Source: Prostheceraeus crozeri (taxonomy: Eukaryota; Platyhelminthes; Polycladida; Euryleptidae). From it: 64,000 nt of DNA. Below the pieces are notes generated by a model, which was given only the letters and a program-made list of their open reading frames with translations, was not told the origin of the DNA and made no database searches. Positions within the stretch are counted from its first letter, which is position 1. Every line of letters starts with the position of its first letter. This document shows positions 1 through 64,000 of this stretch, one piece after another. The position numbers were made by a program, and so were the translations under genes. The stretch spans positions 1 through 64,000 of the forward strand of contig CAJQUW010005322.1 in the NCBI GenBank assembly GCA_907163375.1. Reading direction: 5' to 3'.

Positions 1-880
1 AGGTGAGCTCCGACCTAAAATCTTGTAACCGCTCTAACTTTTGAACGGCTGCTCCGATTGACTCGCAACGAAAAATGCGGTCGAGCAGTGTTTCATCCTC
101 TTTCCAATGCAACTCGAACGAACAAAATCCGTCCACTAGAACCAAAGTTAGAACAAAGGGGGGGAGTCAGCGAAATTTGATGAAACAAACTTTGGTAAAG
201 GTCCCAGGTCGAAATTCCACACTTTGGAAAATTTTTAATTTTTCCCATACAAAGTCACTCTGACACTTAGGATTTTTCAGGTGAGCTCCGACCTAAAATC
301 TTAAATGGCGTCTCACATGTAAACGAAGACAGATAGGAACAAGCCGTTTGTTTCAGTGAATTTGTCTCACTCTTAGCTTTCAAATGACACCTCACTCGAC
401 AAAATCCGTCCACTAGAAGCCAAGATCGAAGCAAGCTGTCCAGAGGGGGGGGGGTGGGACGTCAGCGAAAAATTTTTATCTCCGATTGCTTTCAAATTCA
501 CCATACAGATGCAGAATTTCACGCTGAATCCGAATCTGGCCTCCGTTTTCACATCCGAGGCTTCGTTTGGACACTACACACCAAAACATCCCACAGTTTA
601 ACCAAGACAACCTAGACGGTCGCCCAGGTCAACCTAGACGGTCGCCCAAGTCCACCAGGCGGTCGGACACAGACACCCGAGGCTCACACACTGTCGGTCC
701 AGAGGGGGGGGGACGTCAGCGGAACCTCGCCGGCACATCACGACACTGGCGGACCAGAGGGGGGGGGACGTCAGCGGAACCTCGCCGGCACATCACGACA
801 CTGGCGGACCAGAGGAGGGGGGACTCAGCCACGACGGCGGCCATCTTGCGCTATCTGGTGTTCGCCGTTTTCTTACTACT
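1..880 (+). repeat. Right-hand terminal repeat of another Polinton-like element (element A)
   Basis: This stretch has the same subunits, in the same orientation, as the repeat ending at 40235, and it ends in the same terminus (CTTACTACT at 872-880). The element it belongs to would extend off the left edge. It is built from degenerate ~300 bp subunits with phrases such as 'cttttgaacg' and 'gactcgcaac'. Towards the end there are short tandem units of about 55 bp (about 690-830), each with a run of seven to ten G. The small open frames inside it are repeat-derived and are not called as genes. Confidence 0.7.
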
Positions 881-1473
881 CTCGTAATTCGGACACGGAT
901 AATTAAGACTTCGGTCAATTAAGATCATACGGCCGCGGCATTTTTTTGTATATTTGGCGGCTTATATAAGTTGCTTTTGAATTCAGACTTTCAATAATTA
1001 AGAGATAGAAAACCTGGTATTTATGCTCTTAATTATCAAGCTTTGACTGCGAGATACTTTGCACAGCGTTGGCGCTAACTGATGGTTCGCTGCAATGAGA
1101 TAAAGTCAATTCTGGCGACGTGACATTAGACGGGCAAAATCAATCAATACGGCATGTGAAAACCAATGAAACAGATTAAGTTAACAAAGGACTTTAATTG
1201 ATTATCTTTAACGGTTCGTTGGTGCTTCAAAAATACATAGCTTAAAGGTGTTTGGGGTCTTTTCACGACCCCATAATTATTAATAAGCATTAGGTAGTTG
1301 TAGCCAACCTCAAGTTCCAATAGAGGAATGTGGTTGGTAAATATATAATTCCCTATCAACTGCTATTGCATGAACGTCCTAGTTCTGAGAGGATTGTGAT
1401 TGGTCGACGTAGTTCCCTATCAGCCATGACCGTACCGATTTTACTCCACATAGTGCTACTGCTACGCGCTGGG
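881..1473 (+). promoter_or_regulatory. Spacer upstream of piggyBac fragment, with TATA-like box
   Basis: About 590 bp lie between the terminus of element A and the first good ATG of the piggyBac-like frame. A TATA-like sequence, TTATATAAG, is at 962-970. No other coding signal was seen. It may be the 5' region of the piggyBac transposon, but its terminal repeat was not identified. Confidence 0.3.
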
Positions 1474-2001
1474 ATGGAGCGATCTTCGCGACGAGCGAAA
1501 ATTCTGGCTACAGAAGCTCTATTTGGCAGAGATGATGGCGAAAGTGATGGAGATAACGACAATGCTCAAACATGCGCGGTGGACGATTATATTGATGAAG
1601 AAATTACCGACGACGAAGATGATAATCAAACTCCAGTTATGGTAATGAACGACGGATCCGACAATGAAATGAATGAAGATCAATTGCTGAATTTAACGGA
1701 AGATGTGAATAATTCTGACGAAACAGTTGCTGAGGACTCTAGTCTACGATCTCGCAATGGCACTAAATGGATTCAAATTGACGATAATTACGTACTCACT
1801 GGACGTGAAAGAAGTCGCAATATTTTTCGGTCAAAATTTGGTTTCAAGACGGGCCTACATCCACAAACAAGAAAAGAGTCGTTTGATATATTCTTCAAGA
1901 AAATTGTAGAAGAGGCATATATATCTTCACCAATTAAATTTGCAAAGCGCTACTGCGGAATCCGTAATATTCCCTGGAGGCCTATATCAGTGGAAGAAAT
2001 C
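1474..2001 (+). pseudogene. piggyBac-type transposase, N-terminal fragment
   Basis: The frame from ATG 1474 encodes an acidic N-terminus rich in Asp and Glu. It then shows the start of the piggyBac DDE domain: a GLHPQTRKESFDIFF segment and, about 40 residues later, IPWRPISVEEI, which matches the W-P-S/T-x-E-E-I/L block before the first catalytic region. The frame enters the Polinton terminal repeat at 2002 and runs on to 2109 as meaningless sequence. The catalytic aspartates are therefore absent. The Polinton probably inserted into this transposase; the remainder was not found beyond 40235. The open frame begins upstream at 1330, but only the ATG at 1474 gives family-like sequence. Confidence 0.65.
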
Positions 2002-2710
2002 AGTAGTAAGGGTTTCTACACCTCTGGACCGCGCAAGATGACCGTCGATCTCCCCCTCGTCAGCCTAGGCCGGCCGACGTGGTCCGACCCTGTCGACCTG
2101 GGACCCTGACCATAGTTTGTTTCATCAAATTTCGCGACTTTCATGTTTCGACCTCCCCCCCTCGGGAGAGGTAGCTTGCCGTGGTCGGACTAGGTCGTGT
2201 TCTACATCACTGGAAAGCTGAGAGTGAGAGAAAGAGAATGGCGGTGGTCCCATCTCAATCGGTTCAGCCGTTCAAAAGTTAGAGCCATTTCAAGATTTCA
2301 CGTCGGACATCCCGTGAAAAAATCCTAAGTGTCAGAGTGACTTTCTATGGGAAAAATTAAAAAAATTTCCAAAGTGTCGAATTTCGACCTGGGACCTTTA
2401 CCAAAACATTTTTCATCAAATTTCACCGACCCCCCCTCAGCGATCTTCCAATTTTGGTTCTAGTGGATGGATTTTGTCTTAGATACTCATTTGAAAGAGG
2501 AGAAAAAACTGCCAAATGACATTTTTGTTGCGAGTCAATCGGATCAGCCGTTCAAAAGTTAGAGCTGTTACAAGATTTTAGGTCAGACCTCAGATTTCAC
2601 GAAAAAATCCTAAGTGTCAGAGCCATCCCTTAGTATGGACAAAATTTTGAAAATTTTTCCAAAGTGTCGAATTTCGACCTGGGACCCTTACCGAAACATT
2701 TTTCATCAAA
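2002..2710 (-). repeat. Left terminal inverted repeat of Polinton B
   Basis: It begins AGTAGTAAG and is the reverse complement, with many substitutions and indels, of 39480-40235. Shared blocks include the rare phrase GCCTAGGCCGGCCGACGTGG near 2070-2090 and the repeated GTTCAAAAGTTAGAGC phrase. The subunits (about 300 bp) occur twice, so internal tandem duplication took part in building the repeat. Confidence 0.7.
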
Positions 2711-2724
2711 TTTCACCCGGTGGT

Positions 2725-2822
2725 AAAAATTGATCGGAAAATGCTCGGATTCAAAGCGTTTTCTCGATTCAGCATCGAGAAATCGTTCAATCGTGAAATC
2801 GTGCAATTTCCGATCAATTCAT
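2725..2822. repeat. Short inverted repeat inside the left terminal repeat
   Basis: The phrase AAATTGATCGGAAA (about 2726-2739) returns as its complement TTTCCGATCAATT (about 2808-2820), with smaller palindromes around TCGATTCAGCATCGA between them. It could form a hairpin of about 95 nt. No function can be assigned. Confidence 0.5.
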
Positions 2823-2855
2823 AATCAAAAAGTGAGCGATTTGTAGTCCATCGAC

Positions 2856-3050
2856 CGATATCGAATTGTCGCCCTATTTCCGATGCTTCTCATATCGATT
2901 TCATGTCTATAAGTCGTTCATTTGCCGATATCGAATTGTCGCCCTATCCGATGCTTCTCATATCGATATTATGTCTATAAGTCGTTCATTTGCCGATATC
3001 GAATTGTCGCTTAATTTCCGATGATTCTATATCGATATCAAGTCTCACAG
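2856..3050. repeat. Tandem repeat, about 70 bp x 3
   Basis: Three successive copies each start with CCGATATCGAATTGTCGC and contain ATATCGAT and GTCTATAAGTCGTTCATT. The first two are nearly identical apart from a short deletion; the third is diverged. No coding content. Confidence 0.85.
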
Positions 3051-3059
3051 TGAAAAACG

Positions 3060-6000
3060 TGGTAACAGTGAGGTCCCATCATTGCTCATGGATATTGCTT
3101 GGGCGATCGTCATCCCACCATCAGACCATATGGGCGTTTGATGGGATCTGACATGGAATTCCCATATCATTTGCCCATCATTTTATCATCTTATCCCACT
3201 TAAATTTATAAATGTCTAGTAATGTCTCGATGTCTAGTAATGTGATTGGTCTCTTTCCAAACTCAAAATTCATAGGTTTAATTTGTATGACGGAAAATTC
3301 ACTCATTCTCTCATCAATTATTCTCCTCTTCCTATTCCCATTGTCTTCATAAATCCCAACTCAGACGTCATCCCAACTCCTGCTGCTGCTATCCCAATTT
3401 CTTTCATCTCTATCCTCCAGTTCCACGATCCTCTCCTCTCGATCCCCTTTTCTCTTTTCTTTCACTCCGTGTCTTTTTTATTTTCCACTTCATCTTCTTC
3501 ATATCCCTCTCCTTTTCCCCTTGTTCACTCTAATCTCTCTTATATTCTCATCTATGCATTTGGATACATTCGATGCGATGTAAAAAAATGTAGTCTTAAA
3601 AAAACGACAATATGTTTTTGCATTGCAAACTGTCACTTAAATCTCACAAGAAAGAAATTCGCATTTCACAATTAAGTCTTCAAATGAAATAAATTATCTT
3701 TTTGTGTGCTTGCGTGTTTTTCTATCAACTCCGCAGCTTTCCCTTTCCGAATGATTTCATTACCTTGGATGACAACCTAAGTAACCAATTATAAAAGATA
3801 TTCATTATACTCGTACTTTTAGTAGTATACTTCGTATCTGAAATCTGCGCAAGTGATGTGATTTTGAAAGCTTTTACACAGACAGGTTCCGTTGCGCAAT
3901 CTCCCCGCCCTTCTCGCTTTAGCAGACTAATTCCATCCCTCTCCATGCTTCGGCAGCATTTGTCTTTGTCCGGGTTCGCCTGCCGACAGCTACAGATGGA
4001 TCGATGACGCTGACTCTCACTTGCAGTCACACAAGCGAGCAACGCACATGATGATATGATGCTACGTCAAATATAGCAGTGATCCGGCACTAATGTTGTG
4101 GACTTTACGCACGCCACTGCTATCCTTCATCTGTCTTCAGAGACCGGCGTGTCTCAGTATTGCCTATTTTATCGTGCACAATATCAAATTTAGTGACACA
4201 TGGATTAAATAATGCAACATTCGACATGGTAAAGAATTCCTTGAACGAAAGCAACCTTTCATCCGATAGCTTCAAGGAGATTGATACATCTATCAAGTGA
4301 AAATCGGGAGAAATCAGCAGAGCAGAACAATCTGTATTATCTCCATAGTCGATGTCGTTTGGTTTCTCAACTTAGTGTTTCGAGTTCAATGCTTCTCATG
4401 GTGTCGATTACTTTCGTCGCAACATGTAAGTATCAGCATGCTAATTCATATTTTAATATGTGATTAAATGAAATAAGAACTTTATGCATACGAGTATCGT
4501 CAAAAGAATTCATTCAGATGTTTACAATCGAAAACCCTAGAATCATTGCTGTCATTTTCGTAAAGTTGATGATTTACATCAGCTCAACATATTTCAGTAA
4601 CTCAGCGCAAGGAGCAAGGGATTTCAAGAATTTTCATAAAAGTGATTCAAAATGTACAAAGAAATCAGAAATCACGCATATAGAATAACACTATTTTTTT
4701 GGATCACTACCATAAACATTCTTGTAATCCTTTGCTCCTGAAGATAGCGCTGAGCTATTGAAATATATCGAGCTGATGTAAAATAGATCAACTTGACTTT
4801 TCCCAAAACAACACTAAAGCAGTCAATGCACCTAGAATGATTAATTTAGGTGTAATGTGAATTTCTTTCTTTGTTCAGTTGTCATCAAGATAAGAATTAT
4901 GGTCTAATGTATTTCTAATTTGAAATGCTGTGATGCAGTAGCTTAATTGAATGCATTGTCGATCTAAATCACATATTAAGGAGAATTTTTGAAAAAGCAC
5001 AGACTCTTTCCATGTATTCCATAGACCTATAAAATTCTGAAGGTTAAACCTATCATCGCCCACCGCCCAGGGGGTGGGCGGTGAAGAGTGAATGCAGAGC
5101 GGAGAGTAAGAGTAGTTCTATTACGGGAGATGAGAGAGCTCCCATTCTTAAGTCTTGATGTATGAGGCGAAGTTTGTGTAAAGGCGGATTACATATTTAT
5201 CATACAGCGAGTACATCTTTATGGGATTCGAGGATGAACAGGATCTGTTTACTTGTGGGAATCGAAAAGGCAAAGATTGATGTACAGGATTTGTTTACAT
5301 GTGAAGATCGCAAAAAGCATACTGTATTTATTGATGGGATGAATTTAATGACAGGATCTGTTTACATGAGGGAAACGCAACAATTGAATAATGTCTGATT
5401 TATCTTTGTGACATATCTTTCAAGACATATCATTACCTATTCAGTATTTTGTCAGCCACTATGTGTGGGACCCCGCTCGTCTGGGTTTGAGTGTTCAGGT
5501 TAGGGGTCGAAACACAACTAGACGAGTACCTGCTGATGACTGACGGACTGCAGTATTATGTTTTATATCCCTCAATCGGTAACTGAAGTAGTGGTCGATG
5601 TAGGCTATTGTAATTCAAATTAAGAAATGTGGAATTACATGAAGTACTACAGACGGATGAAGAAACTGGCGATAACAAATTCAAGTGAAGAAATAGTATT
5701 TCCCATGTGTAGTCTTAGGTATAGTGTGTATAGTTTCATTGCTTTCGGTGTAGTAGAGTGTCATTGTAGTTCTATTGTTTACCTCCATTATCCACTTTCC
5801 ACTTATCCACTCTTACCATTATCCACTTTGTGTAGTGTCAGATATAGTTAACTTGTAATCAGTGTAGTAGCATCGTTGTATTTCCATATTTTTCCTCCAT
5901 TTTTCCAATTTTTATTCATCGGTTTCCTGTTGTTTTATAATATCCATTTTTAATTTCCTTAACCTATGGTGACCATTGTCTTATTCTATTTCCACTATCA

Positions 6001-8939
6001 GCATCTGTAGTCGGTACAGTATATTAGAAGTCTGTTTTGAACGTGTATACGGCAGTGTTTGGAATCTATGGTATTAGTATTTTTTACGGCAAGAATGAGT
6101 AGTATTACAAGTCTTAAGATTTCCATTTTTACCAGATATTGGGCCAAAGCTGATCAATTTTAATTCGTTGCCACGAGAAAGCTACATTGAGTTCTTTTAA
6201 GAACTGATTAATCCAATGGTTACAGTAGCATTGCCTTTGTACACTTGCGGATTGGAGAATGCCATCAGTCCTCCTTAGGACTACTTTAACTAATAATTTA
6301 AATTAGTAAGCATTATATTCTATTATAAATGGCTACTGGGATGACTTTCATCATCGTATGAGAAATACATCGTGATATCACAGATGTTATTCCCTAGCAC
6401 ATATGTTCTGTGATTTTCTTGATGGTTTAACTGAAACTAATTTCACCAATTATAATGGATTGACAATTTTTTATTTTGCATATATCAATGATAGTTTTTA
6501 TGCACTCTTACCTAATTGTTATATAGGCGTACAATGTACATGCATTTTTATTTATTCACAATTAATGATATGTTAAAACATGAAAATAAATATCTTTTAT
6601 TCCTCATTCAATTACGAGTACATACCACCGGCTGTTGCCATTTTAGATTGATCAATTTGTGCGGAGTATCTTCGAAGCTTGTGCCTGAATATGCTTGAAC
6701 ATCGAGTTTGGCAGGCGGTTGTTTCTGGACTAGGAAAACCAGACAAAGTAAGTAAAACTTTCGGCTAGAATGTGTGAATTGTTCGTAACTTAAACATCAT
6801 GTATCAAATCAAATTTTCTCCACTCTTTTTACTGGATTCTTCATTAATTAATTTTACATTTTTTTCCAAAGATATGTAAGCTATACATAAATTGACTTCA
6901 GGCATGCGAAGGATGTGATTGCATAGTAGGCTTACTCAAACCAATTTTTAAATAAAAATACTATACAATAGAAAAACAATTTGATAATTAGATAGCCTAA
7001 TTTCCTTTCTCTTCAATTGTAATTACGAAGTATTTTTTAATATTTCTGCTATTGAAATGAAAACTAAAGATGTATGCCTTCATTTATTTGCGAAATGGAA
7101 ATTGCAGCAGTTAGATAACATTTTATATTATGAAATAATGTGCTAAACATTTTGATTTGCTATAAGGTTCAGACTTAAATAATAGGCCTTAATAATAGGG
7201 CTTTTTGATGGCTTCATCATTTATCCAAACATAAAAAATGTGTATTTTATGTTTCAACACCATTAAAACACATAATTCACATGATGAGAGATTTTCAAGG
7301 ATATCTTGAAGAAAAATTATTCGTAGCTAGAAAATCCTAATTTTTCTAAAAAAAATACCTCTGACTTTCACAAGAATAAAGAACACGGAACTTTTGACTC
7401 AACGTTGATACTGTGATGTGACATTACTCCCCAAGATTAGGTTGTTTTGTTTATCCTTGTGCATGTTTTATGACATTCTACATTGCATTTTTACATGTAC
7501 CGTGTATACGGTACATGTCTATTCTCGTTGCCAATATTAGGTTTAAACAATCTTGATTTTTTTTATATGTTGCTTTGTCAGTCTCGTTAAAGAATCTCGA
7601 CAGGTTGCGTCAAAAATCTCGCATTTTTTTAATTCCTGTAAAAGCCAGAGGCTATTTCAAAAATACATGTAATAAAAAGTGCAAATGAAATATTATTTGA
7701 AACTCTCGATTCTGTGATGGCCTATGTGATCAATGATAAATGAAGGCCTATTATTTATGTTATAAATATGATTATTCAATCATATTCATAAATTGCATTC
7801 ATATCAGGTGTTTTAATTTTAATCATATAGGCCTACTGTAATTCTTGAAAAACTAAATATTGCTTTCGTACATTCCTATTCAATATTCAATTAATTGCAG
7901 GGAGGTAAAGTGCAGGTAATATTCTGAGATATCAAAAAAATGCATCTATCGATATATAATATTTCAAATTTACTAACAGAAGTATCAGGTAATATTCTTT
8001 TTGTTAATTATAATAAAGTCTGAAAATTCAATGCAAAGTAAAAACAGTAGCTACATTATAAATTTAATTGATATAATTGGATGATTTACAATGACGTGAT
8101 GTAAATATAGTGCAATGATGATATACTAATAATTATAATATGCAATATAATAACTAAAATATGTTATAATCATGTTATATAAGTACACGTATGTAAAATT
8201 TCGATGATTTAATGAATATTATAGCATATCATTATTATCATTCAGTATATGGCATATATTTGAAAATTGACACCGCACAGATCCGTCATCTGCCGACTAA
8301 GTCTCCCTGCTGTGATTGAGGAAGAAGATAGACGTGTTTGAGATTAAGATGAAGATAAAGTTATGAAATTCTGACAAGGACGCATGGTTCGTTCTCTACA
8401 GATGTTCAGAATCATTCAAAAGTTCAGCAAAACGTGTCTAAGAACTCGGAAGGAACTCGACCAGGATTCTCGTTTCGGCCCCTAAATCCTGAACGCTCAG
8501 ACCTGTTTGAGTGGGGCCCTGCGCATCCGTCATGTACAGACTCAATTACACTGACTCTAAATGTTAATGCAAATGAAACAGTAAATAAAATGTACGATGA
8601 AAATTAAAGAAAATTAATTATAAATAGCGGTAACTATTCAGACTGAGGAAAAATCTCATGATAAATAATTAAATTGAAAATAAGTAAGTAATTACGATGA
8701 TAATGAACTAATAGCGGAAAAAATTCAGAATGAAGGAAAATGACACGATAAAAGATAATTGAATTGAAAATAAATATGTAAATAATTACAAAATTATAAT
8801 CGAAACTGTTATGGCACTGCAAGCAAGAAAGGTTTGTCACAATCGGCAAAAGGACAGTGTACGGAAGTCTGGAGTCAAGGAATCCGGAATCTTTCATACA
8901 TGTAGTCATAATCGGTAGTTCATGTCAAAGTCAATAAAT
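3060..8939. other. Gene-poor stretch within Polinton B
   Basis: No supported gene lies in this ~5.9 kb. The longest open frames (for example 3283-3675) are pyrimidine-rich low complexity. A canonical-looking donor, GTAAGTATC at 4426 and GTAAGTAAA at 6749, occurs twice, but the sequence before them has no long open frame. The region is unusually large for non-coding DNA inside a Polinton. It may hold later insertions whose edges I could not define. A foldback repeat at 4566-4786 is listed separately. Similar short segments occur inverted at about 5480-5510 and 8460-8500. Confidence 0.4.
4566..4790. repeat. Foldback repeat with hammerhead-like cores in both arms
   Basis: The arm at about 4566-4620 is the approximate reverse complement of the arm at about 4728-4790, with about 105 bp between. 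The right arm contains CTGAAGA, then the stem TAGC-GCTGA-GCTA, then TTGAAA. This resembles the C-U-G-A-N-G-A / stem II / G-A-A-A core of hammerhead ribozymes, which are common in Penelope-like and other invertebrate retroelements. The left arm carries the same pattern, more decayed, on the opposite strand. Stem I and stem III could not be drawn convincingly, so this is a relic or a coincidence. Confidence 0.35.
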
Positions 8940-9226
8940 TTATTGTGTTGAAGGATTTGTAATCATGCATCTTGCCATAATATGTTCGTTGAAGTCGTCC
9001 ACTTTGTGATATACAGCAGTCTTAAGGCCAGTGCTGGTAACTTTCAGCTTAACGTCAAGATAATCTGCTTCTTTATTATCAAGTCCGCATCTGTTAGCTT
9101 CTAAGCTATCTGGATAGATACTTGGAATAATTTTGTCCAAGCGCTTGTAATTGAAGATACATAGGTCATCGATGTATCTGGTGGTCTTGGACAGTAGTCG
9201 TGCTACTCCAATCGACTTCCAAGACG
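8940..9226 (-). pseudogene. Penelope-like element reverse transcriptase fragment
   Basis: Read on the minus strand, about 95 codons are open. They begin with TTRYIDDLCIFN, the RT catalytic Y-I-D-D box. They continue through IYPDSLEANR and YLDVKLKV to AVYHKVDDFN, which matches the D-K-R-D-D-F-N-F motif of Penelope-type RTs (K-V-D-D-F-N here). Upstream fingers/palm and the GIY-YIG endonuclease are missing. It is a short dead fragment, probably an insertion in the Polinton rather than one of its genes. Confidence 0.6.
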
Positions 9227-9810
9227 AGGTAAGCGACGGTCGTCGCTCTGAGCTCCCGATATCGGGTGTTTCAAAGGACTCTATCTTTTAAAGTAGGCAA
9301 GCTATCTTCTTACTTCAAAGTTTGTGTGATAGAGTTTGATAGTGTCTTTACTACTGATAAAATGTTTTAAAAGTAGTATGAGTAGTAAAAATGCGGAATT
9401 TTTTAAAAATTCTTAATTTTCAGTTTTTTCAAAGTTTTAACATGTAATCTGAAGTTTTCAAGTATGCTGAGTTCAAATCTGCTATCAGATTTCAAATTTG
9501 ACTAAGTCTAAGGCAGCTTTGAGGGGTTAGATCCCAGCTACTGATCACTACCTTTGACTCGGCGTTCCTGTTACCACTTCGGGGCTGTGACAATGATGTC
9601 TTAAGCTGTAAATAGCGGGTATCGGGGAAGATCTTTCACTTCCCTAGTGATCGGTACAAGGCCTTCGGGCTGTAGACGGGATCGAGTGTCACTCACTATA
9701 CTCAAATCTATAATTCGTCACTAAGTGTAATGCTTTAGGAATATGACTGTACTACATGATTCCAAACTTATACAAATTTCATTATCTTACAGTTAACGAT
9801 AAAATCAGGC

Positions 9811-10917
9811 ATGGCTAATGACAAGAACCGCAAATTCCATATCAAGATGTGCACATGTGGGCGAATTAATCGCAGTGCGGACGCCAAGGCGAATGTCAAG
9901 AAGGCGGTCACCGACCACATGATTATCCTGAGTAGGGTTGCGTGTGTGAAGTGTAGGGTGTTGAAGGGAGTTGAGGATGAGGTGAAGTTTTACCGAGTGC
10001 ATGCTGATTGTATTGGAGGTTTGGTGAATGACCATCGATTCACCAAGTTGATTGTTGAAGAGAGGGAGCGAATGTTGAAGAGAGCGAGACGCCAAGGTGG
10101 GGAATGTTGTGGAGAATGATGAGGTGGAGAAAGCTGTTGCTTCGTTGGAGGCTGAGATTCAGCGGAAGAGAGTGCTTGAGAGTGATGATGAGGATGATGT
10201 GGATTTAGATAGGGAGCGTGTGAGGAAGTTGAGCTCTTCTTCCTCGGAGGTGTCAAACATCGTTGTTGAGGACCCGCCGCAGAGCTCATCTTCCCCAAAA
10301 GTGAAGGGTGGTGGGATTTGCGTGCAGTCGGTGCAGTCGGCGAGGTGGATGAAGGATATGGAAACGAAGCATGTGTCGCAGCAGATGGCACATGATTTGT
10401 TGGTGAATAAATATGAAAGTTTGAAGAAGGTGAAAGACGAAGTCGTGAATGAGTTGGATGAGTTGAAAAAGAATATCTGAAGTCGAAGGAGCTAGCGGAT
10501 GAAAATATCCGAATGAGGCGTAATGTGACAGATTTGAAGAAGAAGACGCGAGAGTTGGAAGAGAAGAATGATGACTGTGAGAAGAGGGCGAGTGCTGCAG
10601 AGAGAAAAATGAGAGATGCAGAAGCGAAGTTTGAGGAGATGATGAAGGAGATGACTGTGTTGAGAGCGAGGAATGTTGAGTTGGAGAGGAATGTGGCTCG
10701 GCGGGGTGATGAGAGACAGGCGTTTGAGAAGTTGGAGCGCATGAGGGATGAGTGGAATCGTTTGAATGAGGATAGGTTGTTTGAGTTTCACATCCCTATT
10801 CGGGATAATCATCTGGACGGTCAGGTCATTGTGAATAAAGACCTAGATGACTCCATCATATGCTATAACGGACACCCCCAGAAGAAATGCCTACACGCCA
10901 CACTCCGACACTCTGAA
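9811..10917 (+). pseudogene. Unidentified Cys-containing coiled-coil protein, two frameshifts
   Basis: ATG 9811 opens a frame with a short cysteine-containing head (MCTCGRIN, then VACVKCRVLKG) that could bind zinc. The coding signal then moves by one frame near 10100 (to a frame open to 10480) and back near 10475 (open to 10917). Together they would give about 365 residues. The middle is Lys/Glu/Ser-rich with an SSSSS run. The last part is a long heptad-rich coiled coil (from about RRNVTDLKKKTRELEEKN to NEDRLFEF). The two compensating shifts suggest single-base errors in one gene. The region has high G content on this strand and strong codon bias. I do not recognise the family. It lies between the left terminal repeat and PolB, so it may be an accessory Polinton gene. 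Confidence 0.45.
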
Positions 10918-10979
10918 TGACCGACTTGACCGCCTTCTCAGTTAGGAAGCGCGCGAAACTGCCTAAGGATGTCTAACTC

Positions 10980-11040
10980 GGTAAGTGAAAAGCAAATGAG
11001 ATAGTATATCCTATTGTAACACATATCATTTTCATTGCAG
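10980..11040 (+). other. Candidate 61 bp spliceosomal intron
   Basis: The donor GTAAGTGA starts at 10980, directly after ATGTCTAACTCG, and the acceptor TTTTCATTGCAG ends at 11040 after a pyrimidine-rich tract. The consensus match is very good at both ends. The downstream exon would be short (a stop follows within 13 codons), so the transcript may be non-coding or a leader for a later gene. Confidence 0.4.
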
Positions 11041-11097
11041 ATTTTTCCCCCTGCCTTCAGTCCCGAGAATGAACCATAACTGCTCTCATGTAATGAT

Positions 11098-11216
11098 GAA
11101 AATTTTCCGGAAAAATTTGAATCAAAATTTTCCATGGAAAATTATGGAAAATATTGGAAAATTTTGGAAAATATTGGAAAATTATGGAAAATTTTGGAAA
11201 ATTTTGATTTTTTTTG
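11098..11216. repeat. Low-complexity TTTTGGAAAA repeat
   Basis: About a dozen imperfect copies of a 10 bp GGAAAATTTT unit. It gives misleading open frames on both strands. Confidence 0.8.
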
Positions 11217-11499
11217 ATAGGCCGTATAATTTCAGCGCTTCCACTGCCGAGGCAGCTGCGCACCAATAAATTGGGTCTAAAACTCTTGATTTCATTATTA
11301 TTTTGAATAAAGCGATCGTAGCAATACGAGCTCCGTCCGCGGATTTTTGAACAATCCTTTGCCACCAGTTGCTTGTACTATAAATTGTTAGCATATCACA
11401 GACACCGTTTGGGATAACGTGAATCTTGCTTTACAATAGGCGTATAACCATGCAATCAAATAATGTACTTCATTTTGGAGTTCCTTAATCTTACTAAGG

Positions 11500-11935
11500 A
11501 AATCTTACAAGTTCTGACCAGAAAGTACCAGTCGTGCTAAGTCTTACTAGCAAATCTGATCAGATCTGATAAGATCTTATTTGTGATTTTTAGAAATCTT
11601 TTGAGTAGAAAAAAAAGTCTTATATTTCGCGTTTCTCTACATATATATAGTGCACTGATGTTCCAGCAAGATCATTTAAGAACTAAAACCATTGATATCG
11701 TCTGATCTTCGCACTGTAATCGGACTTCAAGTTTTAAATTTCAGTTCACTTTTTTAATTTCAATTATCAGCTGGTAAGATCTGAAAAGATCTTATTTTGC
11801 AAAATATAAGACTTAGTAAGTCTGGTACTTTCTGGTCAGGAAATGTAAGATCTTAAATAAATAAGTTCTGATCAGACTCTGCAAGAATCTGATCAGACTT
11901 AATAAGACTTAGCAAGTCATTTCGTCTAGTGTAAT
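11500..11935. repeat. Foldback/MITE-like inverted repeat
   Basis: The left arm contains CTGACCAGAAAGTACCAG (about 11514-11531) followed by AAGTCTTACTAG. The right arm holds the complement, CTGGTACTTTCTGGTCAG (about 11823-11840), preceded by ACTTAGTAAG. Multiple AAGATCTTA palindromes lie between and beyond. Exact ends and a target duplication could not be set. Confidence 0.5.
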
Positions 11936-12078
11936 CAAAAATTTGATTGTAATAGCATCTTCCTCAATTTCAGGCATCTACTTCATCACCAAAGCCCTCC
12001 CTTCTCGAGGAAAGTTTAGAGCTGTTGAGTGAAGGTAGGTTGTTAACAGAGATGATAGAATGATTTCTCTTTCAGGTG

Positions 12079-12264
12079 ATGTTAGTTCTAGGACTCTCGC
12101 GACAAGGCAACGAGTGGGAATGTGCTGACTGCGGACATAATTTTACAAGGAATCACAGTCTCCTTCGACACATCAAACAACGTGTGTGTCAACGCAAAGC
12201 GGCATCAATCTCCGGAGGTGAAGTTGATTCTGACGATGACATATCCTTTCCTTTTGATTTGTGA
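12079..12264 (+). pseudogene. C2H2 zinc-finger module upstream of PolB
   Basis: The peptide contains WECADCGHNFTRNHSLLRHI and a further Cys, a C2H2-type finger of the kind found at the very N-terminus of many Polinton PolB proteins. It is in the same frame as the PolB body but is cut off by a TGA at 12262-12264, 138 bp before the ATG at 12403. Between them the frame stays open after the stop. The finger is most simply the original PolB N-terminus separated by one nonsense mutation. A separately translated small protein, or a processed 5' exon, is also possible. Confidence 0.5.
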
Positions 12265-12402
12265 CCTCTTTCTTTCGATAGCCACTTTCAGCGATCTTCG
12301 CACAGACTTCAACACACGCATGCAAATGATCACTACACCAACGGTGCCTCTACAATCTCCCTCATTAACGTTTCCCATAGTCATTTAGTACGCGACTATT
12401 GC

Positions 12403-15400
12403 ATGGAGTCCAATACTCAAATAGTAGATTTTCCTGAGTGGCTCCTTCAACATTCTAACATTATCGAAGCGCTCTTCAACAATTTAGACAATTTTAGAAT
12501 GAAGGCACTCATCTACCTCAAACTAAAATATATTAAAATAGATTTTCAAACGGGTCAAGTGACGGAGAGAATACAGTTTCATGTTCCTTCCTCTTCCGCA
12601 ACCGAAGCTGTAGACTGCGAGTCTTGGCTAAATTTCAATATTCAATGTTTAAAATCAAATGTAGATAAGTTCAATCAGCGCGACAGCGCTCTCATTTTTG
12701 ATGGCGTGGACTCAGCCATGTTCAAAATTTCCCTATTAGAAAGTCATGCAACTCGAGGCACATTTAAACTACCAAAAACGTTGTATAATAAGAAAGCTGT
12801 CATCAATGTCAATTGTAAATCGCAGTGTTTCAAACATGCCGTCCTATCCATTCTCCACTATAATGATATCAACGCGCATCGAGATCGCACATATAGCTAT
12901 AGACAGTGGGAGGATGAACTAGACTTTGAAGATTGTGATAGTGACAACATGAAAATCAAAGATGTAGAAACGTTCGAGAAACATAATAAGATTAAAATTG
13001 TCGTTCACGTGTGGGAGAAGGGGTTGAAGGGTGCCCGCTATAACTCACGTTCAACTTGTTATGAACGTGTAGTCAACCTCTTATTAGTAAAACAAGATGA
13101 TAGCGAGGAATGGCACTACTGTGGTATTCCCAAAATCTCTCGCTTGTATACACACTTGGGACACTCTAAAAGTGGTGAACATTTTGTATGCGACCGGTGC
13201 ATCCGCTCGTTTTGGAGTAAAGATAAATTTGAAACTCATCATGAATGGTGCAAGCGAGGTAAATTACAAATGGAACGCATGCCCAAAGATAAAATATTTT
13301 CACATAGGGATAATGGTGACGAATTAAGTCCCCTGCGTGTCATTTACGCAGACATAGAATGCTACATTGATGATATCATCCACAAGCCAGCAGCCATATC
13401 CTGCTATGAAGTATGTCATGACCACTTTAGGAATAGGCAAAACAAAATGCATACTTGGCAAGGTGAAGATTGCATTTCAAAATTTCTAGAATTTCTCGAT
13501 AAAGCTGCCAAATTTCAGCAATCATATGATTCCCAATTGCAGCGTAAGTCACTACATATGTCAGATGAAGACAAACAAAAATTTGAAAATTGCACATCCT
13601 GTCCTAAATGTCATAAAACGTTTGATGACGATAAAATTAAGAAAGTGCGTGATCATGATCACATCACTGGTAAATTTAGAAACGCACTCTGCTCCAAATG
13701 TAACTTTTCACTTAGGTTGAGACGTCGTGTACTACCCGTCATTTTTCATAACTTTAAGGGCTATGACAGTCATATGCTCATAAAAGGAGGGTTGAGCCAG
13801 ATGAAATCGTGGCAGTTTAATGTAATAGCGCAAACGAGAGAAAAATTCATGGCAAAAGTACCAGGAGATAAAACTAAAGAAAATAAGACAGTTTTCTTCG
13901 AAATAAAATTTTTAGATTCATTCCAATTCATGTCAGCGTCACTAGCTTCTCTCGTTCGTAATCTGAAGTTTCTTCCCCATAGTCAAACTTTGAAGAAACA
14001 CTATCCAAACTTAACGGATGAGATAATCACTCGCAAAGGAGTCCTTCCCTATGCGTATTTTAGGTCAATGTCTAAACTAAATGAAACAACCCTTCCTTCC
14101 ATTGACAAATTACAAAACGATTTGACGGGTCAAGATTGTCCAGTAGAGGACTATGAACATGCTCAAGAGACATGGTTAAAATTTTATTGTAAAACGTTTG
14201 GCGATTATATGATCGCTTACTTAGAATTAGATGTCATTTTGCTGGCTGATGTCTTTCAGGAATTTCGACGAGTGGCATTAGAAGAAGATAAATTAGATCC
14301 TGTCCACTTTGTCAGTCTACCAGCCATGTCCTTTAAATCAGCCTTTAAAATGACTGGTGAGACCATTCATCTCTTATAAGACCCCGAGATGTATAACATA
14401 TTTGAGCGCGGAATACGCGGTGGTCTCACATTTGTAAATAAACATCATATAAAATCTGAAACAGTAGGTGATGATCATATCCACCTAAAGTACTATGACC
14501 AAAATAATTTATATGGCAGTTCACTGTCTAAACCACTACCTCATTCCGAGTTTAGTTGGTTAAAACAAGATGAGCTTGAGTATTACTCCAACCCTTCAAA
14601 CATACTGAAGATTCCAGATGAAGGTGATTGGGGATATTATTTTGAAGTGGATTTGATTTATCCAAATAGTATCAAAAATAAAACTGCTGATTTCCCACTC
14701 GCACCTGAATCTGGTGAAGTGACTAAAGATATGTTTTCACCATTCATGTCACAATTTCATGATAACTTAAGAGAGTGTGGACAGCCAAGGTACAAACCAT
14801 GCCGCAAACTTTTACTCACCCAATATGATAAGAAAAATTATCTCGTGCACTTCTACATACTAAAATTCTATTTAGAAATGGGCATGCTTCTAAAGTCAGT
14901 TCACCGCATCATCGAATTTAGACAGAAAGCCTTCCTCAAACCCTACATAGATGGTAACAGTCAAAAACGTGCACTAGCCCAAAATAATTTTGAAAAGGAT
15001 TTTTGTAAATGTAAGAATAACAGTCTTTTCGGAAAGACCATGGAAGATGTTAGCAAACGTATGAACTACAAACTAGTCATTGATGATCAAAAATATCACA
15101 AATTGACCTCATCACCTCTTTTCATTGATAGAGACATTATCGATGAGGATCTTGTAGGTGTTAAAATGATAAAGTCAGAAGTTGAGTTGTGCAAACCCAT
15201 CTATATTGGGCAAGCCGTTTTAGATTATTCCAAGCTTGAAATGTATCAACTCTTCTACAAAATATTAAAACCATGCCCTCTTGTAAAAGAGGTTCGCTTG
15301 CTGGGTGGTGATACAGACAGTTTCTTTTTAGGAATTACCACTCAAAAAGATTTAAATTTTAATGAAGTAGCTAAGTCATTAGAAAAATATTTCGACACAT

Positions 15401-15636
15401 CTAACTACAATCCCACTCATCCACTCTATTCCATACAGAATAAAGCCAAACTTGTTTGTTTTAAGGATGAAACAGCAGGAAAGGAAATAGATGAAATGAT
15501 TCTCCTCCGTCCTAAAATGTATTCCATGAAATTAAAAGAATGTGCAGATAGTATTAAGCGTGCTAAAGGTATATCAAAATCCATTGTTCACAAAATGAAA
15601 CATCGGTCCTATAAGAAGGCCTATAAAAATAAAACT
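12403..15636 (+). pseudogene. polB: Protein-primed DNA polymerase B of Polinton B, main part
   Basis: This is the replicative family-B polymerase with 3'-5' exonuclease. The order seen is: an HFVCDRCIRSF zinc finger (about residue 265); Exo I, IYADIECYI (about 313); an embedded His-Asn-His/endonuclease-VII-like zinc module with CPKC...DHDHITGKFRNALC (about 400-440); Exo II, FHNFKGYDSH (about 448); and Exo III, YLELDVILLADVF (about 606). The palm follows with motif A, YYDQNNLYGSS, motif B, NNSLFGKTMEDV, and motif C, GGDTDSFFLG (15304-15333). One in-frame TAA at 14377-14379 interrupts it between Exo III and GIRGG. The frame is open on both sides, so it is a single nonsense change. The gene is cut at the TA at 15636-15637 by a Tigger-type insertion. 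Its C-terminus lies at 27481-27689. Confidence 0.9.
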
Positions 15637-16113
15637 ACAGTAGTCCCTGTCTATAACGACCTGCTTTCTGCCAAGTAAAAAAGTCGTTATAGCCAGGTGG
15701 TCGTTGTATACAGGTACATATTTCAATATCACATTTTTAACTATATTTTGGTAATATGGATTAATAAGCATTCCTGCAGAAGCTACAGTAAAAAAAATTC
15801 GTATCAGATTGATGTAGATAGTGTAGACACGTTATTATTTGTATTAGCATTACTGTAAATGAATTTTTTACATCGTAGATACGCAATTAAATTTTTTGTA
15901 TACTCCAGTATACCTCTACTGCCCAATACCGATGCAATCGTACATGTTATGAGGATAAAAAAACTACTCTTCATTCCACGAAAAATATCCTTTTTGGGAA
16001 GACATGCATCTTAATGCACATTTTGATTAGTTTCTGCAGAAGACGTCGCTAATCTTAGTTTGTTTCGCTTGACTTACTTTGACGTTGAACATTTCACTGG
16101 CAAAACTCACTAA

Positions 16114-16455
16114 TCATTCAACCATGCCGTTGCTGTTTTGTGACAGTGCAAATTTCATCAATTCATCGTGATAATTCAAAGCTGTTTTTAAGTCAATGAC
16201 TTTGTCAGCACATGCGGTTGAAGCATCGTCATCACCTTCATCGTCGTCACTTATTGTTGCGATGTTGTCAGAATTTCCGTCAGGGCACTGTTCGAGACTG
16301 CAATGCACTTCAACATCATCATCACAACTAACGAAATGTTGAAGGGAAATTCCATCAAGGATGCTCACCCCCAAATTTTATTTCCAAAACTAAATTACAG
16401 AACTCTTTGAACACAGATGAAAAATTTGCCGTAACATGAGCAAATTTTTCTCATC
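16114..16455 (-). pseudogene. Tigger transposase C-terminal tail (displaced exon part)
   Basis: On the minus strand this encodes an acidic tail (SCDDDVEVH, then SDDDEGDDDAS) ending in LKTALNYHDELMKFALSQN. This is the usual C-terminus of Tigger/pogo DDE proteins, with its acidic linker and final helix. It continues the transposase at 19127-20162, from which it is separated by the RT element. The first 87 bp of it (16369-16455) are duplicated at 19106-19192. Confidence 0.6.
16369..16455. repeat. 87 bp direct repeat, left copy (flanks RT element)
   Basis: Identical to 19106-19192 except for one base (ACAGATGA against ACAGAGGA). Both copies are Tigger transposase sequence. The structure looks like a target duplication made when the 2.65 kb RT element inserted, though 87 bp is very long for one. 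Confidence 0.85.
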
Positions 16456-16526
16456 AAAAAGGTCGTTACATTTATTACAAAAGTGTTAAAGGTCGTTCGA
16501 ATGTCACTGCCGCAACGTAGATTAAC

Positions 16527-18111
16527 TCAGAAATCCAATGGGAAACGTCTCTTGAGCACTATCGATGTTTGAGGTTGTGACGTCATTCTTCCTCCGTGCC
16601 GCAACGAAGTCCATGAGCGATGTTCACACGCCGGGCTTGTAAGGATACTTGCTCTGGAGAGGAGGCTGTGCGTGTGGAGAAGTACTTTAGTTGAAGAAAG
16701 CGAATCCCAGCAATGTGTCTGTATGGGTTTCCTTTGGTCCCGCTGAAGAAACTGTAATAAATTTAACTGTTTACGGACCGGATCCCATAGAGACCTATTC
16801 TTGGGGAATTGGCCGAAAGTGGAGCACATACATAATGTCGGCGTTACAGGTAAGGCTGACGCTGTCATATTACGCGAAGGCGCATCAGCCGGATTAAGAT
16901 CTGTTGGAATATACGCAAATCTCAGGCCACGCCGTCTCATCAGCAGGAGATTGATAAACGCAAAGAGCGTTCTTTTAGCCATGAGGGCCGCCATCGCGTC
17001 ACCCACGATAAACGCACCTGGAGGGGCCAGACACCCCCCAGGACCATGGCAAGGAGCTCAGCATGAGTCTGATTCGTTTCTGGAATTTTTACTGAGATCG
17101 CAAAGTCGATACCATCAGTCACAGCGATGCAAGTTGGTGTTGCATCGAAAAACAAGGTCGCTGGAGATTCACCTGGCAATTTACAAGTGAACAGATCGTA
17201 TTTAAGCAACCAAATAAGTAAACGCTGAAGATGATGAGGTGGCCACCTGAGCGGAGCGAAGAGGTTAAAGGTGACATAAAAGATGTAGGCGATGAATCCG
17301 TAAAAGACCTCCATGTCCCATTTAGACGGCTCTGTCTGAGTAATTTTCTGGAGAGTCCGAATATGTTGAGACATCGGTCGATAACGAGTTCGGCCTAGAT
17401 CCAACGTCAACCCAAGGTAATCAATCGAACGAACTGGAGTGAGGACCGACTTTTGTGGTTGACTGTAAATCCAACCGCTTTAATTCTGGCCAGCAACTTG
17501 GCTCTGAGAATCTTTATATGTTTCTTACGCGCAATAATCAGAAAATCATCAAGATGGACCCATGCCATGAAAGCACGCCGCTGTATAGGATACAAAATCT
17601 CCCGGGTGATTCCTTGTAGGATTCCCGGAGATTGAGATAGCCCCATCGGCAGCCTACGGAAAACAAAATGTTGGCCAGTAGGTCCAACGAATTCTGTGAG
17701 GAACGCCGCTTTTTGGTTCAGAGGCACAGAATAAAAGGCATCACGCAGGTCCACTTTAATGGCTACAAGTCGGTTGTTCCACTCCAATCGGTTCAATTTC
17801 ATGGAAAAAGGCTGGAGTTTTACACTCTTTTTGGCGAGTGTAGGCGTAAGTTTCTTATAGTCTACCAAAAATCGCGGCTGGCCGTTATTTTTGAGGATTA
17901 TGAAAGGGGAAGCCCGATTTGGGCCTCGACCCTTGACCTCTTCAATCACTTGCTGCGATAGCAGGTGGTTGATATAGAGAGTTAAAACGGACTTCTCTTG
18001 GTCAGTGTATTTAAGTTTATGAGAAACAACGGCAACTGGCGTTTTTTGGAAAACTCTAAACCCTTGGCTAATTTGAGCGCAATACGGCCCAAAGTTTTGA
18101 GAACGCGTCAA
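16527..18111 (-). pseudogene. Reverse transcriptase-RNase H with hepadnavirus-like signatures
   Basis: Three overlapping frames read leftward. The first gives an RT palm: AIKVDLRDAFYSVPL, RRLPMGLSQSPG and the catalytic WVHLDDFLIIA (about 17538-17570). A one-base shift near 17430 leads to a connection domain and RNase H with LFFDATPT (about 17135) and THAELLAMV. A second one-base shift, in a run of six G near 17030, leads to FIVGDAMAAL and YIPTDLNPADAPSRN (about 16866-16905). D-A-T-P-T, H-x-A-E-L-L-A and N-P-A-D-x-P-S-R are hallmarks of hepadnaviral polymerase RNase H. The box here is H-L-D-D rather than Y-M-D-D. No integrase, tyrosine recombinase or protease was seen. Whether this is a hepadna-like relic or a little-known transposon clade needs phylogeny. 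Confidence 0.6.
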
Positions 18112-18124
18112 AGTAATCGGCTCC

Positions 18125-19042
18125 AGTTTAGGCTGAGTAAGGTGTGATTAGTAACGTGTGTGGTTGCATGTAGCACATCATTTTCAGGTTCTACTCGCCC
18201 TGAAGAGGGCGGAATTTGCGTTCGCATAAAAGCAGGATCATCACCAGAAGAATCAGGGCTGTAGCCAAGACGTGGAGCGCACTGAGAGTCTGAATCGTAC
18301 GGTCCGCCGCTTTCCCACTGAATGTGTGGCCCCGGTCGGTATCTTGGAGATCCGACATCACCTGGCTGGTTCCGTTGAGATTGTTGTGAATGTTCGGAAT
18401 GTACACTGTCAGTATCATCGTCATTGTCCGAAACGTTCCATCCCGTGAACGGATCCGAGTCGCAGATGGGGGTTTGCAGCTCACTCTGCCTGATTGCGTC
18501 TGTGTAAAGTTCGGGATCAAGCAGTCGTGCCTCTTCTGGATCGATTGCGAGATCTTCCTGATCGAAATCCTGGAGGGCCTCGATTAACTGTAGGGCCCCG
18601 TCCGCGCGTTGATAAATTCTTGCTTGTGTAGAGTCTGACCTCCGGGGGTGCGCAGGCCAAGCGCATTTGCAGTCTCGTATTTTTGATAGTTTCCAACGTA
18701 TCCCCAGCCCAGCGCTTCCCCAGCGAGGACTGTCTTTAGGCGGTCATCCGCGAGGCGCGTCGCCTCGTCCCAAGTTGGAGCCTCGAGAATTTGTGCTAAT
18801 GCTTTGATTTCGTGCTTGGAACGAACGTTAGTTCTGGTTTCGGCGACGGTATCGTGCGCCCGGTCGAGCAACTCTGCGTATGGCGAACCTGTATGAATAG
18901 CGCCACTTGAGTCTGCGTCACCGTGATCAAGGCGATCAACTTTGGCCTCTAATCTACGGAGGAGAATTGTCAAACGTTCCACCGCGTGTCTCTCCGATCC
19001 CTGAGGCTGAGGCGTGAGTTCCGGAGGGGGTGTGAGGCTCAT
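18125..19042 (-). pseudogene. Upstream ORF of the RT element, function unknown
   Basis: From ATG 19042 the protein starts with a Pro-rich stretch (TPPPELTPQPQ). It then has a helical region (VERLTILLRRLEAKVDRL), a segment with GWGYVGNYQKYETANALG, and a stop at 18584. A one-base shift near 18597 would carry it into a long acidic, Ser/Pro/Gln-rich tail that stays open to about 18125 (with LIEALQDFDQEDLAIDPEE and DNDDDTDSVHSE). It then meets the RT frame. It could be a gag-like or terminal-protein-like first ORF. I recognise no known domain. Confidence 0.45.
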
Positions 19043-19105
19043 TCGGTACGCGATACGGTTTATCCGACGAAACCACGATCCTGGGCCGCGTACTTATGAT
19101 CCCAT

Positions 19106-19192
19106 CCCCAAATTTTATTTCCAAAACTAAATTACAGAACTCTTTGAACACAGAGGAAAAATTTGCCGTAACATGAGCAAATTTTTCTCATC
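19106..19192. repeat. 87 bp direct repeat, right copy
   Basis: Partner of 16369-16455 (86 of 87 bases equal). Immediately to its right the Tigger coding sequence continues; immediately to its left the RT element begins. Confidence 0.85.
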
Positions 19193-20162
19193 TGAATATG
19201 AATTGGATTCAACTTCGTTTGACTCAATTTCATCATTGTTCGAGGAAGGAGTGAAGCCACATTTCTTGAAACATTTCGTTATTGTTTCCGGCTGAACTCG
19301 AAGCCAGGAAACTCGAATCCAGGTAATGGCATCCAGAAGTGTTACCGATTTCGCCAGTTGAGCAGAGGCTGACGTTTTGTCCTGTTCCATTTTGCAGATC
19401 ATCCGTCGTAAAAAGATCTTTCGATAGTGCAACTTCGTAGACTGAATGATTCCCGCGTCGCATGGTTGCAGCCTGGATGTTGTGTTGGGTGGCAAAAACT
19501 GTAGTTTTATGTTAGAGAGTGTCAGATCTAAATGAGATGAGCAATTGTCTAGGAAAAGAAGGATATTTCTACCTTGAATCCGGAACTTGTTGTTCAATTT
19601 TTGAAGCCAGACATGGAATATTTTTGAAGTCATCCATGCCTTTTTATTGAAGTGATAGTCAATGCCTTTGAGAGATATTCGTTCCACGAAAACATCTAGG
19701 ATTTTCCGTTTTTCCGATAATAAGCGGACGTAGCTTTTCTCCGGTTAAACTACAGGCCAAAAGAACTGTTATCCTTTCCTTCGAAGACTTCACACCAGAT
19801 GTACTTTCGCCTTTCTTTACCATTGATCGCGAGGGCAGCATGCGGTAGTACAGCCCCGTCTCATCTGCATTAAAAATGTCTGAGTCACTGTAGCCGGCGC
19901 AAATTGCTGGCAGTTGTTTGCTCCAGTCTGCAATGCTTTCTTCGGAAACTTCTCCACTTTCCCCACAAAGAACTGAGCACTTTACATTATGTCGCTTCTG
20001 CCATGATTCCAACCAGCCATTACTTCCTGAGAAGTTCAAGTGCCCATTTTGAGCTGAGAGAATCTTAGCCTTTTCCTTTATCATTCTGCCACTTATTGAT
20101 AGGTTTCTTGCTCGAGCATCTTTGAACCATTCCCATACAGATTCATCGATATCGTCGTACAA
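19127..20162 (-). pseudogene. Tigger/pogo transposase 1 (CENP-B HTH + DDE)
   Basis: Minus-strand frames 20162-19659 and 19687-19127 overlap with a one-frame change near 19670. The protein has a CENP-B-type DNA-binding region (RMIKEKAKILSA, then NGWLESWQKRHNV). The catalytic core follows: IFNADETGLYY (first Asp), LLFLDNCSSHLDL (second) and LQPCDAGIIQS (third). The N-terminal psq-type helix-turn-helix is not visible upstream of 20162. The C-terminal acidic tail has been moved to 16114-16455 by the RT element. It is the likely original gene of the 15638-27478 element. Not functional as it stands. Confidence 0.8.
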
Positions 20163-20261
20163 ACTTTGCTTTCTCCTCTTCGTATTGCCATTTTCTCCAT
20201 TGTTCCATCTCTGGAGGACTTCTGCTTTATTTGTAATTATTGATTGTATTTGTGTTTACCA

Positions 20262-21488
20262 ACCCGATTAACCGAAGTTGGAATTGAATTACTCTAAAAC
20301 AACCCGATGTTCAAAAATAGGACCAAAAACGAGTGCTCAAAACAAATCTGTATCAGTTAGAAATGTATAATGAACATGAAAACAATCAAACGAGTGCTCA
20401 AAGCGAGTGCTCAAAACAAATCTGTATCAATTACAAAAGTATAATCGGGGTAAGCACGGAAATATAGTCCCGTTTCGTCAGCATTAAAAATATCGTCTTT
20501 ATGGAAGGATTCAAGAATGCTGGGGAGACTGTCTTCAATCCACGTGGACGCACCAGTGCCATCAGCGGAGAGCTTTTCACCGTATTGTCTTTTGTACACC
20601 ACATTGTGCCTTTTTTCCAACGATCTAACCAGCCATCCGACGGAGAAAATTCAACTCCCTTAGTGGTAGCAATTTCCATTGCCTTTTCTTTCAAAATGGG
20701 ACCACTAATACGCGATCCTTGGCTTGTTTTCTGATGCAACCACAGCAACAAAGCTTTATCCACCATTGCATCTTTCCCCAGCCGGACGCGTTTCTGTTGT
20801 CGACAATCTCCACTTTCATGAGCTTTGAGTAGAGACTCCTTCTGTTGAACCAGCCTTGACACTTGAGAAGTTGATACGCCAAATTTTTGAGCCACCGCAA
20901 CTTGAGTCATTCCTGGTGTAGATTGCAATTCTCGAAGCAACTTGATTTTATCCGTCAGGCTCAGGTCTTTTCGCTTTGTTGCCATATCGTTATGCGAGAT
21001 CGTCAATTCGAAAGCATGCAGAGAAATAATGCAGTGAAAGTAAGCTAATTGGTGTTATGGCGTGAAAGTGCTATCGACTTTCGCTTTGCTATGACTGCAC
21101 CTTCTTTCATCGAGTTTTGCATCTTTCAACATTGCTTCGCACGCACTCACTATGAGACCGAGCTCCAATCAATGCATTGCTCTGTCCTTCCCTAAAGTTT
21201 CTCAATCCTTACGCTTACCACGGAGAATGCGTGTGACCTTCATGCGACGACAACAAACAACGCCTGATAATTATTATAATGGTTAATCTATTTTCAAATC
21301 ATTGTCAAATGATCTCGTCGATTCTAATCGAATTATTTTTATGAAAGTGAAAATTTTTGTCCCGATTAAGCGGAGTCACATCCCGATTATCCGATGTAAT
21401 TTACATTACGAGAATTGGTTTCCAGACCTATCCTATTAATTAAGCGGATTTCCCGTTTAACCGAGTCCCGTTTAAGCGGAGTCTACTG
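20262..21488 (-). mobile_element. Second Tigger/pogo element, truncated
   Basis: The right end on the complement reads CAGTAGACTCCGCTTAAACG, preceded by TA, with degenerate subterminal repeats ('cccgtttaa', 'cccgatta') through 21360-21480. The left end is eroded: only related phrases (CCCGATTAACCGAAG) remain near 20263. Its terminus differs from that of the enclosing element, so it is a separate family. Confidence 0.6.
20411..21006 (-). pseudogene. Tigger/pogo transposase 2, N-terminal half
   Basis: Starts near MATKRKDLSLTDKIKLLREL (ATG at about 20985). It has a psq-type helix-turn-helix (VAVAQKFGVSTSQVSRLV), a CENP-B domain (GPILKEKAMEI, SDGWLDRWKKG), and the first catalytic Asp in DIFNADETGLYF. 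A one-base shift near 20610 separates the two frames. The coding part ends at about 20455 in short duplicated sequence (CGAGTGCTCAAAACAAATCT twice), so the second and third catalytic residues are missing. Confidence 0.75.
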
Positions 21489-21549
21489 TATTAGGAAATG
21501 TAGCTTTGTGTAGCCTACTTAGCTTTAGAGAGACACACCGAGTAACCGA

Positions 21550-23040
21550 AACACACACTTTATTCATACATTATCCTAAAACGATGTGTGCACGCACGCT
21601 CAATGTTTGAATTTATTATTGGATTCCCATCCCTTGAAAGTGAATGGCCAGTCCACAGAATTAGATTCATCTGCGCGCGCTTAGGGTTTTCTAGAATGGA
21701 AGAGTCGTATCTGTTCTTCATATCGAAATGGCACATGACAGAATTAGACACACTTGCTCCAATAGCTTCATCATTGGAACAACGAGACTCGGAACAATAA
21801 GTTCTATACATCAGCTGCCGAGTGTGATGAGCAGGGTATTTTTTTAACATTATAACCGGGGGGGGGCAGTTGCGAATTTGCCCCTCCAGTTTTTACGATT
21901 TTTAGGGCCCTTGGGGGCAACCCTTTGATTCTATCATTTTAAGTTTGTCTCTTTTATATTCCTGATTGAAAAAATAAGGTCTCATACTCACAATGATTCG
22001 AGAAAAGAATACTTAAGAAAAATAAAAAACCTAAGTGATCTTATTCGACCGCATAACAGAGTGCGAAGTAAGGGGGATGGGAGGGATTCGTCCCTGGCAG
22101 TGATGTCTGAGATCCCTACCAGTGATTGATGTGTATCCGACCCGGGGGATCCAAAGTTGTCCCTCTCAGTGAAACATTTTATGCATTTTGACATCAACTA
22201 TCAAAATGTGTGTGTACCGCATATACTTTTATATACTTAAATTAAATTTCGTTCAGTAATCTGCACAATCTGCGAGATTGGCATGCTTTGATCTGCGGTG
22301 TGTTGTAGCTGACTTCCTGAAAAGCCGAGAGCGGAGATGCTCTCAGCCAAATTTTGAAATTTACAAAGAGAGAAAGTTAGTGAAAAAAATTCTTTAGAAA
22401 ATAGAAGTGATAGTTTTCTGATTCCCTTACAGCCCTTGCAGGCTTGCACAGCTAACCGGCTGAAATTGAAAATGATAGTAGAAGTGGTAACAACAACTGC
22501 GAATGTAGCACATACATGCAGTTGTAGGACTTACATGTATGTAGGCCTATGTACATGCACATACTGTAGGCTATAGATGTATAGGCCTATATATTCTATG
22601 TCAGCTTATTTGCAAAATCGGCATAAAAATGTTTTTCTGAAGAATGCCCCCCCCCCAGTGGGTTTACCTTAAAAAACCCTCTGGTGATGAGTGCGTGCGT
22701 ATCTGTGGTTGTGATATCATATCGACCAAGGACGCGCGTACGAAAACACACATCGCGTGTAGCTGCATTGACAGTTTACAGTGAGAAGACGATGGTGGAA
22801 TATCAGGTGAACTAAATTTCGCACGCCTGTCAACTTCTTTAAAAATGACCTGAAGCACCAACATTATCGAGAAAACTTGTGCGCAATGATCTGAATTCTT
22901 CGAATCTGAAGGAATCTTGGCGATCGGAGCAATTTGATGGAATCCACATTCATCCGCAAGCGACGCACGACTTTTTTTCCTAGTAATGTATTAGGAATTC
23001 CTTTCTGCCACTTTATCGAGTTCTAGCATCAATTATGACA
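21550..23040. repeat. Dispersed repeat copy, interrupted
   Basis: Two blocks (about 21645-21780 and 22690-23020) match 55555-56065 in the same order and orientation. An example is CCGCAAGCGACGCACGACTT at 22959 and again near 56000. About 900 bp that the other copy lacks lies between them. The edges of the extra part carry a run of nine G (21855) and a run of ten C (22650). No convincing protein was seen. Confidence 0.6.
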
Positions 23041-23059
23041 CCTTATCATGTTTCTCCTG

Positions 23060-23163
23060 TGTGATACCTGAGAAAGCGACGACAGCGTGTTTATGTAGGT
23101 TTTATTCAGCTTGATGAAGAACACGTTATGAAACACAAATTCGAAAATGTTCATATCTCTATA
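23060..23163 (-). repeat. 3' LTR
   Basis: 104 bp, identical to 27062-27165. Confidence 0.8.
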
Positions 23164-23303
23164 TAAAATGTTCTATTTATCATCACGAGTCCACACAAGA
23201 GAATAGCTAGAAGAGTTATAGTTATCATCATGGATTAGAAGAATTCACACTAATTCATACAAAGATATTTATCATCACGAATTGGAAGAGTTCACACAAG
23301 CGG

Positions 23304-26300
23304 TTAGCTATCACTCATCACGGGTTCGAAGAATTCACGCGAGTAGTCACAGCAGTAATCGATCAACAGGTGTTTCCGTTGCCGCATTGACCTTCTCACT
23401 GTGATCGCTTCGTCTTGACTGTTGTCAGCTGTCGAAGTACTGCGATCTTCTTTCTCCTCGTCCGTAGTAGTCATTGGATGAATAGCGACTGGGTCAGGTG
23501 GCATGTGTTCGGGGTGGTTGCTAATTGCTTCAATTGGTGGAAAGACTTGAGTGTCTGATTTGGGGAGCGGAGCGAGGTCCCGAGTTGACACGGAGTCGAT
23601 TTTACCGTCAGGTCGTTTCACGTAGGCATAGTGTTGGTTTGCTTCTATTAGTTCAACCTGCTCCACGAGTGGTTCGGACTTGGAGTTGCGTACATGGCGT
23701 TTCATGAGAACAGTTCCGGGGGACGTTAGCCAGTCGGGGAGGGTTGAGCCATTGGTCGATCGACGAGAGTATGAGAACAATTGCTCGTGGGGTGTTGAAT
23801 TAGTTGACGTGCAGAGAAGTGAACGTATGGAATGTAGGGCCTCAGGTAAAGCTTGCTCCCAGAGTCCTTTGCTCATACGTTTTCCTTCAATTACGAGGGT
23901 TATTGTCCGCCATATGATGCCGTTGTATCGTTCGCATTGCGAGTTTCCGGTGGGATGATAAGGGGTTGTCCTGCTGGTCGCCACTCCAAGGTTGGTGAGA
24001 AAGTTTTTCACGTCAGATGACATAAATGCTGCTCCTCTGTCGGAGTGCACGTACCCAGGCATCCCGAATATGGAGAACAGGAGAGAAAGGCATTTAATCA
24101 CTGATGTGGCACTGACATCTCGACACGGGTATGCAAAAGGAAAGCGAGAAAATTCGTCTATAATTGTTAAAATGTACTGATTGCCACTTTGACTGGCCGG
24201 AATCGGCCCTTTAAAGTCGATGTTCAGTCTCTCAAAAGCCGAGGTTGCTTTTACCAGCTTCGTGTTCGGGGGTTTGTAAAATTGAGGCTTGCAGCGAGCG
24301 CAGATCTCACAGTCCGAGGTTACGTGACGCACATCGTCCACAGAATACGGGAGGTTCTTACTTCTGACGAAGTGCAGCATTCGGACTACGCCTGGGTGTG
24401 CAAGGTCGTGGTGGAGCTGCTCGAGTTTTCTGGAAGTCGATAGGCCTACTGAGGCGCAGTGAGCGCGGGTGAGGGCGTCGGCTGGGATGTTCTCTTTTCC
24501 AGGTCTGTATTTGATTGTGTAAGATAGCGGTGATGACTCTATTCTCCATCTCTGTATCTTTTCGTTCTTGATTTTCGCAGCGGCGCGATTGTTGAACATG
24601 AAGGCCACACTTCTTTGATCAGTGTATAAGACGAAATGATTAGTCAGAAAGTGCCTCCATTTCCTTATTGACTCGACTATTGCGTATGCCTCCTTCTCCA
24701 CTATGTGATGTCTCCTTTCTGCATCGTTTAAGGACCGAGAGAAGAACGCTACTGGTCTACCTTCCTGAGTTAATGTGGCTGCGATAGTTTCGTCTGAGGC
24801 GTCTGTTTCGATTGTGAACGGGATGTCTTCTCTGATAACTTCAACGGTGATTTGAGATAGCAGTTCCTTCATGTCGTTGATTGCGTCGCGACACTCTTGG
24901 GATAATGGGAAATTCTGTGATTCTATCAAAGGTCGAATTTTCTTCGAGTAACCCGGGATCCACTTCGCGTAGTAAGCGAGTAGGCCAATAAGTCGTTGTA
25001 GGGACTTCTTTTCGTGCGGTATTGGGAGTTCCTGTAGTGGGCGTAGCCTTTCGGGGTCTGGTCGGAGGGTGCCTTCAGAGACTGAGTATCCAAGAATACT
25101 AACTTCTTGTAAGCCGTACCTGCATTTCTCGCGATTTATGGCTAGCCCCACTGCGTTCGAGGCTTTCCAGAAGCGTTCCAGGATCAAGTCGTGCTCCTCC
25201 TTATTGGCTCCGCAGACCGTCACGTCGTCAAGGTAAGCATAGGTCTCCTTTAGGTCCCAGCGTTTGATAATATCATTCATCACCCGTTGAAAGGCGGCGG
25301 CTCCATTCGTGACTCCCATGGGGATTCTTGTGAATTGGTAGGGCTGTCCTCCAGCCTGGAAAGCGGTGAACGGCCTTTCACATGGTTCTATTTCCACTTG
25401 ATAGTAAGCAGTCGAGAGATCGATTACACTGAAGAACTTATTCTTTCCGATTTTGTTCACGAGATCATGAATGTTGGGAAGAGGGAAGGCGTCCACATGT
25501 GTAAATCTGTTAATAGTTTGCGAGAAGTCGATGACCATTCGTTTCTTCTTGTTTTGATTGTGAGTTACGACTACCTGGGCGCGCCAGGGCGAACGACTGG
25601 GTTCGATAACATTATCTTTCAGAAGGCGTTGAATTTCTTTCTCTATGAACTGTTCGTCACTAGCGCTGAAGCGACGGGGCTTCGTGATTATAGGGTGGCA
25701 ATCTGGAGTTAGGTTGCTGAAGAGCTTTGGAGTCTCAACTTTCATTCGAGTGAGTGCGCAGAATTCGAGATTAGGTTTGTCACCGATCTTAAGGCTGGGC
25801 TCCGTGCCCCCAAGAGCGAAAGTGACAGCTTCGTGTCGCTGAAAGAAGGGAAGACCGAGGATGATGTCGTTGCACAGTTCAGGCAGAATGGAAAGTTCGA
25901 CGTTTTTGTATTCTCTTCCGAGTAACTTCACATTCGCAGAGCAGAATCCTTTTACATTAGTTGTGAGATTTGTGGATGCCATGGACACACAACTTGACCG
26001 CGGATTAACAGCAAGATTAAGTCTATCAACGAGGTTTTCGCAAATGTAATTACTGTCGATGCTTCCTGAGTCGATTAATGCTTTGATAGATTGGCCGTCG
26101 ATACTTGCGTTAACCGTGACAGGGGAGCGGCATGCCGCTGATACGAATGAGGCGGCAAGAGTAGTCGTTGGCGACGACTGAATGGCTGCTGATATTTGTG
26201 GCGATTTCTGTTTTGAGCGGCATACCTTTTGCCAGTGGCCCTTCTTGTCACACTTGTTGCAGGTAGAGTCGCGGGCCGGGCATTCTTGTCGTGGATGCCG

Positions 26301-27008
26301 TCTCATGCCGCAAAAGTAACAGAAGTCTTTTGTCCTTTGATTTAGACGTGTAGTGGCTAGAGTTTCATTCGGGTTGGCGATGCTGGGTGCGCTTTCATGA
26401 AGGCCTACCAGTGATTGTGTCTGGTGACTGTTGGCTTCACTGCTTAGTTGCCTGGTTTGCGTGTCGGTGTTGAAATTACTTGCATAAGATTCAGCGTTGC
26501 TTTGCGCTTGCTCGAGGGATTTAGCTTGTAGAATAGCGTCGTCCAATGATAGCTTCTTATTTTCAAGAAGTCTAGTACGAATAGCAGGAGACCGAAGTCC
26601 TCTGATAAAAGAGTCTCTGATGAATAAACGGCGATTTTCTTCGGCGGTAACGTTCTGGAAATTACAGTCACTAGCCAAATTGTTGAGAGCAAGGATGAAC
26701 TCATCCAAATTTTCTTCTAATTTTTGTACCCTCGAAGAGAGTAAATGACGCGCATATACTTCGTTAGGCGTCTTCAGGTAAGCCGAGTTGAGCTTTCCCA
26801 TAGCATCCGCGTAGCTCGTGCAGTCCTGAATGATATCGACCACGTTGGTACCTATGTGCAGGAATAACACCTCCAGTTCGTCTGGTTTGTGAGCCGCGAT
26901 TGTTGAGAGGAAGTAGGTGAAGTTCCTACTCCAGAGTTTCCAATGCTTGCCGCTAGAGGGCGTGTTTGGAGGAATGTCAAACTTTTCGGGACGTGTTATT
27001 CTATCCAT
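23304..27008 (-). CDS. Gag-Pol polyprotein of the LTR retrotransposon
   Basis: A single intact frame of 1,234 residues. It has an N-terminal gag-like region; two CCHC knuckles (CYFCGMRRHPRQEC, then CNKCDKKGHWQKVC) near residue 235-270; a retropepsin with ALIDSGSIDSNYI; an RT with SVIDLSTAYYQ and the YAYLDDVTVCG box; and an RNase H with IETDASDE. The integrase has a zinc-binding HHDLAHPG...CEICARC and a DDE core: NIDFKGP, YVHSDRGAAF and NSQCERYNGI. The domain order PR-RT-RH-IN places it in Ty3/Metaviridae. There is no chromodomain. All catalytic residues are present, so it could be active. The Met at 27008 lies 54 bp downstream of the LTR end, leaving a very short leader. Confidence 0.95.
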   Translation of the reverse strand: MDRITRPEKFDIPPNTPSSGKHWKLWSRNFTYFLSTIAAHKPDELEVLFLHIGTNVVDIIQDCTSYADAMGKLNSAYLKTPNEVYARHLLSSRVQKLEENLDEFILALNNLASDCNFQNVTAEENRRLFIRDSFIRGLRSPAIRTRLLENKKLSLDDAILQAKSLEQAQSNAESYASNFNTDTQTRQLSSEANSHQTQSLVGLHESAPSIANPNETLATTRLNQRTKDFCYFCGMRRHPRQECPARDSTCNKCDKKGHWQKVCRSKQKSPQISAAIQSSPTTTLAASFVSAACRSPVTVNASIDGQSIKALIDSGSIDSNYICENLVDRLNLAVNPRSSCVSMASTNLTTNVKGFCSANVKLLGREYKNVELSILPELCNDIILGLPFFQRHEAVTFALGGTEPSLKIGDKPNLEFCALTRMKVETPKLFSNLTPDCHPIITKPRRFSASDEQFIEKEIQRLLKDNVIEPSRSPWRAQVVVTHNQNKKKRMVIDFSQTINRFTHVDAFPLPNIHDLVNKIGKNKFFSVIDLSTAYYQVEIEPCERPFTAFQAGGQPYQFTRIPMGVTNGAAAFQRVMNDIIKRWDLKETYAYLDDVTVCGANKEEHDLILERFWKASNAVGLAINREKCRYGLQEVSILGYSVSEGTLRPDPERLRPLQELPIPHEKKSLQRLIGLLAYYAKWIPGYSKKIRPLIESQNFPLSQECRDAINDMKELLSQITVEVIREDIPFTIETDASDETIAATLTQEGRPVAFFSRSLNDAERRHHIVEKEAYAIVESIRKWRHFLTNHFVLYTDQRSVAFMFNNRAAAKIKNEKIQRWRIESSPLSYTIKYRPGKENIPADALTRAHCASVGLSTSRKLEQLHHDLAHPGVVRMLHFVRSKNLPYSVDDVRHVTSDCEICARCKPQFYKPPNTKLVKATSAFERLNIDFKGPIPASQSGNQYILTIIDEFSRFPFAYPCRDVSATSVIKCLSLLFSIFGMPGYVHSDRGAAFMSSDVKNFLTNLGVATSRTTPYHPTGNSQCERYNGIIWRTITLVIEGKRMSKGLWEQALPEALHSIRSLLCTSTNSTPHEQLFSYSRRSTNGSTLPDWLTSPGTVLMKRHVRNSKSEPLVEQVELIEANQHYAYVKRPDGKIDSVSTRDLAPLPKSDTQVFPPIEAISNHPEHMPPDPVAIHPMTTTDEEKEDRSTSTADNSQDEAITVRRSMRQRKHLLIDYCCDYSREFFEPVMSDS

Positions 27009-27042
27009 TGTCGGATAAGTCTAAGAATGACTTAATCAGATA

Positions 27043-27060
27043 TTCATCAAGCTGAATAAA
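27043..27060 (-). promoter_or_regulatory. Primer-binding site complementary to the element's own LTR
   Basis: One base after the 5' LTR (minus strand) comes TTTATTCAGCTTGATGAA. The LTR itself holds the exact complement, TTCATCAAGCTGAATAAA (27120-27103). The 18 of 18 match fits self-priming, as described for the Tf1/sushi group, rather than a tRNA primer. Confidence 0.6.
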
Positions 27061-27061
27061 T

Positions 27062-27165
27062 TGTGATACCTGAGAAAGCGACGACAGCGTGTTTATGTAG
27101 GTTTTATTCAGCTTGATGAAGAACACGTTATGAAACACAAATTCGAAAATGTTCATATCTCTATA
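27062..27165 (-). repeat. 5' LTR
   Basis: 104 bp, identical to 23060-23163. The segment 27103-27120 is complementary to the primer-binding site. Confidence 0.8.
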
Positions 27166-27480
27166 ACAGCAGGTTAAAACAATTATAACATAACAAAACA
27201 TAACAACCTGGTCTACAATTTCTGCAATTTCTGCACATCGTTAATGTCAAAATATCTTATATTCTCATCTAAATAAATTATCGGCCGACGGTCGTTATAA
27301 ACAGGTAAAATATAGAATTTGCCAAATTATTGAGGTCGTTACTCGCGTTAGACAGGAAGTCGTTATACACAAGTTTAATCATACATGATAGATAGGAATT
27401 CTATTTCGGTGCAAATTTTCGTAGTCGTTATAGACAGGAAGTCGTTAAATACAAGGTCGTTATAGGCAGGGACTACTGTA

Positions 27481-27689
27481 TAACGTTTGTCAATATGACA
27501 ATCTTAAAATCTCAAGTTCATACTGTGAAAACGCACACGTTCAAGAAACGAGCGCTTTCAGCATGGGAGGATAAGAGGTGTTGGATAGGACATAACACAT
27601 CTCTTCCACATGGACATCATGACACAAACATACCTCCACCCAAAAGAATAAAACTCACGCTACCACATTCAGGAGACGTCTTAGCATAA
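27481..27689 (+). pseudogene. polB: C-terminus of Polinton B PolB, displaced by insertion
   Basis: The short frame contains KKRALSAWEDKRCW, which matches the conserved K-x-A-L-S-x-x-D-D/E-K-R block at the extreme C-terminus of protein-primed PolBs. The second PolB of this window has SILEDKRCW at the same place. It continues 12403-15636 in the same reading frame once the 15638-27478 insertion and one copy of TA are removed. It ends in a short basic tail (PPPKRIKLTLP). Confidence 0.85.
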
Positions 27690-27867
27690 TCAACTTTAAC
27701 TCAGTATTTTGATGTTGCTTTTTGTAGATATACATGGTTGTTTTATGTGTTGCATTAGATTGTATTTCCTTGTAAATAGTTCCCTACAGTCAGCCCATTC
27801 CCCCTATAGCTGTGAAAAGACTTTTTCATACACATATTTTTATTTCAATAAACATATCATAATGACT

Positions 27868-29387
27868 TCACTTTGTTTTCCGAAACACTAAAGTTATGAG
27901 GGATTTAGTATCTTTGACATGGATGCACTCATGTAGACCATTTGTAATTTTGATAGAAATAGAGGGTATTGTTTGTTTGATAACAGGATGGTAGAAAATA
28001 GGTTGAAACATCTTCTCGACTATTCCATATAAAGCATCCTTATCATGAATGAAATCACGTAAAATGTGTTCTTTTTCCACGCCAACAGAAATAGGTAGAA
28101 TCAAATCACTTTGAATGTAAAGGTGCTGTTCATGTTTATCAAGTGTCATTGGTGTTTCTATACCAATCGTATGCGCAGCAGTAAACATATTTTGTAGCAT
28201 TGAAAAACCAAAGAGTTTTTTCAAATTTTTACTCAATTGACATTGAATGTCATCACCCAGTTTCAGAACAACGCGTTGATTTTCAATTGAAAACGAAATG
28301 TGGTGTGTCTTTACATCATATTTACTTTTCATCACATGCCTCAACTTCTGTTGTATATAAGGATTTACTACATGAATGAAGCTTTCAACTGTATGATATA
28401 GACGCGGCATTATATTGATAGCAACTTTAGATTCTTCATAAGACTGGTAAATTTTCTTGATGCGATCACCATAGATGTCCACCCACCATTCATCATTAAC
28501 TGAATCAGCTTTAGTGTGATATTCATGAGAAGCATAAACCAAACCGCTTCCATTAATAGGTGTATAATGTCTTACAAAATGACGCAAGGTTGGAGAGAAA
28601 TAAACTGTAAGTTTGTCATTATATTTCTGAATAACCAACTTATCTTTGTCCGCCATAATTTTCTCTCCATACTTCTTACCCACAGTCTCATTCCATCGTT
28701 TTACTAACTCAATAAGTGATAAAGGTTGAACACCACGCTTTTTCAAAATGATGCGTTCTTCACATTCTACAACATCTTCATCAAATATTTTAAATTTATA
28801 ATGAAATTTGTTGATTCGATTTGAATAAACTTTTTTAACATTTGCAGTAGCAATTGACGTTAGATGTAGTCCATGGCCAAAACCGAGATGTGGATAGAAT
28901 TCATTATCCAACCTCAGTGTAAGACCTTTAGTAAAAGAATGAATCGAAGGAACTGTCTCCCACTCCAATGATAGATAGTAAACTCATAAACTTTCTGATC
29001 CTTATTCTTCATGATGGAAGTATTACCACTGTTGAATGCCTTAATAATTTTCTCATTCCCAAATGGCTCATAAGAATCTGATTTTATCTGAATCCATTCA
29101 TAGTTCCACTTTCCATCTGACGTTAAATTGTATGGGAACTGGAATGCATTATTCATCGTTATTCCATCATGGGTGCGAGGAGTCAATATCATTTCTTCCA
29201 AATCATTCACATTCTGAATATTGCTATCATAGCAAATGCTGGAAACACCTACTTCCCATTCACCTTCTAGATGTAGTGAGCGATTTAATTCTACTCGAAA
29301 GTCTGATGGTTTATTATTAGGAAATTTATTCATAGAAGCATTACTGGGTAAGTAAATTAGAAACGAATCTCTATTTACACTTTCCAT
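27868..29387 (-). pseudogene. Polinton virion-type protein 1 (paralogue of the next gene)
   Basis: From ATG 29387 the protein starts MESVNRDSFLIYLPSNASMN and carries NKPSDFRVELNRSLHLEGEW then EVGVSSICYDS. That block is found in a family of uncharacterised animal proteins which, from general knowledge, occur beside Polinton capsid genes. A one-base frameshift near 28950 (after FTIYHWS) breaks the frame. The rest is open to 27868, giving about 505 residues in all. No signal peptide or membrane segment. The position at the end of the late block and the paralogue next door suggest a structural role such as vertex or fibre protein; that is inference. Confidence 0.6.
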
Positions 29388-29426
29388 ACTAATTACATTG
29401 GAAAATTATATTAGCATACTTTTGCA

Positions 29427-30824
29427 TTAACTCTTCATTCGGAAATGGAGTGTGATACTTGTTACAGCATCTTTATGAAAAGGAATCAACGCACCAGCAT
29501 CGTCATAAATTGCAATATCAATTTGTGGGATGTAGTTTGATTTCAGCTTTGTATAATGCACTTTCTGGAAAGTATGCTCAGATAAAATACTGCAGCTTTT
29601 TGGCTGGTATGGTATCATTGCTAGCAATGGAGCTTCAACATCTCCCAAACGTACATCTTCACCAATATTGGAATATATCTGAAAATAGTTAATACGACGC
29701 GATAGCGACATGTCTGCGCTAGCTTTGGTTGCAGTACCACTTTTAAAGATATTTTGATCAAAACCCAAAATGTCCATTAGAGTTTTATTCATAATTAGTT
29801 CAATACCTTTTCCACTTATAAAGAGAGACAAAGCACCTTCTTTTTCAGAAAATGAAATATGTTGCTCATTAATCACTTCATTTAAATAATCTACAACCAA
29901 TTTAACTGAAGTAATAATGCGAGGCATCAACACTCTTGTTTCATGTAAGATACCACCTAAAGGATCTATATGCTTTCTGTATAAAGATACGGACCATTCT
30001 GTATCAAATTGATTTGACCTTTCACATGGCAAATGTTGCATATCAAATTTTCCATGAACAGCTGCAGAACGAGGTCGTAAGAACTGATGAAAATCTTTTG
30101 AACAAACTAATACTAGATCATCATCATTTAATTTACTTATTGCAATATGATTAGATGATTTGATATAAGTCCATGTTGCCACTTGTTTACCATCAACACG
30201 AAGGAGATAATTAAATTTCTTCAATAATGTTTCAGGAGTCATGTTTGTCTTTCTTGGCTTAATCACAATCTTCTTCACCAACGTCTTCTCATTTCTTGGA
30301 ATAAGATCTACATAATAAGCTTCCTCTCGATATATTAACTGTTTATGACCACTTATGTGGTAATTAACGTTAAAATTATCATAGCTTGTTAAGGCGCTAG
30401 CGAGGTAACCTAAATCATTTCTTAAACTTGGACTTAAACCAACAATCCAATCTTTCTCAACTACATGATGTACATAATTATGATCATCATTGTGCGGAGT
30501 AAATTGGACAATATGTTTACACGCTTTATTCAGGAAATCATATATAAACTTTTTACATGATAAGAGATCTTTCTTTGGCCACTGTGGAATGTATACTCGG
30601 CAGCCCTTTTCACATTGGTAAGCAGCTGTGCGTCTCATATTAATAGTCATCACCTCATGATCAAAAGTATAGACACAGTTGCTATAAACAAGTTGAGTGA
30701 CACCCACTTCCCAATTCCCATTTAGCTGTTGTGTATGATCAATGGGAGTAGAAAAGAGTGCGGCTCGATTACTAGCAAATCTATTTCCGGCCGCATTGCT
30801 AAGCGAAATATGATAAAACGACAT
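29427..30824 (-). CDS. Polinton virion-type protein 2
   Basis: ATG 30824 is preferred because it begins MSFYHISLSNAAGNRF. The same frame is open further upstream but overlaps the divergent small genes. About 465 residues, intact. The N-terminal block (TPIDHTQQLNGNWEVGVTQL) aligns with the paralogous L-E-G-E-W-E-V-G-V block of the neighbour. A Cys pair (CEKGCRVYIP) follows, then mixed beta-rich sequence to the end. It is among the few unbroken late genes. Function unknown; probably a virion component. Confidence 0.65.
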   Translation of the reverse strand: MSFYHISLSNAAGNRFASNRAALFSTPIDHTQQLNGNWEVGVTQLVYSNCVYTFDHEVMTINMRRTAAYQCEKGCRVYIPQWPKKDLLSCKKFIYDFLNKACKHIVQFTPHNDDHNYVHHVVEKDWIVGLSPSLRNDLGYLASALTSYDNFNVNYHISGHKQLIYREEAYYVDLIPRNEKTLVKKIVIKPRKTNMTPETLLKKFNYLLRVDGKQVATWTYIKSSNHIAISKLNDDDLVLVCSKDFHQFLRPRSAAVHGKFDMQHLPCERSNQFDTEWSVSLYRKHIDPLGGILHETRVLMPRIITSVKLVVDYLNEVINEQHISFSEKEGALSLFISGKGIELIMNKTLMDILGFDQNIFKSGTATKASADMSLSRRINYFQIYSNIGEDVRLGDVEAPLLAMIPYQPKSCSILSEHTFQKVHYTKLKSNYIPQIDIAIYDDAGALIPFHKDAVTSITLHFRMKS

Positions 30825-30858
30825 TTTTATATTGGTGATCTGCAGCTTGCATAACATC

Positions 30859-31215
30859 ATGAAGACTTGGATTTTGGACTCTCTACAATATATCAGAGTT
30901 GATCGTAATGGAAACGTGCATTTCAAAAATTCTCATGGTCATACTGCAAGAGGTATTACATTAACATGGCGACAATTTGTTAACCTCAATGATATCATGA
31001 GGGATTTGGAATATTTTGAAACATTAAGATTCATCTCTTTAGGTGATCAAGTTTGGCTTCAACGTCGCAACAATGAAATTCTAATCTGTCATTCTCATTC
31101 CGCAAACTGTTTCTCATTTCGCAAATACAATTGGGAGAAGTATAGAAGATACGTACATCGCTCCATCATGACATTTATTCGTCGTGAGTTCATCGCCCTA
31201 CTATGCAAATCTTAA
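30859..31215 (+). CDS. Small basic protein, possible PC4-like nucleic-acid binder, copy 1
   Basis: ATG 30859 gives 118 residues. There are two similar halves: a strand pattern ending in GITLTWRQFVNLNDIMRDLE, and later an ISICHSH-like strand followed by FSFRKYNWEKYRRYVHRSIM. The order 'beta strands, G-I-S/T-L, then W/F-x-x-L helix' is reminiscent of the PC4/Sub1 single-strand DNA-binding fold. The similarity is weak and is offered as a hypothesis. It lies just upstream of a paralogue and a TBP-like gene on the same strand, opposite to the late genes. Confidence 0.5.
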   Translation: MKTWILDSLQYIRVDRNGNVHFKNSHGHTARGITLTWRQFVNLNDIMRDLEYFETLRFISLGDQVWLQRRNNEILICHSHSANCFSFRKYNWEKYRRYVHRSIMTFIRREFIALLCKS

Positions 31216-31237
31216 TCAGACATGACTACCACGCACC

Positions 31238-31600
31238 ATGAGTTCGAAATTAGATTCCCTACAACGTATTGAAACGGATCATGATCGAAACGTCTATTTC
31301 AAAGATTCAACTGGAAATGTGAGAAGAGAGTTTGCTTTATCTTATCGTCATTTTCAATCTCTACATCATATCATGAAGGATTTGAAATACTTCTATATGA
31401 AAAGACATTCACGTATTGGAAATCGCATCTGGTTGCGCGTCAACAATCGGCGAATTCAACTCTATCATTCCCAACTTCATACTAACTTCACATTTCATCA
31501 AGGTAGTTGGAAAAGTATAAAAGGAAGGTACATCGCTCAATTTACTCATTCTTTCATCATGAAGCGCCATCGCTACACCATCGTCAACATTCTCCGTCGC
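31238..31600 (+). pseudogene. Copy 2 of the small PC4-like protein, one-base deletion
   Basis: ATG 31238 (MSSKLDSLQRIETDHDRN) aligns along its length with the preceding gene: LDSLQ; the N-V-x-F-K block; H-I-M-K-D-L. At about 31510 the frame changes. The next frame resumes EKYKRKVHRSIYSFFHHE, matching EKYRRYVHRSIMTF of copy 1. Copy 1 has TGGGAGAAG where this has TGGAAAAG, so one base has been lost. The natural end of the protein cannot be placed because the TBP-like frame overlaps from 31559. Confidence 0.5.
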
Positions 31601-32103
31601 TTCAGACTCTACACCAAAATCGATCTCACAACATTACATCAACACCTTCCAAACAGCAAGTATTACCCGGGCCGACCTCAAATGTTAGTGGTGAAGATGA
31701 ACAATTCACGGAATCTTCAACTCTTCCCAAATGGAACTGTACAGATTCTCGGCGCCCTTTCTCATTTATCGGCGCAGTCAATGCGCTTAGAGCTACAAAG
31801 ACTACTACGTCGGATATGGAAGAGGGAGAGGTGTGTGATGTCGAATCTGACTGTGGACAATATGGTGATCTCTACTCAATTGAGTGAAAGTGTATCATTT
31901 TTGAAGATTCATACCAGCAGTTACAATTTGTGTTATGAACCCGAACTTTTCCTGCAGCTCTCATTAGTTGTTGGTTACCTGTGCATGTTGCAATCTTTCA
32001 TAATAGTAAAGTGATCATTACTGGACTAAAATCTCATTTGCAAGCAAATGTGATCCTAGACTATCTCATCGAGTATGTACGTACCCAGCGGATTGTAAAA
32101 TAA
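31559..32103 (+). pseudogene. TATA-binding-protein (TBP) homologue encoded by Polinton B
   Basis: Two TBP repeats are visible. Repeat 1: IDLTTLHQHLPNSKYYPGRP, then LVVKMNNSRNLQLFPNGTVQ and ILGA. This parallels the L-D-L / N-A-x-Y / F-x-S-G / T-G-A pattern of TBP. Repeat 2: LTVDNMVISTQL, LCYEPELFLQL and, after a one-base shift near 31975, VHVAIFHNSKVIITGLKS, which parallels N-I-V-x-S / Y-E-P-E-L-F / I-F-x-S-G-K / T-G-A-K. Of the four DNA-intercalating Phe positions, three appear kept; the first of repeat 1 is Pro (G-R-P). About 180 residues is the size of the TBP core alone. ATG 31559 is inside the preceding frame. It may direct transcription of the late genes; inferred from homology. Confidence 0.75.
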
Positions 32104-32128
32104 AAAACAATTTTCCAACATGATGTTT

Positions 32129-32578
32129 TTATTTCAAATCATGATAGAACTTACAAATCATTTTTTCATTAGAGGATGGATTACATGAGAAGTTTTGAAT
32201 AACAGATACAAATCGAGATACATGTAAACGTTTTAAGATGAAGTACAGTACAAAAGCACCACACGTTGATGAAAGTGGATATTGTAGTATGCGTTCATTT
32301 CGCTGATATTGACGCGTATGTTTTCTCAACCACTGCTGTGTTGGTATATTTGGAGGTTGAGCAAGAGAGTCAAATAGTTCACCACGTCGGTCTTCTCCAA
32401 TAAAGATCGCTTTCCAATGCTCACCGCCTAAATTCTGCGAATGAGTGTTTAGCACAATAAAGATGGGATAGTGATTTACTGCAGGTGGTAAGGTATCGAG
32501 TGAATAGACATTATCGAAAGCTTTCAACGTCGCTTCGTCTGCATTACGCTGTACTTTAGTCTTAATATCGTCACGCAG
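32129..32578 (-). CDS. Adenain-like cysteine protease
   Basis: Adenovirus-protease/Ulp1-type fold. AFDNVYSLDTLP at the N-terminus is followed by the catalytic His in LGGEHWKAIFI, the acidic residue in ELFDSLAQPP, Gln in ILQYPL and the nucleophile in SSTCGAFVLYFIL. All four active-site positions are present. It would mature the virion proteins. The frame is open from about 32578 but has no ATG before LKAFDN (only TTG at 32527), so the start was lost or lies across a splice. It is closely packed behind the capsid gene, as is usual in Polintons. Confidence 0.85.
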   Translation of the reverse strand: MRDDIKTKVQRNADEATLKAFDNVYSLDTLPPAVNHYPIFIVLNTHSQNLGGEHWKAIFIGEDRRGELFDSLAQPPNIPTQQWLRKHTRQYQRNERILQYPLSSTCGAFVLYFILKRLHVSRFVSVIQNFSCNPSSNEKMICKFYHDLK

Positions 32579-32590
32579 TCAACCAACTCA

Positions 32591-33868
32591 TTAACGATTA
32601 TACTGAAGAATCACGTCACGATACTTTGTAATTTCAATATTTGAATCGAAGACTGCATAAATTAATACATTGATCGTCTCAGGTAGTGTTCTTTTGAACG
32701 TCAAATCCAAACGAATATTATGAGGCACGTTCGCTTGACGATAGGGTGCACTAATATCGCTATCAGCAGTCAAATCAAATGCATAAATAGTATATCCACT
32801 CTTAAACTCTTTCATAGTGAGTCCGTTGGTGTCATCCGTATTGTAAAAGCCAAAGACATCCATAAAATCAACATAACTGCGCATAAATTGATCCGCAGCA
32901 AAATCTGGTTTGTAGGGTGGACCAGGATGACTCACACCATTTACACGTAAAGCAATTTCACTTAACTGATTGTGCTTAAAAATGAAAGGATTCTTCTTTA
33001 TATTACCATTAAATGCATCATTTTCAACCATTGCCACCATGAGGAGCTTCGGTGCTTCCGATGGAAAGAGGCCATCTTTCATGAAACTCTTTTGATCTTT
33101 TGGAATTGTAAAGGTGAGAAGCTTTGTATGCTGAACGGGTTAAATGGCATTTTGGCGGTTAAGACCTTCAGCATGTCCTCTAATGACACTTGGATTCGGT
33201 ACTACTCGACGAATGTAAAGTGCAATATCTTCCACATGAATTCTAAAATTGTCAACTTTAGCAAATGCATTCAGCGCAAATTCAGGCTTATTCAATGTCA
33301 GCTTGAGTCGCATGCTGGTATTACACAGTAAAAACTTTGACTGTCTAAAGAAGTCTAAATTCAGCGGACCATATAGCTGACATACTCTACTATCTTTAAT
33401 CATAGCAGATCGCTTTATAAAGCCACAGTTTGTTTCAGCATCAAATTTTCCTGCTTCATCTCTGTACCATCCCATGGCTTCCATATGACTTTTTTGTGCT
33501 GCTGGATGAAACTGTGATACATGGTTGAAATATGATTTATAGGGAAAATCGCTTTGACCACCTTCCACCTGCTGCTCTCCAATCGTTAGAGAAACATCGC
33601 GAAGTAATGTAGTCAATGGTAAATTGTTCAGTCCAACTTTATGTGTATCGTCAATAGCAGTTCCATCTGCTTGCTGAATTCTAAACCTCAAATCAACCAT
33701 CGCATAACTCAAATCTATGTAGTCATCACTACCACCAGGAATAACAAATTCAATGGGGCCAGCATTCTCAGCTGTTCGAGGATGATAATCTACAATACTT
33801 GAACTAAGAATATCTGTCTGTATGGCTTGTTGATCAAACAAACAAAACCCGGAAGTTTTACACTCCAT
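32591..33868 (-). pseudogene. Major capsid protein (hexon-type, double jelly roll)
   Basis: ATG 33868. About 425 codons, related to the widespread animal 'F54H12.2-like' proteins, which are Polinton/adintovirus hexons. Recognisable blocks are AGPIEFVIPGGSDDYIDL, TLLRDVSLTIGEQQVEGG, DSRVCQLYGPLNLDFF near the middle, and FNGNIKKNPFIFKHNQLSEI and YTIYAFDLTAD in the second half. A single in-frame TAA at 33140-33142 (after RQNAI) interrupts an otherwise continuous frame: 33082-32591 is in the same phase and the bases between are open. The homologous position is usually aromatic, so one substitution would explain it. Only 2 bp separate it from the core-protein gene upstream. Confidence 0.85.
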
Positions 33869-33870
33869 GA

Positions 33871-34326
33871 TTAGAAGTTATAGCAGCGTCGTCGTTTAGC
33901 GCCTGATGAATGATTAGAGCCTCTGCGACGTTTGCGTGAATGCCTTTTGACTGAAGATCGCACCTTACCAGCTCCGCGATGTTTCCTCCTTCCTTTATTC
34001 ATTCGTTTAGGCGATTTCTTTCCTTGAGTGACACCAGCAAAGGTCTGCTTCAATGTTTTTAAACCGCGTTCCTTCCCACGATTCAACAAACTGCTCTTAA
34101 AACTTCTACCTCTGGAAAGATCACTAGCAACATCACTAGCAAAGCCAACGGCATTACTTAAAACATTTCGTTTTAAAGATCTACCGACATTGGATATGAG
34201 AGGTGCTACAACAGATTTCAGTGCACCAAGTATGCTACCTCCACGTTGGCGGCGAGCGCCGATGTAAATTTGTCCTCCACCACTTACATAGGAGGGTCGT
34301 GAATAAAGTGAGGCAGTTGGATTCAT
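33871..34326 (-). CDS. Basic core/minor virion protein (adenovirus pX/pVII-like)
   Basis: 151 residues. A Gly-rich head (YVSGGGQIYIGARRQRGGSI) leads into a hydrophobic helix (LGALKSVVAPLISNVGRSL). A long Arg/Lys-rich tail (KRHSRKRRRGSNHSSGAKRR) follows. The 'GGSILGALKSVVAP' type of segment and the basic tail are typical of small Polinton/adintovirus proteins likened to adenovirus core proteins, which condense the packaged DNA and may help membrane passage. Intact. Ends with YNF. Confidence 0.7.
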   Translation of the reverse strand: MNPTASLYSRPSYVSGGGQIYIGARRQRGGSILGALKSVVAPLISNVGRSLKRNVLSNAVGFASDVASDLSRGRSFKSSLLNRGKERGLKTLKQTFAGVTQGKKSPKRMNKGRRKHRGAGKVRSSVKRHSRKRRRGSNHSSGAKRRRCYNF

Positions 34327-34367
34327 AGCTCAAACCCTAAACATTGTTAGTTACAACTTTGCATGAA

Positions 34368-35588
34368 TCACTGTCGATCACTTAGATGAAAGATGTCGGC
34401 ACGACGCATCCAAGAGTTCATACTTGAAGGATAACCAGCCCATTTAACAAGACACCATTCTTCACCTTGCCGTTTTTTACATCGAATGATTTTCTCTACC
34501 AAATATGTTTCACTTTCAGTGACTACCTCAATCTCATCGCGGTAAAAACTACCCTCAATTTCTTCATTATTGTAATCTTTCACCTTGTAGGTGGTGGGAG
34601 AGTCTTTTTGATCAATCCTTGATACTGTAAATACCTCCTCTGTCCAATTCGGAAGGTACCCTTTAGCAAAAACACTTTTCACTTTTGAGATACGAACTTT
34701 GTCACCAATTTTCACATCACTTTTCACATGAGTGCGTTTACGTTGGAATTATTCGCGCACTTTATCTACATTGTCAGCATTTACATCTACTGGTCTGAGT
34801 CCAATAGAACGATGGATAGAGTGATTGTAGGCATGGAGTGTATCTTGTAGAACCTTTGTCCAATTTTGTGTCAAGTTGGCAGTAAAATGTCGCCACAAGC
34901 GATTTTTTAATGTGCGATTAAAACGTTCAACGAGTGCAGCTTTATAAGCGCTCTTTACACTAAACAACTCAATGTCATGCCTCTCAAATAATCTTCTCAC
35001 ATGCTGATTTTCAAACTCTTTTCCTTGATCACTCTGAATTCTTTTTGGAATGCGGCCTTCTCGAAAAATTGTTTGGAATGCTTTTGCTACTCCTTTCCCT
35101 TCTTTAGTTTTTAAAGGTTGAGCCCACGCATAACGCGAGAAAATATCAATGACGGTTAAAATAAAATTATTGCCCGAGTTATGTTTCGAAATGCAGGCGA
35201 CATCGCACAAATCTGCTTGCCACTGTTCATCAATGTCATGAACAATATAATGGCGGGTGCGGTACTTCTTTTTCGCTTGTTTGTGGAGTGTATAGGTAGC
35301 CTGACCCTTTAACCATCGTTTCACTTGTGATTGTGGAAGACCACTCGCTTTTGATAATTTCTTGATAGATGCAAATCCTGTCGGATGTTTTACATCATAA
35401 TAGATTGACTTCAAACGCTCAGTCGATGACGACTGACTCTTTTTCCTCCTTCTCATCTTTTTGCTTTCTTGCCTTTCTACATTTACAACAACTGCAGCAT
35501 TTAGCTTTAGCGGTTTTGCGATCATGTTCACATTGCTTAGGGGTCTCATTGTGAGAGCTGGCGCAGCAAGTGCAAGTGACAACGACAC
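34368..35588 (-). pseudogene. int: Retroviral-type integrase with chromodomain
   Basis: The helical N-terminal region (GLPQSQVKRWLKGQATYTLH) is followed by the rve core. Catalytic residues are seen in DEQWQADLCDV (Asp), RIQSDQGKEFEN (Asp) and AALVERFNRTLKN (Glu). The C-terminal part (34727-34368) has an SH3-like KIGDKVRISKV and a chromodomain with LVKWAGYPSSMNSW. The two parts share one frame and are separated by a single in-frame TAA at 34749-34751. The segment before about 35450 in this frame does not look like integrase (it overlaps the Cys-rich frame 35419-35634), so the true start is probably near 35450 or the N-terminus is shared. The enzyme would insert the element and give the 6 bp target duplication. 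Confidence 0.9.
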
Positions 35589-35634
35589 TCACCTCCGGCG
35601 GTTCATTACATGGTAAGCAACACATCTGCTTCAT
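35419..35634 (-). CDS. Small Cys-rich protein overlapping the integrase start
   Basis: 71 residues with 13 Cys, in clusters: CCLPC, CTCCASSH, CEHD and CCSCCKCRKARKQKD, then an acidic-basic tail. Possible multi-zinc module. It overlaps the integrase frame by about 170 bp. Because the integrase reading in this overlap is unlike its family, this could be the integrase's missing zinc-binding N-terminus joined by a frameshift, or a separate small gene. It begins 2 bp downstream of the preceding gene's stop. Confidence 0.45.
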   Translation of the reverse strand: MKQMCCLPCNEPPEVSVVVTCTCCASSHNETPKQCEHDRKTAKAKCCSCCKCRKARKQKDEKEEKESVVID

Positions 35635-35635
35635 A

Positions 35636-36328
35636 TTAATAGTCTGAGAACATGTATTTCTTTGGAGGAGCTGTTTTACGTTTTCCTTTTAGTAGTTTTA
35701 GTGGTGGCGTAGATCTACGTCGAGTTCTTCCTCTTGTTTGCTTAGTGAGTGTGGGAGGGGATGTAGCAGGTGACGCCTTAAACCAATTTGTTGGCATTTT
35801 CATCGTCTGAAGCATTGGAGCAGTAGCCACTGTTGAATCAAGTTCTTTCAATGTCTCATTATTCAAAGCAAATTTTGGCACATTATGCTTTTTCATTAGT
35901 TTAAGAAAGTATGACCAACCAGGTGGAACATAGCCCTGACGGCGCTTTCTACGTGTCGCATACTGAATCAAGTCTTCATAACGTGAAGCATCAATCACTT
36001 TATTTTCATCTGTAATGATTTCTCCTCTATCATTTACATTGAGGTGGGGTTCAATACTGTTGAAAAGAGATATGGCATGTGCACGAGATGCTAAAGGTGT
36101 AGCAGTCGACACAGAGTCACGCATCTTATTCTTCAAATTTTTCAATTGTTCAACAGTTTCCGATTGTAATAATACAGCACGATGTGGATCTTTGATGTGA
36201 ACATTTTGCTGATAATCTAATTCTTTCCTATACATTTGATTTGCAAGAGGTTGCTTTACTTGCTGCATGGCAGTCAATTGTACATATTCATCCTGAGGAA
36301 TAACAATCATGCGAGAATAAGAACTCAT
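35636..36328 (-). CDS. Conserved Polinton protein, unknown function
   Basis: 230 residues starting MSSYSRMIVIPQDEYVQLTA. It has helical, Gln/Lys-rich sequence in the first half and a small domain around YATRRKRRQGYVPPGWSYFL in the middle. The tail is Thr/Lys/Arg-rich (TRGRTRRRSTPPLKLLKGKR), suggesting nucleic-acid binding or a nuclear signal. Its ATG overlaps the ATPase stop by four bases, so the two are probably co-expressed. A minor virion protein is possible; not shown by sequence. Confidence 0.6.
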   Translation of the reverse strand: MSSYSRMIVIPQDEYVQLTAMQQVKQPLANQMYRKELDYQQNVHIKDPHRAVLLQSETVEQLKNLKNKMRDSVSTATPLASRAHAISLFNSIEPHLNVNDRGEIITDENKVIDASRYEDLIQYATRRKRRQGYVPPGWSYFLKLMKKHNVPKFALNNETLKELDSTVATAPMLQTMKMPTNWFKASPATSPPTLTKQTRGRTRRRSTPPLKLLKGKRKTAPPKKYMFSDY

Positions 36329-36990
36329 AGTTTGTAGATAATCATGGGAGTTTTCAAAATATCACTTCGAAATCTAAATTCTTCCGGACACTCTTGCGTA
36401 AAGTCAATGAATAAGCAACCGTGTGGTTTTTCAGTAGCTTCTTGAAAAATTTCAATTAAGGCTTTTGATCCTCTTGGTGCAACTTGTCGCGCTAAAATTT
36501 CAAATTGACTTTTATCTCGCGGATTCTTGAAAATAGCATAATAGTGTGTATTCAGGTTTCGTGTACGAGCTTCTTTTCCATCAGGAAACAAATTTTGTGT
36601 GATATAGATGATAAAGCACCTTTTATGATGTGCTGCGCGAGTGAACATATCTGTAACATCTTTGGAATTCTTACTTTCTTTTAATAAATCATCCAATACA
36701 ACAACATCATTAGACTGAAGTTTATCCACTGGAATAATTCCTTCATGTCGAATAAAGTTGCGACTTTGCAATTCCTGAAACAGCGACGGTTGATAAATAC
36801 CATAACACCAAATCACTCGATTGATAGGTTCCTTAAACAACTCCCTTCTTTTATCCAATAAATTCAGCGTGAAAACAGTTTTACCTGCATGAGATGGACC
36901 TGATACAGTCAGAACTTTATCGCATTGAAGTCTGACATCCATTTTAATACTTTGAGATTCAACATTTGCATAATTAACGCTTAGAGCCAA
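36325..36990 (-). CDS. A32/FtsK-type genome-packaging ATPase
   Basis: 221 residues. Walker A is GPSHAGKT (residues 31-38), Walker B VVVLDDLL (about 96-103), and a sensor-like FIIYITQNLF follows. It matches the Polinton/virophage/NCLDV DNA-packaging ATPase family, which pumps DNA into the capsid. Intact and of normal length. It overlaps its upstream neighbour's end by 17 bp and its downstream neighbour by 4 bp. Confidence 0.9.
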   Translation of the reverse strand: MALSVNYANVESQSIKMDVRLQCDKVLTVSGPSHAGKTVFTLNLLDKRRELFKEPINRVIWCYGIYQPSLFQELQSRNFIRHEGIIPVDKLQSNDVVVLDDLLKESKNSKDVTDMFTRAAHHKRCFIIYITQNLFPDGKEARTRNLNTHYYAIFKNPRDKSQFEILARQVAPRGSKALIEIFQEATEKPHGCLFIDFTQECPEEFRFRSDILKTPMIIYKL

Positions 36991-37339
36991 AGATACTACC
37001 CAATACGTTGCCCACGACAGGAGCTAGTATCGGTAGTAACGCTGAAAGGAAACCGCCCTTTTGTGTTAGAGTTTCCCTCTTTCTTTGAAGGGTGACTTTA
37101 GGATTGGAGATGAAACGCAATTTTGTAGCATATCGCTTAAGTAACTTTCGTTGTTTTGGTGCTAATTTCTTCGTCCTCAACTTTCTCACATCAGAAATAA
37201 TTTCACAGATGAATTTATCGTTAGCATGTCGTATAGCATTGTATCGCTGATTTGCTTTCATTCGTCGGAGAGCTTGAATGGCTGAAGAAAACTTTGAAGA
37301 CTTTTGACTTTTACGTTTCGTCATTTTACGTTTCGCCAT
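36974..37339 (-). CDS. Small basic protein with C-terminal hydrophobic segment (pX/pVI-like)
   Basis: 121 residues. The N-terminus is strongly basic (MAKRKMTKRKSQKSSK). The C-terminus is GGFLSALLPILAPVVGNVLG followed by SIFGSKR, an amphipathic or membrane-active helix after a Gly-Gly that could be an adenain cleavage site. Such proteins in adenoviruses and adintoviruses bind DNA or disrupt membranes. The role is inferred from composition and place. Confidence 0.6.
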   Translation of the reverse strand: MAKRKMTKRKSQKSSKFSSAIQALRRMKANQRYNAIRHANDKFICEIISDVRKLRTKKLAPKQRKLLKRYATKLRFISNPKVTLQRKRETLTQKGGFLSALLPILAPVVGNVLGSIFGSKR

Positions 37340-37347
37340 TTTCCGTG

Positions 37348-37566
37348 TTAGTCTTTGCTAAAACCTGTCTTTACCACATTTGCATAGGTACTAAATATTG
37401 CGGCATAAGTGACACTCGAAATGAGCAATATCACAGTGGTTACATTTGCAAAGTTGAATGCAATTACGTATGAAACAGCGTTGACTAAAAGCATGCTTAC
37501 ATCTCTTGAAGATGCGCTTTTCATTTCCATCCTTTCGCTTACATACATCACAACACATAGTTTCAC
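37348..37566 (-). CDS. Possible small membrane protein
   Basis: 72 residues, with a long hydrophobic region (FNFANVTTVILLISSVTYAA) that could span a membrane once or twice. It ends 8 bp before the next gene on the same strand, which fits the compact layout. There is no recognisable family, and an open frame of similar size lies on the other strand, so it may be spurious. Confidence 0.3.
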   Translation of the reverse strand: MKLCVVMYVSERMEMKSASSRDVSMLLVNAVSYVIAFNFANVTTVILLISSVTYAAIFSTYANVVKTGFSKD

Positions 37567-37716
37567 CGTTACTGATGTCTATAGCAAGTCTTTTTGAAGA
37601 TATGAATTTGCTAGCCTTTTCTAAATAATAGACGCATGTACAGAAGGAATATACTTCGAGAGTGAGCAGACATAGCTCGAAAACCAGTTATGCTACAATC
37701 AAGTACCACTGCATTT

Positions 37717-38127
37717 TCAATTTTTCTTTATGGAAAGTTGAATGCGAATATCTGAAATCGCTTCAATCACTGGAGTGCTACCATGATGGTTAAATGCGTT
37801 AAGACGTTCAGCAATTTTTATCATATGTCTTTTAAAAAATTCTTGGGGGTGATCTACCACATCCATTGAATAAGAAGCAAAATGGAAAGAGCGACTTTCC
37901 ACCTCTTCCTTTCAAAAATGACTAAACTTAATTTTCGCAACTAATCGCGCCATAACAATGTTATCAGAGAATGTATTCATTAACTCTAGAAATAGAGTGC
38001 TAGCATCATCGACCACTGCTTCGATGTCGGTCTCATCTTTATGAAAATTTATCACATAATCTTGAACAGCTCCTTTTAAACTTTGCCTATGAAAATGTAA
38101 TGTTCCGCAGTCGTTTGAGAAAGACAT
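37717..38127 (-). pseudogene. Stand-alone PolB N-terminal-like module
   Basis: One frame from ATG 38127 is interrupted by a TGA at 37912-37914 and stays open to 37717 (about 136 codons). The pattern ARLVAKIKFSH, then SRSFHFASYSMDVVD, then FFKRHMIKIAERLNAF and GSTPVIEAISDIRI resembles the region just upstream of the zinc-finger/exonuclease part in Polinton PolB: basic beta strand, 'F-x-S', helix, 'F...GS', then a beta strand. The second PolB of this window has the same plan around 57200-57430. It may be a duplicated regulatory or terminal-protein-like domain. Weak, pattern-level similarity. Confidence 0.4.
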
Positions 38128-38211
38128 GATCGCCCTTTAACTAACCCATCCATTGCATGAAAACAACTCTTCTCATAGTAACATTTATTGAATAACGGTA
38201 ACAAGCATGCA

Positions 38212-38586
38212 TTATAAATCAATGGTTTGAAAGAGATAAAATAGATACAGCTGGTAACTATCATACAGTGAGCAATGATAACCATACAGGACTTTGGCAG
38301 TGCTGAGGTAAGGAGGAAAGAAGCATTGGTTATGAACGTAGCTACTACAACGAACAGACAAAATAGGAACACACAAATCCTTAAAACGTTTCGTGACTTC
38401 ATGGTAGTGTTGATTCACTCTACTATCCCAAGGTGGGAGCAAAATATCATCAATGATTAGATTGGGAAATACTTTCCTCTCCTTACCAGGATTATTACAA
38501 AAGATGCGTATAACATTGAGAGCGGATGTCAACGAAGAAGTATGAATGTATCTAATAAGACCACGACTACGACACTCAAAGCACAT
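38212..38586 (-). CDS. Hypothetical protein
   Basis: ATG 38586, 124 residues, beginning MCFECRSRGLIRYIH with one Cys pair. A block VFPNLIIDDILLPPWDSRVN looks protein-like. The C-terminus is rich in Tyr/Leu/Cys. It falls between other late-strand genes of the Polinton. Not recognised; moderate chance of being real. Confidence 0.35.
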   Translation of the reverse strand: MCFECRSRGLIRYIHTSSLTSALNVIRIFCNNPGKERKVFPNLIIDDILLPPWDSRVNQHYHEVTKRFKDLCVPILSVRCSSYVHNQCFFPPYLSTAKVLYGYHCSLYDSYQLYLFYLFQTIDL

Positions 38587-38620
38587 AAGCGAATTGTCAT
38601 AGGGTAGAGTTAGGAAAGGA

Positions 38621-39175
38621 CTAGTAATTCTCCTTCTTTGATTTGCGTTTTGAGGCAGCATTCTTCTCCGACTTGCGCTTCGTACCACTGCTGTTAAGGA
38701 TTTGATCAATTATGTCGTCCACATTGGGTGGTTTTGGAATATATAGGATGGATTCCATATGCATGGAGAGAGAGGCTATTTTATTATCCTTGTGCCGACC
38801 ATAATATAGTCCATTCACGTTGAAAAGGATATCCCAAGTACCTTCTCCGAGCTCATCACATCTGATGGGTATTGAATGATCTCCCTCCTTCTTATAGTAA
38901 GTACACCAATGTGATACCGGTAGGCAAATGTGATTACCATCCCAAATCTTTCTATAGGGAGTATCCTTGTCATCTCTAGCCTTCCACTCTTGAGCAAGAG
39001 GAGTAGGAATGTCCATATTTAATGTCACGTACTCCTCAATAATATCAAGTTGGCGGCGAATGTACGGACTCACGGGGATCAGTATGTAGTCCCCATACTG
39101 ATTGTGCATTATCTTGACATCCGTGGAAGGGAGCATTCCCGTTTGGAGTACTACGCTATGATCGTCATAACGCAA
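38621..39175 (-). CDS. Hypothetical Polinton protein with basic tail
   Basis: The frame is open from 39175 (non-ATG). The first ATG is at 39139 (MLPSTDVKIMHNQYGDY). About 170 residues, with a globular beta-rich middle (GTWDILFNVNGLYYGRHKDN, SMHMESILYIP) and a nuclear-signal-like tail (TKRKSEKNAASKRKSKKENY). Unbroken. A short upstream ATG frame (MAVKRYKVRYDQ) at about 39292-39240, behind a good splice acceptor, could be its first exon. Family not recognised. Confidence 0.5.
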   Translation of the reverse strand: MRYDDHSVVLQTGMLPSTDVKIMHNQYGDYILIPVSPYIRRQLDIIEEYVTLNMDIPTPLAQEWKARDDKDTPYRKIWDGNHICLPVSHWCTYYKKEGDHSIPIRCDELGEGTWDILFNVNGLYYGRHKDNKIASLSMHMESILYIPKPPNVDDIIDQILNSSGTKRKSEKNAASKRKSKKENY

Positions 39176-39312
39176 GACTTGTTTTATTTACGCTGTAGCG
39201 GTGTAGGATTATGTACCTTGGTTGTTTCTTCCACTGGCCTCAGTTGTAGATGATCTGATCGTAGCGAACCTTATAACGTTTGACCGCCATTTTGTCCTAC
39301 TAGTGCAGCAGA

Positions 39313-39331
39313 TGGAGTAGATGCCTGAAAA
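39313..39331 (-). promoter_or_regulatory. Candidate splice acceptor/leader shared with the PolB side
   Basis: On the minus strand TTTTCAGGCATCTACTCCATC follows a pyrimidine-rich run. The plus-strand sequence near 11977-11997 reads ATTTCAGGCATCTACTTCATC. The two share 19 positions with one or two differences, each placed upstream of the first gene of its transcription unit. Confidence 0.35.
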
Positions 39332-39479
39332 TGAAAAAGATTGTATTAAGTTTACGTTCAAGGGAGGAGAGGGAGGGAAGTAGCGACTTACCATTTTAGT
39401 TGGATAATAGAATAGAGAGAGAGAGAAAATGTGCGTCCGTCACTCGTGTGATTCAACGATGGAATGATTCTCACTGTGG

Positions 39480-40235
39480 AAGGCTCGCTATTTTTAATTT
39501 TTCCCATGCAAAGTCACTCTGACACTTAGGATTTTTTCGTCAAATCTGAGGTCTGACCTAAAATCTTGTAACAGCTCTAACTTTTGAACGACTGATCGGA
39601 TTGACTCGCAACAAAAAATGTCATTGAGCAGTTTTTTCTCCTCTTTCAAATGAGTATCTTTATGACAAAATCCATCCACTAGAACCGAGATTAGAAGATC
39701 GCTGCCGAGGGGGGGGTCGGTGAAATTTGATGAAACACACTTTGGTCAGGGTCCCAGGTCGAAATTTGACACTTTGGAAAAAATTTTAATTTTTCCCATA
39801 CAAAGTCACTCTGACACTTAGGATTTTTTCAGGTGAGGTCCGACGTCACATCTTGTAACAGCTCTAACTTTTGAACGACTGATCGGATTGACTCGCAACA
39901 AAAAAATGTCATTGAGCAGTTTTTTCTCCTCTTTCAAATGAGTAGCTTTGTGACAAAATCCATCCACTAGAACCGAAATTAGAAGATCGCTGCTGAGGGG
40001 GGGGTCGGTGAAATTTGATGAAACAAACTTTGGTCAGGATCCCAGGGTCGGACCACGTTGGCCGTCCTAGGCTGACCAGAGGGGGGGAGGTGGGCGAAAT
40101 TTGATGAAACACACTTTGGTCAGGGTCCCAGGGTCGGACCACGTCGGCCGGCCTAGGCTGACCAGAGGGGGGGGGGACGACAGCCACGACGGCGGCCATC
40201 TTGCGCGGTCCAGTTGTGTAGATTTACTTACTACT
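39480..40235 (+). repeat. Right terminal inverted repeat of Polinton B
   Basis: It ends CTTACTACT (40227-40235), the complement of the left terminus. It contains two and a half ~300 bp subunits. Four G-runs of seven to ten precede the end, each in the setting 'ctgaccagaGGGGGGG' or 'gctgagGGGGGG'. It is closest in sequence to 1-880. Confidence 0.75.
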
Positions 40236-42313
40236 CTTTGCTGCTGGCTAACTCCAATTTCTTGCCCAAGTATTTTCAGCGGCCGTTGATGTAAACAAAA
40301 AATCGCGGCTTTAGTGCAAGTAAAGGTGAATGATTGAAAGCGGGAAGTCTTTCCCTAATCTAGATCTGTGGTTGTCGTACGCTGTGGTCATTTCTCTCCT
40401 TCTCGTGGAATAATGGAGGTTATTCTAACCACAGAATTAGATTCTGTGATTCTAACCTATAATTTTAGACGCAAACCACGTATTACAAAAATTGTTCCTA
40501 GCGTTGTTCTTTTTAGGCTCGCAATATAATTTCCGCGTTGTCTGATGTATGATTCAGATTCTTTGAAGTATATATTAAAGCAACATGAATGATGTTTACT
40601 GTTGTTCACTTCGTCATGTTTAAATTTCGTGTTTATATGTTTAACTGCTGTGCAGATCACACAAGCCGTTTAACAAATAATTTCATAAAAAAGTTGAACC
40701 ATTTTCATATGTAGTTTTCGTGTTGAATTTACTTTCTTAAGTGGTCAGTTGTGGCCAGTAGGCTTTCCGAAAGATAATTGAGAGTTTTCTTTGATGCAGG
40801 ATTTTAGCATCAAGAAGACCGAATTTTTCCATGAGAACTGTCAAACAGTGTGAGCTATCATTCAACTTCATGTTAAGATTTGTTGAATGTACAAAAAGAT
40901 ACAGTGCTAATAACATTTACCGAAAAAAAGTTATGTCTTCTACTAGATTTGTTATTATGCGTTCTGTCACGGATGTTTAGATAGCAGTATTTTAAAAATT
41001 CACATGCTTTCCGCATCATATTTTGCCACAGTTATGCCTTATCTAGTAAGAATTTACTTCGGACTTCCTGCAGGCAATGTTGTGAAACATAACATTCTTA
41101 TCGCCGTGGTTTTTAGTTAAGCAATTCAATTTCCGCGGGATCTGATGTATGCCTATTAGATTCTTTGAAGTAATTATTAAAGCAGTCTGAATGATATTTA
41201 CCTTTGTTCACTTCGTCATATTCAAATGGCATGTATATATGTTTAAATGTTATGTAGAACATACATTTACTTTATGTTGCACACTGATGTCAATATGCGA
41301 ACTTCACAAGACGATCAATGACCTACAACCTTTGGATGTAACTTAATCCTTTAATTGTAATGTTTTAGAAACTCAATTAAGACTGGTTGAGGGGTGCAAA
41401 GTCTCAAATTTCAGCGCCAACTTTTAGGCTACCTTCTATTGGCTCGGTCTAGAGATTTCGTCTTATCGGCATTGAGGTGCAGTTCTACGCGTAGAAGTAG
41501 TGAAGAAAAAAATTGTTGCGATATGGTGCTTTCCCCATCATATTTTGTCACAGTGGTGGAAGAGGGTGAGATCGGCTGACACCAATCTTTTCTGGATTGG
41601 TGATAGGAAAAGCAGAGGGTTCCTTAAAACGCAGAGTGAAAGAGAACCGAAATGCCGCCCACCGGTCAATCATATTCTCGCTAAGTAGCTCTCAAAGTGT
41701 GGAATCCGCTTTTCTAGTAAAATATTAAGTGGCCGAATATCTCTCTTCTAAAAGGTATCAAAATGTCCCCATTCTTTAGTTTAGGAGTTTGGGAAATTGT
41801 TGTTGAAATTCAAAGTTGATATTCTTGATTTATCATTAAAAGTAGGTTTAATCGCCATCCACTGTGCTGAGAAAATTCGCTGAAATGCTAGGTCTACTCA
41901 ACAAAAGTTATGTCTCCTATCAGTATTATTAGGTCGAATGACGAAATTCTATATTAGTTTAAAAGTTTCGCCATTTTATGGATAGCTAGGCTCTACCTTG
42001 ATTCTCGAAATTATAGTTTAGTGTTCAGTTTGTAGTTTTAAAGTCAGGGTTAATAAGAAAATGCACTTTTTACACACGTTCAGGTCAGCATCCTTTTTCG
42101 GAAGAATATTTCATGGTGCCTCATCGCAAAGTTTTCATTTAGCATGACGTCGTTTTCAATGCACGATACCAGTAAGCAACGCATTCTGGTACATCAATCA
42201 ACATGCACAGAAAATACTGCTTTCATATGATTGATTAATCCATGACTTAGGTCGAATGTATGAATTGTTGTTATGACAGACATTCAGTCACAATGCAAAC
42301 TGTTTTGTAAATG
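40236..42313. other. Intergenic sequence with a ~150 bp direct repeat
   Basis: No gene is supported. About 40506-40660 and 41105-41255 are roughly 80% alike (for example GATTCTTTGAAGTA, then GTTCACTTCGTCAT, in both). A further pair, CATCATATTTTG in a CTTTCC context, is at 41010 and 41530. An old segmental duplication with a ~0.55-0.6 kb period is likely. Confidence 0.4.
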
Positions 42314-43456
42314 TAGTCAAACCTCGCTTAGCGACCGTCGCGCTTTAACGACCGGTCTTTCTAGGAACCGAACGATTAGATTGGAAATCCCACATATTGA
42401 AGTCTCGATATAACGACCCTTCGGTATAATAACCGTCGCGCCTTGCGACCGGTTTTTTTCAGGAACGAACTGACCATTTTCTCTCGATAGAGCGACCACG
42501 TGCTACTCCAAAATATTGACAAAATGTCAAAATATGTCCTTATTCTGTTTATTTCATGATGTTATTTTGATTGGGATGGATGGACGTAACGCTATGATGC
42601 TATCATCTTCGGGATGGAGTTTAGTCCTTTAATTGCTGACAACTGGAATATAAATCAGTAATTTTTTTAACTCAATTGACACCTTAAGTAGTCATCAATT
42701 ATGTGGATAAGAAGCTCTATCACTGACCGCAACACCTGACACGCATTAACAGGGCCTACTTGATTCTTACATTAAGAAAGTGATATCCTTTCATTTTTTT
42801 AATTGTACTTTATGAATATGTACACTCCTTCACAAACTGCCGTTTTTTGTCGTCTATTCATTAAAAGTGTAATCTTGACCATTTCACCATCGCCGATGTC
42901 AAGATTCCCTTCGAAAATTAATAGTTAATGGTGAAAAGTCTCCCCCACTGTTTTTATCCACATGTTATTCAAAATGATGGCATACGGTAAAACGATGTAC
43001 GCAGGCAAGATGACTCAATGTATTCTTATAATTGTTATGATAAGGTGTCCGGTTAGTGAGGATAGTTATTAGTTCATTCACAAGCTACTGCTATCCAGAT
43101 GTAAAATCTTATTAATGAAAGTTTCCTGTCATTGACCATTTTTTCATCAAAGAAAAGTGAATCTATTAATGACCGAAGCGGTGCTTGAAGGAAGCAGTCA
43201 AATGTTCTTTGAGCTTTGCAGACAGGTCCACACGTTGTGAAACTAATAAAATATTGTAGATGAAGATTTTTAACTAAAGAACAGTGCATTTTTTCATGAT
43301 ATTGTGATCTGGTAGTGGTCGTAGCAGCATGAAACAACCCAAAACATTTTACTTAATTTTCATACTACTCAACAATTAGCGTCAATGATAATCTCTTGGT
43401 ATTGCGACCGTTTTTAGCAAAACCGAGCGCGGTCGCAATGTCGAGGTTTGACTCTG
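42314..43456. repeat. Non-autonomous pogo-like MITE
   Basis: The left end AGTCAAACCTCGCTTAGCGA and the complement of the right end, AGTCAAACCTCGACATTGCG, are inverted. Subterminal 'gcgaccg' phrases repeat on both sides (42330-42500; 43400-43440). TA is adjacent on the left (42312-42313), but the right junction is a few bases offset. No transposase frame. Confidence 0.55.
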
Positions 43457-43893
43457 CATAGTCTCAGATTTGCAATTAGTAAGTTACTGAAATTTAGTCG
43501 AAATTTAAATAATATAATTGCAAATCTCGAATTTACCCTGGCATGGCTGCGACTTTAAATAGTGAGTTGTGTCGATGTTGACATATGTGAACTAGGGATT
43601 CTGATGATTCCTGATATTGGATGAAATGCCAGCTATTCAGGTTTGCTCTATTTTTCAACTGAATTTGGAACTCAATATTTAATCATTCTATTTACATTGT
43701 GCATAGTTTCATTTTCGTGGCTTGCTTCGAGACAAATCCCATTTACATATACATTTTTTTCTGACACAATGTTCTGCCACTGTGTGATTAACATACATGT
43801 ATTACTTCATCGCAGCTACTTGTGCATATTTTTAAGGATTGATCCATATTGCCGACATTAAACACAGTAATCTCGGCTCAAAACAAAATTATT

Positions 43894-44046
43894 TCAGGTT
43901 CTCCAAATTCTCAAACTCCGTGGACGACAGTGGATAAATCATCGGTTGGTCATAACATCAACTTATCACTGATTTGGCCAAGTGTTCAAAATGCTGTATC
44001 ACGACGCGATTTTGTTGACTGTTACCGAAAATGGAATTATTATTGA
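43894..44046 (+). CDS. Possible terminal exon of an unidentified gene
   Basis: The acceptor AAATTATTTCAG precedes a frame that reads SPNSQTPWTTVDKSSVGHNI and ends in a stop at 44046. Good acceptor, normal-looking codons, no recognisable domain. Low confidence. Confidence 0.25.
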   Translation, partial: SGSPNSQTPWTTVDKSSVGHNINLSLIWPSVQNAVSRRDFVDCYRKWNYY

Positions 44047-45065
44047 ATCTCTCATTTCGACTTGAAACCCTTTCGAACCTTGAGAGAGGTGAGCATGAAA
44101 TAAGTAAGTAGTACTAGATTTCGTTGCACTGGTATGTAATAATTGAAATGAAATCTGGTCGATGTGAAATAATAGCTTGAATTTGATGAAATCGACTTCG
44201 AGCAGTCCGAGAATTTGAAGCTGGTAACTTGTAATGGTGTCTATTATTGCGGTAAATCAAGAGTGCCCAGATTCATCAAAATAAAAAGCATTTCCATTCT
44301 TTATTTAGATTATATTGCTGTCGGCTTCCAGACGCACATTGATTTTAATCAATCTACTCATTCATTAATTCTTTTACTCTTGTGAAATTTACTATTGAAT
44401 GTACGATATAGGCTACACAGTTATGACTTGCTTGATTTTAAAATCTTCATACAGATATGTCTTATTGTATACTTGCCAGCTGGAAAATCAAAAGTAGGCT
44501 TACTTATTCTGGTTATCTTACATTCAACTTTTCCTGTATTGCCCTCGCAGATATGGAATTTCTGCAATGAAATCTCTCATTAATAGAATTGTAAATGCGG
44601 AGGGGCCGGCATATAAGACATAGAAATTTTCTTCGACCATTCATTGAAAATGCATGGAATTATAAAGCAACTACTATATACTATGTCGTTGAATCGAAAT
44701 CGCGGTCTAGGCGATCCTAGGCATCTTGGGAGATGTAGCAAAAGTAGACTACCCGTGTTCTATTTCATTTCAACTGCCCAGGGCTCTTCTATGAGAATCA
44801 TTTTTCAATTTGCTTTACAAATTTGCTTTTCAATTTGCTCGTGCTAATCAGTGTCGATGACATCTGCTAGAACATTGGTTTTAGGCTCTAAAATTGCACA
44901 ATGATAAAGATTCTTAACTATAATGCTTATTAGATTGAAGAGCTTTGCCGTTTCCATAAAATATGACCAGTGCGGGAACTTAATAGACACGTAAATATTT
45001 TAATTAACAGTAACAAGGAAATATTCGGTCGCTGAAACTATCTAATTAAGCCTAATTTATTCTAG

Positions 45066-45234
45066 GTCCGTCGTCTCTCCGTTATCGGTGGAAGGAATGA
45101 ATATGATTTGGTGAAAAGAATATTCGACACGCTGTTATCGCACAACGAACAGTTGCAGTGCAACTTAGATGGGAGGAGCGGATCCAAAGGATCTAAGTTT
45201 GGGTTGAAAGGCCCATTCTTACAGCTAGTTTTCG
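45066..45234 (+). CDS. Internal exon of a DUF4806-type protein
   Basis: Bounded by TTATTCTAG and GTAAGTTAAG. The 169 bp exon is open in one frame and reads RRLSVIGGRNEYDLVKRIFD followed by TLLSHNEQLQCNLDGRSG. This matches the DUF4806 pattern (L-S-x-I-G-G, helix, L-L-S-N, then a G-R-x-G-x-K-x-x-F block), including its usual end as an exon. No neighbouring exons were identified within 2 kb. It may be part of a host gene with long introns or an orphaned fragment. DUF4806 proteins are expanded in invertebrates and often lie near transposons; their function is unknown. Confidence 0.55.
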
Positions 45235-46080
45235 GTAAGTTAAGATGTCAAGACTAAAAAACAAACCCTGAATTAATGTCTGCTTTGTTGCATGTTAACA
45301 TGATCAGATGCACATTGCTAGTGGTTATTTGATTTCCGAATTATTCAGTTATAATGTTTTGTGATGTTCCATCCTAGAAATTTAATTTTCGTTTATCTAG
45401 TTCATTCGGTTTTCGTTATTGTATTCGGTTTTGCGTATTTTTAATATTTCATTATTGTTTGATAATTGAAAAAGACTGTGGAAGCATTATTGGAAAATTA
45501 CCGTCATTTATTTGATAAGCAGTTAGCAATTTTAATTGTGCAAATAATGTTTCTCAGTTACTTGCATAATATTTTCAATAAGTTTGTAGCCAGAGTAGAA
45601 AATGATTGTATATGTATAAATAGTAGACTAAGCATGTTATTGTACCGGTCTATGAAATTTATCAGCTTATTACATATGCGCAATAGTTTACCTGCATAAA
45701 TTTACTCGGCCTGCGTAAAAAATGCAAATTTGCCGCGTATGACCACTGAGAGGCAGTTTTTGAGATCTATCGTACAATGCTTTAATCGCGTTGTTCTTAT
45801 AAGAATAGGGACTGTAGGAGTGGTTATGAGTATACAATAATGTATTTGTTTCTTTTATACAATTGGTTTCAAATTTGCCATTTTTATGAAAATTATCATA
45901 TCTAGAAAATTAATTGAGTTATTTATCGGTTCTTTTTTATGGTAAGATGAAGTGGTGAATCAACAGCATTTAACCGTTCTAAAAAAAGTGTGGGTTTCGG
46001 TTGCAGACCGAAAAGACAGTTAAAATGTCATCCATGTACGAATGCATGATGTGGTTCTCCACGTACCCGGACAGACCGTA

Positions 46081-46129
46081 GAGAGAATCGAAAATTTCTT
46101 GAGTACCCGAAGAAATTTTCGATTCTCTC
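46081..46129. repeat. Perfect 20 bp hairpin
   Basis: GAGAGAATCGAAAATTTCTT (46081-46100) is followed by nine bases and then its exact complement (46110-46129). It lies in otherwise featureless DNA. Confidence 0.9.
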
Positions 46130-46689
46130 AACAGTCATCCATGTACTTAATGTAAAAAACCGACATTGCTTCCTATAATGTCTAATGAGAATTCAACTAC
46201 AGGAGGTTCAATGGAGGATCCCGTGCTCATTCCTTCTTTTTGCGGGTAGTTTTCATAGTGAAACAGGTCTATTATTATCTGTTTAGATAAACAAACACGT
46301 GAAAGGTCGACTCCCATCTAAAATCGTTTCATATTGATATCCCCGACAAAGGCAATTTTAAAGTACTCATTTATTGAAAATTTTCTTTATGAAAATACGG
46401 TATTCTTATAGCGCACAATACAAAAGTTTCAAGGTGCTCAATGTACGCTCTCATGCGCACTCCTTACTTACTTCCCCGTTTTTCGTCCTTGTCCACGCTG
46501 AACGGGGGTCAGTTTGCGCAGTACATACACAAAATTTGTTCAACCATTCTACATGAAGTCATTTCTTCATTCGCATTGTTTCATGAACAATTGTAACAAA
46601 TCACAACCACCTTTCTTGCATTGATTTTTCTTTCCATTAAGTCCTGTATATATTGTATCATTGTTATTGATTGTTGTCACGGTCACTGA

Positions 46690-46730
46690 TGATGGCATCT
46701 TGTCTACTGAAACATGTCTGCGAATACATT
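46690..46730 (+). other. Degenerate hammerhead-like motif
   Basis: CACTGATGATGGCATCTTGT followed by CTACTGAAACATGTC has the CUGAUGA and GAAAC boxes at hammerhead spacing. Stem II pairs poorly. Probably a retroelement 3' relic. Confidence 0.2.
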
Positions 46731-47315
46731 ATCTCCGATGAATTTTAATCAAGTGGGATCATGTCCACCGGATATTTTAAATTTTTATCTTGAAATATGA
46801 AAACGACACCATTTCAGCGACATAGCAGCTATGTGGGTTTAAAATGGTACCATTTCCGTTACAGATTCTGTGAAGAAACAGCAGTTTCCAACGATAACTT
46901 CCAAGAATTTTGAGGAGATCTCCATCAGGTATCTGCGTTGTACAAGGGACCGCAAAGGTGGGCGGCGACAACGAGAGTTTAGATGAAGGAGGCGGAGGCC
47001 CAAGCGCAGTTAAGTCACAGTGATTTATCTGACTCGGACTAAGTGGACTCGGACTATTGAGTGGTCTTCTCTGACCTTCACTTTCATAGATGCGCTACGC
47101 GCGCCAGTAACATCGCCTGATGAACCGTTGAATTTCAAGTTTTATTCAACTTATTTTTATGAAAATGTTTATTGAGGCTATATGAAGCTTTATGACAGAT
47201 TTCATCGGAGATTAGTTCTTTATGCTTCCTGTTTAGATTATATTCCGGGTATTATCACCTCTGTACCCATGACTCAGAAAATGAAGAAATTCATCTTCAT
47301 TAATAATTTTCTTAT

Positions 47316-47770
47316 TAGTTGAAACTAATGAATTTTTAAGTCTTTGTGCACAAAAATTAATAAATTATGTCAAGATATATTTCGCCGATCTGACTTTATC
47401 AATTGAAATAGAAAGAAATCATATGAAAAAATTCGGGAAATCAAATGCCAAATCATTCGAAATCTCTACGAAATTACAAACTGTACACATATACCACAGT
47501 TCAGTGATTGTTGTAGTTCTGTCAGTACAACAACAATCAATAAACTTTGGTATATGTGTATATTTGGTAGATGTCGACATTGACATTGATGGTTTGTAAT
47601 TTTGTACAGAGATTTCAAATGATTTAGCTTTTGATTTCGAAAATTTTTACTTAGGACTTCTTTCTATCTCAATTGATGAGACCAGATCGACGAAATAAAT
47701 TTTGTCATAATTTATTGATTTTTGTGCGTAGAAAGACTGAAGAATAATAATATTTCATTGATTTCAACTA
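47316..47770. repeat. Palindromic mariner-type MITE
   Basis: The 451 bp between the two TAs (47316-47317 and 47769-47770) folds back along almost its whole length. Termini are GTTGAAAC and TTTCAAC. The centre pairs CACATATACCA with TGGTATATGTG. Arms are about 75-80% complementary. No coding sequence. Confidence 0.75.
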
Positions 47771-48943
47771 TAAAGGAAAATGATATCAGAATCTTTCTTT
47801 GCCAGATCAATAAAAATTGCCAAGAATTACAAATATTATAATTATTATCTGCCTTTCAGATTTTTCCAGGTTGCTTGATAATCATAATTCGTATCCAGAT
47901 TAATTATCTTTCCTGTAATTGCAGGTGAGACATAGTCGTGAATTTACTATCATTACCGCGTAGCTGTTATTATTTTGCAATCTTAAACTGCAGCTTCTGT
48001 AAAAAAGTCACGTCAATTTCATTTTGTCTTGTAATATATGGGAAATGTATTACTTAAAACTGTTGCTAACACATTGCTTAAATGGCATTGATAATATGCT
48101 CGAACTTAATTTCAATTTCATATCAAGTCTCTAGCTCATTCAAAATTCAACGGTTCACCCGTAATTTTTTTACTCCCTACCACGCTTCAGTATTCTTTAC
48201 CGGACAGTAATTCTAAGACTTGTTAAAATGAAATTTCTTAAATAGATGGCTTTTAGTAGATGACGCCACTTCGAGAGGAGATTGAACACTCTTCACAACA
48301 TTCGTGCTATTGTAAAGTTTTTTATTCAAGTCTAAACAATCCTTTTCTGTTAGACATCATACGATATAGTTAGATGCAGTACTTAATGGAAATATTGAAT
48401 AACTCTCTTCTAACTACTTAATAACAAATAAAAATAATAACTGTAGCTGAGGAAGACTGTAGTAGCTAAACATTAAAATACTTACTAGTTGTCCGTCATA
48501 TCCTATAGAAATGAATCGCTGTTTTTGGGTATAGTTAGTTAGTTCTTAGTAGCATTTTGAAATTTTCTGTCTGCTAGAGGTTGGATTTTTTAGATGGAGG
48601 ATTGCCTTTGAAGAGCTAATTGATCCTTTTCTGAAAAAGCCTCCGAGTTTCTCCGATGCAGCACTGATGGCAGTGTCAATTTATTTATGCTAATGCAAGA
48701 AAGGATGGCCAACTGCAGTCATGCTCATAGCTATTTAGCTATTTCTTTCATTTTTAAGTGATTATGTTGGTTGTTGGAAAACTAGGTCATCAGGTATTTC
48801 TAATAAGTGCTGTATATACACATAAATAATTTATTCTAGAATCTCTGTGTTTGATGTCTAAATAAAATTCAGCGTGTTCATTTTGACAAGTCTCATATCA
48901 CTTTTTTAGACAAGAATTTGAGCGTTCACAGAAGCAACGGTAT
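47771..48943. other. Intergenic sequence, nothing recognised
   Basis: AT-rich with no supported gene. I looked for the histone 3' stem-loop (GGCTCTTTTCAGAGCC type) in the ~150 bp beyond the H2B stop on the minus strand and saw none. An AAATAAAA stretch (about 48860) reads TTTTATTT on the gene strand, so it is not a poly(A) signal for H2B. Confidence 0.3.
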
Positions 48944-49309
48944 TTACTTGGAGCCAGTGTACTTGGTGACGGCCTTCGTACCTTCACTGACGGCGTGCTT
49001 GGCCAGTTCACCAGGCAACAAAAGGCGAACAGCGGTTTGAATTTCCCGACTGGAGACAGTCGACTTCTTGTTGTAGTGAGCAAGTCGGCTGCTCTCGTTG
49101 GCAATTCGCTCGAAGATGTCGTTCACGAAGCTGTTCATGATGGACATGGCCTTGCTGGAGATCCCAGTATCGGGGTGCACCTGTCGGAGCACTTTGTAGA
49201 TGTAGATGGCATAGCTCTCCTTACGCTTGCGCTTGCGTTTCTTATCGGTCTTCGGGGCCTTAGCCTTGCTAGACTTTTTCGCAGCTTTGCCTGATACTTT
49301 TGGTGCCAT
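48944..49309 (-). CDS. Histone H2B
   Basis: 121 residues, complete and intronless. The basic N-tail ([20 protein letters not shown]) leads to the histone fold with [34 protein letters not shown] and [20 protein letters not shown]. It ends KYTGSK. Sequence and length fit lophotrochozoan H2Bs. Small differences from common animal H2B ([14 protein letters not shown]) are conservative. It stands alone: no H2A, H3, H4 or H1 was seen nearby. An isolated copy could be a variant, an orphon or a retrocopy; no poly(A) tract was noticed. Confidence 0.97.
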
Positions 49310-49499
49310 CTTGCTGTTATTTTAAAATACTTGCATATTTTAACTTAGTCAGGATAGAATCACAATCGAAATCTTCAAAGAGGCCCCAAGAGAGGTTTAC
49401 GACATCACAGTCCGTCATTTCGACAATCTTTTCCGAAGCAGGTCAATCCCAATGGAAGAGAAGCACAGCACTTTTGATTTTCAAAAAATGATAGAAGGA

Positions 49500-50745
49500 C
49501 GATATCGAAAATGATCACCCTATCTGGTTAATATCACAAATGGCAAAGTTATTCTCAAGAGTGCTGCTCAACAGAATCAGCAAAAAGCTTGAAGAGGGCA
49601 ACAGAGGGGAACAGGCGGGTTTTGGGACACTACTTTACTATAGACAACATGCACGTAATAACACAATTGGTCGAAAGAACACATGAATATCAAATCCCCA
49701 TGGCAATACTATTTGCGGATTTCACAAAAGCTTTTGATTCGGTAGAAACCAAAGGCAGTCGTAAATGCTCTTGGACTGCACGCCATTCCAGATGCGTATG
49801 TGTCTTTAATCGAAGAGCTTTGCACGGATTGCGTAACAGAAATATCGATAAATGACGATCCCGTTCGTGTCCCAGTTAAGAGAGGTGTAAAACAAGGAGA
49901 TGTACTTTCACCTCAGCCAGAGATTCTCAGCCACTTAAGAATCGGTACCTAGAGGTACCGACATATCTTATGGAATCAACATCAATGGTGACTGCTGCAA
50001 TATCTCATTTTTGCGTACGACATAGTTATGTTCGCTCCCTCTCCTCATGAATTGGAAGAGATGATCACTAGTCTCAACAGCATTACATCAAAATTGGGTT
50101 TAGAAATCCATCTTCACAAATCTCAGTGGATGGCAAACGATTTTTGCATCAGGCATGATGACATCAAGATGGATGGTAAACCAATAAAACAAACCATGAC
50201 TACATCTACCTCGGGCGGTCAATCAACATGAAACACGATGCGTGAAAGGAACTAACGAGAAGGGAACAATTGGGATGGTAGGCATTCAGTAAACTGCGCG
50301 ACTTACAGAAAAGTCAACTCAAAGGTGAAAGCGCATGCCTTCAACACACATGTAATACCGCCGCTGACTTGTGCTTGTGAAACATGGAGCCTCACAGAAA
50401 GGGATGGACACTTTCTTCAAGTCACCCAAAGAGCAATGGAACGACGAATAACGAGAACGCGACTGATGCAACATACATCGAATGAAGACCGTGAAGGACA
50501 TCACTGACATAGTGTACATTTCGAAAAAAGATGGGCTGGTCATGTAACAAGAAGGAGCGACAACAGATGGGTCACCAGAATAACGGAATGGAGACTTGGG
50601 GACACCAAAGACCGAGAGGTAGACCACAAATTAGGTGCGATCCGATGTTAAAGATGTACGGGATAACCTTGACCATAATTGCGAAATGCTGAAATGAATG
50701 GAGAAGATGCGACCTGCGCCGTTGGCTACTGATATTCGGTCATCA
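49500..50745 (+). pseudogene. LINE reverse transcriptase fragment (RTE-like), heavily decayed
   Basis: Pieces in changing frames follow the order of a LINE RT: NRISKKLEEG (about 49575); YQIPMAILFADFTKAFDSVE (motif A, about 49700-49755); VPVKRGVKQGDVLSP (about 49870-49912); then FAYDIVMFA (about 50009) where F-A-D-D-I-V is expected, so a catalytic Asp has become Tyr. The C-terminal part includes HVIPPLTCACETWSLTERDG and, later, RWAGHVTR-type sequence. Frameshifts and stops are frequent; not functional. The 5' edge adjoins the H2B upstream region. Confidence 0.75.
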
Positions 50746-52776
50746 AGTAATCAAGTAAGTAAGAGACAGAACAGAAAGCGATGGACGTAGTACCAAAGGT
50801 GTTATAGTGTTCCAATGGTGCAAAAATCAAAAAGCCTCATGGCCTATTACGAGAATGATATTTTGAACTATGCATAAGTGCATAGAATAGGGATATATAG
50901 GTAGAGTGTCGACTCAAAAAGGTATCTGTATACAGTGAAAAATTTCACATGAAAAGATTCAGTTTTTTGCGGAGACAACGCTTCCGTGGTCCAAAAAACT
51001 ATTTGAGCAGTTTTTAAAAAGTCAAAATTTTGCAAATTTATATACTACCGAGATGACGCCCTTAGTAGTGTGAAACAAGGTGGATATCAAGAGGAATGAA
51101 TATTTGCTAATAAGCATCCTAGCTATTATCTGTATTCTAATGGAATGGTATTCTAATTTCATGATCCGCATTATAATGGAAATCGACATGAAAAAAGTCG
51201 CGATCTTATTCGTGCTTTCTTGGCTGAAATTTCAAGTTTTTAATTCAGTTTTCACCGACATGATTTTATATGTGATTCACTAAATTTATGTTTCATTTCT
51301 TGAATCTGAATAGTGATGTGGACCCATTTACATCTTTCAACGTTAATTGAAATCATTGTCTTTGATTATGTGATTTTGCTCTGCCAGTGGCAGGTTGCCT
51401 GTGATATGATCACGCTTAAGAAAACACTCTTGAGGTTGAGCATGAAAGTAATAGGAAACCATCGAAATGCTAATTTAACAAACATTAAATCTTCAAGGCT
51501 GTCATGACACTGAGAATCTGTAAAATACCATCATTCCTTCTGCATTACAATCATGATCACTCAATTCCTTGGCAATTTTTTCAAAACTGCAAAAATTTGC
51601 ATAACTCATATTTGGTAACAATTATCAGCTATATCCCCCTCGAGTTCATTTAATAAAATCGAAAGTGTATACACATTGGGGATTTAATAAATGCGAAGTT
51701 ACCACTCTACGTAATATACCTACTCAATGCATTGATGTTTGAGGAATTGACTAGCAGTGCCAATATCAGATGCCTTAGGAAATTCACTACCAAGCTAGAA
51801 TTGGTGGTATGAGCAAAGTCAGTTTATCACGAGAGTAGACATGTTGCAATTCATTTGAGACAACCAATCGCTGATGAAATCGAAAGGCAAGTGAGAAAAA
51901 TGATATTTCAGAACCACTTACGGTTGAAGGCAGTGAATGGGCTTCACCAATAGTCTGTGTTGACAAAAACAATGGAACGTATGGGATTTGTGGGCAGGAT
52001 TGGGCGCTATTAATGGATTAATCGACTCTGGAATTTGCACGACGATTACAAAACAGGCTGAGGGACTTTTTTCCACTTCAATATATTCTTTGTTCTGTAT
52101 CATTCAATACAACACATGGAGGTCTTAGATTGTGTCTAGATAGTCCTACCCATAGCTGCATTATTTACATTTTGAGGCGTAATTTCAATACATTATTACA
52201 AATTGAAATTAATAAGAGCTTAGTTAAGCTTACATATGGTAATATTCAAGTAGCTCTTGTGAATATTGAAATATGAAACAGTTGAGCCTTCACAATCCCA
52301 TAGTTAGGATGACATGGTAGACACATGTATGAGACCGAATTATATTCTTGCGTGTGCCTAATTCTTCTAGTGTTAGAAATGCTACACACACGCCTGGAAT
52401 CCAATGTGCTACATCAAACTTTTGAATTTCAACGATTGCATTTCAAAAGAGGACGGAATAAGACAGAAAAAACTAATAATAGACGTTGGACTGGCTAAAA
52501 CATTATTGGATCACGAAAATTGTGCATAAGCTTATACTTCAAAAACCAAATACAGGCATTCGATCGCTTCATATTAATTTGAGACACTGACTGCTCGATT
52601 CACGAAGATCATTTCAGATATTTAACTAACTTATCCTTCTATCAACAATTTGATGGACTACATGAGTAGACGATGTTATGAAATGTCCGTCTTTTTTTGA
52701 GATGAATGCAATCGGATGTCTGATTCAGATTTCAGAAGCGTTTTGAATTTCAATTACATGTATGTGCTAGTGTTAG
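50746..52776. other. Intergenic sequence, nothing recognised
   Basis: No supported coding, RNA or repeat feature. Open frames of 60-67 codons here have no protein-like pattern. The ORF at 51918-52103 and its neighbour hold a retroelement-like phrase on the plus strand (VNGLHQ-type, about 51935), too short to call. Confidence 0.3.
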
Positions 52777-53562
52777 TCAGCCAATTGATTTTTTATCAGG
52801 ATTGAGATTTGCAATGTGGAGGTCGACTGTGTTAGGCATCACCATGCTAACATCAGTCCGAAGTGAGTCTGGGTTCATTGTTGGTACATCTGATTTCGAA
52901 AAAGATGAGAAGAAACAATAATTGAATACTTCACTTATAGTTTCTCTCGTTATATACATTGCCTTCTAAATCATGGAATGTGTCTGGATGAGGTTGTAGC
53001 TTAAGCTTTTCGTTGACATATTTCCAAAACATTTTTCAATGTCACTATATGATTGTGCCACTTTATTTTGATGCTCGACGCTCGCTGCATTAATTTTTTT
53101 ATCAAGATTGAGGTTTGCAATGTGGAGGTTGACTTTGCTAGAAAAGCTTGGATTGTCCCTGAACCGGATCCAACAACGTCTTCGACGTCGAAGAGCAGTG
53201 CTAACAGTGCTTCGAAACTTGGGACACCATTCACGCTTGGTCTTATAAGGTATACATGAATCCGTAATGTTCTTGAAGGCATCAATAAAGTTCGTCCAAA
53301 TATTATTCACATCATTTGTGCTATGAAATACACTTCAGTCAAAACCACTACGCATTTCGCCAAATCTCTTCCATTTTACTTTTGATCTTTTGATTTTTGT
53401 ATTTGGTAACTTCCGTTTTGGTGTTAGTGCATCCAATTTCCAAGTTATAATAGAGTTATCAGAGTTCGGGAATTTGTCGTAAACGGTAACTTCAGTTGAT
53501 TGCAGGGTTGTGGTTGTGAAGACTAGATCAAAAATGTTTCTAGAGTCGGGACGGGTAGGCAT
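52777..53562 (-). pseudogene. LINE fragment (endonuclease end to RT start), Jockey/CR1-like
   Basis: Minus-strand frames run RPDSRNIFDLVFTTTTLQ (the end of an AP-endonuclease domain), SDNSIITWKL, RRRRRCWIRFRDNPS (the linker typical before the RT) and MYITRETISEVFNYCFFSSF (the RT lead-in). An internal ~50 bp stretch encoding HIANLN is duplicated (about 52785-52835 and 53083-53135). Several frame changes; only a remnant. Confidence 0.65.
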
Positions 53563-54006
53563 TTTGACATTTCAGATAGAAATTAAAACGTTATACCATA
53601 ACCAAAAGGTCAAATGCATGTACATTAGGTTAAAAGGATTTTACTCTATATGAAATATATCCTCTAAGCAATACAATGCAATCAATGCATATTATTGTAC
53701 TAATTAACGGGGAACCACTGCTACTGCAAATGCGCTAAGAAATACAAATTAGGAAGTCGCAAATCAAGATGTACGACAAAACATTATCAATCTTACTCAG
53801 CGAATGAATTCCGTCCAACTGAAGCTGCCAGAACTACGTGAAGAAAGTTTGAAAATACCAATCAATGATAGGAAAATCAGTACGGTTATCTATTGGAGAG
53901 AACCAGTTTATTGGAGGAAAATTGAAATCACCAGCAATACAGTAGTCGCGATAGTCTCTGTCATAACAAGAATTGAGACAACAAAATGGCTAGTCATTGT
54001 TTGGCG

Positions 54007-55354
54007 GCCTCGTTTTTTCCCAGACGTTCGCAACTGGCGATAAATTCTGAGTCAAAATGTAACGAACATATCTCATGGCATAAACCGGGTGTCCCAAGAA
54101 AGTGACGAAAACTAAATGCTTTATAACTTCGTCAATTTCCATACGATTGAGCTGACTTTTTGCATGCAAATGTAAATACCCATAAGTTTTTGTCTGTAAA
54201 GTATGAAACGTGAACATTGAGTACTCTTAGATAAAAACGCGTATAAGCTCGAATCTTGTGTATTTCCAATGGTAGAATTCAGGATATCGGACATAATGAT
54301 ATGCGATTTCCATCCATCAATCTTGATCATAGCACGTTTTTCCAGCATACATAGTAGGCCTACAGAAGTCCAGCAACAGAGCACGTCAAGGATTTTTTGA
54401 TATGAAAATGTGATTAAGCCTAGATGAAAATGATCGTCAAAAATCTTGCTTTTAGCAAATCTATTACAAAACGAAGCTCAAAACAGTGCAGAACGTTTTG
54501 CAGCCTGAATTTTATTTTGCCTTTAATTCACATTGTTCAAGAAAGAAACATACACGTACATTGTCCAAGGGCAAGTGAATGTGACATAAGACGAGCAATC
54601 AAAAAATTATTCGAGTGTTCCGATTTGAACTGTGACCTGTTCGAGGATTAGCCGATTTGACTGATCGGATTCAGGAGGCGTTCACGTATGTACGACAAGA
54701 TTGCATGTGACGCTGTTGAGTCATTTTATCCCAAGTAACTTGAAACTTACTACACCCATTTTATTGCAATATTTTATAAATGCTGCACTCTTGCAGATTA
54801 CAAAAATGCATTTCTGAAGATGTTCGACAGTTTCGGCTTACTCATGATTGAGACTTTCTGAATCCCAGTGATAGTTATCTTTGACGTTATAAATGTCTTC
54901 ATTTTTAAAGTATGCTCGTAGTTCAGCAAACTTATTAATGTTGCCTTACTTTGTAGTCCATCAAGTTTTTTTCTAGCCGTGTATAATCTTTAACATGCAA
55001 TGACTTCAGAATCATGCTGGAAAACGTGCTATGATCAAGATTGATGGATGGAAATCGCATCTCATTATGTCCGATATCCTGAATTCTACCATTGGAAATA
55101 CACAAGATTCGAGCTTATACGCGTTTTTATCTAAGAGTACTCAATGTTCACGTTTCATACTTTACAGACAAAAACTTATGGGTATTTACATTTGCATGCA
55201 AAAAGTCAGCTCAATCGTATGGAAATTGACGAAGTTATAAAGCATTTAGTTTTCGTCACTTTCTTGGGACACCCGGTTTATGCAATGAGATATGTTCGTT
55301 ACATTTTGACTCAGAATTTATCGCCAGTTGCGAACGTCTGGGAAAAAACGAGGC
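54007..55354. mobile_element. Foldback element with 342 bp inverted arms
   Basis: Arms 54007-54348 and 55014-55354 are inverted copies with very few differences (for example one A missing in the right arm). Outer ends read GCCTCGTTTTTTCCCAGACG on both. The 665 bp centre has a 75-codon frame (54424-54651) without recognisable features. No target duplication is evident (outer bases TTTGGCG and AATTTTC). The high arm identity implies recent insertion or arm gene conversion. Confidence 0.8.
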
Positions 55355-55554
55355 AATTTTCCTAGGCCATTGAAAAGCAAATTCAATTATCTTGATGCAC
55401 TGAATGAAGCTAGACAAAAATTACAGACAATGTTTGAACAATGTGGAACCGTTTTGCGTTCAGTTAATGAGTCTGCCCAACACACATTCCTTTTTTTCTA
55501 CTGCGAAAGATGCCGCAAGTAGTCTACGATATACTGTAGACTCATACACGTGTA

Positions 55555-56065
55555 ACCACAGAATTAGATTCATCGGCGCACGCTTCGGTTTCCTAGAAAG
55601 GAAAAATTGTATGTAACCTTAATATTGAAATGGCACATCACCGAATTAGAAAACTTGCTCCTTCTCGAATGGATAATTCGTGCATCGCTTGCTATTGGAA
55701 ATGGCAAACAATAAGCTGTCAGCGGAGAACAGTAGAGCCAGTGAGAGATGCGTGCGTGCTGTCACGTCGCACACACCAAAACACACATCGATGCGTGGCT
55801 CTGATTCAATGTATGCACTATACAGTGAGCAATGCCGAGGAGAGGATCACCAAGTGAACTAATTTTCGTACGCCTGCTACTTTCTTTAATAATGATCGGA
55901 AGGGCCAAAACATTATGGAGAAAACTTGTGGGCAATGATCTGAATTCTTCGAATCTGAAGGAATTTTGGCAATCGAAGCACTTTGCTGGAACTCACATTA
56001 ATCCGCAAGCGACGCACGACTTTTTTCCTATCTCTGTAAGGTATTAGGAATTCCTTTTTGCCCAC
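55555..56065. repeat. Dispersed repeat copy (see 21550-23040)
   Basis: Uninterrupted version of the family present at 21645-23020: shared CAGAATTAGATTCATC, CTGAATTCTTCGAATCTGAA and CCGCAAGCGACGCACGACTT blocks. No coding content. Confidence 0.65.
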
Positions 56066-56529
56066 CTAATAGGTTCCTCAATATGCTGTCCATTTCGTAT
56101 TAATCACACGTCTAGCAAACCGATGCAGATAAACAAAATATTTAACTCTGTGCGTGTAACACTTCTTCCGTCGGGTGTCCAGTACCGTTGGATGTCAATT
56201 CCATCTTCTGCCCGGATAGAGCGGCTGTTTTCATTTGGTTCCATTATTTTGCAAGGTCGAAGAGGACGACTGACTATCCGACAAGAATTTTCAGAAGTTT
56301 GTTTTGATGAAAGCAAATTCTGTACATCATTGATGACATGGTATTTTGCTGAAATGATTCTGAACATTGCTAGTATCTTGTCTTTGAATATTGATGATAA
56401 TCCATTTTTGTGATTTTCTGTTGCAGAGCCACCAAAAACCATATACACCATTACAAGTCTTTATTGTTTGTTGATCGAAGTAGCTAAGTCTAGCCACTTC
56501 ACACCCATTTTCACTAAAGTACATGACCT

Positions 56530-56730
56530 TGCTCCATTCATCGGAGCACTTGGCGCCGGGCTACTTATCGGCGCATTGTTTACACTTGACGCACTTGGTT
56601 GCTAAGAGGACATGAAGCGAAGCACTTGACATTCATCGGAGCACTTGGCGCCGGGGCACTTATCGGCGCATTTGATGAGTCACGGTAGGGTATATAAGTA
56701 AATGCGCTGCCAGAGAAAATCATTCTAACC
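56530..56730 (+). promoter_or_regulatory. Promoter of second Polinton-type PolB, with TATA box and repeats
   Basis: Two copies of CATCGGAGCACTTGGCGCCG (about 56538 and 56634), each followed by CACTTATCGGCGCAT-like sequence, stand upstream of GGGTATATAAG (56688-56698). The ATG at 56731 follows 33 bp later. It is a well-formed TATA promoter, notable because this unit encodes a TBP-like protein. Confidence 0.5.
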
Positions 56731-59700
56731 ATGCAGTACACGTGTGAATTCTGCCGCCAGTCTCGGTTTCGAGACTGTATTGCCCATGGAGCAGCGGAGA
56801 CGGGTCGCAAATATTGTTGGACGTGCTGTAAATGGTATGGAGACGAACACGATTGCCGTGCGTTTAATTATGGCGACGACAATGACTTGCTGTGTCTGGA
56901 TTGCGACGGAAGTTTCGACGTGGAGACGTACCATAAGCACGCGTGTGTGGGACGGTGTCGCTACTGTGATGCATATGGTGAATGCTGAAGCGGAAGGATG
57001 GGATGAGCATTTGTGCCCCTACCTGTTTGAGTTCATGCAAGAGGGCGGCGCAGCTGTGGAAGAAGAACGTATCATGGACGGTCGCGGGTATAATTATCGA
57101 TTTACCCCTCCTCAAGCCACAAATGAATGGAAGACGTATTTGAATTCAATTTATGCGGACTTGTATCGTGTCATTGTGCAACAACAGCCCCACGAGGACG
57201 TGAAAGTGTTTGTGAGTATGAGACTCAAGTTTGCCAAGATTGATATGTCGACGGGCGAAGAGGAAGTGAGATTCACCTCCACACCCTCATATATTCATGA
57301 AGGCGTCCAAGCACGTAACTTTGATGCATGGTTCCGTGACATTGTGTCAGAGATTGAAGGATTTATTGAAGACTATCACGAAGACGGATCAGGAGTTGTG
57401 GTGAAGGAAGTGATGGAGTTACTGGTTCAAACAAGTTCCTTCCCTAATTTTCGCATGGGCGCACCGATTCCTATCCCCCGAGATATCAAGCTCTGCAGAG
57501 GCATATGTGTGTTTGAGCGCAACAATTATACATCGCATTGTTTTCAAGACAGTGTTCTCTATGCGCTTGCCTACCAAGACAATCGCATTCCTCGACGTGT
57601 TGAACGTGTTGATTCCCGCACCAAGACATCATATGTCATTTATCAGAATCGACTTCTTGCAGTGTGCAAGTTGAATTTGAACCAGTACTATCATCTAGAC
57701 TTTTCCATGATGACGTCAGAGGGGTTGATGAATACACGGGATATTCAGGATTTCGAGGAGAAGAACAATGTAATTGTTCGTATCCACGTACATGACGGTA
57801 AAGGATTTGTGGGCCAATTATACCCGGTCTGTCAAGCTGTGAAGGAGAACACGCGCATCGTTCATGTGGTGATGGTGACGCGGTACGATATGGAGGATCA
57901 GTCTGGACATTTTCTTCCCGTGACGGAATTTCAGAAATGTGCTCGCATGTGGTATCGGAACATGAACCAAACGCAAGTGAATCGTTTTGAAACATGTGAG
58001 TTGTGTAGTTTACGATTCAATTTCTACGAGAAGGCCGTAAAATATGGAAAGACAAAGGACATGGCGCACAAAGAACGTCTGAAGCATCAAGCGAAATGCA
58101 ATGGCGGATTTTTCCAGATGGAAACGACCCCGGAAGATACGAAGCCGCACGAATTTATCGACCACGCGAAAACCACTCAACCCCTCGCTGTGATGTACGC
58201 GGACATTGAGAGCATGATTGATGCCGTGTCCAAGAAGCATACGGCAGCGTATGTGGGATCCTATGTGGTGTGGCATCCGGCGCTGGACATGAAAGAATCT
58301 GTGGTGATCCATAAGGGGGACGAGTGTATTCCTGCCTTTATTGCACACATCAGACAGGTGAGCTTGTCTATTTTTCGTCACATGCAAGCGACGTACAGTA
58401 ACATGACGACGACGGATGCCGATATGCGGGACTATGAACGGACAGCACAATGTAACATGTGCGGATGTGATGTGAAACCTCCGAAGCAAGGTGAAAAGAA
58501 TGGACCTACGACAAAGGTGCGAGACCGCGACCATATCACGGGAAAGTATCTGCAAACCCTGTGCAATGCGTGTAACCTGCGACGACGTCAATCCCGGACC
58601 ACATTAAACATCTTGCTTTACAATTGGAAGGGGTATGACAGTCACCAGGTGATTGTACAAGGCTTTACCAAGCTGGATCATAAGTGTACGATCGAGCCCA
58701 TTTATGTGTCAGGAGGATCAGGGATTCGTGGAGGGATGACATTTGTGAATCAGCACCGAGCTCAAGCAGAAGAAGGTACTCACCTGTTTTATGTGGATGC
58801 TAACAATTTGTACGGAGCGGCCATGATGGGACCTTTGCCGAAGGACTGTTTTGCCTGGGTACGACCGGAGGACTTGGTGGACATCAACGACTGGGTGAGA
58901 CGATACAATGTCAATGGCACCACGGGTCATGTACTGTGCGTCGATTTGGAGTATCCCCCACACATCCAAGATGCCACGGAAGATTTACCATTGGCTCCTT
59001 ACCGCGGGACGGCGAAATGGGAGGACATGTCTCCCTATATGCAAGACCTATGGCAGGAGTTGAACGGGAACCGACCCTTTCACTCAGCCGACAAATTAAT
59101 GATGACGCACGAGAATCGCGAACAGTACGTGGTACATATTGCTGCTCTCAAGTATTATGTGGAGAAGGGCTTACATATCACCAAGGTTCATTACGGGATC
59201 TCCTTCAATCAAGAACCGTATATTCGCCCCTATGTACAATACCATACGCGAGAACGCGCCAAGGCAACAACGAAAATGCGCCGCAATCTCCACAAGTTGA
59301 TGGTGAACGCACTGTATGACAAGACGATGGAGAATGTGCGGAAATATGGAAAGCACTATTTTGTACGTTCACCGAATGTGTTTAGCAAATGGACACGTCA
59401 TCCCTTATTGTCAATCCTTCTTCAACATCAGCGACAAAGCCGTGGTGGTGAATGTGCGCAAGACCAAGGTGGACTTGAACAAGCCCATTTATATCGGACA
59501 ATGCATCCTGGACAACAGCAAGATTATCATGCACAAGCTGTTTGACCAGTGGAAGGCCAACAAGACGTGCACCTCAGTGGAGCTCATTGGTGGGGACACA
59601 GACTCCTTCTTCCTCAAAGTCCGCAGCCGGTATACACGCGAAGAAGTGCTGCGTTCGTTTGAAAACCTCCCGAATTTTATTGATACGGAGGCGAAAGGTG

Positions 59701-60130
59701 TTCTCGATACCTCAAATTATCCCATGGGTCATCCAGAGAGACGTACCGAGAATGCGAATCGTTTGGGATGTTTCAAGGATGAGTGTGTGGGGGATATGGT
59801 GAAGGAGTTTGTGTGTTTGAGTGCCAAGATGTACTCTTACATTGTCCTCAAAGGTAATGAGGAAGAAATCCACGACTGTCGCATGAAGGGAGTGTGTCAA
59901 GCGAAGAAGCGTCAAGTGAAACATCAGAATTATGTGGACGTATTCGAAAAACATTCGATTACCACAGTGTCACAAACCCTCCTCCGATCCCAACACCACG
60001 AGATGAGAACGGTGACGCAAGTGAAGAAGGCCTTAAGTATCTTGGAGGACAAGCGGTGTTGGTATTTACCCAATCAGAGTCTTCCATACGGCAACCATCG
60101 CCTATATGAAGAAGGGTATCTACACCCCGC
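56731..60130 (+). pseudogene. polB: Protein-primed DNA polymerase B of the second Polinton-type unit
   Basis: The start at 56731 encodes a Cys-rich module (MQYTCEFCRQSRF, YCWTCC, LLCLDCDGSF, CRYCDAYGEC). It stops at 56986, after which the main frame (open from 56744) takes over: a frameshift or overlap. The main frame has Exo I, MYADIESMI (58192); an endonuclease-VII-like zinc module, DRDHITGKYLQTLCNAC (58527-58580); Exo II, NWKGYDSHQ (58624); motif A, YVDANNLYGAAM (58790); and motif B, VNALYDKTMENV (59302). A one-base shift near 59405 leads to motif C, GGDTDSFFL (59587), and the C-terminal SILEDKRCW (60036-60062). Between Exo II and GIRGG only ~30 residues remain, against ~215 in the other PolB, so the Exo III region is missing in frame. 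Confidence 0.9.
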
Positions 60131-60741
60131 TGTCAAAGATGTCAAGGATCTGCAACCGCATGGTGGAGCTCAGAGCATCCTCCGCAATATCACTGCAGAC
60201 ATTGTTACCGCAACTCCCTCTGGTCACATACCGAGCATCACGCCCTTGTCGAGTCTATTGGAGATGGAACTATTCGGTCGCTGTACAGATTTTTCCACGG
60301 GGGTGTATCCAAATTTTGGGCAACCACTCTCTGGAAACGTACGATCGTATTTGTGAAGAGATGCGCCAACTACTCGCCCCCTACGGATTGGACGTGAGCG
60401 ACCCAGTCACGAAATCCTGCACAGTTCAATGTCAATGGAACTAAACAAAGGACAGCATGCAAACCATTCAACAGCTGCCATCGACATCGGTGATTTCCAA
60501 CGAGCGCGAGCTGTTTCCCGGAACGTTAATACGCAAAGGTAATTTGCACTGTTCCTTCTTTTCCAACGGAAGTGTAATTGTGACGGGTGTCTTATCGATT
60601 GCAGAAGCGGAATCGTTGGTGGAAGACATTCTCAAATCCCTATTCGATGGAGTTTTCCTCAATGAATCGGACAGCGAATCTGCTCGAGCTGGATTATCCT
60701 CGATCGGAGATTCTACGCCATTGTCCGACCAAACTGATTGA
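60106..60741 (+). pseudogene. Second Polinton TBP homologue
   Basis: ATG 60106 overlaps the last codons of PolB. Repeat 1 has SLQTLLPQLPLVTYRASRP, AVQIFPRGCIQILGNHSLE and EMRQLLAPYG. Repeat 2 has NERELFPGTLIRKGNLHCSF then FSNGSVIVTGVLSIAEAES and VEDILKSLF. These follow TBP's N-A-x-Y / I-F-x-S-G / T-G-A and Y-E-P-E-L-F-P-G / I-F-x-S-G / T-G-A landmarks. The two repeats share one frame, separated by a single TAA at 60442-60444. As in the other copy, the first intercalating Phe of repeat 1 is replaced by Pro (S-R-P), while the other three appear kept. The short acidic tail (NESDSESARAGL) is not part of TBP. Confidence 0.7.
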
Positions 60742-60852
60742 ACTCTGTGAACGCATCCTGGTTTGCTGAATTGCGACTATTGTGACTATTGCAACCATTG
60801 GTTTTCCTTTTTACGTCGACAAACTATGCTATAAATATGAGATAGTTGTTTG

Positions 60853-61386
60853 ATGACATACATAATGATGACTAGTATCCCAACGTCGTGGGTTGTCGCA
60901 AGAGACCTTGGATATTCGTTCAAAGCTATAGAAACTGTAACAAATCTCAGTGAAAATATCAACGCTGGTGATTTAGTTGATCGACTAATGGATCTAGATG
61001 AGCATGCTATGAATCACAATTTGGATCGTAGGTGGATAGAGGATTTCTCCATGCTGCAATGCAATGATAGTGAAAATATGATGAAATTGGCGCGATCTGG
61101 AGTGAAAAAGAAAAAAGTGACATTTGCAACTGATTCGTCAGGTAGCTCTACCAATAAAAGTGACTTCAGAAAGAAATTGGAAGAAGAGACGTTAAAATTA
61201 TTATGTGAACGGAACTGCGTTGAGTGTTTTAAAAGGGAACGGTCCCTTCTCTTTTTACCATGTTGTCATTCTGTTATGTGTTCTACGTGCTATGTACCTT
61301 TGGAAACTATGTTGTGTCCCATCTGTGATCAAGAAATGATTTCAGCAGTAATGGTCAAAAGACCGTTCCAGGACACCATAAAATAA
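60853..61386 (+). CDS. IAP-type RING-finger protein
   Basis: ATG 60853 lies about 15 bp after a TATAAATA box (60830-60837); a later start is possible. 177 residues. The first part (ARDLGYSFKAIETVTNLSEN, then LVDRLMDLDEHA) resembles the UBA-like helical domain of inhibitor-of-apoptosis proteins. The C-terminus is a RING: CVEC, LLFLPCCHSVMC, STC, MLCPICDQEM, with all eight zinc ligands. A BIR domain is absent. A likely E3 ubiquitin ligase that could modulate host cell death or defence. Its last codons (KRPFQD) are made from the repeat that multiplies downstream at 61640-61890. Confidence 0.75.
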   Translation: MTYIMMTSIPTSWVVARDLGYSFKAIETVTNLSENINAGDLVDRLMDLDEHAMNHNLDRRWIEDFSMLQCNDSENMMKLARSGVKKKKVTFATDSSGSSTNKSDFRKKLEEETLKLLCERNCVECFKRERSLLFLPCCHSVMCSTCYVPLETMLCPICDQEMISAVMVKRPFQDTIK

Positions 61387-61389
61387 AAA

Positions 61390-61960
61390 AATTGGTATCT
61401 TTAAAAACGACATAAATTTATGAATTTAGACCCTTTTTCAGGTTTTTAAGACCTAAATTCATGAATTTGGTTCATTCAAGAAGTACCATTTTTTTCAAAA
61501 ATGGTACTTTTAAAAACAACATAAATTCATGAATTTGAACCCTTTTTCAGGTTATGAAGACCTAAATTCATAAATCGGCTAAAGCCAGAGGAGCTTCGCT
61601 CCGATTTGGGCGTTTTTAAAAATACACAATTTTCAAATTTTTCAAAATCTCAAATTTGTGATTATGACATTTTTCATTGCTTAAATCATGACCGTTCCAG
61701 GACACCGAAAATCATAAAAGTTAAGAATCTCAAATTTGTGATTATGACATTTTTCATTGCTTAAATCATGACCGTTCTAGGACACCGAAAATTATAAAAG
61801 TTAAGAATCTCAAATTTGTGATTATGTCATTTTTCACCCCCCGCCAAAATCATGACCGTTCTAGGACACCGAAAACCCGGACACCGAAAAAATCATAAAA
61901 GTTGAGAATTTCAAATTCATGAATTTTATCCATCTTTCAGGTTTTTAAAATATATCATGT
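61390..61960. repeat. AT-rich intergenic repeat array
   Basis: Two motif families. About 61395-61580 has repeated, partly palindromic CCTTTTTCAGGTTTTTAAGA / TAAATTCATGAATTTG units. About 61640-61890 has three ~79 bp units containing TTGTGATTATGACATTTTTC and GACCGTTCCAGGACACCG. No gene. Confidence 0.8.
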
Positions 61961-62020
61961 GACTTGCGAACCGAAGGTTCAGGGCTTCGCGCTTCGCCCG
62001 TTAAAAATATTTCTTTAAAA

Positions 62021-62701
62021 ATGGAAGAAACAAAAGTGGATGAAACAAAAGTGGAAGGAACTTCAGAAATGGAAGAAACCTCAAGAATATATCCTTCGTT
62101 ATCTCAATTAAAAATAAGTGAATTAAATATTGAAAAACACAAAGATAGAGTAAGGTATATGAAAGATAAGGAATCTCAATTATTATTAAGATTACAGCAT
62201 TATAAAAAATTAAGAAAGAGATGGAGTAAAGTTAAGAATGTAACACAAGGAATTGGCATATTCTTAACAATAAGTTTAGGTGCTTTAACAATTGTTATAT
62301 CTTCAGGTGTTTTAGTAATTCCAGTAGTTGCTACAGCTTTAACAGGTACGGGTGTTTTTGCAACTTCACTTGCTACAATGTTAGAAAAATCTTTAATAAC
62401 TAAGAAACGAAAATCATTAAAAACTAAGCATTTACATATTAAAGAAGTATATGATAAACTACATTACTACTTTCAAAGAGTATGTGATGATAATGTTATT
62501 ACGTTAGATGAGATTGAAAAATTTGATCAAATAGCTAATGAAGTAAATCAAATATCATTTCAATCACAGACAGAAAAAGTTGATGATAAAAATAAAAAGG
62601 ATGGTAAAATTTCTAGTGATGGTAAAACTTTTAGTGATGATAAAATTTTTTTAGAAGAGCTAAAAACTTTATTAGACAAAACTTTATTAAACAAAACTTA
62701 A
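62021..62701 (+). CDS. Two-helix membrane protein, unknown function
   Basis: ATG 62021 (MEETKVDETKVEGTSEME) gives 226 residues. An acidic repeated head is followed by a coiled-coil-like charged region. Two adjacent membrane helices come next: GIGIFLTISLGALTIVISSG and LVIPVVATALTGTGVFATSL. A charged C-terminal region follows with repeated 'SxDGKxFSDDK' units. Codon use is very AT-rich compared with the PolB unit. It is probably an accessory gene of the same or another virus-like element, paired with the packaging ATPase on the opposite strand. Confidence 0.6.
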   Translation: MEETKVDETKVEGTSEMEETSRIYPSLSQLKISELNIEKHKDRVRYMKDKESQLLLRLQHYKKLRKRWSKVKNVTQGIGIFLTISLGALTIVISSGVLVIPVVATALTGTGVFATSLATMLEKSLITKKRKSLKTKHLHIKEVYDKLHYYFQRVCDDNVITLDEIEKFDQIANEVNQISFQSQTEKVDDKNKKDGKISSDGKTFSDDKIFLEELKTLLDKTLLNKT

Positions 62702-62888
62702 TACGAGAAAATTTTAAACGAAAAGATGTCAAACAACAAAGCAATAAAAAAATAATTTGTTCAGTAAAATGTTTTTGCTGTATACCAATGTTACCACAAA
62801 ATTCAAATATTATATTTTAAAAAAATAGACAAAATTAAAGCTGATAATAAAAAATAAAATATTAAAACATTATATTTGTATATTTTTA

Positions 62889-63300
62889 TTACTCGGTAAA
62901 CAATTGTTCGATAACTCTTTCATGAATTTTTTTATCAATATTAATTGTAATGAATCCATAATCTTTTGCCCAAGCATTATTACACGATTGTTTAAATTCA
63001 TCTTTATCTCTTATACATAAATCTCTTAGCAAATCACTTAAGTTTCTTGCATTTATTTCAAATAGTATAAATATATTTGCATTCTTTCTAATAACACTTC
63101 CATCTAATGAATACATACTTTGTGTCAAATAAAATACACTACAGTTATTATGTCTACCTCTTGTAAAATAATTTCTCTGAACTGACTGATTTCTATCATT
63201 AACACAATCATCAAAAATTACACAATGTTTCATTGTTTTATCTAGTTTACCAGGATCTTGCATATTACCACTATCATCTATTAATTGTATTTTTATATGG
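62889..63300 (-). pseudogene. A32-type packaging ATPase, C-terminal part
   Basis: The minus-strand frame has a Walker B, HCVIFDDCVND, and RGRHNNCSVFYLTQSMYSL, the motif after it in A32/FtsK-type packaging ATPases. INARNLSDLLRDLCIRDKDEF and a C-terminal helix follow. The Walker A half should lie to the right of 63263. It is missing because at 63303 the sequence switches to a copy of 62318 onward. It differs strongly from the ATPase at 36325-36990, so it belongs to a different lineage. Confidence 0.7.
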
Positions 63301-63302
63301 TT

Positions 63303-64000
63303 ATTCCAGTAGTTGCTACAGCTTTAACAGGTACGGGTGTTTTTGCAACTTCACTTGCTACAATGTTTAGAAAAAATCTTTAATAACTAAGAAACGAAAA
63401 CATTAAAACTAAGCATTTACATATTAAAAGAAAGTATATGATAAACTACATTACTACTTTCAAAGAGTATGTGATGATAATGTTATTACTTAGAGAGATT
63501 TGAAAATTTGATCAAAATACTAATGAGTAAATCAATATCATTTCAATCACAGACAAAAAATTTGATGATAAAAAAAAAAAATGTAAAATTTCTAGTGATG
63601 GTAAAACTTTTAGTGATGATAATTCTTTTTAGAAGAGCTAAAAACCTTATTAACAAAACTTTTATTAACAAAACTTAAACGAGAAAATTTTAAACGAAAA
63701 GATGTCAAACAACAAAGCAATAAAAAAATAATTTGTTCAGTAAAATGTTTTTTGCTGTATACCACTGTTACCACAAAATTCAAATTAATATATTTTAAAA
63801 AAAAAATAGACAAAATTAAAAGCTGATAATAAAAAATAATATATTAAAACATTATATTTGTATATTTTATTACTCGTAAACAATTGTTCGATAACTCTTT
63901 CAGATTTTTTTACAATATTAATTGTAATGAATCCATAATCTTTTGCCAACATTATTACCACGATTGTTTAAATTCATCTTTATACTCCTTATACATAAAT
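63303..64000. repeat. Indel-rich direct duplicate of 62318-63027
   Basis: The block repeats the second half of the membrane-protein gene, the intergenic part and the ATPase C-terminus in order. It has few substitutions but many single-base insertions and deletions, mostly in homopolymers. Both reading frames are destroyed in this copy. This error profile suggests uncorrected long-read sequence at a contig edge more than natural decay. Confidence 0.8.

Follow-up and report, generated by a model that had tools for sequence, protein, structure and literature searches.

The segment at 31559..32103 (+ strand) of the window, by which we mean the whole stretch of 64,000 nucleotides that was analysed, almost certainly encodes a TATA-binding protein (TBP) of a family carried by Polintons. 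We read it as a decayed copy of a Polinton-encoded TBP which belongs to a large family of viral-type TBPs, and assign a probability of roughly 0.6 to the proposal that working copies act in transcription, with host TFIIB and RNA polymerase II, at the promoters of the element.

The TBP gene and its reading frames

The earlier note had proposed a comparison with the Pfam TBP model PF00352, and this model matches 31559-32011 (+) with E=5.6e-14 and 52.2 bits, where the cut-off is 22.9, so that the match is not due to chance. The profile of the TBP family described below scored 164.2 bits on 31226-32011 (profile positions 3-130) and 66.4 bits (E=1.7e-19, profile positions 129-179) on 31939-32100, a segment on which PF00352 alone stayed under its cut-off (E=0.022). 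Frame 2 carries lobe 1 and the first part of lobe 2, through YEPELF (31559..31951, +). The remaining part of lobe 2 is read in frame 1 at 31939-32100 (FPAAL..IFHNSKVIITGLKS.., including TGLKS) and with its stop codon occupies 31939..32103 (+). The switch of frame occurs inside lobe 2 at about 31.95 kb, and frame 2 stays open to 32014, out of register. Because lobe 2 is split over two frames, this copy is broken, and 31559..32103 does not hold a single open gene. The ORF that contains lobe 1 extends from 31238 to 32014, and its beginning belongs to another gene, here called X.

The description in the earlier note of one small gene with both repeats, inside the late block of a Polinton, thus needs amendment: both lobes are there, but they are spread over two frames of a broken copy. 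The gene does lie within the block, but its orientation (+) is the opposite of that of the integrase, protease and capsid-type ORFs beside it (-). The TBP motifs quoted in that note are present in the sequence, except that the first reads I-D-L and not L-D-L.

The surrounding element

The TBP gene is located in a decayed Polinton (element 1), as can be concluded from an integrase, a chromodomain and pieces of pPolB, with weaker matches for a protease and a capsid protein. The retroviral-type integrase (34749..35588, -) matches PF00665 (rve) with E=1.2e-11, and the chromodomain ORF (34368..34727, -) matches PF00385 with E=1.4e-7. A piece of an adenain/Ulp1-like protease (32129..32527, -) has a match to PF02902 below the cut-off (E=0.0015, 18.8 versus 20.7 bits), and its best PDB match is the S273R protease (E=0.024). 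Two ORFs at 32591..33868 (-) are taken by us to encode the putative major capsid protein; the match to PF21738 (double jelly roll-like), on 32594-33082, is below the cut-off (E=0.018), and the ORF at 33143-33868 has no PDB match and a stray PHROG match to a transcription regulator (E=0.004). A putative packaging ATPase (36325..36990, -) is indicated by a weak PHROG 'ATPase' match (E=0.006) and by what we presume, by eye, to be its P-loop.

Two ORF pieces at 12403..15678 (+) were assigned to pPolB by alignment to a second pPolB in the window (25-37% identity; E=7e-31, 9e-41 and 1e-26); they include an Endonuclease_7 match (E=2e-6), and have no match of their own to PF03175, NCBIfam or PDB. A remnant of the pPolB C-terminus (27396..27686, +; 46% identical to 59307-60353 over 70 aa, E=1e-12) lies beyond a set of transposons nested in the pPolB gene. 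With the pPolB pieces on one side of these transposons and the remnant on the other, the 12-39 kb region is most simply explained as one interrupted Polinton, with a size of about 16 kb (12.1-39.3 kb minus the nested transposons). The nested transposons occupy 16366-27165 and include a gypsy-type element (23060-27165) with identical 104-bp flanking repeats and, at 17-21 kb, a Tc5-type transposase together with another reverse transcriptase. An inward-facing 38-bp pair (11950-11987 / 39311-39348), the score of which was reached by 0 of 500 shuffles, may represent the remains of the ends of element 1, although a different pair obtained a better score when the search was widened. Another candidate pair of terminal inverted repeats, 12113-12247 (+) and 27671-27805 (-), 72% similar, was rejected since by eye it is paralogous zinc-finger coding sequence. 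The ORFs 29427-30926 and 28914-29387 (-) resemble each other at their N-termini (37% over 57 aa, E=6e-6) and have no Pfam match. No Rfam match was found anywhere in the window.

A second TBP next to a second pPolB

The family profile was used to scan 1463 stop-to-stop pieces of the window. Four pieces scored E<=1e-3, the next best having E=0.43, and the two that do not belong to the element 1 TBP are at 60037-60441 (E=2.6e-9) and 60445-60738 (E=4e-10). They contain lobe 1 (60106..60441, +; profile positions 4-82) and lobe 2 (60445..60738, +; profile positions 119-173) of a second TBP, for which PF00352 gave E=0.0014 (below cut-off) and E=5.4e-6 (above cut-off), respectively. The lobes are in the same frame, and the in-frame stop between them means that this copy is broken as well. 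Its characteristic residues are Pro, Phe, Phe and Phe, with both TFIIB-contact acids, as in the rest of the family, and the six best relatives of each lobe, among the matches listed, are 32-51% identical over 51-95 residues. This TBP overlaps and then follows the 3' end of the second pPolB (element 2), which consists of two overlapping ORFs in different frames (56744..60356, +; PF03175 E=3.3e-9 on 58001-59542). The proposal of the earlier note that a Polinton carries a TBP homologue is therefore supported by the profile matches, by the element genes around the first copy, and by a second, divergent TBP behind a second pPolB.

Within element 2 no integrase or capsid gene was identified. The pPolB ORF at 59316-60356 (+) extends across lobe 1 of this TBP, and the two frames stand in the same relative phase as those of X and the TBP of element 1; this ORF has no match to the X profile. 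Just 3' of the second TBP there is a RING-finger ORF (60850-61386, +; PF13920 E=5.8e-9). Elsewhere in this part of the window, a 334-nt inverted repeat, 99% complementary with a spacing of 680 nt, is found at 54007-54340 / 55021-55354. The sole clear host-type gene seen encodes histone H2B (48944-49309, -; PF00125 E=6.3e-22). It has strong matches to H2B chains in PDB, the close ones being those of animals, and thus points to an animal as the host.

Unbroken relatives

A search with the window ORF as query matched seven proteins, in three of which (P0001, P0002 and P0004) both lobes are read through in an unbroken frame. These are 82%, 69% and 62% identical, respectively, to the 258-residue query over about half its length, and in each of them PF00352 matches two stretches (67.8-80.7 bits). 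Residues 25-193 of P0002 are co-linear with a full-length TBP model (E=3.8e-19), at 68.8 bits where the cut-off of this model is 181. A profile search of proteins identified 258 family members, of which the best 120 were listed, and a 40-row family profile matched 35 distinct solved TBP sequences in PDB (E from 3e-26 to 7.7e-15). Over 165 residues, P0002 and the core of human TBP are only 21% identical, which makes a recent capture from an animal host unlikely. Scans of IMG/VR in which TBP, X, capsid, pPolB and ATPase served in turn as queries gave no locus of a relative, and none was obtained from one GTDB scan and from phage records; the genetic context of homologues beyond the window is known solely through the X/TBP overlap signature in the proteins themselves.

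DNA-intercalating and TFIIB-contact residues

Four columns of our alignments are presumed to correspond to the intercalating Phe residues of TBP; in the alignments the family Pro pairs with the cellular first Phe. Among the best 120 of the 258 homologues, the second, third and fourth of these positions are F in 120/120 each. At the first position 116 proteins have P, three have L, Q or T (one protein each) and one has a gap; a separate 57-row count agrees with this pattern. Instead of the four intercalating Phe of TBP, three of four are thus kept in all of these 120. In the same set, the two lobe-2 positions that correspond to TFIIB contacts are E in 116 and D in 4, and E in 119 and D in 1, while a lobe-2 Asn and the Pro following the third Phe occur in 120/120. 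The intercalating Phe of TBP in general are treated in the available part of PMC12529657. According to the available text of PMC7221094, the two acids in lobe 2 contact TFIIB, other viral TBPs keep the first of them in only about 40% of cases, and nearly all TBP-bearing viruses also have a TFIIB-like protein. In the element ORFs that were scanned, Pfam detected neither a TFIIB nor an RNA polymerase domain above the cut-off; the sole polymerase-type match was Zn_ribbon_RPAB4 (27871-28968) with E=0.58, far under the cut-off. From the retained acids together with the lack of such domains in the scanned ORFs we infer the use of host TFIIB and RNA polymerase II.

Loss of the first intercalating Phe may weaken DNA binding. 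If so, the protein could be a decoy or inhibitor which sits on host promoters or ties up TFIIB and thereby lowers host transcription, with no part in transcription start on the element; weakened or altered DNA binding with TFIIB acids in place would suit such a function. We consider it unlikely, as three of the Phe, together with the Asn of lobe 2 and the Pro that follows the third Phe, are invariant in the best 120 of 258 homologues and would be of no use to a TFIIB decoy; the combination of kept Phe and kept TFIIB acids speaks more for active recruitment than for a simple decoy. The TBP fold might also serve as a DNA-bending factor in replication or packaging of the element instead of in transcription, as the position of the second TBP immediately 3' of pPolB could suggest; the TBP of element 1, however, does not adjoin pPolB, and the kept TFIIB acids would have no evident use outside transcription, which renders this function distinctly improbable. 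The residue pattern of the element TBP probably reflects a function in transcription, in which host TFIIB and RNA polymerase II are used at the element promoters.

Overlap of TBP lobe 1 with gene X

Gene X starts upstream of TBP and ends within it. Its N-terminal part (31238..31509, +, frame 2) was identified with X profile positions 2-111 (E=6.7e-38 on 31226-32011), and its C-terminal part (31507..31887, +, frame 1), with profile positions 93-217 (E=1.4e-67), lies over TBP lobe 1; the X frame of the window copy is broken near 31.5 kb. A tandem paralogue, X1 (30832..31215, +), matches the X profile with E=8.3e-38 and the X piece with 37% identity over 105 aa (E=1.9e-18). In all, 15 proteins of the X family were found, 14 of which were aligned, leaving out P0007 (a short and partly different ORF). 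The protein search was limited to lengths of 0.55-1.75 of the query, so that short forms of X could not be found and long X proteins were favoured.

The last 108 columns of the X alignment share their DNA with TBP lobe 1, the two frames being offset by one base. In each of the 14 X proteins, for 98-108 of the 108 pairs of adjacent residues the TBP frame can hold a residue that occurs in the close TBP clade, compared with a mean of 36-39 and a maximum of 54 in permuted controls, and 23-34 in the third frame; P0003 is practically the window's own sequence, and hence its 108 is no independent test. The overlap also leaves its mark in the TBP proteins. At least 18 residues upstream of the TBP start are present in 20 of the best 120 of 258 homologues, and in 16 of these 20 the sequence is consistent with the end of X (shuffle fraction <=0.01), the exceptions being P0025, P0044, P0108 and P0123. 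Looser anchoring of the start (36 rows) misplaced some starts and gave mixed overlap results.

One may ask whether X actually ends before TBP, with the overlapping frame being open merely as a by-product of the codon choice in TBP, especially as the length limits of the search would have missed short forms of X. This is very improbable. Under a model of selection on TBP only, with free wobble, about 5-8 stops are expected in the X frame and the probability of finding none ranges, according to the base model used, from 7e-5 to 2.7e-3. TBP coding alone would allow an X identity of at most 0.32-0.36, whereas the identity observed in the overlap has a mean of 0.59 (91 pairs) and is 0.57 between the two clades, and all 14 aligned X proteins stop at one and the same column. 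X is therefore conserved beyond what the coding of TBP explains, and we regard it as unusual that a conserved DNA-binding lobe overlaps over such a length with a second gene under constraint. A by-eye idea that X is a PC4-like coactivator was rejected, since the hhalign probability was 1% and no PC4 match was found in Pfam or PDB.

The overlap also bears on whether a host TBP gene or pseudogene simply landed in the element by chance and has no function there. TBP is a cellular gene and the window copy is broken, as such an event would have it. Set against this are the low identity of P0002 to human TBP, the family-wide Pro at the first Phe site, the conservation of the X overlap in 16 of the 20 testable homologues, and the second TBP of the same family behind the second pPolB, in view of which a chance landing is hardly credible.

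Promoter words

Words of the TATA or TATTWAA type show no enrichment in the 120 nt that precede 18 element starts. This lack of enrichment and the broken state of both TBP copies in the window are points against the transcriptional role proposed here. The commonest 7-mer within 150 nt upstream of 16 starts is ATGCAAA, found at 5 of 16 against 0.54 expected, and noticed post hoc among all 7-mers. In the element stretches, six of its seven occurrences are near a start and on the coding strand, i.e. at 12320 and 31203 (+) and at 29421, 34358, 36965 and 37379 (-), and four of these six are 35-46 nt upstream of the start. In the window as a whole, ATGCAAAT is present 11 times where 6.1 are expected, a count reached by 4 of 100 shuffles, and WATGCAAA is not enriched (13 against 12.0 expected). 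The octamer-like ATGCAAA(T) is a candidate target of the element TBP, from one decayed element only.

Proposed role of the element TBP

We propose that in working copies of the element TBP bends the DNA at element promoters by means of its three retained Phe residues, and that the proline at the first Phe site would cause a somewhat different DNA site to be recognised. The element TBP would recruit host TFIIB and RNA polymerase II, and in this way transcription would be steered to the element's own genes. X would be made from the same transcript region as TBP and may be its partner. More tentatively, and with some doubt on our side, these features could define a lineage of small virus-like transposons with their own promoter recognition, in which an altered TBP reads a non-canonical site, works with host TFIIB and RNA polymerase II, and has its lobe 1 dual-coded with a partner X. 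An element of about 16 kb that has its own TBP and yet keeps the TFIIB contact would constitute a small, host-polymerase-dependent system for the timing of viral genes. As the family has unbroken members, its binding and promoter activity are directly accessible to assays.

Comparison with known TBP systems

The earlier note knew of no TBP in Polintons or adintoviruses, and none was found by us among the papers listed in our literature searches, judged mostly by titles and abstract openings. TATA/TBP terms were looked up within the available texts of PMC12220804, PMC13037468, PMC10675990, PMC10132985, PMC7786948, PMC11464507 and PMC4722103; in PMC10675990, TBP is named solely in connection with elements of putative mirusvirus origin. 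By term search, TATA or TBP is absent from the available text of PMC11071308, PMC11071296, PMC10120064, PMC8097293 and PMC4028283, and in that of PMC11640650 the term occurs only in a primer. As far as the available texts go, the viral TBPs found in the literature are those of large viruses, some with their own polymerase and TFIIB, or are herpesvirus mimics.

With the cellular TBPs of eukaryotes and archaea (PF00352) the element family shares two lobes, a co-linear match, three of the four Phe and the TFIIB acids of lobe 2. It differs from them in its identity to human TBP of about 21%, in Pro at the first Phe site, in being carried by a virus-like element, and in the overlap of lobe 1 with another gene. 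Mirusviruses are likewise eukaryotic DNA viruses with a TBP, which is found in 59% of their genomes (PMC10132985, available text), but their genomes are far larger and they belong to another virion lineage, a distinction made here by description and not by sequence. Giant viruses also have a TBP (megavirus, PMC11464507; survey, PMC7221094), but according to the available parts of these papers they bring their own RNA polymerase and TFIIB-like proteins, and the TFIIB acids are often lost. In the element TBP, on the other hand, these acids are kept, and no polymerase or TFIIB partner is present among the scanned ORFs. ASFV and poxviruses have their own polymerase. Their B263R and VITF-3, respectively, are reported as TBP-like viral factors (PMC5825884 and PMC12917281), and are likened to the element TBP by description only.

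A system that works in a manner like that proposed here is the TBP mimic ORF24 of KSHV, a viral TBP that acts with host RNA polymerase II on viral promoters and, according to the available text of PMC12529657, needs all four Phe and is without the TFIIB-contact acids; the likeness drawn here is one of function. The element TBP differs from ORF24 on both counts, as its first Phe is replaced by Pro and its TFIIB-contact acids are kept.
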